Shown one piece after another: positions 1-64,000 of a stretch of DNA of 64,000 bases (position 1 is its first letter; every line of letters begins with the position of its first letter). A program made the translations under genes and the position numbers. The notes under the pieces were generated by a model. That model was not told where the DNA came from and ran no database searches. It saw nothing but the letters and a program-made list of their open reading frames with translations. The DNA comes from Caproiciproducens faecalis (lineage in GTDB: Bacteria; Bacillota; Clostridia; Oscillospirales; Acutalibacteraceae), in the NCBI RefSeq assembly GCF_019448085.1, contig NZ_JAGFNZ010000001.1:248001-312000 (forward strand), given 5' to 3'.

Positions 1-350
1 CGGGTATGGTTCTCGACGGCAGAACCCGCGACTCCAGTGTGGTTGCCACGATGAAAACACCGCATTTTTCGTGTGGACCGGCGATCAAATTGGCACCGAA
101 TTTTAAAATTACCGCTGTTCAGGTACCGGTTTCTTGCGGAGGTATGATTGTTGAACCAGGCGATTATATTGTTGGAGATTGTGACGGCGTCATAGCGCTT
201 CCTCAGGCTCGAATAAATGATGTAATCTATCAGACGGAAATGGTAGCCAAAGTGGAATCAGAACTGGAGCAGGCACTCAATAATAATGTTGAAATGTCCG
301 GCGTTGCTAAGATTTCACAGAAAAAGAAAAGTCCCCGCCAGCCGAACTGA
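1..350 (+). CDS. RraA-like (HMG/CHA aldolase-type) family protein, C-terminal part
   Basis: The reading frame is open from base 3, so the gene begins upstream of the window and only about 115 C-terminal residues are visible. The motif VLDGRTRD matches the GxVxDGxxRD signature of the RraA/dimethylmenaquinone methyltransferase-like fold, and the downstream GDYIVGDCDGVIALP is the conserved GDxVxGDxDGVxxxP strand-turn. Catabolic members of this fold are HMG or 4-carboxy-4-hydroxy-2-oxoadipate aldolases or oxaloacetate decarboxylases. Its position 75 bp before an HpcH/HpaI aldolase gene, in the same direction, points to a sugar-acid aldolase or decarboxylase rather than an RNase E regulator. The substrate cannot be assigned from this fragment. 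Confidence 0.8.
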   Translation, partial: GMVLDGRTRDSSVVATMKTPHFSCGPAIKLAPNFKITAVQVPVSCGGMIVEPGDYIVGDCDGVIALPQARINDVIYQTEMVAKVESELEQALNNNVEMSGVAKISQKKKSPRQPN

Positions 351-425
351 AAAGTTTTGCACGACGTAAGGCTATCCTTACATGAATTACTAAGTTTAAG
401 GTTTACTTGAGAAAGGTGTTTTATT

Positions 426-1220
426 ATGAAAGAAAATAGATTGCGATATTTATTGAACCACAATTTACCGTCAGTGAGCACAAGGCTGCTAAGCACTTGG
501 CCGCTCATTACTGAAGCTGTCGGTTCGACCTCCAATTTCGATTACATTGAGTTTGTTGCAGAATATTCTCCATTTAACCAGAGCGATATGGAAAATATTT
601 GCCGGGCAGCTGAACTGAACAATATGTCTTCCATGATTAAGGTGGATTTTCAGAACAGGGCTTTTGTTGCCCAAAAGGCCCTCGCATCCGGCTTCCAGGC
701 GGTTCTCTTCACCGATCACAAAACCGCAGAAGAAGTGAAAGAAACCATGTTTGTCATCAGACCGGACACACCGGAGGACAAAGGCCGGTTTGGCCGCCCC
801 AATAGAAGGTTTGTAGGATTTTCTCAGGGGATCCCGCAAATGGATTACGCCAAGATGGTAAGGGATACTGTCGTGGCTATTATGATTGAGAAAAAAGAGG
901 CACTTGATAATCTTGACGAAATTTGTTCTGTGCCGGGAGTAGATATGGTTCAGTTTGGACCGTCTGATTATTCCATGAGCAAGGGCTGGAACGCAGGCGA
1001 GCATGTAAGTGAGTATAAAGCGGCAGAAAGAAAGATGATTGAAATTGCGCTGAAGCATGGGGTTCAGCCGCGGTGTGAAATTAATGCGCCGGAAGAAGCG
1101 CAATACTACCTGGATCTGGGAGTAAAACACTTCTGCCTTGGCGATGAACTTCGTACCAACCTGAACTACTGGAAAAACTCCGGCGGAGCGCTGCGGACGA
1201 TCGTTGACTCTTTAAAATAA
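426..1220 (+). CDS. HpcH/HpaI aldolase family protein (2-keto-3-deoxy sugar acid aldolase type)
   Basis: 264 residues, the usual length for class II pyruvate aldolases of the HpcH/HpaI/GarL family. The family retro-aldol reaction releases pyruvate (or an analogue) from 2-keto-3-deoxy acids, with tartronate semialdehyde or another aldehyde as co-product. MVQFGPSDYSMSKGW near residue 178 corresponds to the IGPxDLxxSLG pyruvate-binding loop, and CEINAPEEAQYYLDLGVKHF to the C-terminal barrel strand. The start is supported by GAAAGGTG just upstream. The next gene is a tartronate semialdehyde reductase type enzyme, which fits cleavage of 5-keto-4-deoxyglucarate. The exact substrate is inferred. Confidence 0.8.
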   Translation: MKENRLRYLLNHNLPSVSTRLLSTWPLITEAVGSTSNFDYIEFVAEYSPFNQSDMENICRAAELNNMSSMIKVDFQNRAFVAQKALASGFQAVLFTDHKTAEEVKETMFVIRPDTPEDKGRFGRPNRRFVGFSQGIPQMDYAKMVRDTVVAIMIEKKEALDNLDEICSVPGVDMVQFGPSDYSMSKGWNAGEHVSEYKAAERKMIEIALKHGVQPRCEINAPEEAQYYLDLGVKHFCLGDELRTNLNYWKNSGGALRTIVDSLK

Positions 1221-1354
1221 TGTGAAAAGAACCAATCCGGCGGGCATACGCCGTGGCATTGATTCCAATTGCTGAAAACAATACTTTGCCTTGTTAAGTG
1301 GCATTGAAAAGAGAATTGATCTCTATCAACAATTGAAGAAATGAGGTATTTTTT

Positions 1355-2239
1355 ATGAAAATCGGATTTATCGGATTAGGAATCATGGGGAAACCCATGG
1401 TAAGAAATCTGCTGAAAGCCGGCCATGAAGTTATTGTATTTGATATTACAAAAGCTAATGTGGATGAGGCGGTGTCATCGGGAGCAAAAGCTGCAACTTC
1501 GTCTAAAGATGTTGCGGAGCAATGTGCTTTCATTATTACCATGCTTCCGAATTCTCCTCATGTTAAAACGGTGGTAATGGGAAAAGACGGTGTGTTGGAA
1601 GGGGCAAAACCCGGCACCATCTTAATTGATATGAGTTCTATCGCACCGCTTGCTTCACAGGAAATAGAAAAAGCCTGCCAGCAAAAAGGTGTAAAGATGA
1701 TCGACGCCCCGGTGAGCGGCGGCGAGCCGAAAGCAATTGACGGTACAATGTCAATTATGGTTGGCGGCGATAAGGCTGTTTACGATCAGGTTTATGATGT
1801 GTTAATGACGATGGGCGGCAGTGCGGTATACTGTGGAAAAATTGGCGCGGGCAATACGACAAAGCTGGCCAATCAAATTATCGTCGCTGTCAATATCGCA
1901 GCGGTGTCGGAAGCTTTCATGCTGGCCACCAAAGCGGGTGTGGATCCTAAGCTTGTGTTCGACGCCATCAAGGGCGGACTTGCAGGCTCTACCGTAATGA
2001 ACGCAAAAGTTCCGATGATTCTGGACAGAAACTTCAAACCCGGATTTAAAATCGATCTGCACATTAAGGATTTGAACAATGCACTGGAAACCGGTCACGG
2101 CGTGGGGGCACCCCTTCCGCTTACTGCCGAAGTCATGGAGATGCTTCAGACGCTTCATGCGGACGGCTGTGGGCAGGACGATCATAGCGCCCTTGCAAAA
2201 TATTACGAGAAAATCGTAGGAAATACGGAAATCCGCTAA
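1355..2239 (+). CDS. garR: 2-hydroxy-3-oxopropionate (tartronate semialdehyde) reductase-like beta-hydroxyacid dehydrogenase
   Basis: 294 residues, typical of GarR/GlxR. The N-terminal GFIGLGIMGKPM is the NAD(P)-binding Rossmann loop. DAPVSGG near residue 122 is the substrate-binding signature, and the GAGNTTKLANQ segment carries the catalytic lysine of the 3-hydroxyisobutyrate dehydrogenase superfamily. The family reduces tartronate semialdehyde to D-glycerate. With an HpcH-type aldolase before it and a glycerate kinase 4 kb downstream, the role in aldarate catabolism is well supported. 3-hydroxyisobutyrate dehydrogenase or a related activity cannot be excluded from sequence alone. Confidence 0.82.
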   Translation: MKIGFIGLGIMGKPMVRNLLKAGHEVIVFDITKANVDEAVSSGAKAATSSKDVAEQCAFIITMLPNSPHVKTVVMGKDGVLEGAKPGTILIDMSSIAPLASQEIEKACQQKGVKMIDAPVSGGEPKAIDGTMSIMVGGDKAVYDQVYDVLMTMGGSAVYCGKIGAGNTTKLANQIIVAVNIAAVSEAFMLATKAGVDPKLVFDAIKGGLAGSTVMNAKVPMILDRNFKPGFKIDLHIKDLNNALETGHGVGAPLPLTAEVMEMLQTLHADGCGQDDHSALAKYYEKIVGNTEIR

Positions 2240-2252
2240 GGAGGAAAAATTT

Positions 2253-3149
2253 TTGAATACGGATTTTATGAGAGGGATCGTTGTTCCGCTTCTGACCCCT
2301 ATTGATAAAGATGAGAGAATCGATGAGACCAAGTTAAGAAAAATGGTCGATCATGTCATTAAAGGCGGCGTACTTGGTATTTTGGCGTTCGGAAGCAATG
2401 GTGAGTTTTACATGGTGGATGAAGATGAAAGTGAGCGCGGCCTGAAAATCATCTTGGATCAAACCAAGGGCAGAGTTCCGGTTTATTACGGAATTGGGGC
2501 AATAAAAACAAGAAAGTGCATCCAGCTGGCGCAGATGGCGGAAAGAGCGGGAGCTTCGGCGGTATCTATCTTGCAGCCGATGTTCCTGAAACCGACGGAT
2601 GACGAACTGTATGAGCATTTTAAAGCAATTGCCCAGTCTGTTCCCAATACGCCTGTGCTGCTGTATAATAATCCCGGCAGAACCGGATATACACTATCTG
2701 CAAATTTGGTTAACAGACTGTCGCATGAAGTAGAGAATATTGTTGGCATTAAAGATTCAAGCGGTGATATGACCCAAACCAGTAATTTTGTCAGAATTAC
2801 CAGAGACGTAAACTTCAAAGTCTTTGGCGGCAAAGATACCTTGATCTTCAGTGCGCTTGCAATAGGAGCTGCCGGCTGCATTGCCACTACGGCAAATGTT
2901 TTTCCGGAACTTGTCACATCAATATACGCCAGATTTTCTAAAAAAGATTATGAAGGTGCTTTGGAGGCGCAGTATAAACTTGATCCTGTCAGACTGCTGA
3001 TGGACAAAGCAAGTTTTCCGGTTGCCACAAAAGACTATGCAAATCTTACGGGATTGGATGTCGGCGAGCCATACAGACCCAACCTTGCCACTAAGGGTGC
3101 TTTACTTGAAACAATGCAGAAGGAATTAACAGCAGCCGATTTGCTGTAA
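2253..3149 (+). CDS. DapA/NAL family dehydratase or aldolase (KDG/5-keto-4-deoxyglucarate type)
   Basis: 298 residues starting with TTG, 8 bases after an AAGGAGG that overlaps the previous stop codon. This is a class I Schiff-base TIM barrel: GSNGEF at about 47-52 replaces the GTTGE loop, Tyr138 sits in LLYNNPGRTG, and Lys167 in VGIKDSSGD is the Schiff-base lysine. Biosynthetic DapA is less likely because the gene lies inside a sugar-acid operon. KDG aldolase, 5-keto-4-deoxyglucarate dehydratase and related activities are the plausible options. It is co-transcribed with the reductase before it (13-bp gap) and the hydroxyacid dehydrogenase after it (22-bp gap). Confidence 0.8.
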   Translation: MNTDFMRGIVVPLLTPIDKDERIDETKLRKMVDHVIKGGVLGILAFGSNGEFYMVDEDESERGLKIILDQTKGRVPVYYGIGAIKTRKCIQLAQMAERAGASAVSILQPMFLKPTDDELYEHFKAIAQSVPNTPVLLYNNPGRTGYTLSANLVNRLSHEVENIVGIKDSSGDMTQTSNFVRITRDVNFKVFGGKDTLIFSALAIGAAGCIATTANVFPELVTSIYARFSKKDYEGALEAQYKLDPVRLLMDKASFPVATKDYANLTGLDVGEPYRPNLATKGALLETMQKELTAADLL

Positions 3150-3171
3150 CCTGCCGGAGAGGACACTAAGG

Positions 3172-4131
3172 ATGAAAATAGTAATTTTGGATGGCTACAC
3201 GGAGAATCCAGGCGATTTGAGCTGGGAAGGCTTTGAAAAACTGGGTGAACTGACCGTGTATGACCGCACACCCGCGGACAAAATCGTTGAGCGCATTGGC
3301 GGCGCGGAGGCTGTAATTATCAATAAGACTCCAATCAGCGCCGAAACATTCCATGCTTGCCCAAACATAAAATATGTCGGTGTTCTGGCAACGGGCTACA
3401 ACGTGGTCGACGTGGCGGCCGCAAAGGAAAAGGGAGTGGTTGTTTCCAACATCCCGACTTACGGTACCGCCGCCGTCGGACAGTTCGCAATCGCGCTTTT
3501 GCTTGAAATCTGCCATCACATCGGCGAGCATTCCGCTGCTGTTATGCGCGGTGATTGGGCTTCCAATCAGGATTGGTGCTTCTGGAATTATCCGCTGATC
3601 GAACTTGCCGGCAAAACAATGGGCATCATCGGTTTTGGAAAAATCGGTCAGAGTACGGCAAGAATTGCGCAGGCGCTTGGGATGAACATCCTTGCGTTTG
3701 ATGAGTATAAGAACCCGGCACTGGAAAGCGAAACCTGCAAATATGCTGCTCTTGATGAACTGTTGGCACAGTCTGATGTGATTTCCCTGCACTGTCCGCT
3801 TTTCCCATCGACAGAGGGCATCATCAACAAAGACAACATTGCAAAGATGAAGGACGGCGTGATTATCCTGAATAATTCCCGCGGCCCGCTGATTGTAGAG
3901 CAGGATCTGACAGACGCGCTGAACAGCGGTAAAGTTGCCGCCGCGGGTCTGGATGTTGTTTCCACCGAGCCGATTCAATCGGACAACCCGCTTTTGAAAG
4001 CAAAAAATGTTATTATTACCCCTCATATTTCTTGGGCTCCGAAAGAGAGCCGCCAGCGCTTGATGGACATTGCGGTTAAAGATCTAGATGCGTTTCTTTC
4101 CGGCAATCCGATTAATGTCGTGAATAAATAA
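3172..4131 (+). CDS. D-2-hydroxyacid dehydrogenase (glycerate dehydrogenase/hydroxypyruvate reductase type)
   Basis: 319 residues with the complete D-2-hydroxyacid dehydrogenase layout. A GFGKIGQSTARIAQALGM Rossmann loop begins near residue 152. The catalytic Arg lies in NNSRGPLI, and the Glu-His pair in the second half includes HISWAPKESR near the C-terminus, typical of hydroxypyruvate reductases (HprA group). GGAGAGG upstream supports the start. As the last gene before a strong terminator, it probably interconverts hydroxypyruvate and D-glycerate, or reduces another 2-keto acid made by the preceding enzymes. Confidence 0.82.
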   Translation: MKIVILDGYTENPGDLSWEGFEKLGELTVYDRTPADKIVERIGGAEAVIINKTPISAETFHACPNIKYVGVLATGYNVVDVAAAKEKGVVVSNIPTYGTAAVGQFAIALLLEICHHIGEHSAAVMRGDWASNQDWCFWNYPLIELAGKTMGIIGFGKIGQSTARIAQALGMNILAFDEYKNPALESETCKYAALDELLAQSDVISLHCPLFPSTEGIINKDNIAKMKDGVIILNNSRGPLIVEQDLTDALNSGKVAAAGLDVVSTEPIQSDNPLLKAKNVIITPHISWAPKESRQRLMDIAVKDLDAFLSGNPINVVNK

Positions 4132-4173
4132 TAAAGTTAGACAAGATAGAGTACAAAATGTCTTTGGTACAGT

Positions 4174-4211
4174 AAAAAAGTGCGTTTCCGAACCGTGGAA
4201 ACGCACTTTTC
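4174..4211 (+). terminator. Intrinsic terminator after the aldolase operon
   Basis: A 10-bp perfect stem (GTGCGTTTCC with GGAAACGCAC) and a 7-base loop are followed by TTTT and preceded by an A run. It lies 43 bases after the hydroxyacid dehydrogenase stop and separates that operon from the regulator gene. Confidence 0.88.
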
Positions 4212-4369
4212 GGTTCAAAAGATGAATGAAAACAGCATTCCGCTTGAATCAGATTTGTTTCATATGCTGACATTTGTAAAATTGAGGCTTTTATTCTCTG
4301 ATATTTTTATTTATAATGAAAAACAATACAATATTAAATGTAGATTTTGACCTCCGAGGTGATTACAGT

Positions 4370-6280
4370 ATGTCCAATCTGGCTTTTTTTGCGTATAGGG
4401 CGGAAATGATTGAACAGGCACGTGCAGCATCTGTAAAAATAGGATTACCGTTAAAGGAAGTAAAGCTGGTTTCTACTGCAGATGTAGTCAATGAAGCGAA
4501 TCTCTGTGTGAAAAATGGGATTGATATTATTATTGCGCGCGGCGCGCATGCCTTGCTCATCAAGCAGTACACAAATATCCCTGTGGTGGAGATTGTCCTT
4601 ACCAGTCAGGAACTGGGACTGCTGATTACACAGGCGAAAGCAGTCCTTCATAAGGATAAGCCTACGATTGCATTTATTGGACCTTATAATATGTTTTGCA
4701 ACATGGATTACTTTGGCCAGATTTTTAATGTCCATGTACTGCCCAGCTATGTGCGGAATGTGGAAGACCTGACATCTGCTGTTGATATCGCTGCTGCAAA
4801 CGGAGCCGATCTAATTATTGGCGGAGACTGTGCGATTAAGCGCGCTCAGGAAATCAATATGCGGTCGCTTTTTCTGGCCTCCACTCAGGATTCCATTGAT
4901 GAGGCGTTACGAGTTGCAAAAATGGTTGCTTACGCGACAGATCTGGAAAAAAAGACCAATGCGGAGTTATCGGTTTTGTTGAATTATTCCTTCAATGGAA
5001 TTGTAAAAACGGATAACAATGGCTGCATCGTGATTTTTAACCATATTGCCAAAACAATATTTCGATCAGATTTGAGTGACAAACAGATTATCGGCTTGCC
5101 GCTGACAAAGCTGATCCCCGACTTTCACGAGGATACACTGCAGCATGTCCTGAAAGAAGGGGATGAAATTTATTCGACTTATATGACTCTGAATCACCAT
5201 AAGGTGATGGCGAACCTTGTCCCAATTAAGGTAAAAGAAACGATTGAGGGCGCTATTTTTTCTTTTCATGAGATCAAAAAGCTGGCGGAGATTAATGATA
5301 AAATTCATCATGAATTGTATCAGGCAGCTTGCGTTGCCCAATATAATTTCAGCCTTGTAGGCGAGAACAGCGACGTCATTGGCCGTGTCATTCAAAGTGC
5401 CAAATTTTTCGCCTCCAGCGATGCTCCCGTACTAATCAGCGGTGAAGAGGGAACAGAAAAAGAAGTTTTCGCGGAGTGTATCCACAATGCCAGCCTGCGC
5501 AGTAATGCCGCCTATGTGTCTCTTGACTGCTCAGCCATGAGTGAAGAGGAACAAAAAAATGCTCTGAGTGACGATGTTTCATCCGGAAAGGATTTTCAGC
5601 CAAGCCCCCTCCACATCGCCCAACTCGGTACCCTTGTTCTCTCGCATATTGAAAAGATGACACCGGTTTGTCAGCGAATCCTGTTTCGTATTTTGCAAAA
5701 CAAAGTACTGTCTTTTGAAAAAGGAGACGCAAAAAGGATCTATAATATTCGTGTCGTTGCCACAACGGACCAAAATCTTTGCACACTGACACAGCAGGGC
5801 GGGTTCAATGCGGAATTATATTATATGCTTAGCACCCTCACTTTGGAGATACCGCCTCTGCGTGAAAGACCGGAAGATATTTCTTATTGGGCTGAAGAAT
5901 TCCTGAAAGAAAAATGCAGCCGGTATTCCCGTTTTCTTTCGTTGACCGCCGGCGCTCAAAAAGCCTTGTGTGCCTATCCGTGGCCGGGAAACCTGACACA
6001 GCTCAAGAGTTTTTGTGAGCGATTGGTCGTTACTGCACCGAGACGTTCTGTCGATGAAACTTTCATCAACTCTTCACTGGAATCCATATACCCGACTGCT
6101 CATTACCGGACCGCGGAGGGTACCAAGGTCATTTATCAAGATCCGAGGGCGGCAGACCTCATGGCGCTGTTAGCCAAATATCATGGAAACCGCACTTTGG
6201 TCGCCCGTGATATGAATATCAGTACCACTACGCTTTGGAGAAAGATGAAAAAATACAATTTGCCTTCCAATTACAAATAA
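4370..6280 (+). CDS. PrpR-N/PAS/AAA+/Fis-type transcriptional regulator with degenerate sigma-54 activator domain
   Basis: About 636 residues from ATG 4370, chosen because GAGGTG lies 8 bases upstream; an ATG at 4316 would add 18 residues but has no ribosome site. The N-terminal third is a PrpR-N sensor domain (IDIIIARGAHALLIK and IPVVEIVLTSQELG). A PAS domain follows (NYSFNGIVKTDNNG), then an AAA+ domain and a C-terminal Fis-like helix-turn-helix ending at the stop. The AAA+ part is odd: Walker A reads SGEEGTEKE, Walker B has serine in place of the aspartate (GTLVLSHIEKM), and there is no GAFTGA loop. It probably does not remodel sigma-54 polymerase. The likely targets are the flanking sugar-acid genes. 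Confidence 0.8.
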   Translation: MSNLAFFAYRAEMIEQARAASVKIGLPLKEVKLVSTADVVNEANLCVKNGIDIIIARGAHALLIKQYTNIPVVEIVLTSQELGLLITQAKAVLHKDKPTIAFIGPYNMFCNMDYFGQIFNVHVLPSYVRNVEDLTSAVDIAAANGADLIIGGDCAIKRAQEINMRSLFLASTQDSIDEALRVAKMVAYATDLEKKTNAELSVLLNYSFNGIVKTDNNGCIVIFNHIAKTIFRSDLSDKQIIGLPLTKLIPDFHEDTLQHVLKEGDEIYSTYMTLNHHKVMANLVPIKVKETIEGAIFSFHEIKKLAEINDKIHHELYQAACVAQYNFSLVGENSDVIGRVIQSAKFFASSDAPVLISGEEGTEKEVFAECIHNASLRSNAAYVSLDCSAMSEEEQKNALSDDVSSGKDFQPSPLHIAQLGTLVLSHIEKMTPVCQRILFRILQNKVLSFEKGDAKRIYNIRVVATTDQNLCTLTQQGGFNAELYYMLSTLTLEIPPLRERPEDISYWAEEFLKEKCSRYSRFLSLTAGAQKALCAYPWPGNLTQLKSFCERLVVTAPRRSVDETFINSSLESIYPTAHYRTAEGTKVIYQDPRAADLMALLAKYHGNRTLVARDMNISTTTLWRKMKKYNLPSNYK

Positions 6281-6354
6281 TGTCTATGTGGTCAGGAAGT
6301 TAGTTTAAAATGATGAACGGCGATCTGACAAATGTTCAGTGTGGAGGATAAAAC

Positions 6355-7488
6355 ATGAAAAAAATTTTACTGATACCCGATTCTTTTAAAGGGACAATGG
6401 ATTCCTCTTCCATCTGCTCAATTATGAAAGAGCAAATTTTGAAATATTACCCTGAAGCGGAAGTCATTTCCATTCCGGTGGCCGATGGCGGAGAAGGAAG
6501 CGTAGACGCCTTTCTTTCCGCCATGGGTGGGGAAAAGCGCAGGGTTACCGTTACAGGCCCGTTTTTCAAACCGGTCGATTCTTTTTACGGTGTCGTCAAT
6601 AAGGACACGGCTGTTATTGAAATGGCCGCCTGCGCGGGGTTGCCGCTTGCGGAAAATCATCTTGATCCCTATACTGCCACAACCTATGGCGTCGGTGAAC
6701 TGATTGCCCATGCCGCACAGTCCGGATGCCGAAAAGTGATTGTGGGCCTTGGGGGGAGCTGTACCAATGATGCCGGAGCAGGTATGGCCGCCGCGCTGGG
6801 GATTCGGTTTTATAATGCTGACAATCAGGCGTTTATCCCTGCAGGCGGTACGCTGAAGGAGATCAAACGCATTGATCCTGCCGGCCTGCTTCCAATCTTA
6901 AAGGATATCGAGATCATCGCCATGTGCGATATTGATAATCCGCTCTATGGGCCGACCGGCGCGGCTTATGTGTTTGCTCCCCAGAAAGGCGCCGACGAAG
7001 CTGCTGTTATTGAGCTTGACAGCGGTTTAAAAATGATAGCGGAAAGAATCCGAAAAGACCTTGGCCAGGATGTTTCAGAACTTCCCGGCGCCGGTGCGGC
7101 GGGCGGCCTTGGGGCGGGATTTGCCGCGTTTTTACACGCCCGCCTCCAGCCCGGGATTCAGACTGTACTGGATACCGTACAGTTTGACAAGCTTCTTGAA
7201 GACGCGGACATGGTATTTACCGGAGAAGGAAAGCTGGACACACAAAGTCTTCGCGGCAAGGTCGTAATCGGTGTCGCTCAGCACGCGAAGAAGTGGAATG
7301 TGCCTGTATTGGCTGTTGTGGGCGATATTGGAGACGGCGTTGAGCAGGCTTACGAAGAAGGTGTTTCCGGCGTGTTCAGCATTAACCGTGTCGCTGCTGA
7401 CTTTAAAGAAGTCAAACATCGCTGCAAGAGCGATTTGGCCCTCACTGTGGATAACCTAATGAGGTTTCTTGTTCGTTTGGGATATTAA
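6355..7488 (+). CDS. garK: Glycerate 2-kinase (GarK/GlxK family)
   Basis: 377 residues, matching the class I glycerate kinase family that phosphorylates D-glycerate to 2-phosphoglycerate. Family marks are the N-terminal LIPDSFKGTMDS, VADGGEGSVDAF, IVGLGGSCTNDAGAGMA, and FTGEGKLDTQSLRGK near residue 290. A GGAGG ribosome site lies 8 bases before the ATG. This is the natural last step after the aldolase and the tartronate semialdehyde reductase upstream, delivering carbon to lower glycolysis. It lies directly after the regulator gene with no terminator seen between them. Confidence 0.9.
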   Translation: MKKILLIPDSFKGTMDSSSICSIMKEQILKYYPEAEVISIPVADGGEGSVDAFLSAMGGEKRRVTVTGPFFKPVDSFYGVVNKDTAVIEMAACAGLPLAENHLDPYTATTYGVGELIAHAAQSGCRKVIVGLGGSCTNDAGAGMAAALGIRFYNADNQAFIPAGGTLKEIKRIDPAGLLPILKDIEIIAMCDIDNPLYGPTGAAYVFAPQKGADEAAVIELDSGLKMIAERIRKDLGQDVSELPGAGAAGGLGAGFAAFLHARLQPGIQTVLDTVQFDKLLEDADMVFTGEGKLDTQSLRGKVVIGVAQHAKKWNVPVLAVVGDIGDGVEQAYEEGVSGVFSINRVAADFKEVKHRCKSDLALTVDNLMRFLVRLGY

Positions 7489-7508
7489 AATATAAAGGAA
7501 GGGTGTCT

Positions 7509-8399
7509 ATGGAAAGCACAGAATTGGATATTATTGGGGCGGATTGCGCGCGCTCCGTGATTCTTCCCGATGGCACGGCGGTTCCCGCACTGGGGCAGGG
7601 AACATGGCATCTGGCGGAACACCCGTCTAAGCGCAGCCGCGAAATCGAGACGCTGCAGACCGGCGTGCGGCTGGGCATGACATTGATTGATACCGCTGAA
7701 ATGTACGGGGAAGGAACTTCGGAAAAGCTTATTGGAGAGGCAATCCGGCAAGTCCCCCGGGAAAAACTGTTTTTGGTGTCGAAGGTCTATCCTCACAACT
7801 CCGGACGGAGCCATATTTTTGAAAGCTGCAAAAATACGTTAAAACGCTTAGGTGTCTCCAGTTTGGATTTATATTTGCTGCATTGGCGCGGGCGGGTGCC
7901 GCTCGCTGAAACAGTTTCCTGTATGGAAGAACTGATTCGCATGGGACTGATACGCCGCTGGGGCGTTTCCAACTTTGATCTGGAGGATATGAAAGAACTT
8001 TGGAAGACTCCGGGCGGGAACCGCTGCGCGGTCAATCAGGTTCTTTATCATCTTGGTTCCAGGGGAATCGAGTATGACCTGATTCCCTGGATGGATTCTT
8101 ACCATGTGCCGGTTATGGCATATTGCCCGCTTGCGCAGGCGGGGACGCTGCGGCGCGGCCTGCTGGAAAGCTGTGCAGTAAAAGAAGTGGCCCTGGCGCA
8201 TAATGCTGCGCCTGCACAAATTCTCCTGAGCTTTGTCATGCACAGCGGTAAAGTAATTGCAATTCCGAGGGCCAGCTCTCCTGAACATGTATCTGAGAAC
8301 GCAAAATCAAGGGTAATCGAGCTAACCCAGAAGGATTTAGAAACGCTTTCTCGGGATTTTCCACCGCCGCGGCATAAGGTACCGCTGGATATGCAGTGA
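7509..8399 (+). CDS. Aldo/keto reductase
   Basis: 296 residues from ATG 7509 (AAGGAAGGG upstream); a GTG two codons earlier is possible. The AKR catalytic tetrad is visible: Asp and Tyr in LIDTAEMYGEG, Lys in LFLVSKVYP, and His in LDLYLLHWRG. The C-terminal cofactor segment IAIPRASSPEHVSENA is the usual NADP(H) phosphate-binding loop. It follows the glycerate kinase by 20 bases and is likely co-transcribed. The substrate is probably an aldose, a uronate or an aldehyde intermediate, but cannot be named. Confidence 0.85.
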   Translation: MESTELDIIGADCARSVILPDGTAVPALGQGTWHLAEHPSKRSREIETLQTGVRLGMTLIDTAEMYGEGTSEKLIGEAIRQVPREKLFLVSKVYPHNSGRSHIFESCKNTLKRLGVSSLDLYLLHWRGRVPLAETVSCMEELIRMGLIRRWGVSNFDLEDMKELWKTPGGNRCAVNQVLYHLGSRGIEYDLIPWMDSYHVPVMAYCPLAQAGTLRRGLLESCAVKEVALAHNAAPAQILLSFVMHSGKVIAIPRASSPEHVSENAKSRVIELTQKDLETLSRDFPPPRHKVPLDMQ

Positions 8400-8455
8400 G
8401 CCAGTGCCGGCAAAAATAAAATGAATTCAAGTTCTTAAAGATAGATATAAAATTT

Positions 8456-8490
8456 TTCGCCTTTCATCTTAAATGGAGATGGAAGGCGAA
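8456..8490. repeat. Inverted repeat between convergent genes
   Basis: A 14-bp stem (TTCGCCTTTCATCT with AGATGGAAGGCGAA, one G-U pair) and a 7-base loop, 57 bases after the aldo/keto reductase stop. There is no clear T run on either side, so it may be an end-of-transcript hairpin for the + strand genes rather than a textbook terminator. Confidence 0.55.
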
Positions 8491-8530
8491 CCTCTTAACT
8501 GTTTTAGAAGGTTACATAAATGTGGCGGCG

Positions 8531-8569
8531 GCAAAAGAATGCGGCCATCACAAAAGTGATGGCCGCATT
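8531..8569 (-). terminator. Terminator of the transketolase operon
   Basis: A perfect 14-bp stem (AATGCGGCCATCAC with GTGATGGCCGCATT) and AAAA loop. On the minus strand it is followed by CTTTTGC. It sits 27 bases beyond the stop of the RpiB-like gene and closes the eight-gene minus-strand operon. Confidence 0.75.
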
Positions 8570-8595
8570 GTGGTGATAAGTCAGAATATTCGGCT

Positions 8596-9237
8596 TTATT
8601 CGCCTACAACTGATTTTACGAATGCGGTAAGAGCTTCGTCCTTGCTGTTTGCGTAGAAAAGCTCTTTAAAGTGTGCGCCGCCAAGAGCGCCCTTCAGCAG
8701 TTCCTGATCGATGCCCTTCAGGCAGGTAATCAGGTCATGGAAATTGTTTGCCCGTACGGCGTCAAGAATCTTCTTGTTGCTGCGCTCGACCTGCTGCTTT
8801 TCCTTCGGGTAGCCGCCGCCGCTTTCGCAGCCGAACAGCTTTTCAAAGACATATTCCAGATTGCACTCCGCACCCCAGCCGAAGCCCTTTGCAAACGGCA
8901 TGGAAATTGCGTTGCCGTCGTTAATCTGGGCAAACATGAACGCGTCGCTCGGATCAACCACATAGCCACAGATTACGCCGGGAAAGCTGTTGAGCGCGAG
9001 CATGGCTCCTTCGCCGGTGCCGCAGCCGGTAATGACATAGTCGGCTGCTCCGCTGTTCAGCAATACGGAAGCCAAAATACCGTTCTGCACATAGGTCAGC
9101 CATTCTTTGTCAGTGCCGGTATACATACCGTAATTGTAAACCGTATGGCCCATCGGTTCGACTACCTTTTTCAATACGCTGCAGATCAGTTCGTTTTTTG
9201 GAGCCTGACTGTTTTCATTTATCAGTGCTATTTTCAT
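8596..9237 (-). CDS. RpiB/LacA/LacB family sugar isomerase
   Basis: 213 residues, longer than plain RpiB (about 150) because of a C-terminal extension after residue 150. ITGCGTGEGAML holds the catalytic cysteine and threonine of the CGTGxG loop that shuttles the proton between C1 and C2. The family isomerises aldose and ketose phosphates such as ribose-5-P or galactose-6-P. It is the last gene of an operon with a split transketolase, so the isomerase probably makes or uses a transketolase substrate. The same pairing (split transketolase plus RpiB/LacAB isomerase) is used on sulfosugars in the sulfo-transketolase pathway, so a non-pentose substrate is possible here. Confidence 0.85.
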   Translation of the reverse strand: MKIALINENSQAPKNELICSVLKKVVEPMGHTVYNYGMYTGTDKEWLTYVQNGILASVLLNSGAADYVITGCGTGEGAMLALNSFPGVICGYVVDPSDAFMFAQINDGNAISMPFAKGFGWGAECNLEYVFEKLFGCESGGGYPKEKQQVERSNKKILDAVRANNFHDLITCLKGIDQELLKGALGGAHFKELFYANSKDEALTAFVKSVVGE

Positions 9238-9290
9238 GATTTTTCTCCTTTATTTCCTCGGGCTGCATCAATTTGGTCCAAGGGATTCTT

Positions 9291-10217
9291 TTATAAAATG
9301 GATTCTATTTGTTTCAATACAGAATCAGTATCTAAACCGTATTCGCGCAAAAGGTCATCCGGCTTTCCGGATTGGCCGAAACGGTCCTGCACTCCGATTT
9401 TTTTGAACCGGAAATCGCCTTTGCCGATCAGCACGCCGGATACCGCATCTCCCAGGCCGCCGATTACGCTGTGTTCTTCAATGGTAACCGCCTTTTTGCA
9501 CCGGGCAGCGTAGTGCAGAACGCACTCTTCGTCGATTGGCTTAATGGTGTGGACATTGACTACCGCAGCGGATACTCCGTTTTCTGACAGTCTGTCCGCA
9601 CATTCCAGAGCAGTGGCCACCATGATGCCGCAGGCGAAAAGAACGACATCCTCGCCATCCCGCAGAACATTGGCTTTTCCAATTTCAAACGGCATCTCCT
9701 GCTCAAACACCGGCGACGCGGGTCTTGCAAGACGCAGATAAGCGGGGCCTTTCATAGCCGCAACCGCATTGACAGCGCGCTTCGCTTCCTTCGCGTCGCA
9801 CGGTACAATCACCGTCATGCCCGGGATCACGCGCATCAGCGCAATGTCCTCGATGGCCTGATGGCTGCCGCCGTCCTCACCAAGTGTGATTCCCGCGTGC
9901 GTCATGCCCAGCTTTACGTTGAAATTCGGGTATGCAACGCTGTTGCGCACCTGCTCATACGCGCGTCCCGCGCCAAAGATGGCAAACGTGCTGCAGAATG
10001 GAATAAATCCCATCGTGGAAAGGCCCGCGGCCATGGAGATCATGTTTGCTTCCGCTATACCGCCGTTAAAGAAACGTTCGGGATATTTTTCGGCAAAGCC
10101 GTTGGTCATGGTTGCGTGCGCAAGATCCGCGTCCAAAACAACGATCTTGTCGTTTTCAGCGCCAAGGTCAACCAGCGCCTCGCCATAGGCGGCTCGTATT
10201 GCTTTTAATTCACTCAT
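9291..10217 (-). CDS. Transketolase, C-terminal subunit (split enzyme)
   Basis: 308 residues corresponding to the pyrimidine-binding and C-terminal domains of transketolase. GGIAEANMISMAAGLSTMG carries the catalytic glutamate that activates thiamine diphosphate, and the EDGGSHQAIEDIALMRVIPG segment is family-typical. The C-terminal third matches transketolase_C (VVNVHTIKPIDEE). It is encoded immediately after the N-terminal subunit with a 4-bp gap, so the two assemble into one ThDP enzyme that transfers a two-carbon unit between sugar phosphates. Confidence 0.93.
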   Translation of the reverse strand: MSELKAIRAAYGEALVDLGAENDKIVVLDADLAHATMTNGFAEKYPERFFNGGIAEANMISMAAGLSTMGFIPFCSTFAIFGAGRAYEQVRNSVAYPNFNVKLGMTHAGITLGEDGGSHQAIEDIALMRVIPGMTVIVPCDAKEAKRAVNAVAAMKGPAYLRLARPASPVFEQEMPFEIGKANVLRDGEDVVLFACGIMVATALECADRLSENGVSAAVVNVHTIKPIDEECVLHYAARCKKAVTIEEHSVIGGLGDAVSGVLIGKGDFRFKKIGVQDRFGQSGKPDDLLREYGLDTDSVLKQIESIL

Positions 10218-10221
10218 TGTA

Positions 10222-11043
10222 TCAGCCCTTCATTTCTTCGAGCGCGGCATCCCGCTCGGCGGGAGACGGTGATTTCCCGTGCCAGCCCACTTGATTTTCC
10301 ATAAAGGAAACCCCTTTTCCTTTGACCGTATGCGCCAGTATGCATTTCGGTTTTCCCGGTCTTGCGGGGATTTCCAGCGCGTCGATTACCTGACCGATCT
10401 CGTTGCCGTCGGCCAGCTCGATTACGTCAAATCCAAACGCTTCAAAACGGCTGCGCAGATTGCCCAGAGCCATGACCTGGTCGTTGGTACCGTCGATCTG
10501 CAGTCCGTTGTTGTCGATCATAATCGTAAGATTATCCAGCTTGTAATGAGCCGCCGCGGTACATGCTTCCCAGACCTGTCCCTCCTGCAGTTCGCCGTCG
10601 CCGAGAATGGTATAAACCTTTTGAGGGCCTTTGGCCGCTTTGGCTCCCAGCGCCATTCCTACGGCAATGGAAACGCCCTGGCCGAGCGAACCGGTGGAAG
10701 CGTCCACGCCGGGGACTTTTTTCGCGTCCGGATGCCCCTGAAGAATACTGTGAAGCTGACGGAAGTTCTTAAATTCAGCTTTGTCGAAAAATCCCATTTC
10801 CCCCAGAACCGCGTAGTAACAGGGCGCCGCGTGCCCTTTGCTGAGGACAAATCGGTCACGGTCCGGATCGTCCGGATTTTTGGGATCGACTCTCATTTGC
10901 GTATAATAAGTTGCGGCGAGCAGCTCCACCATGGAAAGGGACCCGCCCGGATGCCCGCTGGCCGCGCCGGCGATCATTTCAATGATGTCGCGGCGCAGCT
11001 GCATGCATAGGGAAACAAGTTGTTGATTGTCCAGTTTTTTCAT
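10222..11043 (-). CDS. Transketolase, N-terminal subunit (split enzyme)
   Basis: 273 residues containing the ThDP pyrophosphate-binding domain. The GDGELQEGQVWEA to DNNGLQ stretch is the GDG-X(about 25)-NN metal/ThDP motif. SGHPGGSLS near residue 29 and LSKGHAAPCYY near 88 are typical transketolase active-site loops. Splitting into two genes is common in Clostridia for dedicated catabolic transketolases; D-apulose-4-phosphate transketolase AptAB and the sulfo-transketolase SqwGH are also split. It forms one enzyme with the next gene downstream. Central pentose phosphate function is equally possible from sequence. Confidence 0.93.
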   Translation of the reverse strand: MKKLDNQQLVSLCMQLRRDIIEMIAGAASGHPGGSLSMVELLAATYYTQMRVDPKNPDDPDRDRFVLSKGHAAPCYYAVLGEMGFFDKAEFKNFRQLHSILQGHPDAKKVPGVDASTGSLGQGVSIAVGMALGAKAAKGPQKVYTILGDGELQEGQVWEACTAAAHYKLDNLTIMIDNNGLQIDGTNDQVMALGNLRSRFEAFGFDVIELADGNEIGQVIDALEIPARPGKPKCILAHTVKGKGVSFMENQVGWHGKSPSPAERDAALEEMKG

Positions 11044-11064
11044 CCTAAATACCCAGCTTCATTT

Positions 11065-12063
11065 TTATTTTTTCAGGGTACGGGCTTTTTTCAGATAATC
11101 GATATAGACCGCTCCCAAAATGACGCATCCTCTTACAACAAACTGCCAATAGCTGTTGATGCGGAGAAGATTCATACCGTTGTTTAAGACGCCGATAATC
11201 AAAGCACCGACGACTGTACCGCCAAGGGTACCGACACCGCCGTTAAAGCTTGTACCGCCCAGAACCGACGCGGCAATCGCGTCGCGCTCAAAGCCTTCGC
11301 CTACGGACGGCTGGCCGGAATAGAGGCGGGCTGCAAGAACGACGCCGGCAAGAGCAGCTAACATACCGCTCATCATGAAAACGCGCATCTGAACCGATTT
11401 GGTGTTGACACCGGCATATTTTGCTGCTTCCGCGTTTCCGCCTGTAGCGTAAACGTGGCGTCCGAATCCGGTGCGGTTCATAATAAAGAACAGAACTATG
11501 AAAACAAAGGCGACCACGAATACCGGGGTTGGAATTCCAAACAGATCGCCGGTACCGATCAGGTTAAATGTCTCGTTGGTACATTGGGTGGGCTGACCGC
11601 CGGTTACGACATATCCAACGCCGCGTATAATAATCTGTGTGGAAAGAGTTACGATAAAGGGAGGGATTGTTGTATGTGAAATGACATATCCGTTGAAAAG
11701 TCCGAGCAGCGCGCCAAAAACAAGCGCCGTCAGGATGCACACGACCAGCGGAAGCCCGGCGTTTGCCAGACGTACTGTAATAACACCCGCAGCCGCGGCG
11801 CACGAACCGACGGACAAATCAATTCCTCCGCAGATCAGCACGCAGGTAATTCCGAATGCAATTAAAACGTTTACACAGGACTGCCGCAACAAGCTAAGCA
11901 GATTTGTAGAAACAAGGAAAGTGTTTGTAGTGATGGAAAGCGCGACGCACAGCGCCAGCACCGCGATAATAGGAGCCAGGTTACGTCTCAGCCAGTTTAC
12001 TGCTACGTTTCCCGTTCCACCGCTTTTCAATGCTGCGGAGTCCGGATGGTTTGTATTACCCAT
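11065..12063 (-). CDS. Sugar ABC transporter permease, RbsC type
   Basis: 332 residues, an integral membrane protein of the BPD_transp_2 family with around eight to ten hydrophobic helices. The GGIDLSVGSCAAAAGVI loop after the second helix is the hallmark of ribose/xylose/galactose-type permeases. The segment AASVLGGTSFNGGVGTLGGT near residue 265 is the conserved cytoplasmic contact with the ATPase. Only one base separates it from the ATPase gene upstream. It forms the channel of a high-affinity sugar importer with the two genes before it. Confidence 0.93.
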   Translation of the reverse strand: MGNTNHPDSAALKSGGTGNVAVNWLRRNLAPIIAVLALCVALSITTNTFLVSTNLLSLLRQSCVNVLIAFGITCVLICGGIDLSVGSCAAAAGVITVRLANAGLPLVVCILTALVFGALLGLFNGYVISHTTIPPFIVTLSTQIIIRGVGYVVTGGQPTQCTNETFNLIGTGDLFGIPTPVFVVAFVFIVLFFIMNRTGFGRHVYATGGNAEAAKYAGVNTKSVQMRVFMMSGMLAALAGVVLAARLYSGQPSVGEGFERDAIAASVLGGTSFNGGVGTLGGTVVGALIIGVLNNGMNLLRINSYWQFVVRGCVILGAVYIDYLKKARTLKK

Positions 12064-12064
12064 T

Positions 12065-13567
12065 TTATTTGTTTCCTCCTTCCACTGCGTAGGACATGAT
12101 AATCTCCTGAGAGATTTCGTCTACATCAGGGTCTAATATCTTAACAAGTCTGCCTTCGCTCATAACCGCAATACGACTGGAGTTATTAATGATCTCAGGC
12201 AATTCGGACGAGATCATGATAATAGATACCCCTTCTTTGCTCAGGTCGCTCATCAGCTTGTAGATTTCCGCCTTTGCGCCCACGTCGATTCCGCGGGTCG
12301 GTTCATCCAGAATCAGAACCTTTGGCTTAGACGCCAGCCACTTTGAAATGACAACCTTCTGCTGGTTTCCGCCGGAAAGCTCACCTACCATTTGGTTGAC
12401 GGATGCCATGCGTATCGAAAGTTTATTCTGGTATGTGGAGATTAAATTCGCTTCTTTTTTACGGTTGATTCTGAGATTATTGATAAATTCCTTCAACACC
12501 TGAAAAGTAAGGTTCACCGCAATGCTGTGGCCTAAAAAGAGTCCCTGTCCCTTGCGGTCTTCGGGGACCAGCGCAATACCCGCGCGAATTGCTTCCTTCG
12601 GACTGGAGATAGACACTTTTTTTCCTTCGATCCATACTTCGCCGGAATGGATTTTATCGATTCCGAACAGCGCAAGCGCCGTTTCCGTACGTCCCGCACC
12701 CACAAGTCCCGCAAAACCCAGAACCTCGCCTTTTTTCAGGTCGAAGGTGACATCCTTCACAACTTTGCTGCACAGTCCTTTAACCTGCATCAGCGTCTCG
12801 CCGCCCACAGCCCGTTCCTGACCGTAGATTTCGTCAAATTTGCGGCCGACCATCATGCTAATCAGTTCTTTTTCAGTTGCTTCCGATGTGTTTTTCGTTC
12901 CGATGAATTTACCGTCACGCAGCACGGTGACCGTGTCACAGACCAGGAAGGTTTCCTCCATACGGTGCGAAATGTATATGATGGCTACATTTTTTTCCTT
13001 CAGCATTTTTACCTGTCGGAAAAGATCCTCTACCTCGGCCTTGGCCAAAGAGGCGGTAGGCTCGTCCATAATAATCACTTTTGCGTTTTCATTAATGGCA
13101 CGCGCAATTTCCAGCATCTGCTGTTTCGCAATCGACAAGCCCGTGATCTGGCGGTTTGTCGGCAGATCGATTCCCATTAGATCCAGTGCAGCGCGGGTAT
13201 CGCGGTGCATTTTGCGCTGGTCGATCAGCCCCGCTTTTGTTTTGGGTTCCTTGCCAAGGAAAAAGTTTTCAGCAATCGTCATGCTGGGAACATTACTGAT
13301 TTCCTGGTGGATAAAGCTGATGCCGTTACGGCGGGCATCATCCACAGTATTAATCTGTACCGCTTCTCCGTCTATCTTGATATTGCCTTGATCGGCATGG
13401 TAAATACCGCCGAGAATCTTCATCAAAGTGGATTTTCCGGCACCGTTTTCCCCCATCAAAGCACGCACTTCTCCCGGTTTAATGGAGATCGATACGTCAT
13501 CCAGAACTTTGTTGGAGCCAAATGACTTAAAAATATTATTCATCTCAAGGGTATACTCACTTGGCAT
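12065..13567 (-). CDS. Sugar ABC transporter ATP-binding protein, RbsA/MglA type
   Basis: About 500 residues from ATG 13567, which has AAGGAAG 8 bases upstream; an in-frame ATG 42 bases earlier has no ribosome site. It is a tandem-domain ATPase: the first half has Walker A GENGAGKST, signature LSIAKQQ and Walker B IIMDEP; the second half has signature LSGGNQQKV and Walker B LILDEP. As in RbsA, the second Walker A is degenerate (GLVGAGRTE), so only the first site is expected to hydrolyse normally. It powers uptake together with the adjacent permease and binding protein. Confidence 0.93.
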   Translation of the reverse strand: MPSEYTLEMNNIFKSFGSNKVLDDVSISIKPGEVRALMGENGAGKSTLMKILGGIYHADQGNIKIDGEAVQINTVDDARRNGISFIHQEISNVPSMTIAENFFLGKEPKTKAGLIDQRKMHRDTRAALDLMGIDLPTNRQITGLSIAKQQMLEIARAINENAKVIIMDEPTASLAKAEVEDLFRQVKMLKEKNVAIIYISHRMEETFLVCDTVTVLRDGKFIGTKNTSEATEKELISMMVGRKFDEIYGQERAVGGETLMQVKGLCSKVVKDVTFDLKKGEVLGFAGLVGAGRTETALALFGIDKIHSGEVWIEGKKVSISSPKEAIRAGIALVPEDRKGQGLFLGHSIAVNLTFQVLKEFINNLRINRKKEANLISTYQNKLSIRMASVNQMVGELSGGNQQKVVISKWLASKPKVLILDEPTRGIDVGAKAEIYKLMSDLSKEGVSIIMISSELPEIINNSSRIAVMSEGRLVKILDPDVDEISQEIIMSYAVEGGNK

Positions 13568-13721
13568 TGAATCACTTCCTTTTACTGCTTGCCGCCTGAA
13601 AAACGGCATTTACTTTGGAAAGAGGCAAATGAAGTTTACATAATTATTTGCGTAACCGGTCACCAATCCGCAAAGAGGTGACCGATCACGCCTGACATAT
13701 AATCTGAAAACTGTTTTTTTA

Positions 13722-14723
13722 TTAGCCTACGTTGCTGGCGTCAATAATGGACATCGGCATAATGACATTTGCTTCTACCTTTTCGCCGGCAACGAGTTTG
13801 TATGCGGTTTCTACTGTGGTACGGCCAATACCGCTCGGATCCTGAGCAGCGGAAGCGACCATTTCACCTGCACGGATAAAGCCTTTTCCTTCGTCGGAAC
13901 CGTCTACGGATACAACCTTGACATCCTTAATTTTTCCTGCTTCTTTCAGCGCTGAAATCGCACCGCGGGCAGTAGGATCGTTAATGGTGAAAACGCCGTT
14001 AAGATCAGGGTAGGCGTTGATGAAGTCAACCATGATCGGCTGGGAGTAGTCAGCGGTTGCTTTTTCTACGTCTTTGCTCTGAAGGATCTTAATGTCAGGA
14101 TAGTTTGCCTTGATTTCGTCTTCGAAACCCTTCTGACGGGCATGGCAGGTCGTTGTTGTGCTGAAAGTGATTTCAACAACATTGCCTTTGTTATTTAAGG
14201 CTTTTGCAAGTGCCTGAGCGCACATATGTCCGGAGGCTTCGTTGTCGGAAACAATGGTGCTGGCAACCAGTTCAGGGTTCTTAACGCCTACGTTAAAAGC
14301 GATGACCGGCACGCCGGCTTTCTGGCAGGTTTCAAGGGTTGCACGGACGCCGTCTGAATTGATGGGGGACAGGCCGATTACGTTGCAGCCTTGATTAATC
14401 AGATCGATAACGTCGTTCATCTGCTTGTTCTGGTCACCCTGGGAGTCCATAACCACAAGGCTGTCGTCCGGGCTCTTGAGTGCTTTCTGCATGCCTTCTT
14501 TAATCTGTACGAAAAATACGTTTGTGAGGTTCGGAACGGAAATGCCGATTTTGAGCGCTTTTTTATCAGTGGTTTTGCCCGACGCCGCGCTCGCAGCCGC
14601 ACTGCCCGCCGCGCTGGCCTGTGATGAGGCCGTGCTGCTGTTTCCGCAGGCCGCCAGAGATAAAACCATAGCGAGTACCAGAATGATTGCACCTAATTTT
14701 TTCATTTTAAAGCTCCTTTTCAT
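13722..14723 (-). CDS. Sugar-binding lipoprotein, RbsB-like (periplasmic-binding-protein type 1 fold)
   Basis: About 333 residues from ATG 14723 (AGGAGGAG upstream); an ATG 18 bases further in also has AAGGAG. The lipoprotein signal ends LSLAAC, placing a lipid-anchored cysteine near residue 25, and is followed by a Ser/Ala-rich linker. The mature part begins KIGISVPNLTNVFFVQIKEG and continues with the alternating alpha/beta pattern of Peripla_BP_4, including NQGCNVIGLSPINSDG. It delivers a pentose, hexose or related sugar to the RbsA/RbsC pair encoded downstream. The exact ligand is not readable. Confidence 0.9.
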   Translation of the reverse strand: MKRSFKMKKLGAIILVLAMVLSLAACGNSSTASSQASAAGSAAASAASGKTTDKKALKIGISVPNLTNVFFVQIKEGMQKALKSPDDSLVVMDSQGDQNKQMNDVIDLINQGCNVIGLSPINSDGVRATLETCQKAGVPVIAFNVGVKNPELVASTIVSDNEASGHMCAQALAKALNNKGNVVEITFSTTTTCHARQKGFEDEIKANYPDIKILQSKDVEKATADYSQPIMVDFINAYPDLNGVFTINDPTARGAISALKEAGKIKDVKVVSVDGSDEGKGFIRAGEMVASAAQDPSGIGRTTVETAYKLVAGEKVEANVIMPMSIIDASNVG

Positions 14724-14778
14724 TTTTGTTTCTCCTCCTAGCAAATTATCATTATACCCGGTAAGACGGTATTATAAA

Positions 14779-15537
14779 TCAGCAGCCAAGGTAACCGCCG
14801 TCTACCGGAATAATTGCGCCACTAAGATAATCGGATGCATGGGAAGCCAAGAAAACCGTTACACCCTTGAGATCGTCCGGCGTGCCCCAACGGCGTGCCG
14901 GTATGCGGTTTGTGATTTCAGCGTTGCGGGTTTCGTCTTCGATGATTTTCGTATTCATCTGCGTTGCCATATAACCCGGAGCAATTGCGTTTACATTAAT
15001 TCCGTCTCTGGCCCATTCGTTAGAGAGTGCTTTGGTGATTTGGGCGACGCCGCCTTTACTGGCAGCGTAGGCCGGAACGGTGTAGCCGCCGAAGAAGCTG
15101 AGCATGGAAGCAATATTAATGATTTTTCCGCTCTTCTGCTTAAGCATTTCGCGTCCGGCAAGCTGGCAGAGCATAAAAACGGCGGACAGGTTGATGTTCA
15201 GCACCATATCCCAGTCTTCAATTGAAAAATCCTCCGACTTGCTGCGGCGCTGAATACCCGCAGCCGGAACAAGAATATCGATTTTCCCGCCAAGCTTTTC
15301 CAGCGCTTCAGAGAATGCGCGGTTCAGTTCGTCACGGTTGCCAAGATTGGCGCGGACGGCGTGTGCTTTGAATCCACGCTCGCAAAATTCCTTAGCGGCG
15401 GCTTCCGTGCCGGCTGAAATGTCGATAATCACAACTTCGGCGCCCGCTTCCATTAAGCCTTCGGCTATTCCATGGGACAGACCCGAAGCGGCACCCGTTA
15501 CGATTGCTTTTTTTCCAGTTAAATCGAATAAGTTCAT
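14779..15537 (-). CDS. Short-chain dehydrogenase (KduD/gluconate 5-dehydrogenase-like)
   Basis: 252 residues from ATG 15537, with AAGGAAGG upstream; an earlier in-frame ATG would add 12 residues with no ribosome site. Classical SDR features: cofactor loop TGAASGLSHGIAEGL, N of LNINLSAVF, catalytic Ser and YxxxK in VPAYAASKGGV, and a C-terminal SGAIIPVDGGYLG. The LFDLTGKKAIVTG start and overall shape resemble 2-deoxy-D-gluconate 3-dehydrogenase and gluconate 5-dehydrogenase. It overlaps no neighbour and sits between the hydroxyacid dehydrogenase and the sugar importer, so it probably oxidises or reduces the imported sugar or its acid. Confidence 0.85.
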   Translation of the reverse strand: MNLFDLTGKKAIVTGAASGLSHGIAEGLMEAGAEVVIIDISAGTEAAAKEFCERGFKAHAVRANLGNRDELNRAFSEALEKLGGKIDILVPAAGIQRRSKSEDFSIEDWDMVLNINLSAVFMLCQLAGREMLKQKSGKIINIASMLSFFGGYTVPAYAASKGGVAQITKALSNEWARDGINVNAIAPGYMATQMNTKIIEDETRNAEITNRIPARRWGTPDDLKGVTVFLASHASDYLSGAIIPVDGGYLGC

Positions 15538-15575
15538 ATTTTTTCCTTCCTTTTCAGCTAAGAGTGGCTCCATGA

Positions 15576-16547
15576 TTACTTTCCGACGTCTGTGTTAACA
15601 ACATTGAGAAGGGGCTGGTCCAGAGCACCCCGAGCGGCTTCTTCCGCCACCTTGCGTTCCAGCTCGATTGCGGACTCTTCCGAGTACCAGGCAATGTGCG
15701 GAGTTGCAAGAAAATTGGGAAGGCTCAGAAGCGGATTGTCTTTCGCAATCGGTTCCGGGCTGAAAACATCACATGCCGCCCCGGCGATTTTTTGATTGGA
15801 AAGGGCGCTGAACAGGTCCTGTTCGTTAATGATGCCACCGCGGGAAACATTGATGAGATAAGCGCTGCTCTTCATCTTCTCTAACTGTGCGGCCGCGATC
15901 AGATCGCGGTTTCCGTCCAGAGGGCAATGTACGGAAATAATGTCGGAACGCTCCAGAAGTTCATCCAGACCGACCATTTCCATATAGTCTTTCGTACGGC
16001 CTGTCTTTTGCGCATATTCATCATAGGCAAGGACTTTCATTCCGAAAGCTTTGGCTCTTTCCGCAAAAGCGGTGCCGATCCGTCCTACGCCGATTACGCC
16101 GACCGTCTGTGTGGATAGCCGGTAAATCGGGATTGCTTTTTGGTATTCCCATATACCGTTTTTTACATTGTCATTGTTAAAAACAATTTTTCTGGCAAGA
16201 GCCAAAGCAAGCGCCATTGCATGATCCGCCACTTCGTACATTCCGTAATCCGGTACATTGCAGACCTTAACACCGTGCTTTGAGGCAGCTTTCAGATCAA
16301 TATTATCCACACCCACGCCGTAACGCACAATTACCTTGAGGTCCGGCAGATTTTCAAACACCTTTTCTGTAAAGGGGGCATACTGGTTAATCACTGACTT
16401 AAACCCTACGCATTCACGAATCAGATCGTCTTCCGTCTTACATTGAAGCCAGGGCGCTTCCAATCCGGCCGCTTTCAGCACTCCGGCTTCCACCGCAATA
16501 CTGTCATGGTCGCAATCTGTAATCGCCACAAGATTCCGATTGGCCAT
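15576..16547 (-). CDS. D-2-hydroxyacid dehydrogenase, CtBP/phosphoglycerate dehydrogenase-like
   Basis: 323 residues; first gene of the minus-strand operon. GVGRIGTAFAERAKAFGMKV is the NAD loop, LINVSRGGIINE holds the catalytic arginine region, and HIAWYSEESAIELE contains the catalytic histidine in a context seen in CtBP-like and hydroxypyruvate reductase homologues. It belongs to a different subgroup from the 3172-4131 enzyme, which has HISWAPKES. With the SDR gene that follows, it gives the operon two separate redox steps on hydroxy- or keto-acid intermediates. Confidence 0.85.
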   Translation of the reverse strand: MANRNLVAITDCDHDSIAVEAGVLKAAGLEAPWLQCKTEDDLIRECVGFKSVINQYAPFTEKVFENLPDLKVIVRYGVGVDNIDLKAASKHGVKVCNVPDYGMYEVADHAMALALALARKIVFNNDNVKNGIWEYQKAIPIYRLSTQTVGVIGVGRIGTAFAERAKAFGMKVLAYDEYAQKTGRTKDYMEMVGLDELLERSDIISVHCPLDGNRDLIAAAQLEKMKSSAYLINVSRGGIINEQDLFSALSNQKIAGAACDVFSPEPIAKDNPLLSLPNFLATPHIAWYSEESAIELERKVAEEAARGALDQPLLNVVNTDVGK

Positions 16548-17048
16548 TCGCTACACTCCTTTTTGAATTTTAAATCTAAAATTTGATTTCGATTCATATT
16601 ATATCGGTGCGTGGATAATTGCGCAATAGTGAAAATCAATGAATAAATTTTTAATATAATAGTTAAAATAACTAAAAATACGATCATATCTGCCTTAAAA
16701 CTCTTCTATAATTCGTTTAATTATATAATACAGGTTCAAAAAGCATTTTCAAGCATATTAAACATTTTGCTGGAAATACAACAAATAAATACTTGATTTT
16801 TATAGAAATTATTTATATAATAGATTTCGATATTAAATATAATATTTTATATTTGAAGGTTTATTAACAACTTATCTATATAATATTGACATTTTTTAAT
16901 GACATATTATCTCGTTTGTGATAAAATAAACAAGTTGTTAAAAAATTCCAATTGTTTTAAGGCAGGCTGCTGACAGCCGTTTCAGCCTAAAAATGAATGC
17001 GAAGAAAAATGGATGCGCTTCTGCGCTGTCATCCATAGGAGGTCAAGT
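16548..17048. promoter_or_regulatory. Divergent intergenic regulatory region
   Basis: 501 bp of very AT-rich DNA separates the minus-strand transketolase operon from the plus-strand GntR gene, so promoters for both directions must lie here. It contains TATAAT (16879-16884), TTGACA (16886-16891) and the palindromes described separately. No open reading frame with a ribosome site was seen. Confidence 0.6.
16864..16941. promoter_or_regulatory. Candidate GntR operator half-sites
   Basis: TTAACAACTT at 16864-16873 and its exact complement AAGTTGTTAA at 16932-16941 form a 10-bp inverted repeat with a 58-base gap. The second copy lies inside the small palindrome AACAA-G-TTGTT (16929-16939). FadR-subfamily GntR regulators bind short palindromes, and the regulator gene begins 107 bases downstream. 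The assignment is an inference. Confidence 0.45.
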
Positions 17049-17735
17049 ATGGAAAAGCAACCCCTTTCTTTATTGGAATGGGCTTACGCCCAGATCAGGG
17101 ATCAAATTATGTCCGGCGCAATGGAGCCGGGCAAAAAAGTCGTTGTCAATCAAGTCGCCGAGAGTCTTTCCATCAGTCCTACCCCCGTCAAAGAAGCGAT
17201 GAATCGTTTGGTGGCGGAGGGGCTGATGGACATGCTGCCCCGCCGCGGCTTTGTTGTAAAACAGCTAAGCATGGACGAAATCCACAATATAATGGATTGC
17301 CGTATTATGATGGAAACCTTTGCGGCGGTGCCGGCGGCTGAAAATTTTCACGCACATCCTGAAATTCAGGTAAAAATGCGCGAGGTATTGAGAAGGATGG
17401 CGGATATTCAGGCAAATGATTACGTTACGGCCAACCAGTACGAACAAATTTATCACGGAAGCATTATCAGGCTGACGGAAAACCAGAAGCTGGCGGAGCT
17501 TTACAATATGCTGATGGGCGTAAGCTTTTCTTTCCTCGTCTATGCTTCCTCCAGGCATCCGATGGAACGGCACGAAGCCGCCCATCAGGAGCATAAGCTG
17601 ATGTATGAATGTCTGGAAGAGGGCGAGGGCAAAAAGCTGGAGATCCTGATCCGCACCCATCTGGAAAACACGATGAAGCTTTACGAGACGTTTTTACCGG
17701 CTTATACAAAAGATTCCAATGTATCCACATTTTGA
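17049..17735 (+). CDS. GntR family transcriptional regulator (FadR/FCD subfamily)
   Basis: 228 residues from ATG 17049, which has AGGAGG 6 bases upstream; an earlier in-frame ATG at 17013 lacks one. The N-terminal winged helix includes IRDQIMSGAMEPGKKV and SISPTPVKEAMNRLVAEGL, the standard GntR recognition-helix pattern, followed by MLPRRGFVV. The C-terminal domain is all-helical with the FCD metal/ligand His pattern (EHKLMYECLEEG, IRTHLENTM). FCD regulators sense sugar acids or organic acids. Its position between the divergent operon and the KDG kinase/KDPG aldolase pair makes both likely targets. Confidence 0.9.
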   Translation: MEKQPLSLLEWAYAQIRDQIMSGAMEPGKKVVVNQVAESLSISPTPVKEAMNRLVAEGLMDMLPRRGFVVKQLSMDEIHNIMDCRIMMETFAAVPAAENFHAHPEIQVKMREVLRRMADIQANDYVTANQYEQIYHGSIIRLTENQKLAELYNMLMGVSFSFLVYASSRHPMERHEAAHQEHKLMYECLEEGEGKKLEILIRTHLENTMKLYETFLPAYTKDSNVSTF

Positions 17736-17814
17736 TTTTGCACGCCCTGCCTCGCGGCTTGGGCAAATCACGTTCAATATTTTGATTGAATTTCAGAAAG
17801 GACTTTATTTTAAG

Positions 17815-18756
17815 ATGTCAAAAGGTATTATGTTGATCGGGGAACCGATGGGGCTGTTTATCGCGCAATCCGAAGGCCGTCTGGAGGATATCCCCAGCTT
17901 TTCCTGCGCCGTTGCGGGGGCCGAATTTAATGTTGCGGTGGGCATGACCAGGCTTGAACTTTCCGCAAGCTATCTTACAAAACTGGGACGGGATCCCTTT
18001 GGAAAACAAATCGTAAAAGCGCTGGAGTGCAATGGAATCAAAACCGATCTTGTTTCCTGGAGCGCGGACCACAGCACCGGTTTCATGATGAAATCCATGG
18101 TTTCCTCCGGAGATCCCGATATCTTTTACTTTCGTAAAAATTCCGCAGCGTCTACTTTGAGTGCCGAAGAGATTGCTCAGGTGGACTTTTCCGGCTATCA
18201 ATGGGTGCATGTTACCGGAATTCTGCCGGCACTTTCCCAGTCCACCAGAGAAGCGACAATGTCTTTGCTGGAAAAAGCCCGCGAAAACGGGCTGACTATT
18301 TCTTTTGACCCCAATCTTCGCCCTCAGCTTTGGGCCAGTCAGCAGGAAATGGTACAGGTACTTAATGAAATAGCGGCGAAAAGCGACATTGTTCTTCCCG
18401 GCGATTCGGAAGGCCTTATCCTTACCGGAAGCAGGGAGCCGGAAGCCATTGCGGAATTTTACCTGAAACTGGGGGCTAAAACTGTGGTGGTCAAGCAGGG
18501 ATCTAAGGGAGCCTATGCCGCACAGGGGGAAGAACGCTTCTTTGTTCCGGGATTCCCCGTGGAAAAGGTGGTCGACACGGTCGGCGCGGGGGACGGGTTT
18601 GCTGTGGGAATCATCAGCGCGTTAATGGAAAATCTGCCGCTGAGGGAAGCAGTGCGCCGTGGAAATGCAATCGGTGCCATTCAGGTAATGTCCCGCGGAG
18701 ACAATGAGGGATTGCCAACCAGGGAACAGCTGCAGCGTTTTATGCAGACGAAATAA
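17815..18756 (+). CDS. kdgK: 2-keto-3-deoxygluconate kinase, PfkB family
   Basis: 313 residues from ATG 17815. The PfkB signature DTVGAGDGFAVGIISA lies near residue 250 and holds the catalytic aspartate. SFDPNLRPQLW and the N-terminal EPMGLFIAQSEG resemble KDG kinases. The product, 2-keto-3-deoxy-6-phosphogluconate, is the substrate of the aldolase encoded 33 bases downstream, which supports the assignment. The gene lies 79 bases after the GntR stop. A general sugar or fructose kinase is the alternative. Confidence 0.85.
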   Translation: MSKGIMLIGEPMGLFIAQSEGRLEDIPSFSCAVAGAEFNVAVGMTRLELSASYLTKLGRDPFGKQIVKALECNGIKTDLVSWSADHSTGFMMKSMVSSGDPDIFYFRKNSAASTLSAEEIAQVDFSGYQWVHVTGILPALSQSTREATMSLLEKARENGLTISFDPNLRPQLWASQQEMVQVLNEIAAKSDIVLPGDSEGLILTGSREPEAIAEFYLKLGAKTVVVKQGSKGAYAAQGEERFFVPGFPVEKVVDTVGAGDGFAVGIISALMENLPLREAVRRGNAIGAIQVMSRGDNEGLPTREQLQRFMQTK

Positions 18757-18789
18757 ATAGGACTATTATTAAAGAAAGAGGAACCGATT

Positions 18790-19752
18790 ATGAAAAACCT
18801 GATGGATATTATTACGGGCGCCGCCCTGATGCCGGTAGTTGTCATCGACGACCACACAAAATCTGTGGAGCTAGCCAGAGCACTGTGCGCAGGAGGGATT
18901 CCCGTGGCGGAAATTACCTTCCGCACGGATTGCGCCCGGCAGGCAGTGCAGGAGATTGCTGAAAAGGTACCGGAAGTCACTGTGGGAGCCGGTACGGTAC
19001 ACACGGTGGATCAGGCGAGAAGTGCTGTGGATGCCGGGGCAAAATTTATCGTAACGCCGGGCTTTGTCCCCGACGTGGTAGAGTGGTGCCTGGAAAACGA
19101 TATTCCCGTGATTCCCGGCTGCTCCAATGCAACCGACATAGAGGCCGCTCTCCGCTTTGGTCTGGATACCGTTAAATTCTTCCCGGCCGAAGTCAGCGGT
19201 GGAATCAAGGCTCTGAAATCATTCGCAGGCCCTTATCAAGGTCTCCGATTCATCCCCACAGGAGGAATTGATGAAAACAATGTCGAAGAATACCTCTCTC
19301 TGTCTAATGTAGCCGCGTGCGGCGGTTCGTGGATGGTGCCGAAAAATTTGATCGAAGCGGGGGATTTCAGCCGGATTGTCAGCCTTTGCAGGGAAGCCGT
19401 TCGCAGGGCGTTCGGTTTTGAACTGCTGCATGTCGGCGTTAACACAAAGGATGCTCAGGAAGCGGCCAATATAGCAAACGACTTTGCCAATCTTCTCTCC
19501 ATTCCGGTTAGAGAGTCCACGGGTTCTTATTTTGCCGGGACGATGTTTGAAATTATGAAGCGTCCGTTCCTGGGCAAAAATGGGCACATTGCCATTCAGG
19601 CAAACGATATGGAGCGTGCGGTCCATCATTTTGAGTGCATGGGAGCGGAGTTGGATATGAATTCGGCGGTGCGCGACGAAAAGGGCGGCCTGATTGCCAT
19701 CTACTTTAAAGAGACAATCGGCGGGTTTGCCATTCATCTGAGGAGAAAGTAA
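18790..19752 (+). CDS. KDPG/KHG aldolase with C-terminal VOC-like domain
   Basis: 320 residues, about 110 more than a normal Eda. Residues 1-208 are a complete class I KDPG aldolase: Glu41 in VAEITFRT, the GAGTV turn, and Schiff-base Lys129 in VKFFPAE. From about residue 210 the chain continues into a beta-alpha-beta-beta module (LLHVGVNTKD, GHIAIQANDMERAVHHFECM, FKETIGGFAIHLRR) that looks like half of a glyoxalase/VOC fold. The aldolase splits KDPG into pyruvate and glyceraldehyde-3-phosphate. The added module may bind a metal or an effector, or direct assembly. It forms an operon with the KDG kinase. Confidence 0.88.
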   Translation: MKNLMDIITGAALMPVVVIDDHTKSVELARALCAGGIPVAEITFRTDCARQAVQEIAEKVPEVTVGAGTVHTVDQARSAVDAGAKFIVTPGFVPDVVEWCLENDIPVIPGCSNATDIEAALRFGLDTVKFFPAEVSGGIKALKSFAGPYQGLRFIPTGGIDENNVEEYLSLSNVAACGGSWMVPKNLIEAGDFSRIVSLCREAVRRAFGFELLHVGVNTKDAQEAANIANDFANLLSIPVRESTGSYFAGTMFEIMKRPFLGKNGHIAIQANDMERAVHHFECMGAELDMNSAVRDEKGGLIAIYFKETIGGFAIHLRRK

Positions 19753-19808
19753 GCTGTTCGGCAAAAAAGTCCGGCAGCTGGAACGAACCAAACCGAAAAA
19801 AGACTGAA

Positions 19809-19850
19809 GAATCCCCCAATCGTAGACAACAAACTACGATTGGGGGATTC
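19809..19850. terminator. Long hairpin terminator between convergent units
   Basis: A 17-bp perfect stem (GAATCCCCCAATCGTAG with its complement) and 8-base loop, 56 bases after the aldolase stop and 61 before the end of the convergent chemoreceptor gene. The T run is short (GTTATAT), but stem strength and position suit a shared terminator. Confidence 0.75.
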
Positions 19851-19910
19851 GTTATATCAGCGATTCAGACTAAGGGAATGGTGCTTTTCTCGACCGTGCC
19901 TGTGGATACC

Positions 19911-21626
19911 TCAATTGCTGCATTCAAATGTTAGTTTGTCTGCCGCCATGGATTTTAAGGTAAACTGATTTGCCAGTTTTTTCAGCGATTGTGCCTGCGC
20001 GGAAAGTTCTTCGCTTTCCGCGGCGCTTTCCTGCGCTGTGGCGGAATTGGTCTGCACCACGTCCGAAATCTGTTCCACTCCGACGGTTACCTGAGCAATT
20101 GCTCTCGATTGCTGATTTGTGGCGGATGAAATTTTCTCAATGGTACCGGTTACTTCCTTAGCGCTTTCCACGACCCGAAGCAGGGATTTTGCCGTCTTGT
20201 CCGCAATCCTGGTACCGTGCTCCACCTGTTCCATAGAAGCGGTGATGTAAGCGGTCGTGTCTTTTGCGGCCCGCGCGCTTTTGCTCGCCAGATTCCGCAC
20301 CTCGTCGGCCACTACGGAAAACCCTTTTCCTGCGGTGCCCGCCCGGGCCGCTTCCACGGCGGCGTTCAGAGCAAGGATATTGGTCTGAAAAGCAATATCC
20401 TCAATGGTTTTTATGATTTTTCCGATCTGGCTGGAGGATTCGCTGATGCTGTGCATGGATGCGACCATTTCGTCCATATACCGGTTGCTCAATTCTATTT
20501 CTTCAAGAACGGTATTTACATTCCCGCTGACACCGGCGGCCTGTTCCGCGTTCGACCGAACATTTTCGGATATTTCCGCAATGGTGGCGGTGAGTTCCTC
20601 TACGGAGCTGGCCTGTGCGGCCGCGCCCTGCGCCAGGGACTGAGCGCCCTGCGAGACCTGACCTGCTCCTCCGGAGACCTGTTCCGCCGCCTGAATAATC
20701 TGTCCGAGCGTTTGATTCAAAGAAAGCAAAATACTGTAAAATGATTCCTTGATTTCCATGTAGCCCCCGATATATTCCAGGTCGGTGCCGACGGTCAGAT
20801 TGCCGTGCTCCATTTCACAGAGCATCCGTTTAATGTCGGCAATATATTCCCGGATGGCGGCAGACGATTTTTCAAAAGCGGCTCCCAGCTGGCCGATTTC
20901 ATCGTTTGATTTGGTCTGAATGGTAAAATTCAAATCCCCGGCAGCCAATTTGTCGGCGGCATCCGCCATTTCTTTCAGCGGCTTTCTGATTCCACGGGAC
21001 ATTTTCAGCGTGATGACTACGGACAGAAGGACAGCCAGTAAAATAGCGGAAAGGATGATCCCCTTTGCCACGGCGGACTGTACTGCCAGGCTGGCTGACA
21101 GCTGCCGCCCGCTTTCCGTCTTTTCACTGACCAGCGCACTGGTGTCGGTAAATATTTTATTGGCGAGCGGGGTAGCCTGTTTGCTGAGAATGTTCTGGGC
21201 GTCATCCATGCTGCCGCTTTTTACAAGATCAACGATCTGCGACCGCAGGGATGCATATTTTTCTAAATTCTCACTGATGTCGTTGTAGAGGCTGATCTCC
21301 TTTTTGCCGGTCATGCTGCCTTTCATATTTTTAAACCAGGTGTTTACCTGATCATTTGAGGTTTCCAGCTGATTCATATAGGAATTCCGGTCTTTTACAT
21401 CTGTTGTGTAAAAAATATCGCGGAGTGTGGCGCTGTTGTCTTTGAACCCTGTATTGAACAGACCGACTTCCCCCTGACCAAAACCGTAGTTTACCAGAGC
21501 GCTGCTGTATTCTGCCTCTGTGTTGGCTACTGCGAGAAACCCGACAATACCGCTCATGCTGCAGACGATCGTTACAAAAATAAAAGAAAGTGCCAGTTTT
21601 CTGCCGATCTTCTTATTTTTCAACAT
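19911..21626 (-). CDS. Methyl-accepting chemotaxis protein (4HB sensor)
   Basis: 571 residues. TM1 spans about 12-32, followed by a helical extracytoplasmic region of about 155 residues with the heptad-like pattern of a four-helix-bundle ligand domain, then TM2 near 190-212, HAMP, and the cytoplasmic signalling coiled coil. The tip contains the highly conserved [18 protein letters not shown]. The C-terminus lacks an NWETF-type CheR/CheB tether. It indicates a motile organism. The gene is monocistronic and followed by the hairpin near 19830. Confidence 0.93.
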
Positions 21627-21705
21627 TTTTACATACCCTCTTCAATCGTGTTTCCGTTCTTTCACTCTGCCAGCCGGAATCAGCCATGGGGTCAGCTTAT
21701 TCTAT

Positions 21706-23118
21706 TCATAACCCCAGAAAGTCACGGAATACGCGGCTGATGCGTTCGGCTTCGGCAGCGTTTTCCATTTCGCAGAAAATACGCAGCACCGGCTCGGTTC
21801 CTGAAAAACGGCAGATAATCCATCCTCCGTTTTTAAAATAAACCTTGCATCCGTCCAAGTAAGAGATTTTTTCTACCGTCAAATCGAACAGCGGCAGTTG
21901 TTTTTCTTCAAAAAGCAGTTTCTGAAGTTCTTCCTTCCGCTCACCTGTCATCCGGCAGTCAAATTCGTCCATGACGAAATTACCGTATTTTCGGTGAATT
22001 TCGTCGAGAATGTCGCGCAAAGATTTGCCCATAACGCTCATCATCTCCACCAGCAGAGAGCCGGCGTAAACGCCGTCCTTACCGTGAATGTGCCCGCGCA
22101 CGGTCAGCCCGCCGGAGGATTCTCCCCCAATGAGCGCGTCGGTTTCCTCCATTTTGGAGGAGATGTGCTTGAAGCCGACCGGAACCTCATAGCTGGTTTC
22201 TCCAAAGCTCTCCGCCATCCGGTCAAGGCAGTGAGTGGTGGCAATGCTGCGCACGACGGCGCCTTTCCAGCCCTTGTATTCGTGAAGATAATAGTAAAGC
22301 AGGACAAGAATATCGTTGGGATGGATGAAAGTGCCGCTGGAATCAATCAGGCCGATGCGGTCCGCGTCGCCGTCCGTGGCAATCCCTAGATCATAGCCGT
22401 TCTGCACTACCATCTGGGCTAAATGAGTCAGCGTCGAGCTGTTCGGCGCGGGAAGCCTTCCCCCAAACAAAGTATCATGCCGGTCATGGATCACTTCGAC
22501 ATTGCAGCGGCAGGTCAGCAGAATGGTCTGCAGGGTTGTTTTGCTGACCCCGAACATGGGATCAAGAAGGATTTTCAGATTTTTTTTCTTAATCGCTTCA
22601 ATATCAATAACATTCAGAATGCTGTCGATATAATGGTTTTGCGGGTCAATTTCCACGATCAGCCCGTCTTCAACCGCCTTTTCGTATTCCATCGTGCGGA
22701 TTTCCGAAGGGCGGATACCGGAGATTTCCTTCTCCACCCGGTCAGTGACCTCTTCCGTCGCGTCGCGCCCGCCGGAAGTAAAAAGCTTTACCCCGTTGTA
22801 TTCTGCAGGGTTGTGGCTCGCCGTAACCGCCATCCCGTAGGCGGCGTTTTCCTGTAAAACCTGAAACATAATCAGGGGTGTCGGAGCGTCATGGTTGATG
22901 AGGTGCACCCCGATGCCTTCTGCCGCAAGAGTGCAGGCAATCCATTTTGACCCTAGATCGGACAGAAACCTGCGGTCGTACCCAATGACAACCGGATGGT
23001 TTTCCAAATGGTCTTTTTTTATCATTTTTGCTAAGGCTGCGGAGAGCAGTTCCAGATTGCTCCGTGTAAAGTCCTCACCGATAATTGCGCGGAATCCGCC
23101 GGTACCAAATTGAATCAT
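21706..23118 (-). CDS. Phosphoglucomutase/phosphomannomutase family protein
   Basis: 470 residues with all four domains of alpha-D-phosphohexomutases. The catalytic phosphoserine loop is VTASHNPAEYNGVK near residue 101, the metal loop is DGDADRIG near 246, and the sugar-binding GGESSGG loop is near 318. The C-terminal phosphate-binding motif is RFSGTEPVLRIFCE. The start is preceded by GGGAGGGG. The enzyme interconverts hexose 1- and 6-phosphates. It lies next to the divergent AfuABC-like importer, which could bring in phosphorylated sugars, though this link is only positional. Confidence 0.9.
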   Translation of the reverse strand: MIQFGTGGFRAIIGEDFTRSNLELLSAALAKMIKKDHLENHPVVIGYDRRFLSDLGSKWIACTLAAEGIGVHLINHDAPTPLIMFQVLQENAAYGMAVTASHNPAEYNGVKLFTSGGRDATEEVTDRVEKEISGIRPSEIRTMEYEKAVEDGLIVEIDPQNHYIDSILNVIDIEAIKKKNLKILLDPMFGVSKTTLQTILLTCRCNVEVIHDRHDTLFGGRLPAPNSSTLTHLAQMVVQNGYDLGIATDGDADRIGLIDSSGTFIHPNDILVLLYYYLHEYKGWKGAVVRSIATTHCLDRMAESFGETSYEVPVGFKHISSKMEETDALIGGESSGGLTVRGHIHGKDGVYAGSLLVEMMSVMGKSLRDILDEIHRKYGNFVMDEFDCRMTGERKEELQKLLFEEKQLPLFDLTVEKISYLDGCKVYFKNGGWIICRFSGTEPVLRIFCEMENAAEAERISRVFRDFLGL

Positions 23119-23366
23119 ATATAACCCCTCCCGTAGAATCTGGGGTTATTCTATCATTGGAAATTTCAATTTTCAAGATTGAATGCTTACAAATTGCACA
23201 GTTTTATGCAAAAAACTCTATGGTTTTAGTGAACATGTTAGAATCCTCTACAAAAGTACAGAATCGTCACATTGTATTTGCCCAGTCAAGATGCAATAAT
23301 GAATACAAGATAACGCGGGGCAAGGCCCCCAGAATTCAAAATTTTTACGAACAGAGGGGAAGAGTT

Positions 23367-24425
23367 ATGAAAAAGTTTTTCAGCGCACTTTTGGCAATAA
23401 CCATGCTGGCCGGCGCATTAGCCGGATGCGGCAGCCCGGAAAGTGCATCATCCCAGGGTAAAACAGATGCCAGTCAGGCGTCGGAACAGCAGGCGTCAAA
23501 TTCCAAACATGTTACGGTATATTCTCCGCATCCGGCTGACCCGCTGAATGCAGGAATCAAGGAATTCCAGGAAAAGACCGGCATTACAGTCGACTTGGTT
23601 GCCGCCGGTACCGGTGAACTGCTCAAACGTGTGGAGGCGGAAAGCGACAGCCCGCAATGCGATGTGTTTTGGGGCGGCGGAGCGGACTCCCTTGCGGCAT
23701 ACAGCAAATATTTCGATAAGTTTACCCCTGCCGAGATGGACAGCATTGACAAACAGTACGTCAGCAAAGACGGTCTCTGGACCGGTGAGTCCCCGCTGCC
23801 GATGGTCATTATGTATAATAAAAAGCTGGTCGGGGCAAACGATGTTCCGAAGGGCTGGGGCGATTTGATCGACGGCAAATTCAAGGGAAAGATCGCTTAT
23901 GCGGATCCTGCAAAATCCGGTTCTTCCTACACCATCCTTTGCACCATGCTGACCGCGTTCGGCAAAGATGACGGCAAGGGCTGGGACTTCATTAAGAAGT
24001 TTGTTTCCAATCTGGACGGAAAAATCCTCGGTTCCTCCGGCGACGTTTACAAAAAAGTATCCGACGGCGAGTACAGCGTTGGCTTAACGCTGGAAAAGGA
24101 AGCCATTAAATATGTGCAGGCCGGAGCGGATGTTGGCATCATTTATCCGTCGGAAGGCACCTCGGCTGTTCCGGACGGTATTGCGCTGGTTAAGGGCTGC
24201 AAAAACAAAGAAAACGCCGAAACTTTCATGAACTTTGTTCTCAGCAAGGAATGCCAGACCATGATGGCGACCGACTTTGCCAGAAGAGGCGTTCGTCTGG
24301 ACACCCAGGTTCCGAAGGATCTTCCGGAAATGAAGGACGTTAAACTGTTAAATTACGATTTTGACTGGGCTTCTTCTCAGAAAACACAGATTATGGAACA
24401 GTGGAAAGAGGTAGTTGTCGGTTAA
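23367..24425 (+). CDS. ABC transporter substrate-binding lipoprotein (Fe3+/hexose-phosphate AfuA-HptA type)
   Basis: 352 residues from ATG 23367 (AGAGGGGAAGAG upstream); the open frame extends further upstream but without a usable start. The lipoprotein signal ends LAGALAGC and is followed by a Ser/Gln linker. The mature domain matches SBP_bac_6/iron(III)-binding family 1 proteins: VTVYSPHPADPLNAGIKEF, FWGGGADSLAAY, and ADPAKSGSSYTILCTMLTAFG. Relatives bind ferric iron, 2-aminoethylphosphonate or hexose phosphates (AfuA, HptA). The YesM/YesN pair just downstream resembles the HptRS arrangement and favours a phosphorylated ligand. Confidence 0.85.
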   Translation: MKKFFSALLAITMLAGALAGCGSPESASSQGKTDASQASEQQASNSKHVTVYSPHPADPLNAGIKEFQEKTGITVDLVAAGTGELLKRVEAESDSPQCDVFWGGGADSLAAYSKYFDKFTPAEMDSIDKQYVSKDGLWTGESPLPMVIMYNKKLVGANDVPKGWGDLIDGKFKGKIAYADPAKSGSSYTILCTMLTAFGKDDGKGWDFIKKFVSNLDGKILGSSGDVYKKVSDGEYSVGLTLEKEAIKYVQAGADVGIIYPSEGTSAVPDGIALVKGCKNKENAETFMNFVLSKECQTMMATDFARRGVRLDTQVPKDLPEMKDVKLLNYDFDWASSQKTQIMEQWKEVVVG

Positions 24426-24592
24426 CTGCGGAAATGCGGTTTTGACAAATTCCACGCAAGTCAGGAGTCTTTGCGTGCAGGCGTTAAAAGCAGATGAGCG
24501 CCTGCACGCTTTCTATCATACGCCGGAACCGTCCGGCGCGGATGCTTTGGGAAAGCGTGTGTAACAGTGTTAGTTTAAAGGGGTTGAACAAA

Positions 24593-25678
24593 TTGAGCCA
24601 TGGTGTAAAAATTTGTAATGTAATAAAGAGATATGATGATTTTATTGCAGTAAATGATATTTCATGTGAGATCAAACAAGGTGAGTTTTTTACGCTGCTG
24701 GGACCTTCCGGCTGTGGCAAAACCACACTGCTTCGAATGATAGCGGGGTTTAACACAATTGACGGTGGAAAAATTTATTTTGATAACAAAGTAATTAACG
24801 ATATAGAAGCCTATAAGCGCGATATTGGCATGGTGTTCCAGAATTACGCTATTTTTCCGCACATGACGGTCTTTGACAATGTTGCGTACGGACTGAAAGC
24901 GCGCAAGCTGCCGAAAAGCGAGATTGAACCCAAGGTAATGGAGGCTCTGGAGCTGGTGCAGATTAAGAATCTGAAGGACAGAAAGCCGTCCGAGCTGTCC
25001 GGCGGCCAGCAGCAGCGCGTTGCCCTTGCCAGAGCGATTGTCATTAAGCCGGGCGTTCTTCTGATGGATGAACCGCTTTCCAATCTGGACGCAAAGCTGA
25101 GGGTGCAGATGCGCACGATTATCCGCAAGCTGCAGAAAGACCTGAATATCACCACCATCTATGTCACGCACGATCAGGAAGAGGCGCTGGCGATTTCGGA
25201 CCGGATTGCCATTATCAATGCGGGCCGCATCATGCAGATTGACACGCCCGCGACCATCTACAAAAAGCCACAGAATTCTTTTGTTGCCGGATTTATCGGT
25301 ACCTCCAACTTTATGGAAGGGAATGTTGTACGGCTGGACGGCGATAGCACCGCTCACATAAAGCTGGACGCCGGATATGACTTTTCGCTGAAACTGAAGA
25401 AAGATCTTCAGGGGAAAATTAAGATTTCGGTTCGTCCGGAACAGTTTATTGTCGATGACGAAAACGGATCAGGCATCCCCGGTGAAATTCAGATGTACAC
25501 CTTCCTCGGAGATTTCGCCAACTATGAGATCAAACTCGAAAACGGGCAGGTCGTACAGGCGAACGAATACACGAAGGATATTGATTTTGTCCGTGATATC
25601 GGCCATAAGGTGCGCCTGAGCTTTCATCCGGAAAAAATCAGCGTGTTTAACGAAGAAGGAACCGAGGTGTTTTCATGA
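24593..25678 (+). CDS. ABC transporter ATP-binding protein (FbpC/PotA type)
   Basis: 361 residues from TTG 24593, placed 9 bases after AAAGGGG; an open frame from 24494 has no ribosome site. The nucleotide-binding domain has Walker A GPSGCGKTT, signature LSGGQQQRVALARA, Walker B VLLMDEP and switch His in YVTHDQEEAL. Residues after about 235 form the TOBE/MOP regulatory beta domain (KISVRPEQF). The last bases overlap the permease start (ATGA), so the two are translationally coupled. It energises the importer made with the lipoprotein before it. Confidence 0.92.
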   Translation: MSHGVKICNVIKRYDDFIAVNDISCEIKQGEFFTLLGPSGCGKTTLLRMIAGFNTIDGGKIYFDNKVINDIEAYKRDIGMVFQNYAIFPHMTVFDNVAYGLKARKLPKSEIEPKVMEALELVQIKNLKDRKPSELSGGQQQRVALARAIVIKPGVLLMDEPLSNLDAKLRVQMRTIIRKLQKDLNITTIYVTHDQEEALAISDRIAIINAGRIMQIDTPATIYKKPQNSFVAGFIGTSNFMEGNVVRLDGDSTAHIKLDAGYDFSLKLKKDLQGKIKISVRPEQFIVDDENGSGIPGEIQMYTFLGDFANYEIKLENGQVVQANEYTKDIDFVRDIGHKVRLSFHPEKISVFNEEGTEVFS

Positions 25679-27345
25679 GCACCGAAAATACTTCTCATAG
25701 AAACTTTGCAAAGTACTTTAATTTCTGGAATCTTGTAAAGTACGGTTCCATGCTTTTGCTGCTGGTGTTTCTGGTCTATCCGTTCTTTTCCGTTATTTTT
25801 CACAGCTTTCTCGGCAGTGACGGAAAATTCACCCTGAAATTTTATCAAGTTTTCTTTACCAAGCAGTATTATTACCGTACCCTGTGGAACAGCCTTGCGA
25901 CTTCCGGGGTATCTACGATTCTGGCCATCATCATCGGTGTTCCGCTTGCGTACATAACCAGCCGGTTTAACGTGTACTGGAAAAAATGCATCAATATGCT
26001 GATTATCATGTCCCTGATGTCCCCTCCGTTTATCGGCGCCTACTCCTGGATTATGCTGCTCGGCAGAAACGGGCTCTTTACGAACGCGTTTGCGAAAATC
26101 GGTATCATCACACCGCCAATTTACGGATTCGGCGGAATTGTACTGGTGTTTACCCTCAAATTCTTTCCCTATGTTTATTTATATGTTTCCGGAGCCATGT
26201 CGAGCATTGACCGTTCTCTGGAGGAAGCAGCCGAAAACCTCGGCTCCAGCAAACTGAGAAGAACACTGACCATCACCATGCCGGTCATTATGCCCACACT
26301 CGCAGCAGGCGCCATTATGGCTTTTATGTCGTCACTGGCGGACTTCGGTACCCCAATGCTGATCGGGGAAGGCTATAAGGTTCTGCCCGTTCTGGTGTAC
26401 GAGGAGTACATGAGCGAAATGGGCGGCAACGCCAATATGGCGGGAGCGCTCAGCGTCATTATTATCTGCTGCTCCACCGCGGTTCTGCTGATTCAGAAAT
26501 ATGTGGTGGCACGCAAAAATTATGTGATGACCGCGCTTCGCCCCCCAATTGTGGAAGAGCTTTCCAAGGGCAAGCGGATTCTGCTGACCGCACTGTGCAT
26601 GCTCGTTGCCGGTGTTGCGTTTTTACCGCAGATCGTCGTAATTGTTACGTCCTTTATCAAGACGAACGGGCCGATTTTTGTGCAGGGCTTCGGTCTGGAC
26701 AGCTATGAAAAAATCTTCTACAAGCTGTCCAAAAACATTACCAATACGTTTACGTTCTCCATCATAGCAATCATCATTATTATCATTTTCGGAATGCTCC
26801 TCTCCTATCTGGTCGTCAAAAAGAAGAGTAAAATCAGCAGTACGCTGGATTTGCTTCTGATGTTCCCCTATGTCATTCCCGGCGCGGTACTCGGTATCAG
26901 CATGCTCGTCGCGTTCAACAAACCTCCGCTCATGCTCTCCGGCACCGCAGTCATTATGATTATTGCGTATGTCATCCGAAAAATGCCTTATACCATCCGT
27001 TCCAGCAGTGCGCTGCTGTACCAGATTGATCCCAGTATTGAGGAAGCGTCTATTAACCTTGGCGTATCCCCCATGCGCACTTTCTTTAAAATAACGGCGA
27101 GGATGATGGCGCCCGGCGTACTGTCCGGCGCGATCCTGAGCTGGATTACCACGATCAATGAGCTGAGTTCCAGCATTATGCTCTACAGCGGAAAAACGGC
27201 GACGATTTCGGTCGCAATTTATACCGAAGTTGTCCGCTCCAGTTTCGGCACGGCCGCAGCGCTGGCGTCGATTCTGACGGTGGCCACCATTCTGTCGCTG
27301 CTGCTGTTCAACTGGGTCAGCAAGGGCAGGGTTTCCGTGGTCTGA
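25675..27345 (+). CDS. ABC transporter permease, double-length FbpB type
   Basis: 556 residues, two fused permease units with about twelve hydrophobic helices. Each half has an EAA-type cytoplasmic loop: SLEEAAENLGSSKLRRTLTI near residue 182 and SIEEASINLGVSPMRTFFKI near 458. Such internally duplicated permeases are typical of iron(III)/phosphonate/hexose-phosphate importers. It overlaps the ATPase gene by four bases and is followed by a terminator, closing a three-gene transport operon. Confidence 0.93.
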   Translation: MSTENTSHRNFAKYFNFWNLVKYGSMLLLLVFLVYPFFSVIFHSFLGSDGKFTLKFYQVFFTKQYYYRTLWNSLATSGVSTILAIIIGVPLAYITSRFNVYWKKCINMLIIMSLMSPPFIGAYSWIMLLGRNGLFTNAFAKIGIITPPIYGFGGIVLVFTLKFFPYVYLYVSGAMSSIDRSLEEAAENLGSSKLRRTLTITMPVIMPTLAAGAIMAFMSSLADFGTPMLIGEGYKVLPVLVYEEYMSEMGGNANMAGALSVIIICCSTAVLLIQKYVVARKNYVMTALRPPIVEELSKGKRILLTALCMLVAGVAFLPQIVVIVTSFIKTNGPIFVQGFGLDSYEKIFYKLSKNITNTFTFSIIAIIIIIIFGMLLSYLVVKKKSKISSTLDLLLMFPYVIPGAVLGISMLVAFNKPPLMLSGTAVIMIIAYVIRKMPYTIRSSSALLYQIDPSIEEASINLGVSPMRTFFKITARMMAPGVLSGAILSWITTINELSSSIMLYSGKTATISVAIYTEVVRSSFGTAAALASILTVATILSLLLFNWVSKGRVSVV

Positions 27346-27359
27346 TACAAAGGAAAAAA

Positions 27360-27394
27360 GGGAGCAGGCAGAAAATGTCAGCTCCCCTGTTTTT
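27360..27394 (+). terminator. Terminator after the AfuABC-like operon
   Basis: GGGAGC pairs with GCTCCC across a 15-base loop and is followed by CTGTTTTT, starting 15 bases after the permease stop. It separates transport genes from the two-component genes. Confidence 0.7.
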
Positions 27395-27461
27395 GTAACA
27401 GGCTTTCCGAATGCCGGAAACCATTGTATAATGTTCTTAATAGATTGTGGATGGTGAGGAT

Positions 27462-29249
27462 ATGCGTTCTGAGAAGAAGTTAAAAATAAGCTTTTTTGCG
27501 CGGCTTTTTATTTGCTTTGCCGTAATCAGTATTGTACCGGTTGCGGTCTTGGGAACGCTTACCTACATCATTTCCTCCAATGTTTCTTTGCGGAACGTGG
27601 AAAACCAGTCCTCGAAAACCGTGAATAACGCCGCGATGAGCCTGCAGCAGACGATCGGCGAGTACCGGTCCGCGCTGTCGTATTTTTGTACAGACAGTGA
27701 TACCGTACAGAAAATCAGCAATTCTGACGTTACCCCGGAGCAGAGCACCAGCATTTATCAGAAAATGTATATCCTGCTGGCGGGCAAGTCGTCCAATGTA
27801 ACGATGCACTTGATTAAGGCGGACGGAACCTTTCAGATTTCCACCTCTGTGATACCGGAAGCCTACAACATCCGAAACCACCGGGAGTGGGGAATCTTCC
27901 GCGAACTGAACGAATCCTACGGGACCGTCATGTATTCCAACCATTATGTTTCGCCAAGCGGAAAGAACTACTGTATGTCGGTGGCCAACACCATCCGGAA
28001 AAATGGGAAAATCATTGCCTACGCGATTCTCGACATTCCGTCGGATGTGTTTCAGACCGCGCTTGACACGGTCAACGTATCGCTTCCCATCCGGTATGCC
28101 GTTGTGGATCAAAACAACTATTTCCTTTATGACGAGATCTTCAGCGGGCAGAACCAGATTTTTATGGATATGAACTTCCGCAATCAAATGCTGCAGGCAC
28201 AGGACAGCAAAAAACTCTATCTGGAAAAGCCGAAGCGCATCATCACATGGGATGTCACCCCCGGGGACTACCCCCTGCGCGTCATGTCCTCGGTCCCGAT
28301 TGAGCTGGTCGTCATCAACAGCAATTACATTATGGACACCGCCATTGCGGTTGCGCTGGGCGCCATTTTCCTGTGCGTGCTTATTTCGCCCATGCTGGTG
28401 CGCAGCCTGACCAAGCCCCTGAACGCCATTATGAGGACCATGGACAAGGTTCAGAACGGCGATACAAACGCACGCGTCGTCGTACACAATGATGACGAAT
28501 TCGGCTATATCGGGCGCAATCTGAACTCAATGCTTGACCGATTGAATGAGCTGTTTGCCACCAATCTGGAAAAACAGAACCGGCTGCGCCTGGCGGAGCT
28601 GAAATCCCTGTACTCCCAGATCAATCCCCACTTTCTTTACAACACGCTGGATTCCATCAAATGGCTCGCCAAGCTGAACGGCGTGGACGATATTGTGCTG
28701 ATCGTTTCCCAGCTGGGAAAGCTTCTGAAAAACAGTATCCGCAACCAGAAAGAGTCCGTGCAGATTTCGGAGGAAATCGGGCTGGTCGGCAGTTATCTTT
28801 CCATTCAGAAAATACGGTATGACGACAAATTTGATGTTTCCATACAGGTGAATGAAGAGATTATGGACTGTTATGTTCCGAAATTTATTATTCAACCGAT
28901 TGTTGAGAACGCGATTATTCATGGCATTGAAGATAAAATCGGAAAAGCGCACTTAATCATCCGCGGCTGGCGGCAGGACGACAAAATTATCTTTCAGGTG
29001 GAAGATGACGGTGTGGGGATCAGCGAAGAAAAGCTGAACAGCATTAAAAAATCCGCCCACGCGAAAGCGCTTGACAGCGACAGCATCGGCATTGCAAACG
29101 TAGACAAAAGAGTCAAGCTGTATTACGGTCAGGATTACGGGCTAAAAATACAAAGCAAAGAAAATGTCGGCACAATCACACGGATCACAATGCCTTTTTC
29201 AACGATACCGCTTGGAAATGAAAATATGGGAGGTTCCGATCATGATTAG
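27462..29249 (+). CDS. Sensor histidine kinase, YesM family
   Basis: About 595 residues from ATG 27462. TM1 lies near residues 10-30, followed by an extracytoplasmic dCache-like region of about 250 residues. TM2 lies near 295-315, then HAMP (SLTKPLNAIMRTMDKVQNGD). The phosphoacceptor helix is YSQINPHFLYNTLDSIKWLA. The ATPase domain has IIQPIVENAIIHGIED (N box) and VEDDGVGIS (G1). YesM kinases sense extracellular sugars, often through a partner binding protein. Its stop overlaps the response regulator gene by 8 bases, and the importer directly upstream is the likely target. Confidence 0.92.
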   Translation: MRSEKKLKISFFARLFICFAVISIVPVAVLGTLTYIISSNVSLRNVENQSSKTVNNAAMSLQQTIGEYRSALSYFCTDSDTVQKISNSDVTPEQSTSIYQKMYILLAGKSSNVTMHLIKADGTFQISTSVIPEAYNIRNHREWGIFRELNESYGTVMYSNHYVSPSGKNYCMSVANTIRKNGKIIAYAILDIPSDVFQTALDTVNVSLPIRYAVVDQNNYFLYDEIFSGQNQIFMDMNFRNQMLQAQDSKKLYLEKPKRIITWDVTPGDYPLRVMSSVPIELVVINSNYIMDTAIAVALGAIFLCVLISPMLVRSLTKPLNAIMRTMDKVQNGDTNARVVVHNDDEFGYIGRNLNSMLDRLNELFATNLEKQNRLRLAELKSLYSQINPHFLYNTLDSIKWLAKLNGVDDIVLIVSQLGKLLKNSIRNQKESVQISEEIGLVGSYLSIQKIRYDDKFDVSIQVNEEIMDCYVPKFIIQPIVENAIIHGIEDKIGKAHLIIRGWRQDDKIIFQVEDDGVGISEEKLNSIKKSAHAKALDSDSIGIANVDKRVKLYYGQDYGLKIQSKENVGTITRITMPFSTIPLGNENMGGSDHD

Positions 29250-30030
29250 AGTCGTCGTCGTTGAGGATGAAGTTCTGGTGAAGAAGGGTCTGATTTTGAC
29301 CACGGACTGGCAGAAATACGGATGTGAAGTAGTGGGGGAAGCCTCCAACGGGATAGAAGGTGTCCGGGAAATCGAGCGCATCAGGCCCGACATCGTGATT
29401 ACGGATGTCCGTATGCCCGGACTTGACGGGATCGGCATGATCGAGCAGGTCAAGGCTGCAGGGCTGAAGCCGGAGTTTGTAATCATCTCGGGATACAGTG
29501 AGTTTGATTACGCCCGAAAGGCGGTAAAGCTGGGCGTGCGCGATTTTTTAGTGAAACCGATTGATGACGAAGATCTTGACGCCGCACTGAAAAGCACCTG
29601 TGAGGCCGTCCATGACAAGCAGCGGATCAACAAAATTCAGGATAAAATGAATGATGTTTCAGACAGCCGGGTCATGCTGTTCAAGGAGTACCTGCTGGAT
29701 GAAAAAAAGGATAATGACTATGTTGCCCTTGCGGTAAAGCATATCAACTCAAATTATCAGAAGGACATCAGTGTGAAAAGCGTAGCCGACAGCCTGTTTA
29801 TCAGTGAGAGCTATTTGAGCCGTCTTTTCAAAAATCAGGTAGGCCAGACCTTTGGGGATTATCTGGCTTATTACCGCATTAAAAAAGCATGTGAACTGTT
29901 AAAAAAACCGAACGGAAAAATATATGAAGTTGCTAATCTGATCGGCTACAAAGACCAGCGTTATTTCAGTATGATTTTCAAGAAACTGGTGGGGGTCACT
30001 CCGAAAGAGTTCCGCGAAGGTCTGGATTAA
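29242..30030 (+). CDS. Response regulator, YesN type (REC + AraC helix-turn-helix)
   Basis: 262 residues from ATG 29242, with GGGAGG 8 bases upstream. The receiver domain begins IRVVVVEDE and has the phosphorylatable Asp in VITDVRMPGLDG and Lys in FLVKPID. The AraC-type DNA-binding domain starts near residue 160 (HINSNYQKDISVKSVADSLF, SESYLSRLFKNQVGQTF). It lacks the long middle domain of many YesN proteins, so it is a compact version. It should act with the overlapping YesM kinase, most likely on the AfuABC-like operon. Confidence 0.92.
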   Translation: MIRVVVVEDEVLVKKGLILTTDWQKYGCEVVGEASNGIEGVREIERIRPDIVITDVRMPGLDGIGMIEQVKAAGLKPEFVIISGYSEFDYARKAVKLGVRDFLVKPIDDEDLDAALKSTCEAVHDKQRINKIQDKMNDVSDSRVMLFKEYLLDEKKDNDYVALAVKHINSNYQKDISVKSVADSLFISESYLSRLFKNQVGQTFGDYLAYYRIKKACELLKKPNGKIYEVANLIGYKDQRYFSMIFKKLVGVTPKEFREGLD

Positions 30031-30053
30031 GTATGAGAAAGGCATGATAACCG

Positions 30054-30653
30054 ATGATAAAAAATATGGTGTTCGATATGGGGAACGTACTGCTCGCCTA
30101 TACCCCAGACGATTATATGAAAACAATTACGCAGGATGAAGAAGCCGCGGCCGCAGTGCTCAAAGAGCTGTTTCGGTCCGCGGAGTGGGAGCAACTGGAC
30201 GCGGGCAGTATTACGGAGGAGGACGCCGTCGCTCAGGTCTGCGCCAGAATCCCGCAGTATTCCGATGTGGTGCAAAGGGCAATGGACAACTGGCACTCCG
30301 ATTTGACGCCGATGACAGGGATGCCTGAAATTGTGGCACGGCTAAAGGAAAAAGGCTATCGGATTTATCTGCTTTCCAATACCAGTCTCCGCTTTTATCA
30401 ATATCAGGATAAGGTGGATATGTTCCGCAGCTTTGACGGATTTATTGTTTCCGCAAAAGAAAAGCTGGTCAAACCGGATGTTGCCATCTTTGATTGCCTT
30501 TGTGAGCGGTACGGCCTTCAAAGCGGCGAATGCCTTTTTGTCGACGACCTGCAGCAGAACATTGACGGAGCCCAGAAAGCGGGGTTCCACGCACATCTTT
30601 TCCGAGGGGCGAAAGAGCTTTCCCGATATCTTGAAGAAAATCACGTCCTTTAA
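30054..30653 (+). CDS. HAD family hydrolase (YihX/HAD-IA type)
   Basis: 199 residues. Motif I is MVFDMGNVLL (nucleophile Asp with the Asp of the +2 position replaced by Gly as in YihX-like proteins), motif II LLSNTS, motif III Lys in KLVKPDVAIF, and motif IV FVDDLQQNIDGA. The small helical cap sits between motifs I and II. Relatives are alpha-D-glucose-1-phosphate phosphatases or haloacid dehalogenase-like enzymes. It follows the response regulator by 23 bases and could dephosphorylate a sugar phosphate taken up by the adjacent importer, which is an inference. Confidence 0.85.
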   Translation: MIKNMVFDMGNVLLAYTPDDYMKTITQDEEAAAAVLKELFRSAEWEQLDAGSITEEDAVAQVCARIPQYSDVVQRAMDNWHSDLTPMTGMPEIVARLKEKGYRIYLLSNTSLRFYQYQDKVDMFRSFDGFIVSAKEKLVKPDVAIFDCLCERYGLQSGECLFVDDLQQNIDGAQKAGFHAHLFRGAKELSRYLEENHVL

Positions 30654-30715
30654 AAATATCCCTTCAGAAAAAATCATTTTTCTGTATGTGACCGCTTTAG
30701 TTCAATATGTGATTA

Positions 30716-30765
30716 AAAGCCGTTCTTTTCCTCTTAGGAGGAAGGGAACGGCTTCTTTACTTTTT
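30716..30765 (+). terminator. Terminator after the HAD gene
   Basis: AAAGCCGTTC and its complement GGAACGGCTT, with an inner CCTC/GAGG pairing, form a long hairpin followed by CTTTACTTTTT. It ends the YesM-YesN-HAD unit and insulates the first RuBisCO-like gene. Confidence 0.8.
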
Positions 30766-30830
30766 GAAGGTTTCTCCTTGCTGTTTTACAAAAACCGTCT
30801 GTGAAAGATCAGCCTAAATTTTTAGATATT

Positions 30831-30878
30831 ATTGAAATAAATTTCAATATTTTCTTATGATTTTTAGGTAGTTATAAT
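30831..30878 (+). promoter_or_regulatory. Promoter and palindrome of RuBisCO-like gene A
   Basis: ATTGAAAT-AA-ATTTCAAT (30831-30848) is a perfect palindrome just upstream of the expected -35 position of a TATAAT box at 30873-30878. The transcript start would lie near 30885, some 45 bases before the ATG. The location fits an activator site. The SorC-type regulator encoded at 35421 is the obvious local candidate. Confidence 0.6.
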
Positions 30879-30929
30879 AATGCCATAGGAAATACATAGC
30901 CGTAGAAAACAAAGAAGGAGTGAACAATT

Positions 30930-32249
30930 ATGTATATTGATCCTATTATTATTCAATACCCGGAAGCACTGGAAAAGGACCGTTTTGTCATCGCAACCTA
31001 TTATTGCGCAACAAAACGGAACACCAATATGATGAAGTTTGCTGCCGCTTTGGCATGTGAGCAAACCTGCGGAACCTGGATTCAGGTACCACAGGAAACC
31101 GCCGAGGTGCGTGAGAAATGCATAGGTAGGGTAGTTGGTGTATATGAGACGCCCGCTTACCAGATTGAAATTCCGAATGATGTCGAAGAAAGACATTTTA
31201 TTATCCGTATCGCCTATCCGACAGGCAATTTCGGCAATGCACAGTTTGCCATGCTGTTGAGTGCCGTCATCGGCAACATTTCAAGCTCAGGGAAAGTAAA
31301 GCTGTTAGACCTTGAGTTCCCGGATTCTTTCCTGAATGAGTTCCAGGGCCCGAAATTCGGCGTACCGGGCATCAGGAAACTTCTCGGTGTTTATGATCGT
31401 CCGCTGCTGAACAACATGATTAAACCCTGCACGGGTCTTTCACCGGAAGCAACGGCGGCGCTGGCGTTTGAATCTGCCGTAGGCGGCGTGGATGTAATCA
31501 AGGATGACGAGCTGATCTCCAATCCTGTTCACTGCCCGTTGGTAGAAAGAGTAAAAGCGGTCATGGCCGCTCTGAAACGCGCGGACGAGGAGAAGGGCGA
31601 AAAGACGCTCTATGCCTTTAACATTACGGACAAAACAGAGAATCTGAGAGACAATGCATACAGAGCCATTGAAGCCGGAGCAAACGCACTGCTGCTTAAC
31701 TATAACTCGGTCGGACTGGATGCAAGCAGAATGATCGCCGAGGACAAGAATATTAATGTTCCGATTTTGGGACATTCCGATTATACAGGTGCGGTTTACG
31801 AGTCACCGTGGTCCGGTATGAGCGCGACACTGATTGGCGCGACACTGCCAAGAATGGCCGGTATGGATATGATTATCGCGTTGACACCATACGGCAAATT
31901 CCCAATGATGATGGACACGTTTGTGGACAGCGGATACAAGATGCTGTCACCTCTGGGCAACCTCAAGGCGGTATTCCCAATGCCGGGCGGCGGCACGACA
32001 CAGGGTCATGTGGAAGACGTTGTCAAGAAGTTCGGCAACGATGTTATGATCGCGAGCGGCGCCGGCATCCACGGCCATCCGATGGGGCCGAGGGCCGGAG
32101 CAAAAGCATTCCGTCAGGCAATCGACGCCGCTGTGTCCGGGCAGAACATGCTGGAAGCGGCAAAGCAGCACAAGGAGCTGCAGGCGGCGTTTGACGCTTG
32201 GGGCTACTATCAGGAAAGCAAAACAGGAATCTTTGATCTCAAGGGCTGA
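30930..32249 (+). CDS. RuBisCO-like protein (form IV-type large-subunit homologue), copy A
   Basis: 439 residues with an N-terminal alpha/beta domain (1-about 140) and the RuBisCO TIM barrel. Lys165 in NNMIKPCTG equals RuBisCO Lys175, but Lys177 is replaced by Cys167. The carbamylation/metal triad is kept as Lys191, Asp193, Glu194 (IKDDE). The barrel continues with His282 in GHSD, loop-6-like Lys323 in YGKFPM, and glycine-rich phosphate loops PGGGTTQGH and SGAGIHGHP. Lack of Lys177 and of any phosphoribulokinase or small subunit nearby argues against CO2 fixation. Relatives act as decarboxylases, transcarboxylases, enolases or isomerases on phosphorylated keto acids. AAGGAG precedes the ATG. 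Confidence 0.93.
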   Translation: MYIDPIIIQYPEALEKDRFVIATYYCATKRNTNMMKFAAALACEQTCGTWIQVPQETAEVREKCIGRVVGVYETPAYQIEIPNDVEERHFIIRIAYPTGNFGNAQFAMLLSAVIGNISSSGKVKLLDLEFPDSFLNEFQGPKFGVPGIRKLLGVYDRPLLNNMIKPCTGLSPEATAALAFESAVGGVDVIKDDELISNPVHCPLVERVKAVMAALKRADEEKGEKTLYAFNITDKTENLRDNAYRAIEAGANALLLNYNSVGLDASRMIAEDKNINVPILGHSDYTGAVYESPWSGMSATLIGATLPRMAGMDMIIALTPYGKFPMMMDTFVDSGYKMLSPLGNLKAVFPMPGGGTTQGHVEDVVKKFGNDVMIASGAGIHGHPMGPRAGAKAFRQAIDAAVSGQNMLEAAKQHKELQAAFDAWGYYQESKTGIFDLKG

Positions 32250-32287
32250 TTTGTTTTCACCGATACCTTAGAATAGTGATATTACAA

Positions 32288-32323
32288 GACAGTTGAATGT
32301 GCCGGTGTGCGCATTCAGCTGTC
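32288..32323 (+). other. Conserved 3' hairpin of RuBisCO-like gene A
   Basis: A 15-bp stem (GACAGTTGAATGTGC with GCGCATTCAGCTGTC, two G-U pairs) and 6-base loop, 38 bases after the stop. There is no T run. The same hairpin is kept in copy B while the bases just upstream differ, suggesting a role in mRNA processing, stability or partial termination. Confidence 0.65.
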
Positions 32324-32389
32324 AGATTTAAAAATAATATTTCGAAATTGAACAATAGAGTTCATAATTTTGGATAAACAACAATGGGT

Positions 32390-32443
32390 CACTTTCCGTA
32401 TTGCGCTTATTTAGTTAGTACCAATATGGAAGGTGCCTTTTCC
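32390..32443 (+). terminator. Terminator upstream of FGGY kinase 1
   Basis: CACTTTCCGTATTG pairs along its whole length with CAATATGGAAGGTG (two G-U pairs) around an 18-base loop, followed by CCTTTTCC. It should end the RuBisCO-like transcript and leave kinase 1 with its own promoter. Confidence 0.65.
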
Positions 32444-32619
32444 TTATATTTGTTTACAACTACCCAGTTAGAAAAGGGTGCTGCTTCATGGCTCCGTTTA
32501 TGGGGATGAATCGGAACAGATTGGCAACTTTTCTGTGACAATAGCTTAGTCCCGAAACCATCTGAAACCATTCAGAGTTAAAGATGGATGTAATAGATTG
32601 GGAGAAAAGTTTTTTAAAA

Positions 32620-32680
32620 GGGTTGGAGTTGGTTACAGCAGGGCTTCTTAGTTGGGTCAGAACTGAAGAAGTGCAGTAAA
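32620..32680 (+). other. Kinase-leader element, copy 1
   Basis: These 61 bases match 41600-41660 at 44 positions, with about 80 percent identity over the first 45. Both copies sit upstream of FGGY kinase genes (26 and 83 bases from the start codons). Several differences are third-codon transitions in one frame (GLELVTA is encoded by both), hinting at a decayed coding remnant or a small peptide; a regulatory RNA role is also possible. Confidence 0.5.
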
Positions 32681-32705
32681 AAAACAAATTACGGGGGGAA
32701 TTGTA

Positions 32706-34271
32706 TTGAAACAGAAAAAATACGTAGTTGGCGTAGACTGTGGAACAACAAGCAGCAAATCTTTTGTTTTTGATCTGGAGGGCAACTGCCTGGGCTCGGG
32801 ACAGATCATGAATCCTCTCATTTATCCGGCGGTTGGACGGGTAGAGTGTGACGGACCGGAACTTATTAAGGTATTGCATGAGACAACCAGGCTTGCCATT
32901 AAGAACAGTGGTGTTGATCCGGAAGAAATTGCCGGGGTAAGCTTCGACATGTTCCGCTGTACCATGGTGACGCGCGATCGGAACGGTGGATTTACCACGC
33001 CGATCATTATCTGGCAGGATCTGCGCAGCGCCGAAATGCTCCCCAAAATGAGGGAGCAGCTTGCGGCTGCGGGAATGACGCCGGACGACTTGTACGATAT
33101 GTGCGGGATGCCGCTGGGCGGTGTTAATCCGTCCGGAAAATTGCAGTGGGTAAAGGAAAAGAAACCGGAGTCGTATGAGAATGCTGTCAGAATCCACACT
33201 ATGATGGGACTTATGACAAAAGCTTATGGTGCCGACGATTATTATGATGACATCAATGACACTCCGTGGCTTCAATTGAACGGACCGGATTTTCAGTACA
33301 GTGAAAATCTGTGTAAGGTATTTGGGGTGGACATTGGCAAACTTGCTCCTCTGAAAACGACGGGAACGATCATCGGAAAGGTATCTCCCGAAATCTCGGA
33401 AAAGACCGGACTTGCGGTTGGGACTCCATTGGTCATGGGTACAGGCGACCAGCAGGCGGGATGCCTCGGCTGCGGCTGCGTCAAGGAAGGCACAGGCTAT
33501 GCCTGCGGCGGTACGGCGGGTATTACGGCTGGAAAATCCACCAGGTTGCTGAGGGATCCGGCAAAGAAATGCTACATACTGGGAACACCTGATGGAGCAT
33601 GGGTCATGGAGGGGCAGGCGAATGCCGCGGGCAGCGCTTTCAAGTGGTTTAAGGGCGAATTCTGTGATGTGGAAAGTATGACCGCGAAGTACCTGGGGCT
33701 GGAGGCATATGACTTTCTGACGAAAGCGGCCCAGAAGTCCGGCCCGGGTGCGAACGGATGCTTCTTCCTTCCCTACCTGCAGGGGGCGAACACGCCCAAT
33801 TACAACGCGGATGCGCGCGGCACTTACATAGGGATGACCTTTGCCCATACGAGGAACGATCTTGTCCGAGCGACGATGGAGGGGATCTGCTTCGATATCC
33901 GCGATATGCTGGAAGCCATGGTCAAAGGAAATGTTCCCAATTTTGATGTTGTCCGGCTGACCGGGGGAGTCGCCCGGTCCGGTTTCTGGTGCCAGATGCA
34001 GGCCGATATTTACAACAGACCCTGTGAGACCGTGGCGGTGGAAGAGGCTACGGGACTTGGGTGCGCCATGGTCGCGGCTGTCGGTGTCGGAATTTATCAG
34101 GATTTTGAGGAAGCCGCCGAACACATGGTCAAGGTTACAAAACGCTACGAACCGAATCCAAAAAATGTTCCAATTTATGAAGATGCTTACCAGACCTGGA
34201 AAAAAGTGTATCAGGCGCTCAACGGAGAAGCCTATTCCGCCGTTACGGCGTTTCAAGAAAAATACCGCTGA
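32706..34271 (+). CDS. FGGY family carbohydrate kinase 1 (xylulokinase-like)
   Basis: 521 residues from TTG 32706 with a GGGGGGA ribosome site. The N-terminal phosphate-binding loop is GVDCGTTSSKSFVFD and the second ATPase-fold domain has MGTGDQQAGCLGCG, followed by the adenosine-loop region near ITLTGGVARSGFWCQMQADI-type residues (about 418-436). It transfers phosphate from ATP to a sugar, polyol or sugar acid. It is related to the second kinase at 41743; both end with a YEPNPK motif. Its position between two RuBisCO-like genes suggests that it makes their phosphorylated substrate or a precursor. The sugar cannot be named. Confidence 0.88.
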   Translation: MKQKKYVVGVDCGTTSSKSFVFDLEGNCLGSGQIMNPLIYPAVGRVECDGPELIKVLHETTRLAIKNSGVDPEEIAGVSFDMFRCTMVTRDRNGGFTTPIIIWQDLRSAEMLPKMREQLAAAGMTPDDLYDMCGMPLGGVNPSGKLQWVKEKKPESYENAVRIHTMMGLMTKAYGADDYYDDINDTPWLQLNGPDFQYSENLCKVFGVDIGKLAPLKTTGTIIGKVSPEISEKTGLAVGTPLVMGTGDQQAGCLGCGCVKEGTGYACGGTAGITAGKSTRLLRDPAKKCYILGTPDGAWVMEGQANAAGSAFKWFKGEFCDVESMTAKYLGLEAYDFLTKAAQKSGPGANGCFFLPYLQGANTPNYNADARGTYIGMTFAHTRNDLVRATMEGICFDIRDMLEAMVKGNVPNFDVVRLTGGVARSGFWCQMQADIYNRPCETVAVEEATGLGCAMVAAVGVGIYQDFEEAAEHMVKVTKRYEPNPKNVPIYEDAYQTWKKVYQALNGEAYSAVTAFQEKYR

Positions 34272-34372
34272 GCGATCCGTAAGAACCGACGGAAGTTTCC
34301 CGCAGTTTGTAAGGATCGGGCGGAAGCTTCCTTATACGGATTTTATCAATCTATATTACAGGAGGAATGAAA

Positions 34373-35209
34373 ATGGTAAACGCTGTTAGTGTGATAGGAG
34401 CATTTGCAGGAGGATGTATTGGAGCGCTGGTCGGAGGAAACCCGGCTTTTGTCATCGCGGGTATTGTCGGTGTCACTTTTCTTTCTATGGGAAACGTGCC
34501 GGCGGCAGCGGTTCTGCAGCAGACTGTGGAATACACGCTGTTCACCCCATGTATCTGTTTTGCGGGCGGCGTGGCGGCGCTGGCCTTTGCCGCCAATAAA
34601 AGGAAATACGATATTAATGGCTTGAACCTCAATAAAGCGCTGGGTTTTACAAAGGACCCGATGACGGTTTTGGTTGGGGGAATTTTCGGCCTGTTCGGTT
34701 TTCTGTGCCTGAACCTGGCCGTCTATTTCAAGCTGCCGCTGGACGCGGGCGCTTTGACGGTGATGCTTTCCGGATTTATCGTCAGGCTGCTGTTCGGCAA
34801 CCGTACGATTGTAAATCCCAAATTAAATGAAAACCTTCTTTTTCATAAGGAAGGCATCTCTCACTGGGTCTTTAAATTACTGGTCGGTCTGGTGGTTGCG
34901 GCCGTGGCTGCCTATGCCGTCCATCTGACAGGCATTGCGACGACCGGATTTTACATCAGTGCCCTTTCTCTTATCTTTTTCCTCAGGGACGGCGATTTTC
35001 CCGTTACCCACCATGTTACCCTGATCGCGGGCTACGCGACCCTTCGCTCCGGCAGCGTGCTGACAGGAGTCCTGTTTGGGGTGCTTGCCTGCATTGTGTT
35101 TGAACTGTATCAGAATATCATCAACTCCAATGTGGACTCCCATATTGACGCTCCCGCGTCCACGATCGCTACTTTAAGCCTCGTTATATTCACTGTCTTC
35201 CCTGCCTGA
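34373..35209 (+). CDS. Unrecognised integral membrane protein
   Basis: 278 residues from ATG 34373, 7 bases after GGAGG; an ATG six bases earlier is too close to the site. About eight hydrophobic helices are visible, beginning VIGAFAGGCIGALVGG and ending TIATLSLVIFTVFPA, with Gly-rich turns (GGIFGLFGF, GVLFGVLACIVFELYQN). There is no ATP-binding or redox motif and I do not recognise the family. It is the only transporter-like protein in the RuBisCO-like locus and is flanked by the kinase and the regulator, so a role in uptake of the substrate is plausible but unproven. Confidence 0.75.
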   Translation: MVNAVSVIGAFAGGCIGALVGGNPAFVIAGIVGVTFLSMGNVPAAAVLQQTVEYTLFTPCICFAGGVAALAFAANKRKYDINGLNLNKALGFTKDPMTVLVGGIFGLFGFLCLNLAVYFKLPLDAGALTVMLSGFIVRLLFGNRTIVNPKLNENLLFHKEGISHWVFKLLVGLVVAAVAAYAVHLTGIATTGFYISALSLIFFLRDGDFPVTHHVTLIAGYATLRSGSVLTGVLFGVLACIVFELYQNIINSNVDSHIDAPASTIATLSLVIFTVFPA

Positions 35210-35230
35210 GCGAAAACGCCGGGCATTCAG

Positions 35231-35276
35231 CTCCTATATGCCGCCTCATCGGTCATTGGCCGTGGGGCGGCAGGAG
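35231..35276 (+). terminator. Hairpin after the membrane protein gene
   Basis: CTCC...TGCCGCC pairs with GGGCGGCA...GGAG around a GC-rich inner stem, 21 bases after the stop. The following bases (CGTAATTTGT) have only a weak T run. It probably ends the kinase-membrane protein transcript. Confidence 0.6.
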
Positions 35277-35318
35277 CGTAATTTGTAAAATAAGATTTTT
35301 CCCAAAATTCAGACATGA

Positions 35319-35349
35319 TTGTCATTATACAATAATTGATAGATATAAT
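35319..35349 (+). promoter_or_regulatory. Promoter of the SorC-type regulator
   Basis: TTGTCA and TATAAT with a 19-base spacer, 72 bases before the regulator start. A partly palindromic ATTGATAGATATAATCAA overlaps the -10 box and could allow autoregulation. Confidence 0.5.
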
Positions 35350-35420
35350 CAAAGTAGACGCTGTTCAATACCTAATGGTGGATTTTTATGTGCCGGATAT
35401 CACTATGGGAGGAAAGAGTA

Positions 35421-36392
35421 ATGAAAAGCGAAGTGTACAATCAGTCTGTTTGCATTATGGATTCCGTTGCGTATCTGTACTACATTGAAAAAAGGACTCT
35501 TGCAGAAATTTCGCAGGATTTGGGCATTTCCAAGCCTACCGTCTCGCGCCTTCTGAAGAGAGCGGTAGACGAGGGCGTCATTGAATTCAAAATTTCCAAG
35601 CCGTTTGCGGACTGCATTGATCTGGAGAAAAAAATCATGAGCCGCTACGGTCTGAAATCGGTGATCGTCGTCCCGGTATTGGAACCGGAAAAGCTTCTGA
35701 ATCCAGAGGAGACCAAGAAAAGGGTCGCTCTGGAAGGGGCCCGCTATGTACAGCGGATCGTTACGGACGACGATATTCTCGGCATGAGCTGGGGCGGTAC
35801 GATGTATCATCTGATCCAGTATCTGAACCCCTGTCGCAAGGTGAACGCCAAAGTCATCACAATGCACGGCAGCATTGCCGACTGCGACGAAAAGCTGGCG
35901 GTCAACAACCTTGTACGGCGTGCCGCCATGGCCTTCGGCGGAAAAAATGTATCGATATGCGCGAACGGCCTTGCCGACAGCAGGGAACATTGCCATCAGA
36001 TTCAGGATGACGCGAAATTCCAGAAAATATTTTCCTTACTGAAATACATTAATATCTCCGTAAGCGGGGTCGGGGTGTTTTATCCCAGCGTGGATTCCCT
36101 GCTGGCTTCCTCCGGATATCTGAAGCCCCATGAAATGAAGGAACTGATTGAGCAGAAGGTTTGCTGCGACTTTGCTCTCCGTTTCATCAACAGGGACGGT
36201 CAGGAGTGTGAAAGCAGCCTAAAGGACAGGACCCTTTCCATCTGCCTTGATACATACAGGCAGATTCCCTGTAAAATCGTGGTGGCCTCCGGCAGCAAAA
36301 AGGCGTATGCCATCCGTGCCCTGCTGAAGGGAAATCTGGTCGACGTTCTTGTCATTGATTACTATCTTGCAAGCGCCCTGAACGCGCTTTGA
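35421..36392 (+). CDS. SorC/DeoR-like sugar-binding transcriptional regulator
   Basis: 323 residues from ATG 35421 with GGGAGGAAAG upstream. The N-terminal helix-turn-helix is RTLAEISQDLGISKPTVSRL, followed by EGVIEFKI, both hallmarks of the SorC family. Residues after about 55 form the sugar-phosphate-binding domain (SWGGTMYHL, MHGSIADCDEKL, VSGVGVFYPS). SorC proteins respond to phosphorylated sugars or polyols and bind palindromes. It is encoded 261 bases upstream of the RuBisCO-like copy B repeat and is the best candidate for binding the palindromes before both copies. Confidence 0.88.
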   Translation: MKSEVYNQSVCIMDSVAYLYYIEKRTLAEISQDLGISKPTVSRLLKRAVDEGVIEFKISKPFADCIDLEKKIMSRYGLKSVIVVPVLEPEKLLNPEETKKRVALEGARYVQRIVTDDDILGMSWGGTMYHLIQYLNPCRKVNAKVITMHGSIADCDEKLAVNNLVRRAAMAFGGKNVSICANGLADSREHCHQIQDDAKFQKIFSLLKYINISVSGVGVFYPSVDSLLASSGYLKPHEMKELIEQKVCCDFALRFINRDGQECESSLKDRTLSICLDTYRQIPCKIVVASGSKKAYAIRALLKGNLVDVLVIDYYLASALNAL

Positions 36393-36528
36393 AAGAGGTC
36401 GGAAACGGGTGCGGGTACCTCCCTTCTCACTTTGTATCCGTGTCTGTTTATATAGATGATGTTTTAAAATATTGGTTTGAAGCACCTTCCCGTGAAAGTA
36501 AGACCTCCTTTGAAACATCCTTGCAATA

Positions 36529-36567
36529 TTGCGGGTTTTCTGATTTCGTTTCAGAAAACCCGCAATT
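36529..36567 (+). terminator. Terminator after the SorC-type regulator
   Basis: TTGCGGGTTTTCTGA pairs with TCAGAAAACCCGCAA around a 7-base loop and is followed by TTTGTTAT. It separates the regulator transcript from the second RuBisCO-like gene. Confidence 0.85.
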
Positions 36568-36668
36568 TGTTATCGTCTGTTTTCTGGGCTGGCGGGGGTC
36601 ATTTTGGGAGGCTTATACACCATGTAGCAAAGGTGGCGAACAGGATGGGACAAGCCTAAATTTTAGAT

Positions 36669-36719
36669 AATATTGAAATAAATTTCAATATTTTCTTATG
36701 ATTTTTAGGCAGTTATAAT
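36669..36719 (+). promoter_or_regulatory. Promoter and palindrome of RuBisCO-like gene B
   Basis: AATATTGAAAT-AA-ATTTCAATATT (36669-36692) is a perfect palindrome with 11-base arms; copy A has one mismatch in the outer arm. TATAAT follows at 36714-36719. The central bases are AA, not the CG of a CcpA cre box, although TGAAA/TTTCA arms are shared. Confidence 0.6.
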
Positions 36720-36770
36720 AATGCCATAGGAAATACATAGCCGTAGAAAACAAAGAAGGAGTGAACAATT

Positions 36771-38090
36771 ATGTATATTGATCCTATTATTATTCAATAC
36801 CCGGAAGCACTGGAAAAGGACCGTTTTGTCATCGCAACCTATTATTGCGCAACAAAGCGGAACACCAATATGATGAAGTTTGCTGCCGCTTTGGCATGTG
36901 AGCAAACCTGCGGAACCTGGATTCAGGTACCACAGGAAACCGCCGAGGTGCGTGAGAAATGCATAGGTAGGGTAGTTGGTGTATATGAGACGCCCGCTTA
37001 CCAGATTGAAATTCCGAACGATGTCGAAGAAAGACATTTTATTATCCGTATCGCCTATCCGACAGGCAATTTCGGCAATGCACAGTTCGCCATGCTGTTG
37101 AGTGCCGTTATCGGCAACATTTCAAGCTCAGGGAAAGTAAAGCTGTTAGACCTTGAGTTCCCGGATTCTTTCCTGAATGAGTTCCAGGGCCCGAAATTCG
37201 GCGTACCGGGCATCAGGAAACTTCTCGGTGTTTATGATCGTCCGCTGCTGAACAACATGATTAAACCCTGCACGGGTCTCTCACCGGAAGCAACGGCGGC
37301 ACTGGCGTTTGAATCTGCCGTAGGCGGCGTGGATGTAATCAAGGATGACGAGCTGATCTCCAATCCTGTTCACTGCCCGTTGGTAGAAAGAGTAAAAGCG
37401 GTCATGGCCGCTCTGAAACGCGCGGACGAGGAGAAGGGCGAAAAGACGCTCTATGCCTTTAACATTACGGACAAAACAGAGAATCTGAGAGACAATGCAT
37501 ACAGAGCCATTGAAGCCGGAGCAAACGCACTGCTGCTTAACTATAACTCGGTCGGACTGGATGCAAGCAGAATGATCGCCGAGGACAAGAATATTAATGT
37601 TCCGATTTTGGGACATTCCGATTATACAGGTGCGGTTTACGAGTCACCGTGGTCCGGTATGAGCGCGACACTGATTGGCGCGACACTGCCAAGAATGGCC
37701 GGTATGGATATGATTATCGCGTTGACACCATACGGCAAATTCCCAATGATGATGGACACGTTTGTGGACAGCGGATACAAGATGCTGTCACCTCTGGGCA
37801 ACCTCAAGGCGGTATTCCCAATGCCGGGCGGCGGCACAACACAGGGTCATGTGGAAGACGTTGTCAAGAAGTTCGGCAACGATGTTATGATCGCGAGCGG
37901 CGCCGGCATCCACGGCCATCCGATGGGGCCGAGGGCCGGAGCAAAAGCATTCCGTCAGGCAATCGACGCCGCTGTGTCCGGGCAGAACATGCTGGAAGCG
38001 GCAAAGCAGCACAAGGAGCTGCAGGCGGCGTTTGACGCTTGGGGTTACTATCAGGAAAACAAAACAGGAATCTTTGATCTCAAGGGCTGA
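36771..38090 (+). CDS. RuBisCO-like protein, copy B
   Basis: 439 residues, identical to copy A except Asn430 in place of Ser430. Of the nine nucleotide differences eight are silent, so both copies are under constraint or were recently made uniform by gene conversion. The active-site picture is the same: Lys165, Cys167, Lys191, Asp193, Glu194, His282, Lys323. AAGGAG precedes the ATG. This copy heads the run of GlpA-like, GlpB-like and DUF1667 genes, so it may be co-expressed with a polyol-phosphate dehydrogenase, whereas copy A precedes kinase 1. Confidence 0.93.
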   Translation: MYIDPIIIQYPEALEKDRFVIATYYCATKRNTNMMKFAAALACEQTCGTWIQVPQETAEVREKCIGRVVGVYETPAYQIEIPNDVEERHFIIRIAYPTGNFGNAQFAMLLSAVIGNISSSGKVKLLDLEFPDSFLNEFQGPKFGVPGIRKLLGVYDRPLLNNMIKPCTGLSPEATAALAFESAVGGVDVIKDDELISNPVHCPLVERVKAVMAALKRADEEKGEKTLYAFNITDKTENLRDNAYRAIEAGANALLLNYNSVGLDASRMIAEDKNINVPILGHSDYTGAVYESPWSGMSATLIGATLPRMAGMDMIIALTPYGKFPMMMDTFVDSGYKMLSPLGNLKAVFPMPGGGTTQGHVEDVVKKFGNDVMIASGAGIHGHPMGPRAGAKAFRQAIDAAVSGQNMLEAAKQHKELQAAFDAWGYYQENKTGIFDLKG

Positions 38091-38127
38091 TTATTTTTCC
38101 GCCAGCCTTAAAATAGTGATGTTACAG

Positions 38128-38163
38128 GACAGTTGAATGTGCCGGTGTGCGCATTCAGCTGTC
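38128..38163 (+). other. Conserved 3' hairpin of RuBisCO-like gene B
   Basis: The same 15-bp stem and loop as at 32288-32323, 38 bases after the stop. No T run follows, so read-through into the GlpA-like gene 149 bases on is possible. Confidence 0.65.
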
Positions 38164-38311
38164 AGATTTAAGAACATGTTTTCCCAAACGGAGGATATTG
38201 CCTTTTATCTTGGGGCAATAGGGGCCCCGTTTACCCAAATTGCGGTGTTGACTTTGATTCATAAGTTTTCTGGCCTGCTTATGAGACGAAAAGGACGGAG
38301 GAGTAATCATA

Positions 38312-39754
38312 ATGTATGATGTTGTAATCATCGGCGCCGGGGTCACCGGGTGCTGTATTGCAAGGGAATTATCACGGTATCAGCTCAATGCGTGTGTGGT
38401 GGAAAAGGGTGATGATGTTGCGTCCGGCACTTCAAAGGCGAACAGCGGAGTCATCCATTCGGGGTTTGATGCAAAGCCGGGCTCACTGATGGCGAAATTA
38501 AATGTGGAAGGCAACGCTCTTCTCTGGAAATTGGCGGAAGAACTGGATTTTCCGGTGAAGAAGAACGGTGCTCTGGTGGTTGCCACCGACGAGGAGGAAA
38601 TAAAGCATCTGGAGCTTCTGCTCGATCAGGCCCGTCAAAACGGAGTTCCGGGCGTACGGATCCTTACCCGTGAGGAAGTCATGAAAATGGAGCCCAACCT
38701 TACGGATAAAACGGTGGCTGCTCTTTACGCGCCTACGGGTGGAGTGATCGACCCGTTCAACCTTGCCATTGCCATGGGGGAAAATGCCAATGTGAACGGG
38801 ATGGAATTCCGGTTTGAGACGGAGGTTCTGCAGATCCATAAAAAGGGCGAAAAATACGCGCTGGAAACCAATCACGGAACCATTGAGACGAAGTGCGTCG
38901 TCAATGCGGCCGGTGTTTATGCGGATAAATTCCACAACATGGTGAGCGAAGAAAAAATACATATTACCGCGCGCAAAGGAGAATATCTGCTGTTTGACAA
39001 AACGGTGGGGGACCTTTTCACCGCTTCCGTTTTCCCAGTTCCGGGAAAAATGGGGAAGGGTATCCTGATTGCGCCCACCGTCCATGGGAATTTGTACGTC
39101 GGCCCCACCGCCAACGACGTGGAGGATAAGGAATCAATCAATACCACACAGGATATCCTGCAGCTTCTGACAGAAAAGGCAAAGGCCAATCATTTGTCCA
39201 AGAAGGTGATTCCCATGAATAAGGTGATTACCTCTTTCGCGGGCCTGCGTGCGCATCAGGACAAACATGATTTCATTGTGCAGGAGGTTCCGGATGCCGA
39301 GTGCTTCTTCGACGCCGCGGGAATCGAATCCCCCGGACTGACCAGTTCGCCCGCGATTGGGGCAATGATGGCAAAAATGGTATCCGAAAAGCTTAACTTA
39401 AAGAAAAAAGAGAAATTTGTTTCAACCAGAAAAGGCGTCTTAAAGCCGGAAAAGCTTACGGATGAGGAAAGAAATCAACTGATTAAGAAAAATCCGGCAT
39501 ACGGTAATATCATTTGCCGTTGTGAAATGGTTACTGAAGGAGAAATTGTGGACGCAATTCACCGGCCTTTAGGTGCAAAATCCATGGACAGTATCAAAAG
39601 AAGAACCCGCGCGGGCATGGGCCGGTGTCAGGCCGGCTTCTGCACACCCAGAACGATGGAGGTTCTTTCGAGGGAACTGGGAATCGGCATGACCGAAATT
39701 ACCAAAAAGGGCGGCGGCTCCCAGCTTGTTGTCGGTAAAACCAAAGAACTGTAA
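38312..39754 (+). CDS. GlpA-like FAD-dependent glycerol/polyol-3-phosphate dehydrogenase with BFD [2Fe-2S] domain
   Basis: 480 residues. The N-terminus VVIIGAGVTGCCIAREL is the FAD dinucleotide fold, followed by SKANSGVIHSGFDAKPGS, the DAO-family loop of glycerol-3-phosphate dehydrogenases. The C-terminal 70 residues form a BFD-like iron-sulfur domain with CRCE...GRCQAGFC cysteines. A GGAGGAG ribosome site precedes the ATG. In Firmicutes such proteins act with the next two gene products as an anaerobic glycerol-3-phosphate dehydrogenase. Here the substrate may instead be the phosphorylated product of one of the two FGGY kinases. Confidence 0.9.
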   Translation: MYDVVIIGAGVTGCCIARELSRYQLNACVVEKGDDVASGTSKANSGVIHSGFDAKPGSLMAKLNVEGNALLWKLAEELDFPVKKNGALVVATDEEEIKHLELLLDQARQNGVPGVRILTREEVMKMEPNLTDKTVAALYAPTGGVIDPFNLAIAMGENANVNGMEFRFETEVLQIHKKGEKYALETNHGTIETKCVVNAAGVYADKFHNMVSEEKIHITARKGEYLLFDKTVGDLFTASVFPVPGKMGKGILIAPTVHGNLYVGPTANDVEDKESINTTQDILQLLTEKAKANHLSKKVIPMNKVITSFAGLRAHQDKHDFIVQEVPDAECFFDAAGIESPGLTSSPAIGAMMAKMVSEKLNLKKKEKFVSTRKGVLKPEKLTDEERNQLIKKNPAYGNIICRCEMVTEGEIVDAIHRPLGAKSMDSIKRRTRAGMGRCQAGFCTPRTMEVLSRELGIGMTEITKKGGGSQLVVGKTKEL

Positions 39755-39782
39755 AAAGGTTCACGGAAGAAAGGCATGATGA

Positions 39783-41057
39783 ATGATGAAGTCATATGAA
39801 ATTGTTATCATCGGCGGGGGACCCGCCGGGCTTGCGGCAGCTTTGGAGGCAAAGGAGTCGGGCGTCGATAGTATTCTGATTCTGGAAAGGGACAGGGAAC
39901 TCGGCGGGATTCTGAACCAGTGCATCCACAACGGGTTCGGACTGCATACTTTTAAAGAAGAACTGACCGGACCGGAATACGCTTATCGGTTTATTGAGAA
40001 GGTTCTTGAGGAGAAGATAGAGTATAAGCTCAATACCATGGTTATGGATATTACGCAATCTAAAATCGTTACCTATATGAACAAGACGGAAGGTTTGGTA
40101 CATATTCAGGCAGAGTCGATCATATTGGCGATGGGCTGCCGGGAAAGACCCAGGGGAGCACTGAATATCCCCGGATTCCGGCCGGCCGGCATTTTCTCTG
40201 CGGGAACCGCCCAGCGGCTTGTCAATATGGAAGGCTATATGCCCGGCCGGGAGGTTGTCATTCTGGGTTCGGGAGACATCGGACTGATTATGGCGCGGAG
40301 ATTGACGCTGGAGGGTGCCCATGTCAAGGTGGTTGCTGAGATCATGCCGTATTCGGGCGGATTGAAGCGGAATATTGTACAGTGCCTCGACGATTTCGGC
40401 ATTCCTCTCCGGTTAAGCCATACCATTGTGGATATCCGGGGGGTTGACCGTGTGGAAGGTGTCACCATCGCACAGGTGGATGAACACATGAAACCTATTC
40501 CGGGGACCGAGGAGGACTACGACTGCGATACCATTCTGCTTTCCGTGGGCCTGATTCCGGAAAACGAGCTGTCAAATAAGATAAACGTTCAGATGAACGC
40601 TGTTACCAGCGGGCCAGTTGTCAATGAAAGTCTGGAAACCAATATCGAGGGTGTATTTGCCTGCGGAAATGTCCTTCATGTGCATGACCTGGTGGATTAT
40701 GTTTCTGAAGAAGCCGCTTTGGCGGGAAAGAACGCCGCGAAATATGTACTTGGAAAATTCGACGGTCAGGAAGCTCCCGCGCACACAGTTACGCTGGAGG
40801 CGGTGGACGGGGTTCGCTACACCGTGCCGAAAACCGTGAATATCGGTCGCATGGCGGATACGGTCAAGGTGCGTTTCCGTGTAGGAAACGTCTTTAAGGA
40901 CAGTTATGTCAGCGTTTATTATGATGATGAACGGGTACTGCACCGCAAAAAAATGATTATGGCTCCGGGGGAAATGGAGGATATTACTCTTGACAGGAAA
41001 AGACTGCAGGAATATCCCGACTTAAAGAAAATTACCGTTAAGATCGAAAGGGAGTAA
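39783..41057 (+). CDS. GlpB-like FAD/NAD(P)-dependent oxidoreductase
   Basis: 424 residues; two adjacent ATG codons (39783, 39786) could serve as start. IVIIGGGPAGLAAALEA is the FAD-binding fold, MGCRERPRGALNIPG the redox loop, and VVILGSGDIGLIMARRL the second (NAD) Rossmann loop. VNESLETNIEGVFACGN is the FAD C-terminal signature. Members of this family are the partner of GlpA-like and DUF1667 proteins, passing electrons on to NAD or the quinone pool. The gap to the previous gene is 28 bases and to the next 8. Confidence 0.9.
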   Translation: MMKSYEIVIIGGGPAGLAAALEAKESGVDSILILERDRELGGILNQCIHNGFGLHTFKEELTGPEYAYRFIEKVLEEKIEYKLNTMVMDITQSKIVTYMNKTEGLVHIQAESIILAMGCRERPRGALNIPGFRPAGIFSAGTAQRLVNMEGYMPGREVVILGSGDIGLIMARRLTLEGAHVKVVAEIMPYSGGLKRNIVQCLDDFGIPLRLSHTIVDIRGVDRVEGVTIAQVDEHMKPIPGTEEDYDCDTILLSVGLIPENELSNKINVQMNAVTSGPVVNESLETNIEGVFACGNVLHVHDLVDYVSEEAALAGKNAAKYVLGKFDGQEAPAHTVTLEAVDGVRYTVPKTVNIGRMADTVKVRFRVGNVFKDSYVSVYYDDERVLHRKKMIMAPGEMEDITLDRKRLQEYPDLKKITVKIERE

Positions 41058-41065
41058 GGAGCATC

Positions 41066-41440
41066 ATGGAGAAGAGAGAACTGATCTGTATCGGCTGCCC
41101 GCTCGGCTGCATGATTACCGTAAATATGCAGGATGGTAAGGTGGTGAAGGTAACCGGGAATACCTGCCCACGCGGAGAAAAATATGCTTTGAAGGAAGTT
41201 ACATGCCCAACAAGAATTGTAACGTCTTCGGTAGGGGTTTCCGGCGGGGACATTCGTGTGCTGTCAGTAAAAGCAAGGGAAGCGGTTCCCAAAGATAAAA
41301 TATTTGATTGTGCAAATGCTTTAAAATCCATCAAAGTGGCCGCTCCGGTCAGAATCGGAGATATCGTTTTGAAGGACGCGGCGGGGACAGGGATTCCTTT
41401 TGTGGCTACCAAAAATGTAAAATCCGGCGGTACCCTCTGA
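41066..41440 (+). CDS. DUF1667 cysteine-rich protein
   Basis: 124 residues. The N-terminal CIGCPLGC and the later TCPRGEKYALKEVTCPTR provide four or five cysteines suited to an iron-sulfur cluster, as in the first domain of molybdopterin oxidoreductases. The DUF1667 family almost always follows GlpA-like and GlpB-like flavoproteins and is thought to be the third subunit of that complex. It ends the three-gene run and is followed by a terminator. Confidence 0.9.
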   Translation: MEKRELICIGCPLGCMITVNMQDGKVVKVTGNTCPRGEKYALKEVTCPTRIVTSSVGVSGGDIRVLSVKAREAVPKDKIFDCANALKSIKVAAPVRIGDIVLKDAAGTGIPFVATKNVKSGGTL

Positions 41441-41467
41441 GATAACCCGGTTATCTCCTGCTTCTGT

Positions 41468-41502
41468 CACTGTGCGGCGGGGCCGCATACAGTGTGATTT
41501 TT
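41468..41502 (+). terminator. Terminator after the DUF1667 gene
   Basis: CACTGT-GCGGC pairs with GCCGC-AT-ACAGTG with a GGG loop and is followed by TGATTTTTCC. It closes the RuBisCO-like B/Glp-like transcript. Confidence 0.8.
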
Positions 41503-41599
41503 CCTCAGCCTTATTACACATTTATTATTAAACACAAATATCGTTGTACAAATATGGAATGATCCACTCGGGGAATGAGCCTAACAACAGGTTTTATAT

Positions 41600-41660
41600 G
41601 GGTTGGAATTAGTTACAGCGGAGCTTTTCGGTTTGGTCAGGACTTGTAAAGCTGTGTAAA
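41600..41660 (+). other. Kinase-leader element, copy 2
   Basis: Counterpart of 32620-32680. The core GGGTTGGAATTAGTTACAGC differs from copy 1 by two A/G transitions. In this copy the corresponding frame has an in-frame TAA 21 bases upstream and no ATG, so translation would need a TTG start. Confidence 0.5.
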
Positions 41661-41742
41661 TTTTAAGGCAAACCATCAAATTCTGCGGGCATTGTGGCTG
41701 CGGTAAAAGTATTGAAAAGGTTGATAAAGGGAGGAAAAAACA

Positions 41743-43302
41743 ATGGCGAAATATTTAATTGGTCTGGACAGCGGAACAACGGGACTCAGGAGCAAGATTT
41801 ATGATTTGAGCGGGAACGTAATCGCGCAGGGATACCGAGAGTATGATTGTGTTTATTATAAACCGGGATGGATCGATCAGGACATCAACATGATGGTCGA
41901 AGCGATGTACGACTCGCTGGCGGAGGTTGTGGCAAAAGGGAAAAAAGCCGGAGTGGACCCCAATGAAATTGCGTCAATCGGCTTATCTACCCAGCGTATT
42001 CTACATATGTATGTTGATAAGAACGGCAACGTCATGCGCAACGGCATGGGAATTTCCTGGCAGGATTCCCGCTGTGAGGCGGAGGCAAAATGGATGAGTG
42101 AATTCGGCGACGAATACACTCAGATTACGGGTCTTCCAGTAGGTACCGCATGGGGAAGCGGTAAAGTGAAATGGGTTTTGAATAACGAGCGGGAGACTTA
42201 TGAGAAAGCTTCCAAAATTCTGACCACGCAGGAATATTTTCTGTATAAGCTCGGCGCAAGAGACGGCTGGTTCCAGGACTGGTCGAACGCTTCTTATTTT
42301 GGGCTGCTCGATGTACAGACAATGGAGTTCAGCGACCCGCTTCTGAAACGGTTCGGCATCAGCAAAGATAAATTGCCCCGTCTGGTCGGTTCCGGCTGGC
42401 AGGTAGGAACAATCGACAAGTATGCGAGCGAGCGCACCGGGTTACCAATCGGTATGCCGGTTTGTACCGGCGGCGGTGACCAGCAGTGTGCCGGAATTGG
42501 CGCGGGCGTCATACATGAAGGTCTGTGTGAGGTGACCTTTGGGACCTCCGGGGTCAGTTTGGCCGCTCTCGATACACCTAAGCACGATCCCAACAAGAAG
42601 GTTTCCCTTTCGGCTGCTGCTTTCCCGGAAAAGGCGTGGGAGTCAGAAGGACTGCAGATGGCGGCCGCCAGCAGCTACCGTTGGTTCCGCGACACCGTCG
42701 GTCAGGTATGCAAGATGATTGAACCAATTACACAGACCAGCCCTTACCAGATTCTTGACAGACACGCGGAAAAGGCACCCGTTGGCAGCAACGGCGTCAT
42801 CTTCCAGCCGTATCTGGCCGGGTCCAACTGTCCGAACTACGACGGCACGGCCCGCGGCGCTTTCCTGGGACTTAGCTTTAAGAGCGATTTCGCATCTCTG
42901 GCGCGCTCGGTGCTGGAAGGCGTAACCCTGGAAGCCAGGAGTGTTTTGGAGGCGTTCTATTCCTTTATAGATATCGATGAAATCATCCTAAGCGGCGGCG
43001 CGACTAACTCCAAACTTTGGTGCCAGATTCAGGCGGATGTTTACAATCGTCCCGCAACAATGCTTAAGGAAGGCGAATGCACGGTTATGGGCGCGGCTAT
43101 TTTGGGCGGCGTGGGCGCCGGCGTGTTCAAGAGCGTACAGGAAGGCGTAGACACAATGGTTAAGAAGGTAAGTACCTATGAGCCAAATCCGAAGACAGTA
43201 CCGCAGTATAACGAACTGTACGACTTGTTCAAGACCGCCTACAGCTCGCTTGCGCAGGGAGATTTCTATCAGAAACTAAATAATTTTACTGAAAATCATT
43301 AA
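41743..43302 (+). CDS. FGGY family carbohydrate kinase 2 (xylulokinase/glycerol kinase-like)
   Basis: 519 residues with GGGAGG before the ATG. The phosphate loop is IGLDSGTTGLRSKIYD and the second-domain marker is TGGGDQQCAGIGAGV; ILSGGATNSKLWCQIQADVY is the FGGY C-terminal signature near residue 415. It is a distant paralogue of kinase 1, sharing the GDQQ motif, the NPK-rich tail and the leader element. Its operon partners are a glycerol-1-phosphate dehydrogenase homologue and two HAD phosphatases. A glycerol, tetritol or pentulose substrate is possible. Confidence 0.88.
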   Translation: MAKYLIGLDSGTTGLRSKIYDLSGNVIAQGYREYDCVYYKPGWIDQDINMMVEAMYDSLAEVVAKGKKAGVDPNEIASIGLSTQRILHMYVDKNGNVMRNGMGISWQDSRCEAEAKWMSEFGDEYTQITGLPVGTAWGSGKVKWVLNNERETYEKASKILTTQEYFLYKLGARDGWFQDWSNASYFGLLDVQTMEFSDPLLKRFGISKDKLPRLVGSGWQVGTIDKYASERTGLPIGMPVCTGGGDQQCAGIGAGVIHEGLCEVTFGTSGVSLAALDTPKHDPNKKVSLSAAAFPEKAWESEGLQMAAASSYRWFRDTVGQVCKMIEPITQTSPYQILDRHAEKAPVGSNGVIFQPYLAGSNCPNYDGTARGAFLGLSFKSDFASLARSVLEGVTLEARSVLEAFYSFIDIDEIILSGGATNSKLWCQIQADVYNRPATMLKEGECTVMGAAILGGVGAGVFKSVQEGVDTMVKKVSTYEPNPKTVPQYNELYDLFKTAYSSLAQGDFYQKLNNFTENH

Positions 43303-43312
43303 TAGCATTTCC

Positions 43313-43345
43313 GGCTGCGAAAGCCTGAAAACGACTTTCGCAGCC
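43313..43345 (+). other. Intercistronic hairpin
   Basis: GGCTGCGAAAG pairs with CTTTCGCAGCC around an 11-base loop, between kinase 2 and the next gene. It is followed by an A run, not T, so it more likely tunes stability or relative expression inside the operon than stops transcription. Confidence 0.6.
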
Positions 43346-43368
43346 CCGCAAAAAGGAAGGAGTTCATC

Positions 43369-44880
43369 ATGTTAAATCGATTAATGCCTCCCGTATTTAA
43401 GTACGACGTTGGCAATATGAAGGATTTGAATGAGCGGATTAAACGCTGGCCGGATTACGATCAGATTCCGAAAATAGATCTGGAGGACGTGATCGTCGGC
43501 AAGGACGCTATTGAGCAACTGCCTGACGCACTGCAGTCTTTGCATGTCCAGGCCGGGCAAAGGGTGCTCGCGGTAATGGACGAGACGGTCATTCTCCGCA
43601 AGGGAGAAAAAGTAAAGGAACAGGTACAGGCGCTGCTGAGCCACGCCGGGTACGCTGTTGAAAGGCTTGTCCTTAAGGGGGACGAGTACGGGATCGTTCA
43701 CGCGGACGCAAACCAGGTTCAAACGGTTCAGTCGCATCTGGATAAAACCTGCGCGGTCATTTCCATCGGCTCGGGAACCGTTACGGATATTGCAAAGCAC
43801 GCATGCTTTCTTTATCGAAATGAAAACAACTGTGAACGTATTCCACTGATTTCCTTTATGACGGCCAATACGGTACCGGCCTATACGTCCTTTTCCTCCA
43901 TCATTTCCAAGGACGGTGTCAAACGGACATGGCCTTCCCGTACACCGAACATAGTTGTGATGGACGTACAGACTCTGATGGATTGTCCGCTGCACTATAC
44001 AGTGGGTGGCGTGGGCGATCTTTTTCCGGTGTTTGGTGCTTTCGCGGATTGGTATCTGGCCGACTGCATGGGTACCGCAACGGTACTGGACGGCTGCTGG
44101 CGTATTGTGGACGACATCAAAGAGCTTTTGATTCCGTATATGGAAGAAGTGGCCAATCGGTCTTTTGTCGGAATGGAAGTATTGGGGAAGTGCCTGTTGG
44201 TAACCGGGCTCACTATGACGTTTGCACGAGATTCCGTGCCGGTTTCCGGCTATGAGCATGTCATCAGTCATATGCTGGATATGACTGCGAATTACGACAA
44301 GAGAAAGACAGGGGTACACGGTCAGCAGGTGGGCGAATCGCAAATTCTCGCTTTAATCAATATGGAAAAGCTCGTCACCCGTCTTAATAGAAAACTGGCG
44401 GATGAAGAAATCGATATTAGCAATTGCTATCCTTCAGAGGAAGAAATGAAGAAAAAGGTTCTGGATACATTTCAGTCAATCGACCCCTCGGGAAAAATGG
44501 GCAGCGAATGCTGGAACGATTACAGCCAGAAGCTGAAAAAATGGAACGATAACCGCCCGAAATTTGAAGCCTTCTTAAAGGAGTGGCCCAAACACCGCAC
44601 CGTTCTCAAAGAGCTGCTTCCTCACACAGCGCTTGACTGTGCACGGGCGTTGAATAAAGCGAAGCACCCACTGCTTTTTGACGAGCTGGACGCGCCTGTC
44701 ACGGAAGAACGCTTCCGTTGGGCCATGCGCTGTGCCAATTTAATGCGCAAGCGCTTTACTTCCGCTGATTTGACCTATTTCCTTGGATGGTATGATGAGG
44801 ATTGGGAAAATGACATTATCAGCCGATATTATGAAATAGTGAGAACTGTGCGTGCTGAGAATTCCTCGGCGGCACACTGA
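43369..44880 (+). CDS. AraM/EgsA-like sn-glycerol-1-phosphate dehydrogenase homologue (Fe-ADH superfamily), metal site altered
   Basis: 503 residues, about 100 longer than B. subtilis AraM. ISIGSGTVTDIAKHA is the NAD(P) glycine-rich loop and SGYEHVISHMLDM and VHGQQVGE hold the two metal-binding histidines. The motif that should read TAxSMDGYTS reads TANTVPAYTS: the metal-ligand aspartate is Pro170. The enzyme may therefore bind metal differently or act on another substrate. AAGGAAGGAG precedes the ATG. As in the araL-araM pair of Bacillus, an AraL/NagD-type phosphatase gene follows. Confidence 0.8.
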   Translation: MLNRLMPPVFKYDVGNMKDLNERIKRWPDYDQIPKIDLEDVIVGKDAIEQLPDALQSLHVQAGQRVLAVMDETVILRKGEKVKEQVQALLSHAGYAVERLVLKGDEYGIVHADANQVQTVQSHLDKTCAVISIGSGTVTDIAKHACFLYRNENNCERIPLISFMTANTVPAYTSFSSIISKDGVKRTWPSRTPNIVVMDVQTLMDCPLHYTVGGVGDLFPVFGAFADWYLADCMGTATVLDGCWRIVDDIKELLIPYMEEVANRSFVGMEVLGKCLLVTGLTMTFARDSVPVSGYEHVISHMLDMTANYDKRKTGVHGQQVGESQILALINMEKLVTRLNRKLADEEIDISNCYPSEEEMKKKVLDTFQSIDPSGKMGSECWNDYSQKLKKWNDNRPKFEAFLKEWPKHRTVLKELLPHTALDCARALNKAKHPLLFDELDAPVTEERFRWAMRCANLMRKRFTSADLTYFLGWYDEDWENDIISRYYEIVRTVRAENSSAAH

Positions 44881-44932
44881 TAAAATCAGACTTCTTGACG
44901 CGGGGAAAAGAGGGAGTCTTTGGAGGTTAACC

Positions 44933-45751
44933 ATGAGCGACAATCGTATTAAGGTAAACGCGGATCCAGACCATCTTCTGGACAGAATTAAATGCTTTGC
45001 GCTGGATATGGACGGAACGATCTATCTGGGAGAACAGTGGATAGACGGTGCAAGGGACTTTTTGAACCGGGTGGAAGAAACTGGACGAAAATATGTTTTT
45101 ATGACCAATAACTCTTCTAAAAGTGCGGATGTATATTTTGATAAGCTGGAGCGTATGGGGTTGAAAATTCGCCCTGAGCAGCTGATTACCTCTGGTCATG
45201 CGACCGTGGATTTTCTAAAGAAAAATTTTCCGGGCAAAAAAGTTTTCTTGCTGGGGAACCCCATGCTGACCGCGGAGTTTGAAAAAATGGGAATTCCGCT
45301 GGACGACGAGCATCCGGATTTGGTTATTACAGCTTTCGATACCTCTCTGGATTACAAAAAAATGTGCAAGGTCTGCGATTTCGTCAGAGAGGGGCTTCCG
45401 TACATAGCGACGCATCCGGATTTTAACTGCCCGACGGAGACCGGGTTTATTCCGGACGCTGGTTCCATTCACGCCTTTATAGAAGCTTCTACCAAACGCC
45501 GTCCAGACAAGGTAATCGGAAAGCCGAACCGTGAGATTGTAGAGTATACGCTGAAAATGACCCATTGCACGGAAAAAGAGACCGCTATGGTGGGTGACCG
45601 TCTGTATACGGATATTGCGGCCGGGGTCAACAACGGGTTGACGGGAATCTTTGTTCTCAGCGGCGAGGCACAGCTAAAGGACCTTCCGGATTCGGATGTC
45701 AAGCCTCATCTTATTTTTGATTCCGTCAAACAGATGATTCCCTGTTTGTAA
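44933..45751 (+). CDS. HAD-IIA hydrolase (NagD/AraL-like sugar phosphatase)
   Basis: 272 residues from ATG 44933, with TGGAGG 6 bases upstream. Motif I is FALDMDGTIYLG, motif II FMTNNSSKS, the C2A cap lies between about 80 and 190, motif III Lys is in KVIGKPNREI, and motif IV is MVGDRLYTDIAAG. The family dephosphorylates sugar and polyol phosphates with broad range. Its location after the AraM-like gene mirrors the araL-araM order of Bacillus in reverse. It may relieve accumulation of phosphorylated intermediates. Confidence 0.88.
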   Translation: MSDNRIKVNADPDHLLDRIKCFALDMDGTIYLGEQWIDGARDFLNRVEETGRKYVFMTNNSSKSADVYFDKLERMGLKIRPEQLITSGHATVDFLKKNFPGKKVFLLGNPMLTAEFEKMGIPLDDEHPDLVITAFDTSLDYKKMCKVCDFVREGLPYIATHPDFNCPTETGFIPDAGSIHAFIEASTKRRPDKVIGKPNREIVEYTLKMTHCTEKETAMVGDRLYTDIAAGVNNGLTGIFVLSGEAQLKDLPDSDVKPHLIFDSVKQMIPCL

Positions 45752-45793
45752 AACCGATCTTTGTCATAAATCATTGAAAAGGGGGCGTTAGGA

Positions 45794-46600
45794 ATGTCCA
45801 TCAAATTGATTGCACTGGATGTTGACGGAACCCTGACCGATGAAGCGGGCAGAATCAGTACGGAAAATGCTTCCGCGGTAAAAGCGGCCATGGAATCCGG
45901 AATTCAAGTGATTCTGTCTACGGGCAGACCGCTTCAGGGAGTAGAGTCCATCTGCCGGGAGCTGGGGATGAACGGCCCGCTGATTCTGGGAAACGGGGCG
46001 CTGGTCCTGTCGGGAGATGAAGTATGGTATCAGGATTTTCTGGACCCGGAGGATTTGCGCTCTGTTTACGAACAGGGGATTACGGTTGGCGGCATCTCTA
46101 TGCTGGCCTTCCAGCCAGAGATCATCCCCTTCTGGTTTCCGCAGGATATGGACAAAAACTGGCTGTCGAATATTCTGGATTCATTCCGGCTTTACAAGCG
46201 GTTCGATGTTCCTACACCGGCCGACCTGCCGCTTGAGCGGGTAAACAAGGTCATGTTTTTGGGTGACGCGCAGTCGGTCGCACAGGCGCTGGCCACATGG
46301 CCGGAGAAAATCGGGCATCTTGCGGCGGGTCGTTCCTACCCCTATTTGGGAGAGGTCAATACGCCGACGGCCAACAAGGGCAAAGCGCTGTCCATTGTGT
46401 GCGGGCGGCTGGGGCTTTCTCCGGAGGAGGTCATGGCGGTCGGGGACGGCGAAACGGATTTGCCCATGCTCGATTTTGCGGGAACAGCGGTATTTGTTCA
46501 CCGGGGCTCCGCAATTCCGCCGCTGCCCGGTGGAGTGATTGTGGTTCCAACGGAAGAGCGCGATCGCGGCGTCGCCTGGGCGCTGGCGCACTGTATATGA
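45794..46600 (+). CDS. HAD-IIB hydrolase (Cof-type sugar phosphatase)
   Basis: 268 residues. Motif I IALDVDGTLTDEAGRIS, motif II ILSTGRPLQG, motif III Lys in NKGKALSIVCGRLG and motif IV VMAVGDGETDLPML with the C2B cap between them. The family includes flavin and sugar phosphatases of broad specificity. The ribosome site is weak (TTAGGA). It lies 42 bases after the NagD-like gene and before a terminator, so it is likely the last gene of the kinase 2 operon. Confidence 0.88.
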   Translation: MSIKLIALDVDGTLTDEAGRISTENASAVKAAMESGIQVILSTGRPLQGVESICRELGMNGPLILGNGALVLSGDEVWYQDFLDPEDLRSVYEQGITVGGISMLAFQPEIIPFWFPQDMDKNWLSNILDSFRLYKRFDVPTPADLPLERVNKVMFLGDAQSVAQALATWPEKIGHLAAGRSYPYLGEVNTPTANKGKALSIVCGRLGLSPEEVMAVGDGETDLPMLDFAGTAVFVHRGSAIPPLPGGVIVVPTEERDRGVAWALAHCI

Positions 46601-46919
46601 TTTTTTGGTTTTCTCAGGCAGTTGTAAATTTTGTACTTTTCATCCTGATCTTTTATCTTCTTTTAGAATTTGCGCACTGCCCTTTTTTAACAGGCTGCCG
46701 GTCCGTTCTGACGAGCGAATAGGCGGCCTGCTTTTTTATAATATAAAAGTGTGTGCGAAAAAATATCGGATGACAGAAAAATTAATTGAACCAGATATCT
46801 TCCAAATTCATAGAATGATAGTGAATATATTGAAAGCCTGAAGGAAACAGGCCCGCATTTTTGCGTTTCAAAACCCCGTACTCAGGCATTTTCAGAAATC
46901 CACAGGGAGTGATGCAGAT
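46601..46919 (+). other. Intergenic region with terminator
   Basis: 319 bp. Apart from the terminator near 46711 and a small GCCTG/CAGGC hairpin at 46837-46853 followed by a short T run, no gene or clear promoter was found. Confidence 0.55.
46691..46737 (+). terminator. Terminator of the kinase 2/HAD operon
   Basis: CAGGCTGCC pairs with GGCGGCCTG (one G-U) and is followed by CTTTTTTATA; the 22-base loop holds a smaller hairpin. Confidence 0.8.
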
Positions 46920-48740
46920 ATGGGTCGTAAAAGAACTCTCAGCCTGTGTGTCATTGTGAAAGAGGAAGAAAATACCATAGAAGGCTGTCTTGAAAGCGTA
47001 AGGGATCTCGCCGATGAAATCATTCTGATAAATACCGGTTCATCCGAAATCAGTGGGAAAATCACAGAAAAATTCGGGGCAAAGGTATATCCTTTTCCAT
47101 GGAACGGCAGTATCAGCGACGCCAGAAATTATTCCATCGACAAAGCGGGAGGAAAGTGGGTGCTGCTGATGGATTCCTGTGAGGTATTTGAAAGAAGCGG
47201 ACGCGAAGCGCTGATGGATTATGTTCAGAACTCGAAAACCCACGGATGCCATTTTACGGTTCTCAATTTTTCGGAAAACAGCAATGACGGCTCGCGTCAG
47301 CCCTTGGCAAATACCCTGCGTCTGCTGCGGAACAACGGAATTTACTGCTTCCGGGGGAAAATACATGAACAGCTCTTCAGAAAAGACGGCAAGAAGATCG
47401 CCAAAGGACTGTTCGAACGGAAGAATTTCAGAGTTTACCGGTTCGGCTGTGCGGATGAGAGCGCAAAGGAACGGCTGGAAAGGAAACGGAACTGTGCTGT
47501 CCTGATGAGTGAACTGGAAGAAGATCCGGAAAATCCCTTTCTCCTGTTTCATCTGGGGAATGAATACCTGTCGAATTCCGATTATAGAAACGCCGTGCTG
47601 TTTTACGACAGAGCGTACGCCGGAATGGAGGAATCACAGCCTTACGCATCCCATCTGGTTTATCGGCGCGCAGCTGCATATTATCATCTAAAGCAATATG
47701 AATCCTCTCTGAAAGCGATTGACGAGGCGCTCGCGCTCTATCCCCAGTGCACCGATTTGGAACTGCTCCGGGGGACGGTGTATGCGGAGTGGGGGAGATA
47801 TACGTTGGCGATCGACAGTTTCCAGCGATGCATGCAGATGGGGGATTCCCCACCGGAGCTGAGGCTTGCCGGGGACAGTCCGGCCGGTCCGCTTTTATCG
47901 CTTGCCGGGTTGTACGTCCGCCTTTGTGATTATGAGAAAGCGCTGAATTGTTACAAACAGGCAGTTTTACAGGACACCGTTCATTATCAGACCCTGTACT
48001 CCGTCGGTCATGTACTGAACCTGATATATGACGATAAGAGAACCGCCGTTGCAAAGCTGACGGCGTTTTTTGCCAATCTGGATGACCCGCCGAACCTGAT
48101 TGTACTGACGGATATTCTGATTGAAGAAAGGCTGTACGCCTACGGGGTTGTCTATTGGGATATTCTTGAAAAACAGCCCGGCTATGAGCAGGACAAAACA
48201 TTTTTGAGGGCAAAGCTGTATTTTTATACACAGGAGTATCAAAAGGCCCGTGACCTTTTTGAGCCTCTGGTCATTACAAACACAGCTTGTTCCGTTTTGA
48301 GCAGGATTGGGGAAGAGAGCGCAGAGTACCTGTTTTTGCTGACTTTGATTCTCGACACCGGCGACACCGGAAAATGGATTCGTCTGGCGGAAAGATACTG
48401 TGACGGAACAACCGTGCGCACATTCCGGCAAATTTGGAACGTATACCGGGAAAACAGCGAGCAGGCTTTTTATAAAGAGGAAGATTGGAACAGCGTTTTA
48501 AACACAGTGACGGTTCTTTTTGGCCGGGTTATTCGTGTGCGGGAGTTCCATCTGTTTCAAAAACTGCTGTATGTTCTAAATGACATAGACAGTCCTGCGG
48601 CACTGACCGCTCTGGCCGGCGTGTATTTTGCCAATGGCTACGACACGCTGGCGGCTGACCAGATTGTGCGTTCAGTCAAAGAACTGAATTATCTGGACAC
48701 CGCGGGGCTGAATATTCTGCTTCGTACAAGCAGAAAATAG
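46920..48740 (+). CDS. Family 2 glycosyltransferase with TPR repeats, acidic motifs altered
   Basis: 606 residues. The N-terminal 180 residues follow the SunS-like GT2 pattern: LSLCVIVKEEENTIEGCL, DEIILINTGSS, FPWNGSISDARNYSI, WVLLMDSCEVFE. Two positions normally acidic differ: VDTGS reads INTGS (Asn38) and the LDADE metal motif reads MDSCE (84-88), keeping Asp85 and Glu88. From about 200 to 480 the chain has TPR-like helix pairs (FLLFHLGNEYLSNSDYRNAV, ALSLY). Relatives glycosylate peptides or surface proteins. Reduced or altered activity is possible. Confidence 0.8.
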   Translation: MGRKRTLSLCVIVKEEENTIEGCLESVRDLADEIILINTGSSEISGKITEKFGAKVYPFPWNGSISDARNYSIDKAGGKWVLLMDSCEVFERSGREALMDYVQNSKTHGCHFTVLNFSENSNDGSRQPLANTLRLLRNNGIYCFRGKIHEQLFRKDGKKIAKGLFERKNFRVYRFGCADESAKERLERKRNCAVLMSELEEDPENPFLLFHLGNEYLSNSDYRNAVLFYDRAYAGMEESQPYASHLVYRRAAAYYHLKQYESSLKAIDEALALYPQCTDLELLRGTVYAEWGRYTLAIDSFQRCMQMGDSPPELRLAGDSPAGPLLSLAGLYVRLCDYEKALNCYKQAVLQDTVHYQTLYSVGHVLNLIYDDKRTAVAKLTAFFANLDDPPNLIVLTDILIEERLYAYGVVYWDILEKQPGYEQDKTFLRAKLYFYTQEYQKARDLFEPLVITNTACSVLSRIGEESAEYLFLLTLILDTGDTGKWIRLAERYCDGTTVRTFRQIWNVYRENSEQAFYKEEDWNSVLNTVTVLFGRVIRVREFHLFQKLLYVLNDIDSPAALTALAGVYFANGYDTLAADQIVRSVKELNYLDTAGLNILLRTSRK

Positions 48741-48752
48741 AAAATTTCTGGG

Positions 48753-48798
48753 AAGAACGACAGCCGGCCGCTGATGCGGCCGGCTGTCGTTCTTTGTT
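48753..48798. terminator. Bidirectional terminator
   Basis: An 18-bp perfect stem (AAGAACGACAGCCGGCCG and its complement) with a 6-base loop, followed on + by TGTTTTTGTT. It separates the convergent glycosyltransferase and chemoreceptor genes. Confidence 0.9.
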
Positions 48799-48802
48799 TT
48801 TG

Positions 48803-50830
48803 TTAATTCTCTTCGAGGGATGATGTTTTGAAACGTTCCACCAGCATTTTCAGCATCTGCGCCTGTCCGTTCAGTTCTTCACTGGACGCCGCGCTTTCTT
48901 CCGAAGTGGCGGAATTGGTCTGTACAACCGCGGAGATCTGATCTACACCGGTTGTAATCTGATCGATTGAAAGAGCCTGATCTTTGGAGGCTTTGGAAAT
49001 TTCATCAATCAGCTGAGTTGTTTTCTGGGCACTGTCAATCACCAGACTGAGCGACTGCGCCGTTTCCTGAACGATCTTTGTACCGTTGTTTACAGAGTAA
49101 ATGGAGTTTTCAATCAGTGTGGTGGTGTTTGCCGCGGCTTCGGCACTCTTGCTTGCCAGATTTCTTACTTCATCCGCCACAACGGCAAAGCCCTTGCCCG
49201 CGGAACCCGCGCGCGCCGCTTCCACGGCGGCGTTTAACGCAAGAATATTGGTCTGGAAGGCAATATCCTGAATGGTTTTAATAATCTTTCCGATTTCGCC
49301 GGAAGACTGGCTCATATCCTCCATAGCCGCGACCAGCTTCTGCATCGACTCATTTCCGCGCTGAATTTCCACGGAGGTCTGTTCCGCAAGTTGGCTCGCG
49401 TTTGCCGCGTTGGAGGCGGTCAGATTGACCTGACCGGCGATTTCTGTAATAGAAGCGGACAACTCCTCTATTGAGCTTGCCTGTTCCGCCGCACCCTGTG
49501 CAAGCGCCTGTGACCCGTCTGCTACCTGACCGGAGCCGCTCGCGACCTGCTCCGCGGACTCGTAAATCCCCGAAAAAGTTTTTACCAATGTAGTTTTAAT
49601 ATTTTCCAGCGAATCTTTAATTTTGGAGAATTCTCCGACATAGTCGCATTGTAATTCAAAGGCAAGGTTGCCCACGGCAATCTGATCCAGAACCGAGGAA
49701 ACCTCCTGAATATAGAGGATATATTCCCTGAGCCGGTCGACCGTGCGTGAAAAAGCTTGGGCAACCTGGCCGGTTTCATCTTTGGAGGTAATGTGGAGAT
49801 CAACGTCCAGATCTCCGTCCGCAATTTTCCCCGCGGCGACCGTCAGCTTTTTCAGCGGGAGAATAATGCCTTTGGATACCAGAACAATCAGCGTCATCAG
49901 AATGAGCAGAGCGATTCCAAAAATAATGTAGACCGACATCTGCACCGCATTGTATTTTTCATTGAATTCTTTTTCCGGCAGGCCTGTTGTTACAGTCCAG
50001 CCTGTAGCTCCTATGGGGGACACATAGCCGTAATTGGTCTGATTCATAGCCGTGTATGTAATGGCTCCCGCAGTTTTGTTTTGAATTGCTGTGACAAGAT
50101 TTTTGGACATATTGCTCTCGGAAACATTTTTATCATTCATTTCCTTGTCCGGATGATAAATGAATTTACCATCGTCCGTTGCCAGCATATAGAATCCAGT
50201 GTTACCCAGCTTATAGCCCGACACCATGGACTGCAGGTTCTTTATGCTGAAATCGATCGCGGTCACACCGATCAGGTTTTTGGTCCCTTTCTGGTAAACC
50301 GGCGCCACCACACTGACAGTCCATTCATTGGTATGTGCGTCCTGATACGGTTCCGTCAAGATGACTGTTTGCTTTTCCAAGAGCTCTTTGTACCAGGAGC
50401 GTTCCGTAATCTTCCAGTCCGCTCCGGATAAATATCCATCCGACTGTGTATATTGGCTGGAATCCACATCTGCAATCCACGAAATGACGATATTGTCCGG
50501 GTCGCTTTGCTTTACACTGTCCATCGAACGCTTTACGTTGTGGTACTCTTCTGTTGAAGTAAGGACGGTGCCGGGACCCGTTTTCAAAAAGATATCTTCG
50601 TATTGTGAGTTTGCAGCCATCTGAGTTGCAACTTCAGTATATTGGGCAAAATAGGCTTCAATCTGGTAGGAGGCAGCTTTGGAGTCTGTGGTGACCTGGT
50701 TATTTGTCAGCTGGGTAACCGTCTGCTTCACAGTGGTCAACACAATCGCCGCTGTTACACAAAACACAACTGCTACCGGAAGGACAACAAAGAGGAACAT
50801 TTTGAATAGTACGCTTCTTTTTGGTTTCAT
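48803..50830 (-). CDS. Methyl-accepting chemotaxis protein (dCache sensor)
   Basis: 675 residues. TM1 near 12-34, an extracytoplasmic dCache_1 domain of about 260 residues ([41 protein letters not shown]), TM2 near 300-322, HAMP, and the signalling coiled coil with [20 protein letters not shown] near residue 535. dCache domains bind amino acids, amines, carboxylates or sugars. It is the second chemoreceptor in the window and has no C-terminal methylesterase tether. Single-gene unit. Confidence 0.94.
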
Positions 50831-51027
50831 GCCTGTATCACACTCCCTGCGTTATTTACAGGAAAACAAAATGGGGAACAGTAATCCTGTACTCCTTTTA
50901 TCGGTTTATCTCACTAAAAGATTTGGGCGAAATCCTTGTTTTTTTAAATTTAGCACGTTTACCATTTCACATGTTTTTGGCATGAAAATTTTGGATATTT
51001 AAGATGCTGTTAATGTTTCAACAGAAA

Positions 51028-51067
51028 GAACCGAATGAGCAAAAAATGTTTTTTGCTCATTCGGTTC
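51028..51067 (-). terminator. Terminator of the DUF1540 gene
   Basis: A 19-bp perfect inverted repeat (GAACCGAATGAGCAAAAAA) with only two bases between arms, so the pairing of A and T runs probably gives a 13-bp stem and A/T loop. On the minus strand it is followed by TTTCTGTT. Confidence 0.8.
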
Positions 51068-51085
51068 GGATTCGATTTGTTATTA

Positions 51086-51262
51086 TTACTGTTTCACCTG
51101 AAAAGACTCGCAGTCCGTGCACTCTTCCACGGTCGGATTTGCCTCATGGGTACCTACTTTAATGCAGTCAAGGCTGCAGTAGTCCTGATTCTGGCAATGA
51201 TATTCGCACTGGTCAACAGTACACTGAATGCTTTGATTGGCTTTTTTATCATTGTTCATCAT
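51086..51262 (-). CDS. DUF1540 domain-containing small cysteine-rich protein
   Basis: 58 residues from ATG 51262, with AAGGAGG 9 bases upstream. Eight cysteines are arranged as CTVDQCEYHCQNQDYCSLDC then CTDC, matching the DUF1540 pattern found throughout Clostridia and other sporulating Firmicutes. The spacing suggests metal binding. Function is not established. Single-gene unit with its own terminator. Confidence 0.85.
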   Translation of the reverse strand: MMNNDKKANQSIQCTVDQCEYHCQNQDYCSLDCIKVGTHEANPTVEECTDCESFQVKQ

Positions 51263-51347
51263 TTTGAAAGACCTCCTTTCCAACAGATATTTTATCCGTA
51301 AAAATGTAAAATATCAGCTGGAAAGAGTTCGCAGAAAATGAAATCCG

Positions 51348-52133
51348 TCAAAACGGATGAATATGAAAATGCTGGTGCCCGGCACCCGGATGCTTATGAT
51401 AAAATTCATCAATCAGATTCACTTTTTTCAAAAGGTCAATATCTTCCAGAAGCTCCTGTGCCGGTTTATCTGCGGCAACGGTGTGTTTTTCATCAAACAG
51501 CACCGCTCTGGTGGCGATTTCCTGAACCATCTCCAGATCATGTGTGGAGGAAATGAGCGTTTTCCCGGCTTTGTGCAGCTGAATCAGAAAAGAGACGAAC
51601 CATCGCCGCGTCCGCGGGTCCAGTCCGTTCAGCGGTTCATCAAAAACAAGAACCTCCGGGTTGAGCGCCAGCACACAGGCAATGGCCACTTTCTTTTTTT
51701 CACCGCCGCTCAGATGATACGGCTGGCGGTGGCGAAAATTCTGAATGCTCAGAAGCGCGAGGCAATCTTCCACACGCTTTTCCACTTCCGTTTCCTCCAT
51801 GCCCATTTGACGCGGGCCAAAGGCAATTTCGTCATATACGTCGGAGCAGAACAGCTGTGTGTCTGAGTTCTGAAAAACAAAGCCGACCCGCTGATGAAAG
51901 TGCTTGGAAAATACGGCGTCCTGCATTTTTTTCTGCGTAATACTTTCTCCGCCGAAAAGGTATTCCCCCGTGTCGGGAAAGATAATGCCGTTCAAAAGCT
52001 TTAAAAGGGTGGACTTGCCGCTTCCGTTGACTCCCATCAGGGCTACGGATTCCCCTTTTTCTATCCGCAGACTGACGCGCTTCAGCGCGGGGATTCCCTC
52101 ATAGGAGTATGAGACATCGTTTAACTCAATCAT
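51348..52133 (-). CDS. cbiO: Energy-coupling factor ATPase, cobalt/nickel type (CbiO)
   Basis: About 261 residues from ATG 52133; an ATG at 52142 overlaps the cbiQ stop (ATGA) and would add three residues. Walker A GVNGSGKST, Q-loop FQNSDTQLF, signature LSGGEKKKVAIA, Walker B VLVFDEPLNGLDP and switch His in SSTHDLEMV are all present. The C-terminus ends with a His-rich tail (HPGAGHQHFHIHPF) that may bind metal. It is the motor of a group I ECF importer with the CbiM and CbiQ proteins encoded upstream. Confidence 0.92.
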   Translation of the reverse strand: MIELNDVSYSYEGIPALKRVSLRIEKGESVALMGVNGSGKSTLLKLLNGIIFPDTGEYLFGGESITQKKMQDAVFSKHFHQRVGFVFQNSDTQLFCSDVYDEIAFGPRQMGMEETEVEKRVEDCLALLSIQNFRHRQPYHLSGGEKKKVAIACVLALNPEVLVFDEPLNGLDPRTRRWFVSFLIQLHKAGKTLISSTHDLEMVQEIATRAVLFDEKHTVAADKPAQELLEDIDLLKKVNLIDEFYHKHPGAGHQHFHIHPF

Positions 52134-52138
52134 TGATT

Positions 52139-52927
52139 TCATCCTAAATATACAAAAATGGTGATTAACAAAATATGAACCACGATATAAAGAAAATCTG
52201 CTGGGGTAAAGCGAAAACGCCGGCGTACACGGTAACTGCCGGTAAATCCCCGGCATTCCATCGCGGAGTACATATCCTCCGCCATTTCCTTCGATTTCAG
52301 GAACATCGTTCCGGCAATCCCTGAAAGAGAGGAATATTTTTCGACGTTTTTCCCGACCGATCTTAATTTCAGCGAATAAAACAGATCCAGAGACAGCTCG
52401 CCAAGCATGACGATATACTTGATGGTAATGTCCAGAACAAAAATAAAAATATCCGGGATAAAAAAGCTTTTCAGCGCGCCGGTAACGGCGTGCCATCCGG
52501 TAGTGTGGGACAGAATCCCGACCGCCGTGACGGTTGCCAGCGTTTTTAATGGAATCATCACAGGGCTGTACCGGTTCCCCATCAAAAATGCGGGCAGAAG
52601 AATCAGAAATGAGAAAAAAGAAATAATCAGGCCCGCTTTTATGACCCGGATAATCCTGTCGGCGGACATCAGGCTTAAAGCTGCCAGCAGATAAGCCCCG
52701 ACGGCGGCAAGAAACCAGATGTTTCTGGAAACGGAAAGCAGCACAATCAGCAGAAACGTACAGGCCACCTTATAGACCGCATGTACGCTGTGCTTTCCGC
52801 CGGTGTAGCCGCTTTGTGCCCGGATGCGCGAAAGGATGCGCAGCAGGGAGAGGATACTTTTATCAATAAAAGTATCCCTGTCGGGAAGCGGTTGATAATT
52901 TTCATCCTTCAGCAGCCATTCGGGCAT
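52139..52927 (-). CDS. cbiQ: Energy-coupling factor transmembrane protein CbiQ
   Basis: 262 residues. Several hydrophobic helices (FLLIVLLSVSRNIWFLAAVG, LIISFFSFLILLPAF) and the two charged coupling motifs of EcfT proteins, SLKLRSVGKN near residue 190 and AMECRGFTGSYR near 225, which contact the ATPase. Overlaps or abuts the CbiO gene and lies 23 bases after the CbiM gene. It links the metal-binding CbiM subunit to the CbiO ATPase. Confidence 0.92.
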   Translation of the reverse strand: MPEWLLKDENYQPLPDRDTFIDKSILSLLRILSRIRAQSGYTGGKHSVHAVYKVACTFLLIVLLSVSRNIWFLAAVGAYLLAALSLMSADRIIRVIKAGLIISFFSFLILLPAFLMGNRYSPVMIPLKTLATVTAVGILSHTTGWHAVTGALKSFFIPDIFIFVLDITIKYIVMLGELSLDLFYSLKLRSVGKNVEKYSSLSGIAGTMFLKSKEMAEDMYSAMECRGFTGSYRVRRRFRFTPADFLYIVVHILLITIFVYLG

Positions 52928-52950
52928 ATCTTACGAGTTCCTTCCAAAGT

Positions 52951-53949
52951 TTATTCGTGAACGCTGTGGTTGGCTTTTTTCAGCGAAGAAATAATTTTAA
53001 ATAAAATCAGCAGAAGGGCAACGCCTGCTACCGCGGAAAGAATATATCCCGCTATTTCGGGGATTCCGCCGACCGAGTAGTCGGGCATCATCGCTTCAAA
53101 GCTGAATCCGTTCTGCATCCCCTGTGGAATAAAGCCAAGTGCCTGACCGTTGGAGACAACCTCCTGAATTTCGTCGGCGCCCCACTCGCCCCATGCGGTG
53201 CCGGTGGCCAGAAGGCCGAGCGGTGTCATCAGAATCAGAGCGGCGAGCAGACCGTAAATGGCCTTGCTTTTTTCTTTTGCTCCTTCATAGATTGTGCCCG
53301 GAGAAACCTTTTTAATGAATGCGAAAATAGCAACGGTAAATACCGCTTCCACAACGCCGGCAACGAGCAGATGGGGAATCAGCATGGCCGGGATGGAAAC
53401 AGACAGGGGGTACGGACTGTACAGGGCGTGACCCGCCGCGTCTTTGAACAGAAGCGGTTGGATTCCGAATTCAATGGCGGCGCAGAGCGCGGCAGCGTTG
53501 ATGCCTATGTACGAACCGACGGCAATTCCAATAAACTCGCCTTTTTCGGTGCGCACTCTGTCTTTGATGAATTTATAAACAAAATATCCGACAAAAGGAA
53601 GAACAAATGCCATATTGAAGCAGTTTGCGCCGAATGAAAGGATTCCGCCGTCCCCAAAGAACAAAGCCTGTATCAGCAGTGCCACCGAAACGGAAATACA
53701 CGCCGAAAACGGCCCCAACAGAATCGCAAGAAGGGTTCCGCCGACCGCGTGACCCGTAGTACCGCCCGGAAGAGGAACATTGAACATCATCATCAGAAAG
53801 GAGAAGGAAGCGCCGATCCCCAGAAGAGGCATCTTTGCCTTTGTAATTTCTTTTTTTACCTTTTTTACGGAAAGCGCCCACACGGGAGCTACCGCCGCAC
53901 CCAGAGCCGCGCAGGTGGAAGGACTCAGATAATTGTCAGGAATATGCAT
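52951..53949 (-). CDS. cbiM: Cobalt/nickel-binding membrane protein CbiM fused to a CbiN-like (PDGLE) domain
   Basis: 332 residues from ATG 53949 (GAGAGGTAAC upstream), which gives the required N-terminus MHIPDNYLS; His2 is a metal ligand in CbiM, so an upstream ATG that would bury it is rejected. Six or so helices with NVPLPGGTTGHAVGG and LFFGDGGILSFGANCFNM are CbiM motifs. After residue 225 a PDGLE/CbiN-like extension (PLGLLATGTAWGEWGADEI) with one last helix replaces a separate CbiN. Cobalt or nickel is imported; which one is not clear. Confidence 0.92.
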   Translation of the reverse strand: MHIPDNYLSPSTCAALGAAVAPVWALSVKKVKKEITKAKMPLLGIGASFSFLMMMFNVPLPGGTTGHAVGGTLLAILLGPFSACISVSVALLIQALFFGDGGILSFGANCFNMAFVLPFVGYFVYKFIKDRVRTEKGEFIGIAVGSYIGINAAALCAAIEFGIQPLLFKDAAGHALYSPYPLSVSIPAMLIPHLLVAGVVEAVFTVAIFAFIKKVSPGTIYEGAKEKSKAIYGLLAALILMTPLGLLATGTAWGEWGADEIQEVVSNGQALGFIPQGMQNGFSFEAMMPDYSVGGIPEIAGYILSAVAGVALLLILFKIISSLKKANHSVHE

Positions 53950-54102
53950 GTTGTTACCTCTCAATCACAAAAAAATAACCCAAAAAGAAACTACTTCAGT
54001 AGTTGCTTCTTGAGCTCATTACATTCAATAAAAAAATGTCAGGTGTAAGCCTTCATGACTTACAATATCTGTAATAATATCACAGGGGAAGGCGTTTGTC
54101 AA
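53950..54102 (-). promoter_or_regulatory. cbiM promoter and hairpin-rich leader
   Basis: On the minus strand TTGACA (54102-54097) and TATTAT (54079-54074) are separated by exactly 17 bases, giving a leader of about 117 bases. The leader has a TGTAAG/CTTACA hairpin (54064-54044) shortly before seven T, then AACTACT-GA-AGTAGTT (54004-53989) directly before TCTTTTT, a terminator-like element 40 bases upstream of the ATG. No cobalamin box is present. Attenuation by metal is plausible. Confidence 0.65.
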
Positions 54103-54165
54103 TTGGGGCTCGGCGGGGCATCTAAAAAGCGGAGAAGAAATATTTCAAAATTCCTCATTATTTTA

Positions 54166-54194
54166 TTGACAAGATGTTTTTCAGAGAACATAAT
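54166..54194 (+). promoter_or_regulatory. Promoter upstream of the flavoprotein leader
   Basis: TTGACA and CATAAT separated by 17 bases on the plus strand, predicting a transcript start near 54201. It faces away from the cbiM promoter. Confidence 0.65.
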
Positions 54195-54200
54195 CTAATT

Positions 54201-54305
54201 GGAATAGATCGTTGACGTATTGCGTTTCCAAAAATCAGTCTGTATTCCTGTGTGCAGATCAAACCGGGCCGGTTGCTGTAATCGGCCCGGTTTGGTCGCC
54301 TTTTG
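54201..54305 (+). ncRNA. Candidate structured leader or small RNA with intrinsic terminator
   Basis: The predicted transcript begins GGAATA, which can pair with TATTCC at 54243-54248 to close a fold of about 48 bases. A 15-bp hairpin follows (GATCAAACCGGGCCG with CGGCCCGGTTTGGTC, 54257-54297), then GCCTTTTGG. Promoter, compact fold, terminator and then a gene 89 bases on is the layout of a transcriptional riboswitch, or of an independent small RNA. I cannot match it to a known class. Confidence 0.5.
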
Positions 54306-54393
54306 GCAACGCTGTTTCCGCGGCAATTGTGATAGGTATTCTCCGCCGGATGCGGGGAATTATTGAAAATACAAACAGTACGGAGGGTTCACA

Positions 54394-55020
54394 ATGAAAG
54401 TCATGTTAATCAACGGAAGTCCACACGAAAAAGGCTGCACTTACACGGCTTTGTGCGAGGTCGCCGGGGAACTTGAAAAAGCGGGCGTTGAGACCGAGAT
54501 TTTTCAGGTCGGCCAGCAGCCGATCCGTGGCTGTGTCAGCTGCGGCTTCTGCAAAAAGAACAAAGGCAACAAATGCGTGTTCGGCAATGACCCCGTAAAC
54601 GCCGCGCTGGAAAAAGCAAAGGATATGGACGGCTTCATTTTCGGGTCCCCCGTTCATTACGCGTCGGCATCCGGAATGATGACTTCTTTTCTGGACCGGT
54701 TTTTCTACGCCGGAACCGTTCTGAAGTACAAGCCGGGCGCGTCCGTTGTCAGCTGCCGCCGCGGCGGCGCAACGGCTGCGTTTGACCAGCTGAATAAATA
54801 TTTTACAATTTCCAGCATGCCCGTTGTTTCTTCTCAGTACTGGAATATGGTACACGGCAACACGCCGGAGGAAGTGCGGCAGGATCTGGAGGGGCTGCAG
54901 ACCATGAGGACGCTGGGCAGAAACATGGCCTGGCTTTTAAAATCCATTGAGGCCGGAAAACAGGCGGGAGTTTCGCTTCCGGAACCGGAAGAGCCGCAGA
55001 TCACGAATTTTATCCGGTAA
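54394..55020 (+). CDS. NAD(P)H-dependent FMN reductase family flavoprotein
   Basis: 208 residues with GGAGGG before the ATG. MLINGSPHEKGCTYTAL is the flavodoxin-like phosphate loop, and FGSPVHYASASGMMTSFLDR is the second flavin contact. A cysteine group, CVSCGFCKKNKGNKC (about 47-61), resembles that of iron-sulfur flavoproteins or thiol-containing reductases. The family reduces flavins, quinones or metals. A structured leader with a terminator precedes it, suggesting conditional expression. Confidence 0.88.
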   Translation: MKVMLINGSPHEKGCTYTALCEVAGELEKAGVETEIFQVGQQPIRGCVSCGFCKKNKGNKCVFGNDPVNAALEKAKDMDGFIFGSPVHYASASGMMTSFLDRFFYAGTVLKYKPGASVVSCRRGGATAAFDQLNKYFTISSMPVVSSQYWNMVHGNTPEEVRQDLEGLQTMRTLGRNMAWLLKSIEAGKQAGVSLPEPEEPQITNFIR

Positions 55021-55038
55021 GCTCGCGTAAACAATCAT

Positions 55039-55078
55039 AAAAATTGCCTGTACCGAAAGGGAACAGGCAATTTTTTAT
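55039..55078. terminator. Bidirectional terminator
   Basis: ATTGCCTGT and ACAGGCAAT with an 11-base loop, flanked by A run on the left and TTTTTT on the right; shared by the convergent flavoprotein and uppP genes. Confidence 0.9.
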
Positions 55079-55082
55079 AAGA

Positions 55083-55916
55083 TTATTTCCCCGCCAGCAG
55101 GAAATACAGAATAACCACGAGTCCCAGAACAATCCGGTAATAGCCGAACGCTTTGAAGTCATGCTTTTTAATGTAGCCCATCAGGAACTTGATGGCAAAG
55201 ACGGAAACGAGGAACGCCGTAATCATTCCGGTTGCTAAAATCATCCCTTCCGCGGGGGTAAAGGCGAACCCGAACTTCAGCATCTTGATTAGGCTTGCTC
55301 CGAACATCACGGGAATCGCAAGGAAAAAGGTGAACTCTGCCGCAATGCTTCTGGAGGTCCCGATCAGCATAGCGCCGATAATAGTGGCCCCGGAACGGGA
55401 TGTGCCGGGGATCAGCGCCAGAATCTGAAAGATCCCGATAAAAAAGGCCGTTTTATAGGTGAACTGAGAGAAATTGCGGATGGCCGGTCTCTTGTTCCGG
55501 TTGCGGTTTTCGATCACGATAAACAGTACTCCGTAGAGAATCAGGGTCACGGCCACGGTCTGATAGTTGTAAAAGATTTTGTCAATCTGATCGTTAAACG
55601 GAATGGCAACAGCGGCAGGCAGACAGGCAACGATTACCTTCAGCCACAGGTCAACCGTTTCCCTTTTTTGGATTGCGGTCTTCTTGGGGGAAAAGGGATT
55701 CAGCTTATGAAAATACAGTACGACGACCGCCATAATGGCACCGAGCTGAATGACTACCAGAAACATTTCCTTAAACGCGGGGGTTATGTTCAGTTTGATA
55801 AATTCATCCGCCAGAATCATATGGCCGGTACTGCTGATTGGCAGCCACTCGGTCAGGCCCTCTATAATTCCGAGAAGAAAAGCTTTCAAAATATCGATTA
55901 AGACCACTGTTATCAC
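55083..55916 (-). CDS. uppP: Undecaprenyl-diphosphatase UppP (BacA)
   Basis: 277 residues with about eight hydrophobic helices. The two signature loops are present: [17 protein letters not shown] near residue 19 with the catalytic Glu and His, and [12 protein letters not shown] near 175 with the phosphate-binding Arg. It recycles undecaprenyl pyrophosphate to the monophosphate for cell-wall synthesis and gives some bacitracin resistance. Monocistronic. Confidence 0.96.
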
Positions 55917-56000
55917 TCAAATCTTAAGTATTTATCGGGGCGTAAAGCCCGATTGTTTTCTATTATAAAATACTTATCTGTCAAATACAAGCAAATTAAA

Positions 56001-56030
56001 GCGCCGTCCCGCGTTTTTACGGGGCGGCGC
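56001..56030 (-). terminator. Terminator of the tgl operon
   Basis: GCGCCG...CGC on one arm and its complement form a GC-rich hairpin 19 bases after the tgl stop; on the minus strand it is followed by TTTAATTTG. Confidence 0.7.
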
Positions 56031-56048
56031 TGAGTCTAAGCAGGGATG

Positions 56049-56807
56049 TCAGGCGGCGGCACGGCGGGAAATCCCGTAAAGCCGCTTGAAATTGGGCCTT
56101 CCGGCCGAATCGAGCAGATGGGCTTCTTCGTCCGCGTCCTCGCTCCGATTTTGGTTAAGTGCGCGGATAATCTGTTCAGCGCTGCGGATGCCGATTCCGT
56201 GCCCGTAATACTGATCTCCGCCAAGGTCAATGACGTTTTCTCCCTGCCACTGCGGAACCAGCGGGTCTACATCCGGATTCGCAAAGTACCGGCGGTCCCC
56301 CGGCAGATAGACGTCTCTTTTCACGATATAGCCCACTTCACGGAGAAGCGGGTCAATGTGGTGCCAGTTCATCAGTTCGATTTTCGGGAAGGTCTTGTCA
56401 AACAGAGTATCTCCGAAAACGGTCAGCAGAGCTTTGTAATAAACGATCATCATCGCGGTCGCGCACTCCGTACCGTACTTGGAGCCGTTTTCGTAGATAT
56501 CCATAATCGCTTTGGACGGTTTCACGCCGCTTTTCAGCAGGAAACCGCCTTCCTCCGTCCTTTTCCAATAGTCCGGGTTGCACCGGGTTTCGCGGAAAAT
56601 TTCAAATCCCATTCCGCTCCGGTAAAGCTGTTTAGAGGCTTCCATGATTTCCTTGCGCAGTGTCAGCTCAAATTTCAGCTGATCCACAGAGTCGTAGGTG
56701 TTGTTTCCGTTGGCCGCAAGCTGGTCAAGAATCGCTTTTTCCACGCCGCCCGGCGCGTATTCTCCCACACTGTCCGGCTGAACCGTATTTCCTGCTATCA
56801 CAATCAT
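56049..56807 (-). CDS. tgl: Protein-glutamine gamma-glutamyltransferase (spore coat transglutaminase)
   Basis: 252 residues, close to B. subtilis Tgl (245). Shared segments include KPSKAIMDIYENG, YGTECATAMMIVYYKAL with the catalytic Cys115, NWHHIDPLLREVGY, and WQGENVIDLGGDQYYGHGIGI. The enzyme cross-links Gln and Lys side chains of spore coat proteins. Its start overlaps the stop of the upstream gene by four bases (ATGA), so the two are translationally coupled. Its presence implies a spore former. Confidence 0.93.
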   Translation of the reverse strand: MIVIAGNTVQPDSVGEYAPGGVEKAILDQLAANGNNTYDSVDQLKFELTLRKEIMEASKQLYRSGMGFEIFRETRCNPDYWKRTEEGGFLLKSGVKPSKAIMDIYENGSKYGTECATAMMIVYYKALLTVFGDTLFDKTFPKIELMNWHHIDPLLREVGYIVKRDVYLPGDRRYFANPDVDPLVPQWQGENVIDLGGDQYYGHGIGIRSAEQIIRALNQNRSEDADEEAHLLDSAGRPNFKRLYGISRRAAA

Positions 56808-57859
56808 ACCAGTTCCCTCCGGCCATACTTGGCGATGTCAATCTGTCTGCCGACCGGATACTGCATCCATTGGCTCCAAGACGACTGATTCTGAGAATGC
56901 AGGCTGCTGGAAAAGGTGGCGAGAACGGCCTGCTCCTCTCCTTTGGCTTCGTGGAACTGTTCCAGATTGGCCAGCTCTTCTTCGGTCAGCGGCGTCAGCG
57001 GTCTGTTGTAGCGGGGAGAGATATCCTTACAAAGGTACTTTGCCTCCTGATTTACCCCGCAGACACAGGGCGCGTTGGTCAGCTGAAGACTTTCCCCTGT
57101 GAAATAGACGTAGGGGCTGTTTTCATCGAGCCATGCAAGGTAGTCCTCGTACTGCTTTTGCTTGTCTCTGTTCGTGTTGAGCGGCGTGTTTTCCGGAATA
57201 TTCAGCAGCAGGCGCGCCAGCTCCACATCCTTTCTGCTGGGCGAACGCAGCCTTGACGCAAGGAGTCTGAGCGACTGGGGGTCACGCGCCTGAAAGAACG
57301 CCCAGACCATGTCGTGATTGTAGACTCCCCTGCGGTTGCGGCGGAAAATTAAATCCGCCATGACCGGCAGAACCGTTTTTTCGTGGTGTGTTTTAACCAG
57401 CACGGACGCGGTAATGTCCAGTACCTGGTCAAAATCGCTGCTCAGCCCGTCGTCCGCTGCCCCGGTGTTGAGCATCCAGAGCATCGCGGAATGGACTTCC
57501 TCGCTTTTTAAGGAAATTTCGCTTCCCGTTCCGTCCGACGGATACTTTGCGCTCATGATTTTTTGACATATGTTCAGCGCTGTGCGGTTGCGCCCACTGA
57601 GCTCCCGGTACAGGCCGCGCTCCCTGATTTCCGGCTGCAGGACAAACAGGGTCGCAAAGAGCAGCCGGTCGTCGTTGATGAGTCTGACGGCGGTTTGCCG
57701 GTTGCCCCTTTCCGTTCTCAGAAGGGTGTTTTTGCAGAAGTTCGCTCCCCGCGCGCGTCTGATACGGTCCAGATAGCCTGTGGAACCGTTATTGCCCGAA
57801 TTCATCTTTATCGCGCTTCTTTCCATATACGGAATAGCCCCTCGGGGCCTTCCTTCCAT
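56804..57859 (-). CDS. Unknown protein coupled to Tgl, with Gln/Ser-rich C-terminus
   Basis: Up to 351 residues; the start is uncertain. ATG 57859 has no ribosome site, while ATG 57805 (about 333 residues) is preceded by GGAAAGAAG. No family is recognised. It is soluble, helical and rich in Arg, Leu and Glu, with a CVCG pair near residue 264. The last 50 residues include SSSLHSQNQSSWSQWMQ, rich in Gln and Ser. Because it overlaps tgl, it may be a substrate, partner or spore coat protein. Function otherwise unknown. Confidence 0.7.
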   Translation of the reverse strand: MEGRPRGAIPYMERSAIKMNSGNNGSTGYLDRIRRARGANFCKNTLLRTERGNRQTAVRLINDDRLLFATLFVLQPEIRERGLYRELSGRNRTALNICQKIMSAKYPSDGTGSEISLKSEEVHSAMLWMLNTGAADDGLSSDFDQVLDITASVLVKTHHEKTVLPVMADLIFRRNRRGVYNHDMVWAFFQARDPQSLRLLASRLRSPSRKDVELARLLLNIPENTPLNTNRDKQKQYEDYLAWLDENSPYVYFTGESLQLTNAPCVCGVNQEAKYLCKDISPRYNRPLTPLTEEELANLEQFHEAKGEEQAVLATFSSSLHSQNQSSWSQWMQYPVGRQIDIAKYGRRELV

Positions 57860-57982
57860 AATATTTTGAAAGCGTGTTTTTGGTTTCTGCGATTGATGGA
57901 GTAAACGGTAAAAAAAGAAGAATTCTAATACGGTACCCCGATAGCCCTACAGCGGTTGACAAATTTTGCAAAATCATATACA

Positions 57983-58012
57983 TTAAATCCATAGTAAATT
58001 TATATGGATTAA
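57983..58012. promoter_or_regulatory. Inverted repeat before coaB
   Basis: ATCCATA (57987-57993) and TATGGAT (58003-58009) form an inverted repeat with a 9-base AT spacer, only about 18 bases upstream of the coaB TTG and next to its AAGGATG site. It could be an operator or an RNA hairpin limiting translation. Confidence 0.4.
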
Positions 58013-58027
58013 CAAGGATGTGAGCGC

Positions 58028-58813
58028 TTGAATTTCATTGTTACCGCGGGCGGTACGCGGGAAAGGATCGACGCGGTCCGTACCATCGCGAACGAGGCGA
58101 CCGGTAAACTGGGCAGCCTGATTGCGGATGAACTGAACAGCAGGCTGGCCGGGCAGGAACATACCGTCTATTATCTTTGCGGCACGGGTTCCTGTCTTCC
58201 CAATACACAGGACGGGAACATCCGCGTCATTCCCATTGAGGGGACGGACAGTCTGCAGGAAACGCTGATCGGCCTTTTGAAAGAGAAAAAGATCAGCGCG
58301 GTGATTCATTCCATGGCGGTAAGCGACTATAAGGTAAGCTGCGTGACCACACCGGAACAGATTGCGAACGCGCTTGCGGAAAAATTCCGTTCTGCCGCGG
58401 CCCCGCATACAGAAAAAGAGTGGGAGCAGGCGGTCAGAGAAGCGTTCTTTTCCAGTCCGATCAGCGCGAAACACAAAATCAGCTCCGACCTGAAACATCC
58501 GGCGCTGGTACTCGAAAAAACACCGAAAATTATCGGCCTGATCAAAGACGCCAGTCCCCAAACTCTTCTGGTCGGGTTTAAGCTGCTCAGCGGGGTAAGC
58601 CGAAAAGTGCTGATCGATACGGCGTATCATCAGCTGAAAAAAAACCGCTGCACTTACGTTCTTGCCAATGATATGGATTCCATTGAGAAAGGAAACCACG
58701 AAGGATTCCTTGTGGATGAAAGCGGAAACTATACGGCGTATTCCGGTAAGGAACAGATTGCGAAGGGCGTTGCGGACAGTGTACTGAAAAAGCTGATGGA
58801 GGTTAAGAAATGA
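58028..58813 (+). CDS. coaB: Phosphopantothenate-cysteine ligase, stand-alone (CoaB)
   Basis: 261 residues from a TTG start with AAGGATG upstream. NFIVTAGGTRERIDAVR is the nucleotide-binding start of CoaB, followed by ATGKLGSLIADEL, VIHSMAVSDYKV and VLANDMDSI. It joins cysteine to 4'-phosphopantothenate in coenzyme A synthesis. Instead of being fused in a CoaBC protein it is separate, as in streptococci, and its stop overlaps the coaC start by four bases. Confidence 0.92.
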   Translation: MNFIVTAGGTRERIDAVRTIANEATGKLGSLIADELNSRLAGQEHTVYYLCGTGSCLPNTQDGNIRVIPIEGTDSLQETLIGLLKEKKISAVIHSMAVSDYKVSCVTTPEQIANALAEKFRSAAAPHTEKEWEQAVREAFFSSPISAKHKISSDLKHPALVLEKTPKIIGLIKDASPQTLLVGFKLLSGVSRKVLIDTAYHQLKKNRCTYVLANDMDSIEKGNHEGFLVDESGNYTAYSGKEQIAKGVADSVLKKLMEVKK

Positions 58814-59349
58814 AAAGCATGATATTGGGAGTGACCGGAAGCATTGCGGCGTATAAAGCCGCCGATCTGGCTCACCGCTTTTATAAACAGGGATATGAGG
58901 TAGAGGTAATCCTCACCAACGGCGCCACAAAATTCATCACGCCGCTCACCTTCCGCAGCCTGACGCAGAACCGCGTGTATACGGATGTGTTTCAGGACGA
59001 TTTTCCGCATGAAATCAAGCATATCTCCCTCGCGACCAAAGCGGACGTTGTGCTGATCGCTCCCGCTACCGCCAACATCATCGGGAAAATTGCCTCCGGC
59101 ATTGCGGACGACATGCTTTCCACCACGGTGATGGCCGTCAAGAATAAACCGGTGCTGATTGCGCCGGCGATGAACACAAATATGTGGGAAAATTCTATTG
59201 TGCAGGATAATATTGCAAAATTGAAAAAATACGGATATCAGTTTATAGAGCCGAAGGAAAGCCTTCTCGCGTGCGGAACCCTTGGAAAAGGCGCGCTCGC
59301 CGATCTGGACGATATCTGTAATGCGGTAAACGCCGCGGTCAATCCGTAA
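58810..59349 (+). CDS. coaC: Phosphopantothenoylcysteine decarboxylase, stand-alone (CoaC)
   Basis: 179 residues. GVTGSIAAYKAADLAHRF is the flavin-binding N-terminus, catalytic His lies in IKHISLATKADV, and PAMNTNMWEN and ACGTLGKGAL are the substrate clamp and active-site cysteine motifs. The FMN enzyme decarboxylates phosphopantothenoylcysteine to 4'-phosphopantetheine. ATGA overlap with coaB. Length matches S. pneumoniae-type CoaC. Confidence 0.95.
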   Translation: MKSMILGVTGSIAAYKAADLAHRFYKQGYEVEVILTNGATKFITPLTFRSLTQNRVYTDVFQDDFPHEIKHISLATKADVVLIAPATANIIGKIASGIADDMLSTTVMAVKNKPVLIAPAMNTNMWENSIVQDNIAKLKKYGYQFIEPKESLLACGTLGKGALADLDDICNAVNAAVNP

Positions 59350-59433
59350 CGTTTCACGTTCCATTCCATCTTCATAACTTCTCCACAATCTGTTGATAGA
59401 ATGAAGCCAAAACAGATCAGAGGAGTGCATAAA

Positions 59434-59985
59434 ATGGCTAAATTTTCAAAATCTGCGCCCGGCCGGAAACCAGCCGTGCAGAAAAAAAGCAATCAGACTC
59501 TTTTTATCAGCATCGGCCTTCTGGTCCTTGCTGCCGCCGCTTTTTTCCTTTTTAAAGGACTGAGCGCACCTAAAACGGATTCTCCGTCCGGAGCGGCCTC
59601 TGTCGGTACGGCACAGACGGGCTCGGATGTTCAGATTACAAAAAGCGAAATTACCGAAACAGCGAAATTTATTCCCTATAACGCCGACGGAACCAGCATG
59701 GAGCTGATTGCCGTGAAAGCGCCTGACGGCACCGTCAGAACAGCGCTGAATACCTGTCAGGTCTGCTATGATTCCGGCAGGGGGTACTATGTGCAGGAGG
59801 GCGACGAGCTTGTCTGCCAGAACTGCGGCAACCGCTTTCAGATCAGTCAGGTAGAAAAACAGAAAAACGGCTGCAATCCCGTGCCGATTTTGGATGACAG
59901 CAAAACGGACGACGGCACGACGATTACCGTTTCAAAAGATTATTTGCAGCAGAGCAAAGCTTTGTTTGAAAATTGGAAAAAATGA
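59434..59985 (+). CDS. Membrane-anchored DUF2318-like cysteine protein
   Basis: 183 residues from ATG 59434 (AGAGGAG upstream). One N-terminal transmembrane helix (LFISIGLLVLAAAAFFLF) is followed by an extracytoplasmic domain with CQVC (about 111), CQNCGNRF (about 129) and NGCNPVPI, the DUF2318 pattern thought to bind metal or heme. Its neighbours are a copper-type HMA-SafE-cupredoxin protein and a Cys-Cys peptide, so a part in metal delivery or redox outside the membrane is likely. Confidence 0.85.
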   Translation: MAKFSKSAPGRKPAVQKKSNQTLFISIGLLVLAAAAFFLFKGLSAPKTDSPSGAASVGTAQTGSDVQITKSEITETAKFIPYNADGTSMELIAVKAPDGTVRTALNTCQVCYDSGRGYYVQEGDELVCQNCGNRFQISQVEKQKNGCNPVPILDDSKTDDGTTITVSKDYLQQSKALFENWKK

Positions 59986-59995
59986 TGCGTCAAGG

Positions 59996-60027
59996 AGCAG
60001 AATCGCCGGCAGGCGGTTCTGCTTTTC
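59996..60027 (+). terminator. Terminator after the DUF2318 gene
   Basis: AGCAGAATCGCC pairs with GGCGGTTCTGCT (one G-U) around GGCA, followed by TTTTCT, 10 bases after the stop. Confidence 0.85.
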
Positions 60028-60129
60028 TGGTACCGGGCGTTTCCGGTAAAATTCAGGCCGCATCTTCATAAAATCTTCACAGCGGGCTGATAGGATGCAA
60101 ATACAAGATTATGAAACGGGAGAAATGAT

Positions 60130-61998
60130 ATGGAACGGAAGCTGGCGCAAAAAACACTGAACATAGATGGGATGACATGTGCGAACTGTGCTCTGAAAAT
60201 TGAAAGCACACTCGGCGGGCTTTCCGGTGTGGAAAAGGCTTCAGCAAGTTACGGCAGCGGAACAGCCACCGTCGTTTACGACCCGGAAATCATCAGCCTG
60301 TCAAAAATCATTGAGGAAATCGAGAAGCTGGATTATCATGTAATAGACGGCCAAACTCCAAAGAGCGGGAATCAAGAAAGCGCTGTAAAAGAAAAGCCGG
60401 AAGGTATGGCTGACAAAAAATTCGTCAGCCAGCTGATTGGAATCGGGCTGCTCCTCTTTGCGGGCTATTTGATTATTCAAAATACAGTCGGTCTGAATTT
60501 TATTCCGGAAGTTTCCCAGAACATGGGGTACGGCATTCTGTTTGTGGTCGGTCTGATTACTTCTCTGCACTGTGTGGCAATGTGCGGCGGAATCAATCTT
60601 TCGCAGTGCGTTTCTTACCGGTACGGCGAAAACGAAACGGGAAAATGGGCGAAGCTGAAACCCAGCCTGATGTATAACGCGGGCAGAGTGCTTTCCTATA
60701 CGGTTGTGGGCGGTGTTGTCGGCGGTCTGGGTTCCGTTGTCAGTTTCTCCGGAACGGCAAAGGGAATCGTCGCGATTCTGTCCGGCGTATTTATGGTGAT
60801 TATGGGTCTGAATATGCTCGACCTGTTTCCGTGGCTGCGGCGATTTGTCCCACGGATGCCCAAGTTCGTCGGCAGCAAAATTTACCGCAATCAGGGAAAA
60901 CGCGGACCGTTCTATGTGGGGCTCCTGAACGGGCTGATGCCCTGCGGCCCGCTGCAGGCTATGCAGATTTACGCCCTCGGCACGGGGAGTATCCTGGCGG
61001 GCGCGTTGTCCATGTTTGTGTTCAGCCTCGGTACGGTGCCGCTGATGTTCGGCTTCGGTGCGCTCAGCTCTTTCCTGAGCAGTAAATTTACTCATAAAAT
61101 GATGAAGGCCAGCGCCGTTCTGGTAATGCTTCTGGGTATTGTCATGCTGAACCGCGGCTTTGCCCTGTCGGGAATCGGGTTTCCCGGTGTCTCCGCTTCG
61201 GCGGCCGGGGCGGACAATGTTGCCAGAATCGAAAACAATGTGCAGACCGTATCCACCACGCTGCAGTCCGGCAGCTACAGCCCGCTTGTCGTGCAGAAGG
61301 GCGTGCCCGTAAAATGGACGATCAAGGCCGACGCGGATTCGCTGAACGGCTGCAACAGAACGATCACCATCCCACAGTACAATCTGACCAAAACGCTGGA
61401 GCCGGGCGATAACGAAATTGAATTCACCCCGCAGGAGACCGGCAATATCACCTATACCTGCTGGATGGGGATGATTCGCAGCAATATTACGGTCGTGGAC
61501 GACCTTGCCAATATCAACCCGCAGGACGTCCGGCAGGACTCCAACCCTCTGTCAGGCGCGCTTTCCGCGGGCGGGTGCTGTGGCAACACCCCCGCGAGAT
61601 TTGCGAACGGCGGCGTTCCGACTGACAGCATCGGTGTTGCCAAAATCAGCGGCAAAGAGCAGGAGGTGACCGTCAAAGTGGACGACCAGGGCTATACTCC
61701 CGCCGTCGTTGTCCTGCAAAAAGGAATTCCGGCCAGAATCAAATTCGACACCGCCCGGCTGAATTCCTGCAACTATCTTGTTGCTTTCCCCGAGTACGGC
61801 GGTCAGCTGGATTTGAATTCGGATAAGGAAACGCCGCTGATTACGCCCGTGCAGGATTTCACTTTCCAGTGCGGGATGGGAATGCTCCATGGCTATGTGA
61901 AGGTGGTTGACGACCTGAGCAAGGCGGATCTGGATGCGATCAAAGCCGAAGTACAGAATTATGTTCCCGCGAGCGGCGGTTCAGGCTGCTGCGGATAA
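60130..61998 (+). CDS. HMA - SafE-like membrane - double cupredoxin copper-handling protein
   Basis: 622 residues in four parts. Residues 8-72 are a heavy-metal-associated domain (MTCANC). From about 97 to 345 there are six or so helices of the TauE/SafE/UreH type (HCVAMCGGINLSQC, GLMPCGPLQAMQIYALG). Two cupredoxin-like domains follow, each with a C-x-M-x-M site: TCWMGM near 443 and QCGMGM near 576. Cys-rich linkers GGCCGN and the tail GSGCCG may bind metal too. It probably moves copper across the membrane and hands it over outside. A GGGAGA site precedes the ATG. Confidence 0.88.
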   Translation: MERKLAQKTLNIDGMTCANCALKIESTLGGLSGVEKASASYGSGTATVVYDPEIISLSKIIEEIEKLDYHVIDGQTPKSGNQESAVKEKPEGMADKKFVSQLIGIGLLLFAGYLIIQNTVGLNFIPEVSQNMGYGILFVVGLITSLHCVAMCGGINLSQCVSYRYGENETGKWAKLKPSLMYNAGRVLSYTVVGGVVGGLGSVVSFSGTAKGIVAILSGVFMVIMGLNMLDLFPWLRRFVPRMPKFVGSKIYRNQGKRGPFYVGLLNGLMPCGPLQAMQIYALGTGSILAGALSMFVFSLGTVPLMFGFGALSSFLSSKFTHKMMKASAVLVMLLGIVMLNRGFALSGIGFPGVSASAAGADNVARIENNVQTVSTTLQSGSYSPLVVQKGVPVKWTIKADADSLNGCNRTITIPQYNLTKTLEPGDNEIEFTPQETGNITYTCWMGMIRSNITVVDDLANINPQDVRQDSNPLSGALSAGGCCGNTPARFANGGVPTDSIGVAKISGKEQEVTVKVDDQGYTPAVVVLQKGIPARIKFDTARLNSCNYLVAFPEYGGQLDLNSDKETPLITPVQDFTFQCGMGMLHGYVKVVDDLSKADLDAIKAEVQNYVPASGGSGCCG

Positions 61999-62018
61999 TC
62001 AGGAAAGAAGGAATTTGA

Positions 62019-62162
62019 ATGCTAAGAATTTTTAAACGGATGAAAGCTTCTTTTAAGCGCTCCTTGGATCGGATGGCAAAGGAAAACCAGAAGCAGTTCG
62101 GCGGCGGTGTTCCGGATTGCTGCAAGATGAACAGTCAAACCCAGAACAACACCCGAAAATAA
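62019..62162 (+). CDS. Tiny Cys-Cys (LDCC-like) putative metal-binding peptide
   Basis: 47 residues from ATG 62019, with GAAAGAAGG upstream and 20 bases after the copper protein stop. The N-terminal half is a basic amphipathic helix (LRIFKRMKASFKRSLDRM); the second half reads QFGGGVPDCCKMN, which matches the FGGxxLDCC pattern of short putative metal-binding peptides found beside such HMA-SafE-cupredoxin genes. Too short for most gene callers. A metal chaperone or membrane-associated role is inferred. Confidence 0.75.
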   Translation: MLRIFKRMKASFKRSLDRMAKENQKQFGGGVPDCCKMNSQTQNNTRK

Positions 62163-62193
62163 CATACATGATTACGGAATTTTTCAGCAATCG

Positions 62194-62241
62194 TGGTATA
62201 ATAATCAAAACGGCAGGCTCCTTTTTGAAAAAGGGGCTTTT
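62194..62241 (+). promoter_or_regulatory. Extended -10 promoter followed by a hairpin
   Basis: TGGTATAAT (62194-62202) is an extended -10 box. About 15 bases further on, GCTCCTTTTT/AAAAAGGGGC forms a hairpin followed by TTTTGTC, so a terminator lies between this promoter and the response regulator. It may end the copper transcript or attenuate the regulator transcript. Confidence 0.5.
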
Positions 62242-62261
62242 GTCATTGGAGGGAAAAGCCT

Positions 62262-62954
62262 GTGAGCCGGAACGCAAAGCGGATTTTAATTGTGGACGAT
62301 GAACCGAAAATTGTGGAGGTTGTCAAATCCTACCTTGAGAAGGATGGATTTGCCGTACGGGGAGTTTTCAGCGGGAAAGAAGCCTACGAAAGCTTTGGAA
62401 GGGAAAAACCGTCCTTAATCATTCTTGACTGGATGCTTCCCGACACGACGGGGGAAGAAATCTGCCGGACACTGCGGCAGAAATCGGATGTTCCCATTAT
62501 CATGCTGACCGCGAAGGTGGAGGAAGAGGATATTCTTCGCGGACTGCAGATCGGTGCAGATGATTATGTGACCAAACCGTTCAGCCCCCGTCAGCTTGTG
62601 GCAAGGGTAGAGGCGGTTTTACGCAGAACGGAAAGCGATTCCGCTCCGATTCTCTCTTTTCGCGGGGGAGAGCTGACCGTGGATATGGACGGGTACGACG
62701 TCCTGCTGAGCGGCCGGCCAGTGGGACTCACCCCCAATGAATTTAAAATTGTCTGTGCGCTGGCCAGGCATCCGAACAAGGTATTTACCCGCGAGGAGCT
62801 GATCGCCATTGTCAGCGGTGATGATTTCAACGGATTCGACCGGGTCATCGACACTCATATTAAAAATATTCGCCAGAAGATCGAAACGGACACGAAAAAT
62901 CCGAAGTATATTCTGACGGTTCACGGGGTTGGCTATAAGTTCGGAGGTGATTGA
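62262..62954 (+). CDS. Response regulator, OmpR/PhoB family
   Basis: 230 residues from GTG 62262, with GGAGGG 8 bases upstream. Receiver domain: ILIVDDEPKIVEVVKSYL, phosphoacceptor Asp in LIILDWMLPDTTG, and Lys in YVTKPFSPRQL. The winged helix from about 130 has LTPNEFKIVCALARHPNKVF and the recognition region GFDRVIDTHIKNIRQKI. It overlaps the kinase gene. Metal or envelope stress sensing is possible given the neighbours, but not shown by sequence. Confidence 0.94.
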   Translation: MSRNAKRILIVDDEPKIVEVVKSYLEKDGFAVRGVFSGKEAYESFGREKPSLIILDWMLPDTTGEEICRTLRQKSDVPIIMLTAKVEEEDILRGLQIGADDYVTKPFSPRQLVARVEAVLRRTESDSAPILSFRGGELTVDMDGYDVLLSGRPVGLTPNEFKIVCALARHPNKVFTREELIAIVSGDDFNGFDRVIDTHIKNIRQKIETDTKNPKYILTVHGVGYKFGGD

Positions 62955-64000
62955 GCTGAAATACAGTTTAAAGTCAAAATTGTCGTTTTCCTATGCGGTG
63001 ATGTCCCTCTTGATGGTCGCCCTCATCAGCTTTTGTATCAATGTTCTTCTGCAGAGCCGGTTTCAGGACTATGTCATCAAAGAGCGTGAACAAAAAAACA
63101 CCGAAATCGTCAGTATGATTGAAAAACAGTACAATGGACTGAACGGCGGATGGAACACCGGCACCATTGAAAATATCGGCGTGAGTGCGCTGGAACAGGG
63201 GGTCATTGTCCGGCTGAAGGATGCAAAAGGGAAAACGGTCTGGGATGCCACCGTCCACAACAACGGCCTTTGTGTGCAGATGCTTACCCATATGTCCGAA
63301 AATATGAACAGCCGCTATCCCGGTTTCAAGGGTGGGTACGAGCAGAAAACGTATTCTTTGAAATCCGGAGGGCAGGAGGTCGGTCACGCGGAACTGGGGT
63401 ATTACGGCCCTTATTATTTTACAGACAACGACATCGCTTTTTTAAACAGTCTCAACTCCATCCTGATTGCAGTTGGTGTTTTGTCGCTGATTATGGCGCT
63501 GATTTTAGGCGCGTTTATGGCAAAGCGGGTAAGCGGGCCGATTTCCAAGTCCATCCGTGCCGCGGGGCAGATTGCAAAAGGGAATTTTCAGCAGAGAATA
63601 ACGGAAAGTTCCGGAACAAGGGAAATGGCGCAGCTGACGGATACGATCAACCATCTGGCGGATTCCTTGGAAAAGCAGCAGGATTTACGAAAGAGAATGG
63701 CTGCCGACGTCGCGCACGAACTGCGCACACCGCTGGCAAATCTGCAAAGCTCTATGGAAGCGATGCTAGACGGAATTTGGGAGCCCAGCGAAGAAAGGCT
63801 GGAGAGCTGCCACGAGGAAATCATCCGGCTGAACCGTCTGGTCGGCGATCTGGAAAAACTGGAACGGTATGAAGCGGAGAATGCTTCTCTTACGATCAGC
63901 GTGTTTGATCTTTCCGGGATCAGCCAGTTGATTCTGAATAATTTTGAATCGGAATTTCGCAAAAAAGGCATCGCCCTGCATTTTGAGGGAAAGTCCGTGA
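62947..64000 (+). CDS. Sensor histidine kinase, N-terminal part (cut by window end)
   Basis: At least 351 residues. TM1 near 15-37 (FSYAVMSLLMVALISF), an extracytoplasmic sensor of about 115 residues, TM2 near 170-192, HAMP (RVSGPISKSIRAAGQIAKGN), then the HisKA helix with phosphoacceptor His in ADVAHELRTPLANL. The ATPase domain lies beyond the window. The start is unclear: GTG 62947 has no spaced ribosome site, whereas CTG 62956 is 8 bases after GGAGG. Partner of the overlapping OmpR-type regulator. Confidence 0.9.
   Translation, partial: MIELKYSLKSKLSFSYAVMSLLMVALISFCINVLLQSRFQDYVIKEREQKNTEIVSMIEKQYNGLNGGWNTGTIENIGVSALEQGVIVRLKDAKGKTVWDATVHNNGLCVQMLTHMSENMNSRYPGFKGGYEQKTYSLKSGGQEVGHAELGYYGPYYFTDNDIAFLNSLNSILIAVGVLSLIMALILGAFMAKRVSGPISKSIRAAGQIAKGNFQQRITESSGTREMAQLTDTINHLADSLEKQQDLRKRMAADVAHELRTPLANLQSSMEAMLDGIWEPSEERLESCHEEIIRLNRLVGDLEKLERYEAENASLTISVFDLSGISQLILNNFESEFRKKGIALHFEGKSV

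Follow-up and report, generated by a model that had tools for sequence, protein, structure and literature searches.

A RuBisCO-like protein with cysteine at the Lys177 position, its clade and its association with polyol-type gene clusters

Described RuBisCO-like proteins and the window protein

Few functions have been assigned to RuBisCO-like proteins (RLPs), which show RuBisCO chemistry besides CO2 fixation. The nearest characterized clade to the protein described here is MtnW (YkrW, 2,3-diketo-5-methylthiopentyl-1-phosphate enolase), which has the same fold and is approximately 36–40% identical. Both have the carbamate/metal triad, the loss of Arg295 from the P2-phosphate site and a monophosphate substrate (presumed for our protein), but MtnW carries Lys98, Ser305 and a KGM motif where the window protein has Asn116, Lys323 and KPC. 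Lys98 is the residue that we take, from the literature on the Geobacillus enzyme, to be the general base of MtnW. An RLP from Alicyclobacillus acidocaldarius that was deposited as MtnW (PDB entry 4NAS) shares the Cys at the Lys177 position, within a KAC motif; it differs from the window protein in grouping with MtnW and in having the MtnW-type Lys at the Asn123 position and Ser at the Lys334 position.

OiaX/OiaT (3-oxo-isoapionate-4-phosphate decarboxylase/transcarboxylase-hydrolase) are likewise encoded together with a kinase in a cluster for sugar catabolism, and OiaX retains the loop-6 Lys and has lost Lys177 (Ala in OiaX), but the branch is distant, the kinase belongs to another family and Arg is present at the Arg295 position. 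The DeepYkr RLP of Rhodopseudomonas palustris (PDB entry 3QFW) shares the absence of Lys177, and DeepYkr acts on a ketose monophosphate; it differs in having KDDH rather than KDDE, a shortened KP-Q motif and a branch of its own. Carbonyl migration on a ketose monophosphate by an RLP has a precedent in the DeepYkr RLPs (PMC5893883). An RLP of unknown function has been reported beside sugar-type genes in Candidatus Hakubanella (Actinobacteria), with relatives in Moorella (PMC7325909).

The window analysed here is a stretch of 64,000 nucleotides from Caproiciproducens faecalis. It contains an open reading frame of 439 codons for amino acids with full-length RuBisCO Pfam matches (PF00016, 182.9 bits; PF02788, 53.5 bits). 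With both Pfam domains, a match to the RuBisCO fold and replacements at Lys177, Arg295, His298, His327 and Ser379, its product is by sequence a form IV RLP. The AlphaFold2 model has a mean pLDDT of 93. The best fold matches of this model in the PDB are MtnW structures (2OEM and 2OEK; TM 0.86/0.93), as are the best PDB sequence matches. The best NCBIfam matches were also MtnW models, at 360.7 and 309.4 bits; their cut-offs of 409 and 513.6 were not reached. The OiaX model gave 216 bits (cut-off 700, not reached) and the Rubisco models scored far below their cut-offs.

A second, near-identical copy of the gene is present in the window (Table 1). The copies differ at nine of 1320 nucleotides, their active-site residues are identical and the sole residue difference is Ser/Asn near the C-terminus. 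About 109 bp of 5' DNA is common to both (positions 30821–30929 for the first copy), with three mismatches, after which similarity ends; the ribosome-binding region lies in this shared stretch, as the promoter probably does. The pair stems from a recent event, duplication or gene conversion, in which the gene's own promoter region was carried along. The two copies lie 5.8 kb apart in one cluster.

Phylogeny and active-site residues

A maximum-likelihood tree was built from 113 rows; it was calculated quickly and some of its branches are long, which makes its deep order provisional. The window RLP falls within a broad clade (99% SH-aLRT for an 89-row core) that adjoins the MtnW/4NAS branch without being part of it and is separate from the OiaX-type, Photo (1TEL and 2QYG) and DeepYkr RLPs. 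The phylogeny that the initial annotation had proposed as a check thus separates the Cys clade from the characterized RLP branches. Its members belong to Bacillota, Actinomycetota, Chloroflexota, Thermodesulfobacteriota, Myxococcota and Spirochaetota and to several lineages of archaea, Archaeoglobus among them. Actinobacterial MAGs related to Candidatus Hakubanella also fall in the clade, and from these relatives the Hakubanella RLP likely belongs to it as well. In the tree the window RLP is closest to a Propionibacteriaceae MAG and Acetobacterium wieringae (99%), whereas RLPs from its own genus are 45% identical and are placed in another subclade, which suggests that the window RLP was acquired horizontally.

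Residue correspondences were taken from an alignment with form I RuBisCO (spinach numbering), in which 19 RuBisCO active-site residues were checked. Thirteen are kept: Glu60 (Glu44 in the window protein), Thr65 (Thr49), Trp66 (Trp50), Asn123 (Asn116), Lys175 (Lys165), Lys201 (Lys191), Asp203 (Asp193), Glu204 (Glu194), His294 (His282), Lys334 (Lys323), Gly380 (Gly354), Gly381 (Gly355) and Gly403 (Gly377). The six that are changed are Lys177 (Cys167), Arg295 (Ser283), His298 (Thr286), His327 (Ile316), Ser379 (Gly353) and Gly404 (Ala378); in addition, Ala296 corresponds to Asp284. The alignment confirmed what had been read from the sequence alone, namely the presence of Lys165, Lys191, Asp193 and Glu194, Cys167 in place of Lys177 and HSD at His294-Arg295-Ala296. 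The second gene copy, the retention of Lys323 and Asn116 and the changes in the P2 site are additions to that description.

Across an 85-sequence alignment Lys165, Lys191, Asp192, Asp193, Glu194, His282 and Gly355 are invariant. Asn116 is present in 95 of 96 rows and Lys323 in 80 of 96 (the MtnW residues there are Lys98 and Ser305); Lys323 and Glu44 are missing from the subclade that is accompanied by RpiB- and TIM-type isomerases (the RpiB/TIM subclade). Although close to MtnW, the clade retains a larger part of the RuBisCO catalytic set (Asn123 and Lys334); it occurs widely among anaerobic bacteria and archaea. The enolization chemistry proposed earlier on the strength of the metal triad is likely, by inference, from the invariance of the metal and carbamate residues and the retention of Asn123 and Lys334.

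Arg295, His327 and Ser379, which bind the second phosphate (P2) in RuBisCO, are all replaced, and the P1 site is largely kept (Thr49, Trp50, Lys323, Gly355 and Gly377). From this pattern the substrate is probably a monophosphate. A genuine RuBP carboxylase, to which the 13 retained residues including Asn123, Lys175, the metal triad and Lys334 might point, has next to no chance of being correct: the RuBP site is not intact, with Lys177, Arg295, His298, His327 and Ser379 all replaced, the Rubisco models match poorly, and the genome contains neither an R15P isomerase-type protein nor a clear phosphoribulokinase, its two PRK-family matches resembling uridine/nucleoside kinases. The initial annotation had also considered carboxylation unlikely, and on these grounds that holds; its own argument, the loss of Lys177, does not, because every RLP group compared lacks this residue and its loss alone is uninformative.

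In the groups aligned, Lys177 is replaced by Met/Val/Ile, Ala, Asn, Ser, Cys or Gln. The residue is Met/Val/Ile in MtnW, Cys in 4NAS, Ala in OiaX, Ser in the Chimaeribacter RLP and Asn in 3NWR and the Azospirillum and Photo RLPs, and the motif of DeepYkr 3QFW is shortened to KPQ. Cys167 itself was found in 26 of 26 clade members in a sample of genomes from the same phylum chosen regardless of motif. In the class sample it was present in 14 of 19, the remainder having Asp or Asn; the Asp/Asn rows fall in a single seven-row subclade in which every other catalytic residue is kept. A tally of 86 of 97 from a larger contig scan is biased, as the scan pattern itself specified [CD] at this position. 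The window protein has the MIKPC motif, KDDE, Asn at the Asn123 position and monophyly with the other members of the Cys167 clade.

The cysteine had been described as unusual; it is instead what members of a large clade normally have at this position, and it occurs in 4NAS too; a peculiarity of the window protein is ruled out. That it could mark a subfamily stands in the weak sense that it marks a clade. Whether Cys167 is common to a characterized clade was also checked, and the Cys clade has no functional assignment.

In the model, residue 167 directly follows the strand 159–163, as expected for the Lys177 position, and alignment and predicted secondary structure together place position 167 on the active-site face. 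An active role as a thiol acid/base, a nucleophile or a redox switch in strict anaerobes would fit its near-universal occurrence in the clade and its alignment with a position of the active site, at the C-terminal end of barrel strand 1. Such a role is nevertheless quite unlikely, given Asp or Asn in the otherwise catalytically intact seven-row subclade and Met, Ala, Asn, Ser or Gln in other RLPs. From the alignment, we read Cys167 as a clade-specific neutral pocket residue and not as a catalytic nucleophile. Position 284, beside His282, looks more like a specificity switch than does position 167: in the window subclade 18 of 19 rows carry Asp there, in the Sporomusa subclade eight of nine carry Cys, and in the RpiB/TIM subclade all 19 carry Ala.

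Gene cluster and neighbourhoods of related proteins

The cluster is listed in gene order in Table 1. For the product of the hydrophobic 280-residue reading frame, a possible transporter, searches gave no Pfam or NCBIfam match and no homologue across the related RLP loci. Homologues of the SorC/DeoR-type regulator occur in the RLP neighbourhood at 23 of 95 loci, and homologues of the glycerol-1-phosphate dehydrogenase-like enzyme adjoin RLPs at two other loci (70% identical at L112, Amazonia massiliensis; 37% at L053). Because a true GlpK is encoded elsewhere in the genome (742.6 bits, contig C2), neither of the FGGY kinases in the cluster is the housekeeping glycerol kinase.

Table 1. Features of the RLP gene cluster in order along the window
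Feature	Position	Strand	Basis
RuBisCO-like protein, copy 1	30930..32249	+	Pfam, alignment, model
FGGY carbohydrate kinase, nearest xylulokinase/gluconokinase models, below both cut-offs	32706..34271	+	Pfam, NCBIfam
Hydrophobic 280-residue protein, probably integral membrane	34367..35209	+	Sequence
SorC/DeoR-type sugar-phosphate-binding transcriptional regulator	35388..36392	+	PF04198
RuBisCO-like protein, copy 2	36771..38090	+	Near-identical to copy 1
GlpA-like FAD-dependent oxidoreductase, DAO + BFD [2Fe-2S]	38312..39754	+	Pfam, NCBIfam
GlpB-like FAD-dependent oxidoreductase	39783..41057	+	Pfam; homologues in related loci
DUF1667 protein, usual partner of the GlpA/GlpB-like pair	41066..41440	+	Pfam
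Second FGGY carbohydrate kinase, XylB-like (303 bits, below cut-off), not GlpK	41743..43302	+	Pfam, NCBIfam
sn-Glycerol-1-phosphate dehydrogenase-like enzyme (Fe-ADH_2)	43369..44880	+	Pfam, NCBIfam
Two HAD-family phosphatases	44852..45751 and 45794..46600	+	

Directly upstream of the cluster (23085–30030) are genes for an Fbp/Afu-type ABC transporter (binding protein, ATPase and fused permease), a sensor kinase and an AraC-type response regulator; the transporter could import a phosphorylated or related sugar.

Methionine salvage, with the RLP as the DK-MTP-1P enolase MtnW, is suggested by the best NCBIfam, PDB sequence and fold matches, but is very improbable. The model scores fall short of the curated cut-offs, the Lys98 base and Ser305 are replaced by Asn116 and Lys323, and the RLP lies outside the MtnW branch. 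No IF-2B-family protein (MtnA/R15P isomerase-type) is encoded in the genome, which therefore has no MtnA, and the ARD family is represented there solely by a partial match of 27 bits. The neighbours are of FGGY/Glp type with no mtn genes nearby, whereas the mtnW of Priestia sits in an mtn operon.

The same kinds of neighbour recur at related loci. FGGY kinases were found no more than six genes from the RLP at 50 of 95 loci; they account for 11.2% of genes one or two places from the RLP and 1.5% of those five or more away, and the corresponding shares for GlpA/B/C-type redox proteins are 7.5% and 0.5%. At four loci (L077, L082, L086 and L088, from two Sporomusa, Desulfosporosinus and a Selenomonadales MAG) the RLP lies inside a true glycerol operon, among genes for GlpA, GlpK, a GlpF-type MIP (aquaglyceroporin), GlpB, GlpC and a G3P antiterminator. 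The order in Sporomusa (L077:8245-16984) is glpA-RLP-glpK-glpF-glpB-glpC-glpP, with both GlpA and GlpK above the NCBIfam cut-offs.

Sugar catabolic clusters with kinases are also the setting expected for an OiaX/OiaT-like enzyme that decarboxylates or hydrolyses a phosphorylated 3-oxo sugar acid, and the loop-6 Lys (Lys323) shared with OiaX would make C–C bond chemistry possible. We regard this function as unlikely but not far-fetched: the OiaX model matched well below its cut-off, the branches are separate, OiaX has Arg where the window RLP has Ser283, and the DUF1537-type four-carbon acid sugar kinase partner is replaced here by FGGY kinases and polyol-phosphate dehydrogenases.

Candidate reaction and scope of the clade

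Once relatives are compared, Cys for Lys177 is ordinary, and the larger result is a functionally unassigned RLP clade tied to polyol catabolism. The reading we favour, tentatively and at a little under an even chance, is that the RLP is a carbamylated-Lys/Mg2+-dependent ketose-monophosphate isomerase/epimerase in sugar-alcohol catabolism. Carbamylation, enolization and a monophosphate substrate are features that we infer; a tetrulose or pentulose phosphate is our favoured guess for the substrate, taken solely from the neighbouring genes.

In the proposed scheme, an FGGY kinase and the GlpA/GlpB-type polyol-phosphate dehydrogenases would act upstream of the RLP and convert a polyol to a ketose monophosphate, which would be held by the P1-type site. 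The carbamate on Lys191 would take a proton next to the carbonyl, an Mg-bound enediolate would form, and its reprotonation at the neighbouring carbon would result in carbonyl migration or epimerization. With Asn at the position of the MtnW Lys98 and Lys at that of Ser305 (the RuBisCO state), the aligned residues make proton abstraction by carbamylated Lys191, as in RuBisCO, more likely than the MtnW mechanism.

A related function would be a 1,3-isomerase of 5-methylthio- or 5-deoxy-ribulose-1-phosphate in MTA/5'-deoxyadenosine salvage, as in the DeepYkr RLPs of Rhodospirillum/Rhodopseudomonas. The conversion of a ketose-1-phosphate to a ketose-5-phosphate documented for those proteins (PMC5893883) is chemistry of the same type, but KDDH for KDDE, the KP-Q/M motif and the separate branch of DeepYkr, together with the lack of MtnA in this genome, make this role improbable; nor did a methylsulfurylase-type cupin come to notice beside the gene.

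For the ketose-monophosphate isomerase/epimerase reading, a wider formulation is that the large clade (Bacillota, Actinomycetota, Chloroflexota, Thermodesulfobacteriota and archaea) would be a new functional class of RuBisCO-fold ketose-monophosphate isomerases/epimerases in glycerol-type polyol catabolism, with the Cys as its signature. We consider this possible but doubtful. Neighbourhoods vary across the clade: at six loci the RLP is accompanied by both RpiB- and TIM-type isomerases, and in other subclades by a class III aminotransferase, by UPF0261 and PEP-hydrolase-like genes or by a saccharopine-dehydrogenase-like protein. The clade may therefore hold several functions. In a literature search that left the main RLP reviews aside no functional paper on the Cys167 clade was found, and an earlier description is possible. 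The kinases and glycerol-3-phosphate-type dehydrogenases, which in some acetogens belong to a real glycerol operon, provide a genetic lead to the function of the clade in culturable organisms.

Three smaller observations were made among the related loci. A single in-frame stop was reported inside the match for some RLP relatives (L019, L152, L156, L157, L158 and L160), which may reflect a pseudogene, an assembly error or an end effect. A trio of PEP-hydrolase-like, UPF0261 and PEP-hydrolase-like genes is conserved beside the RLP at L052, L056, L057, L058, L063, L064 and L065. A class III aminotransferase resembling glutamate-1-semialdehyde aminotransferase adjoins the FGGY kinase and the RLP at 19 loci (including L097–L104).
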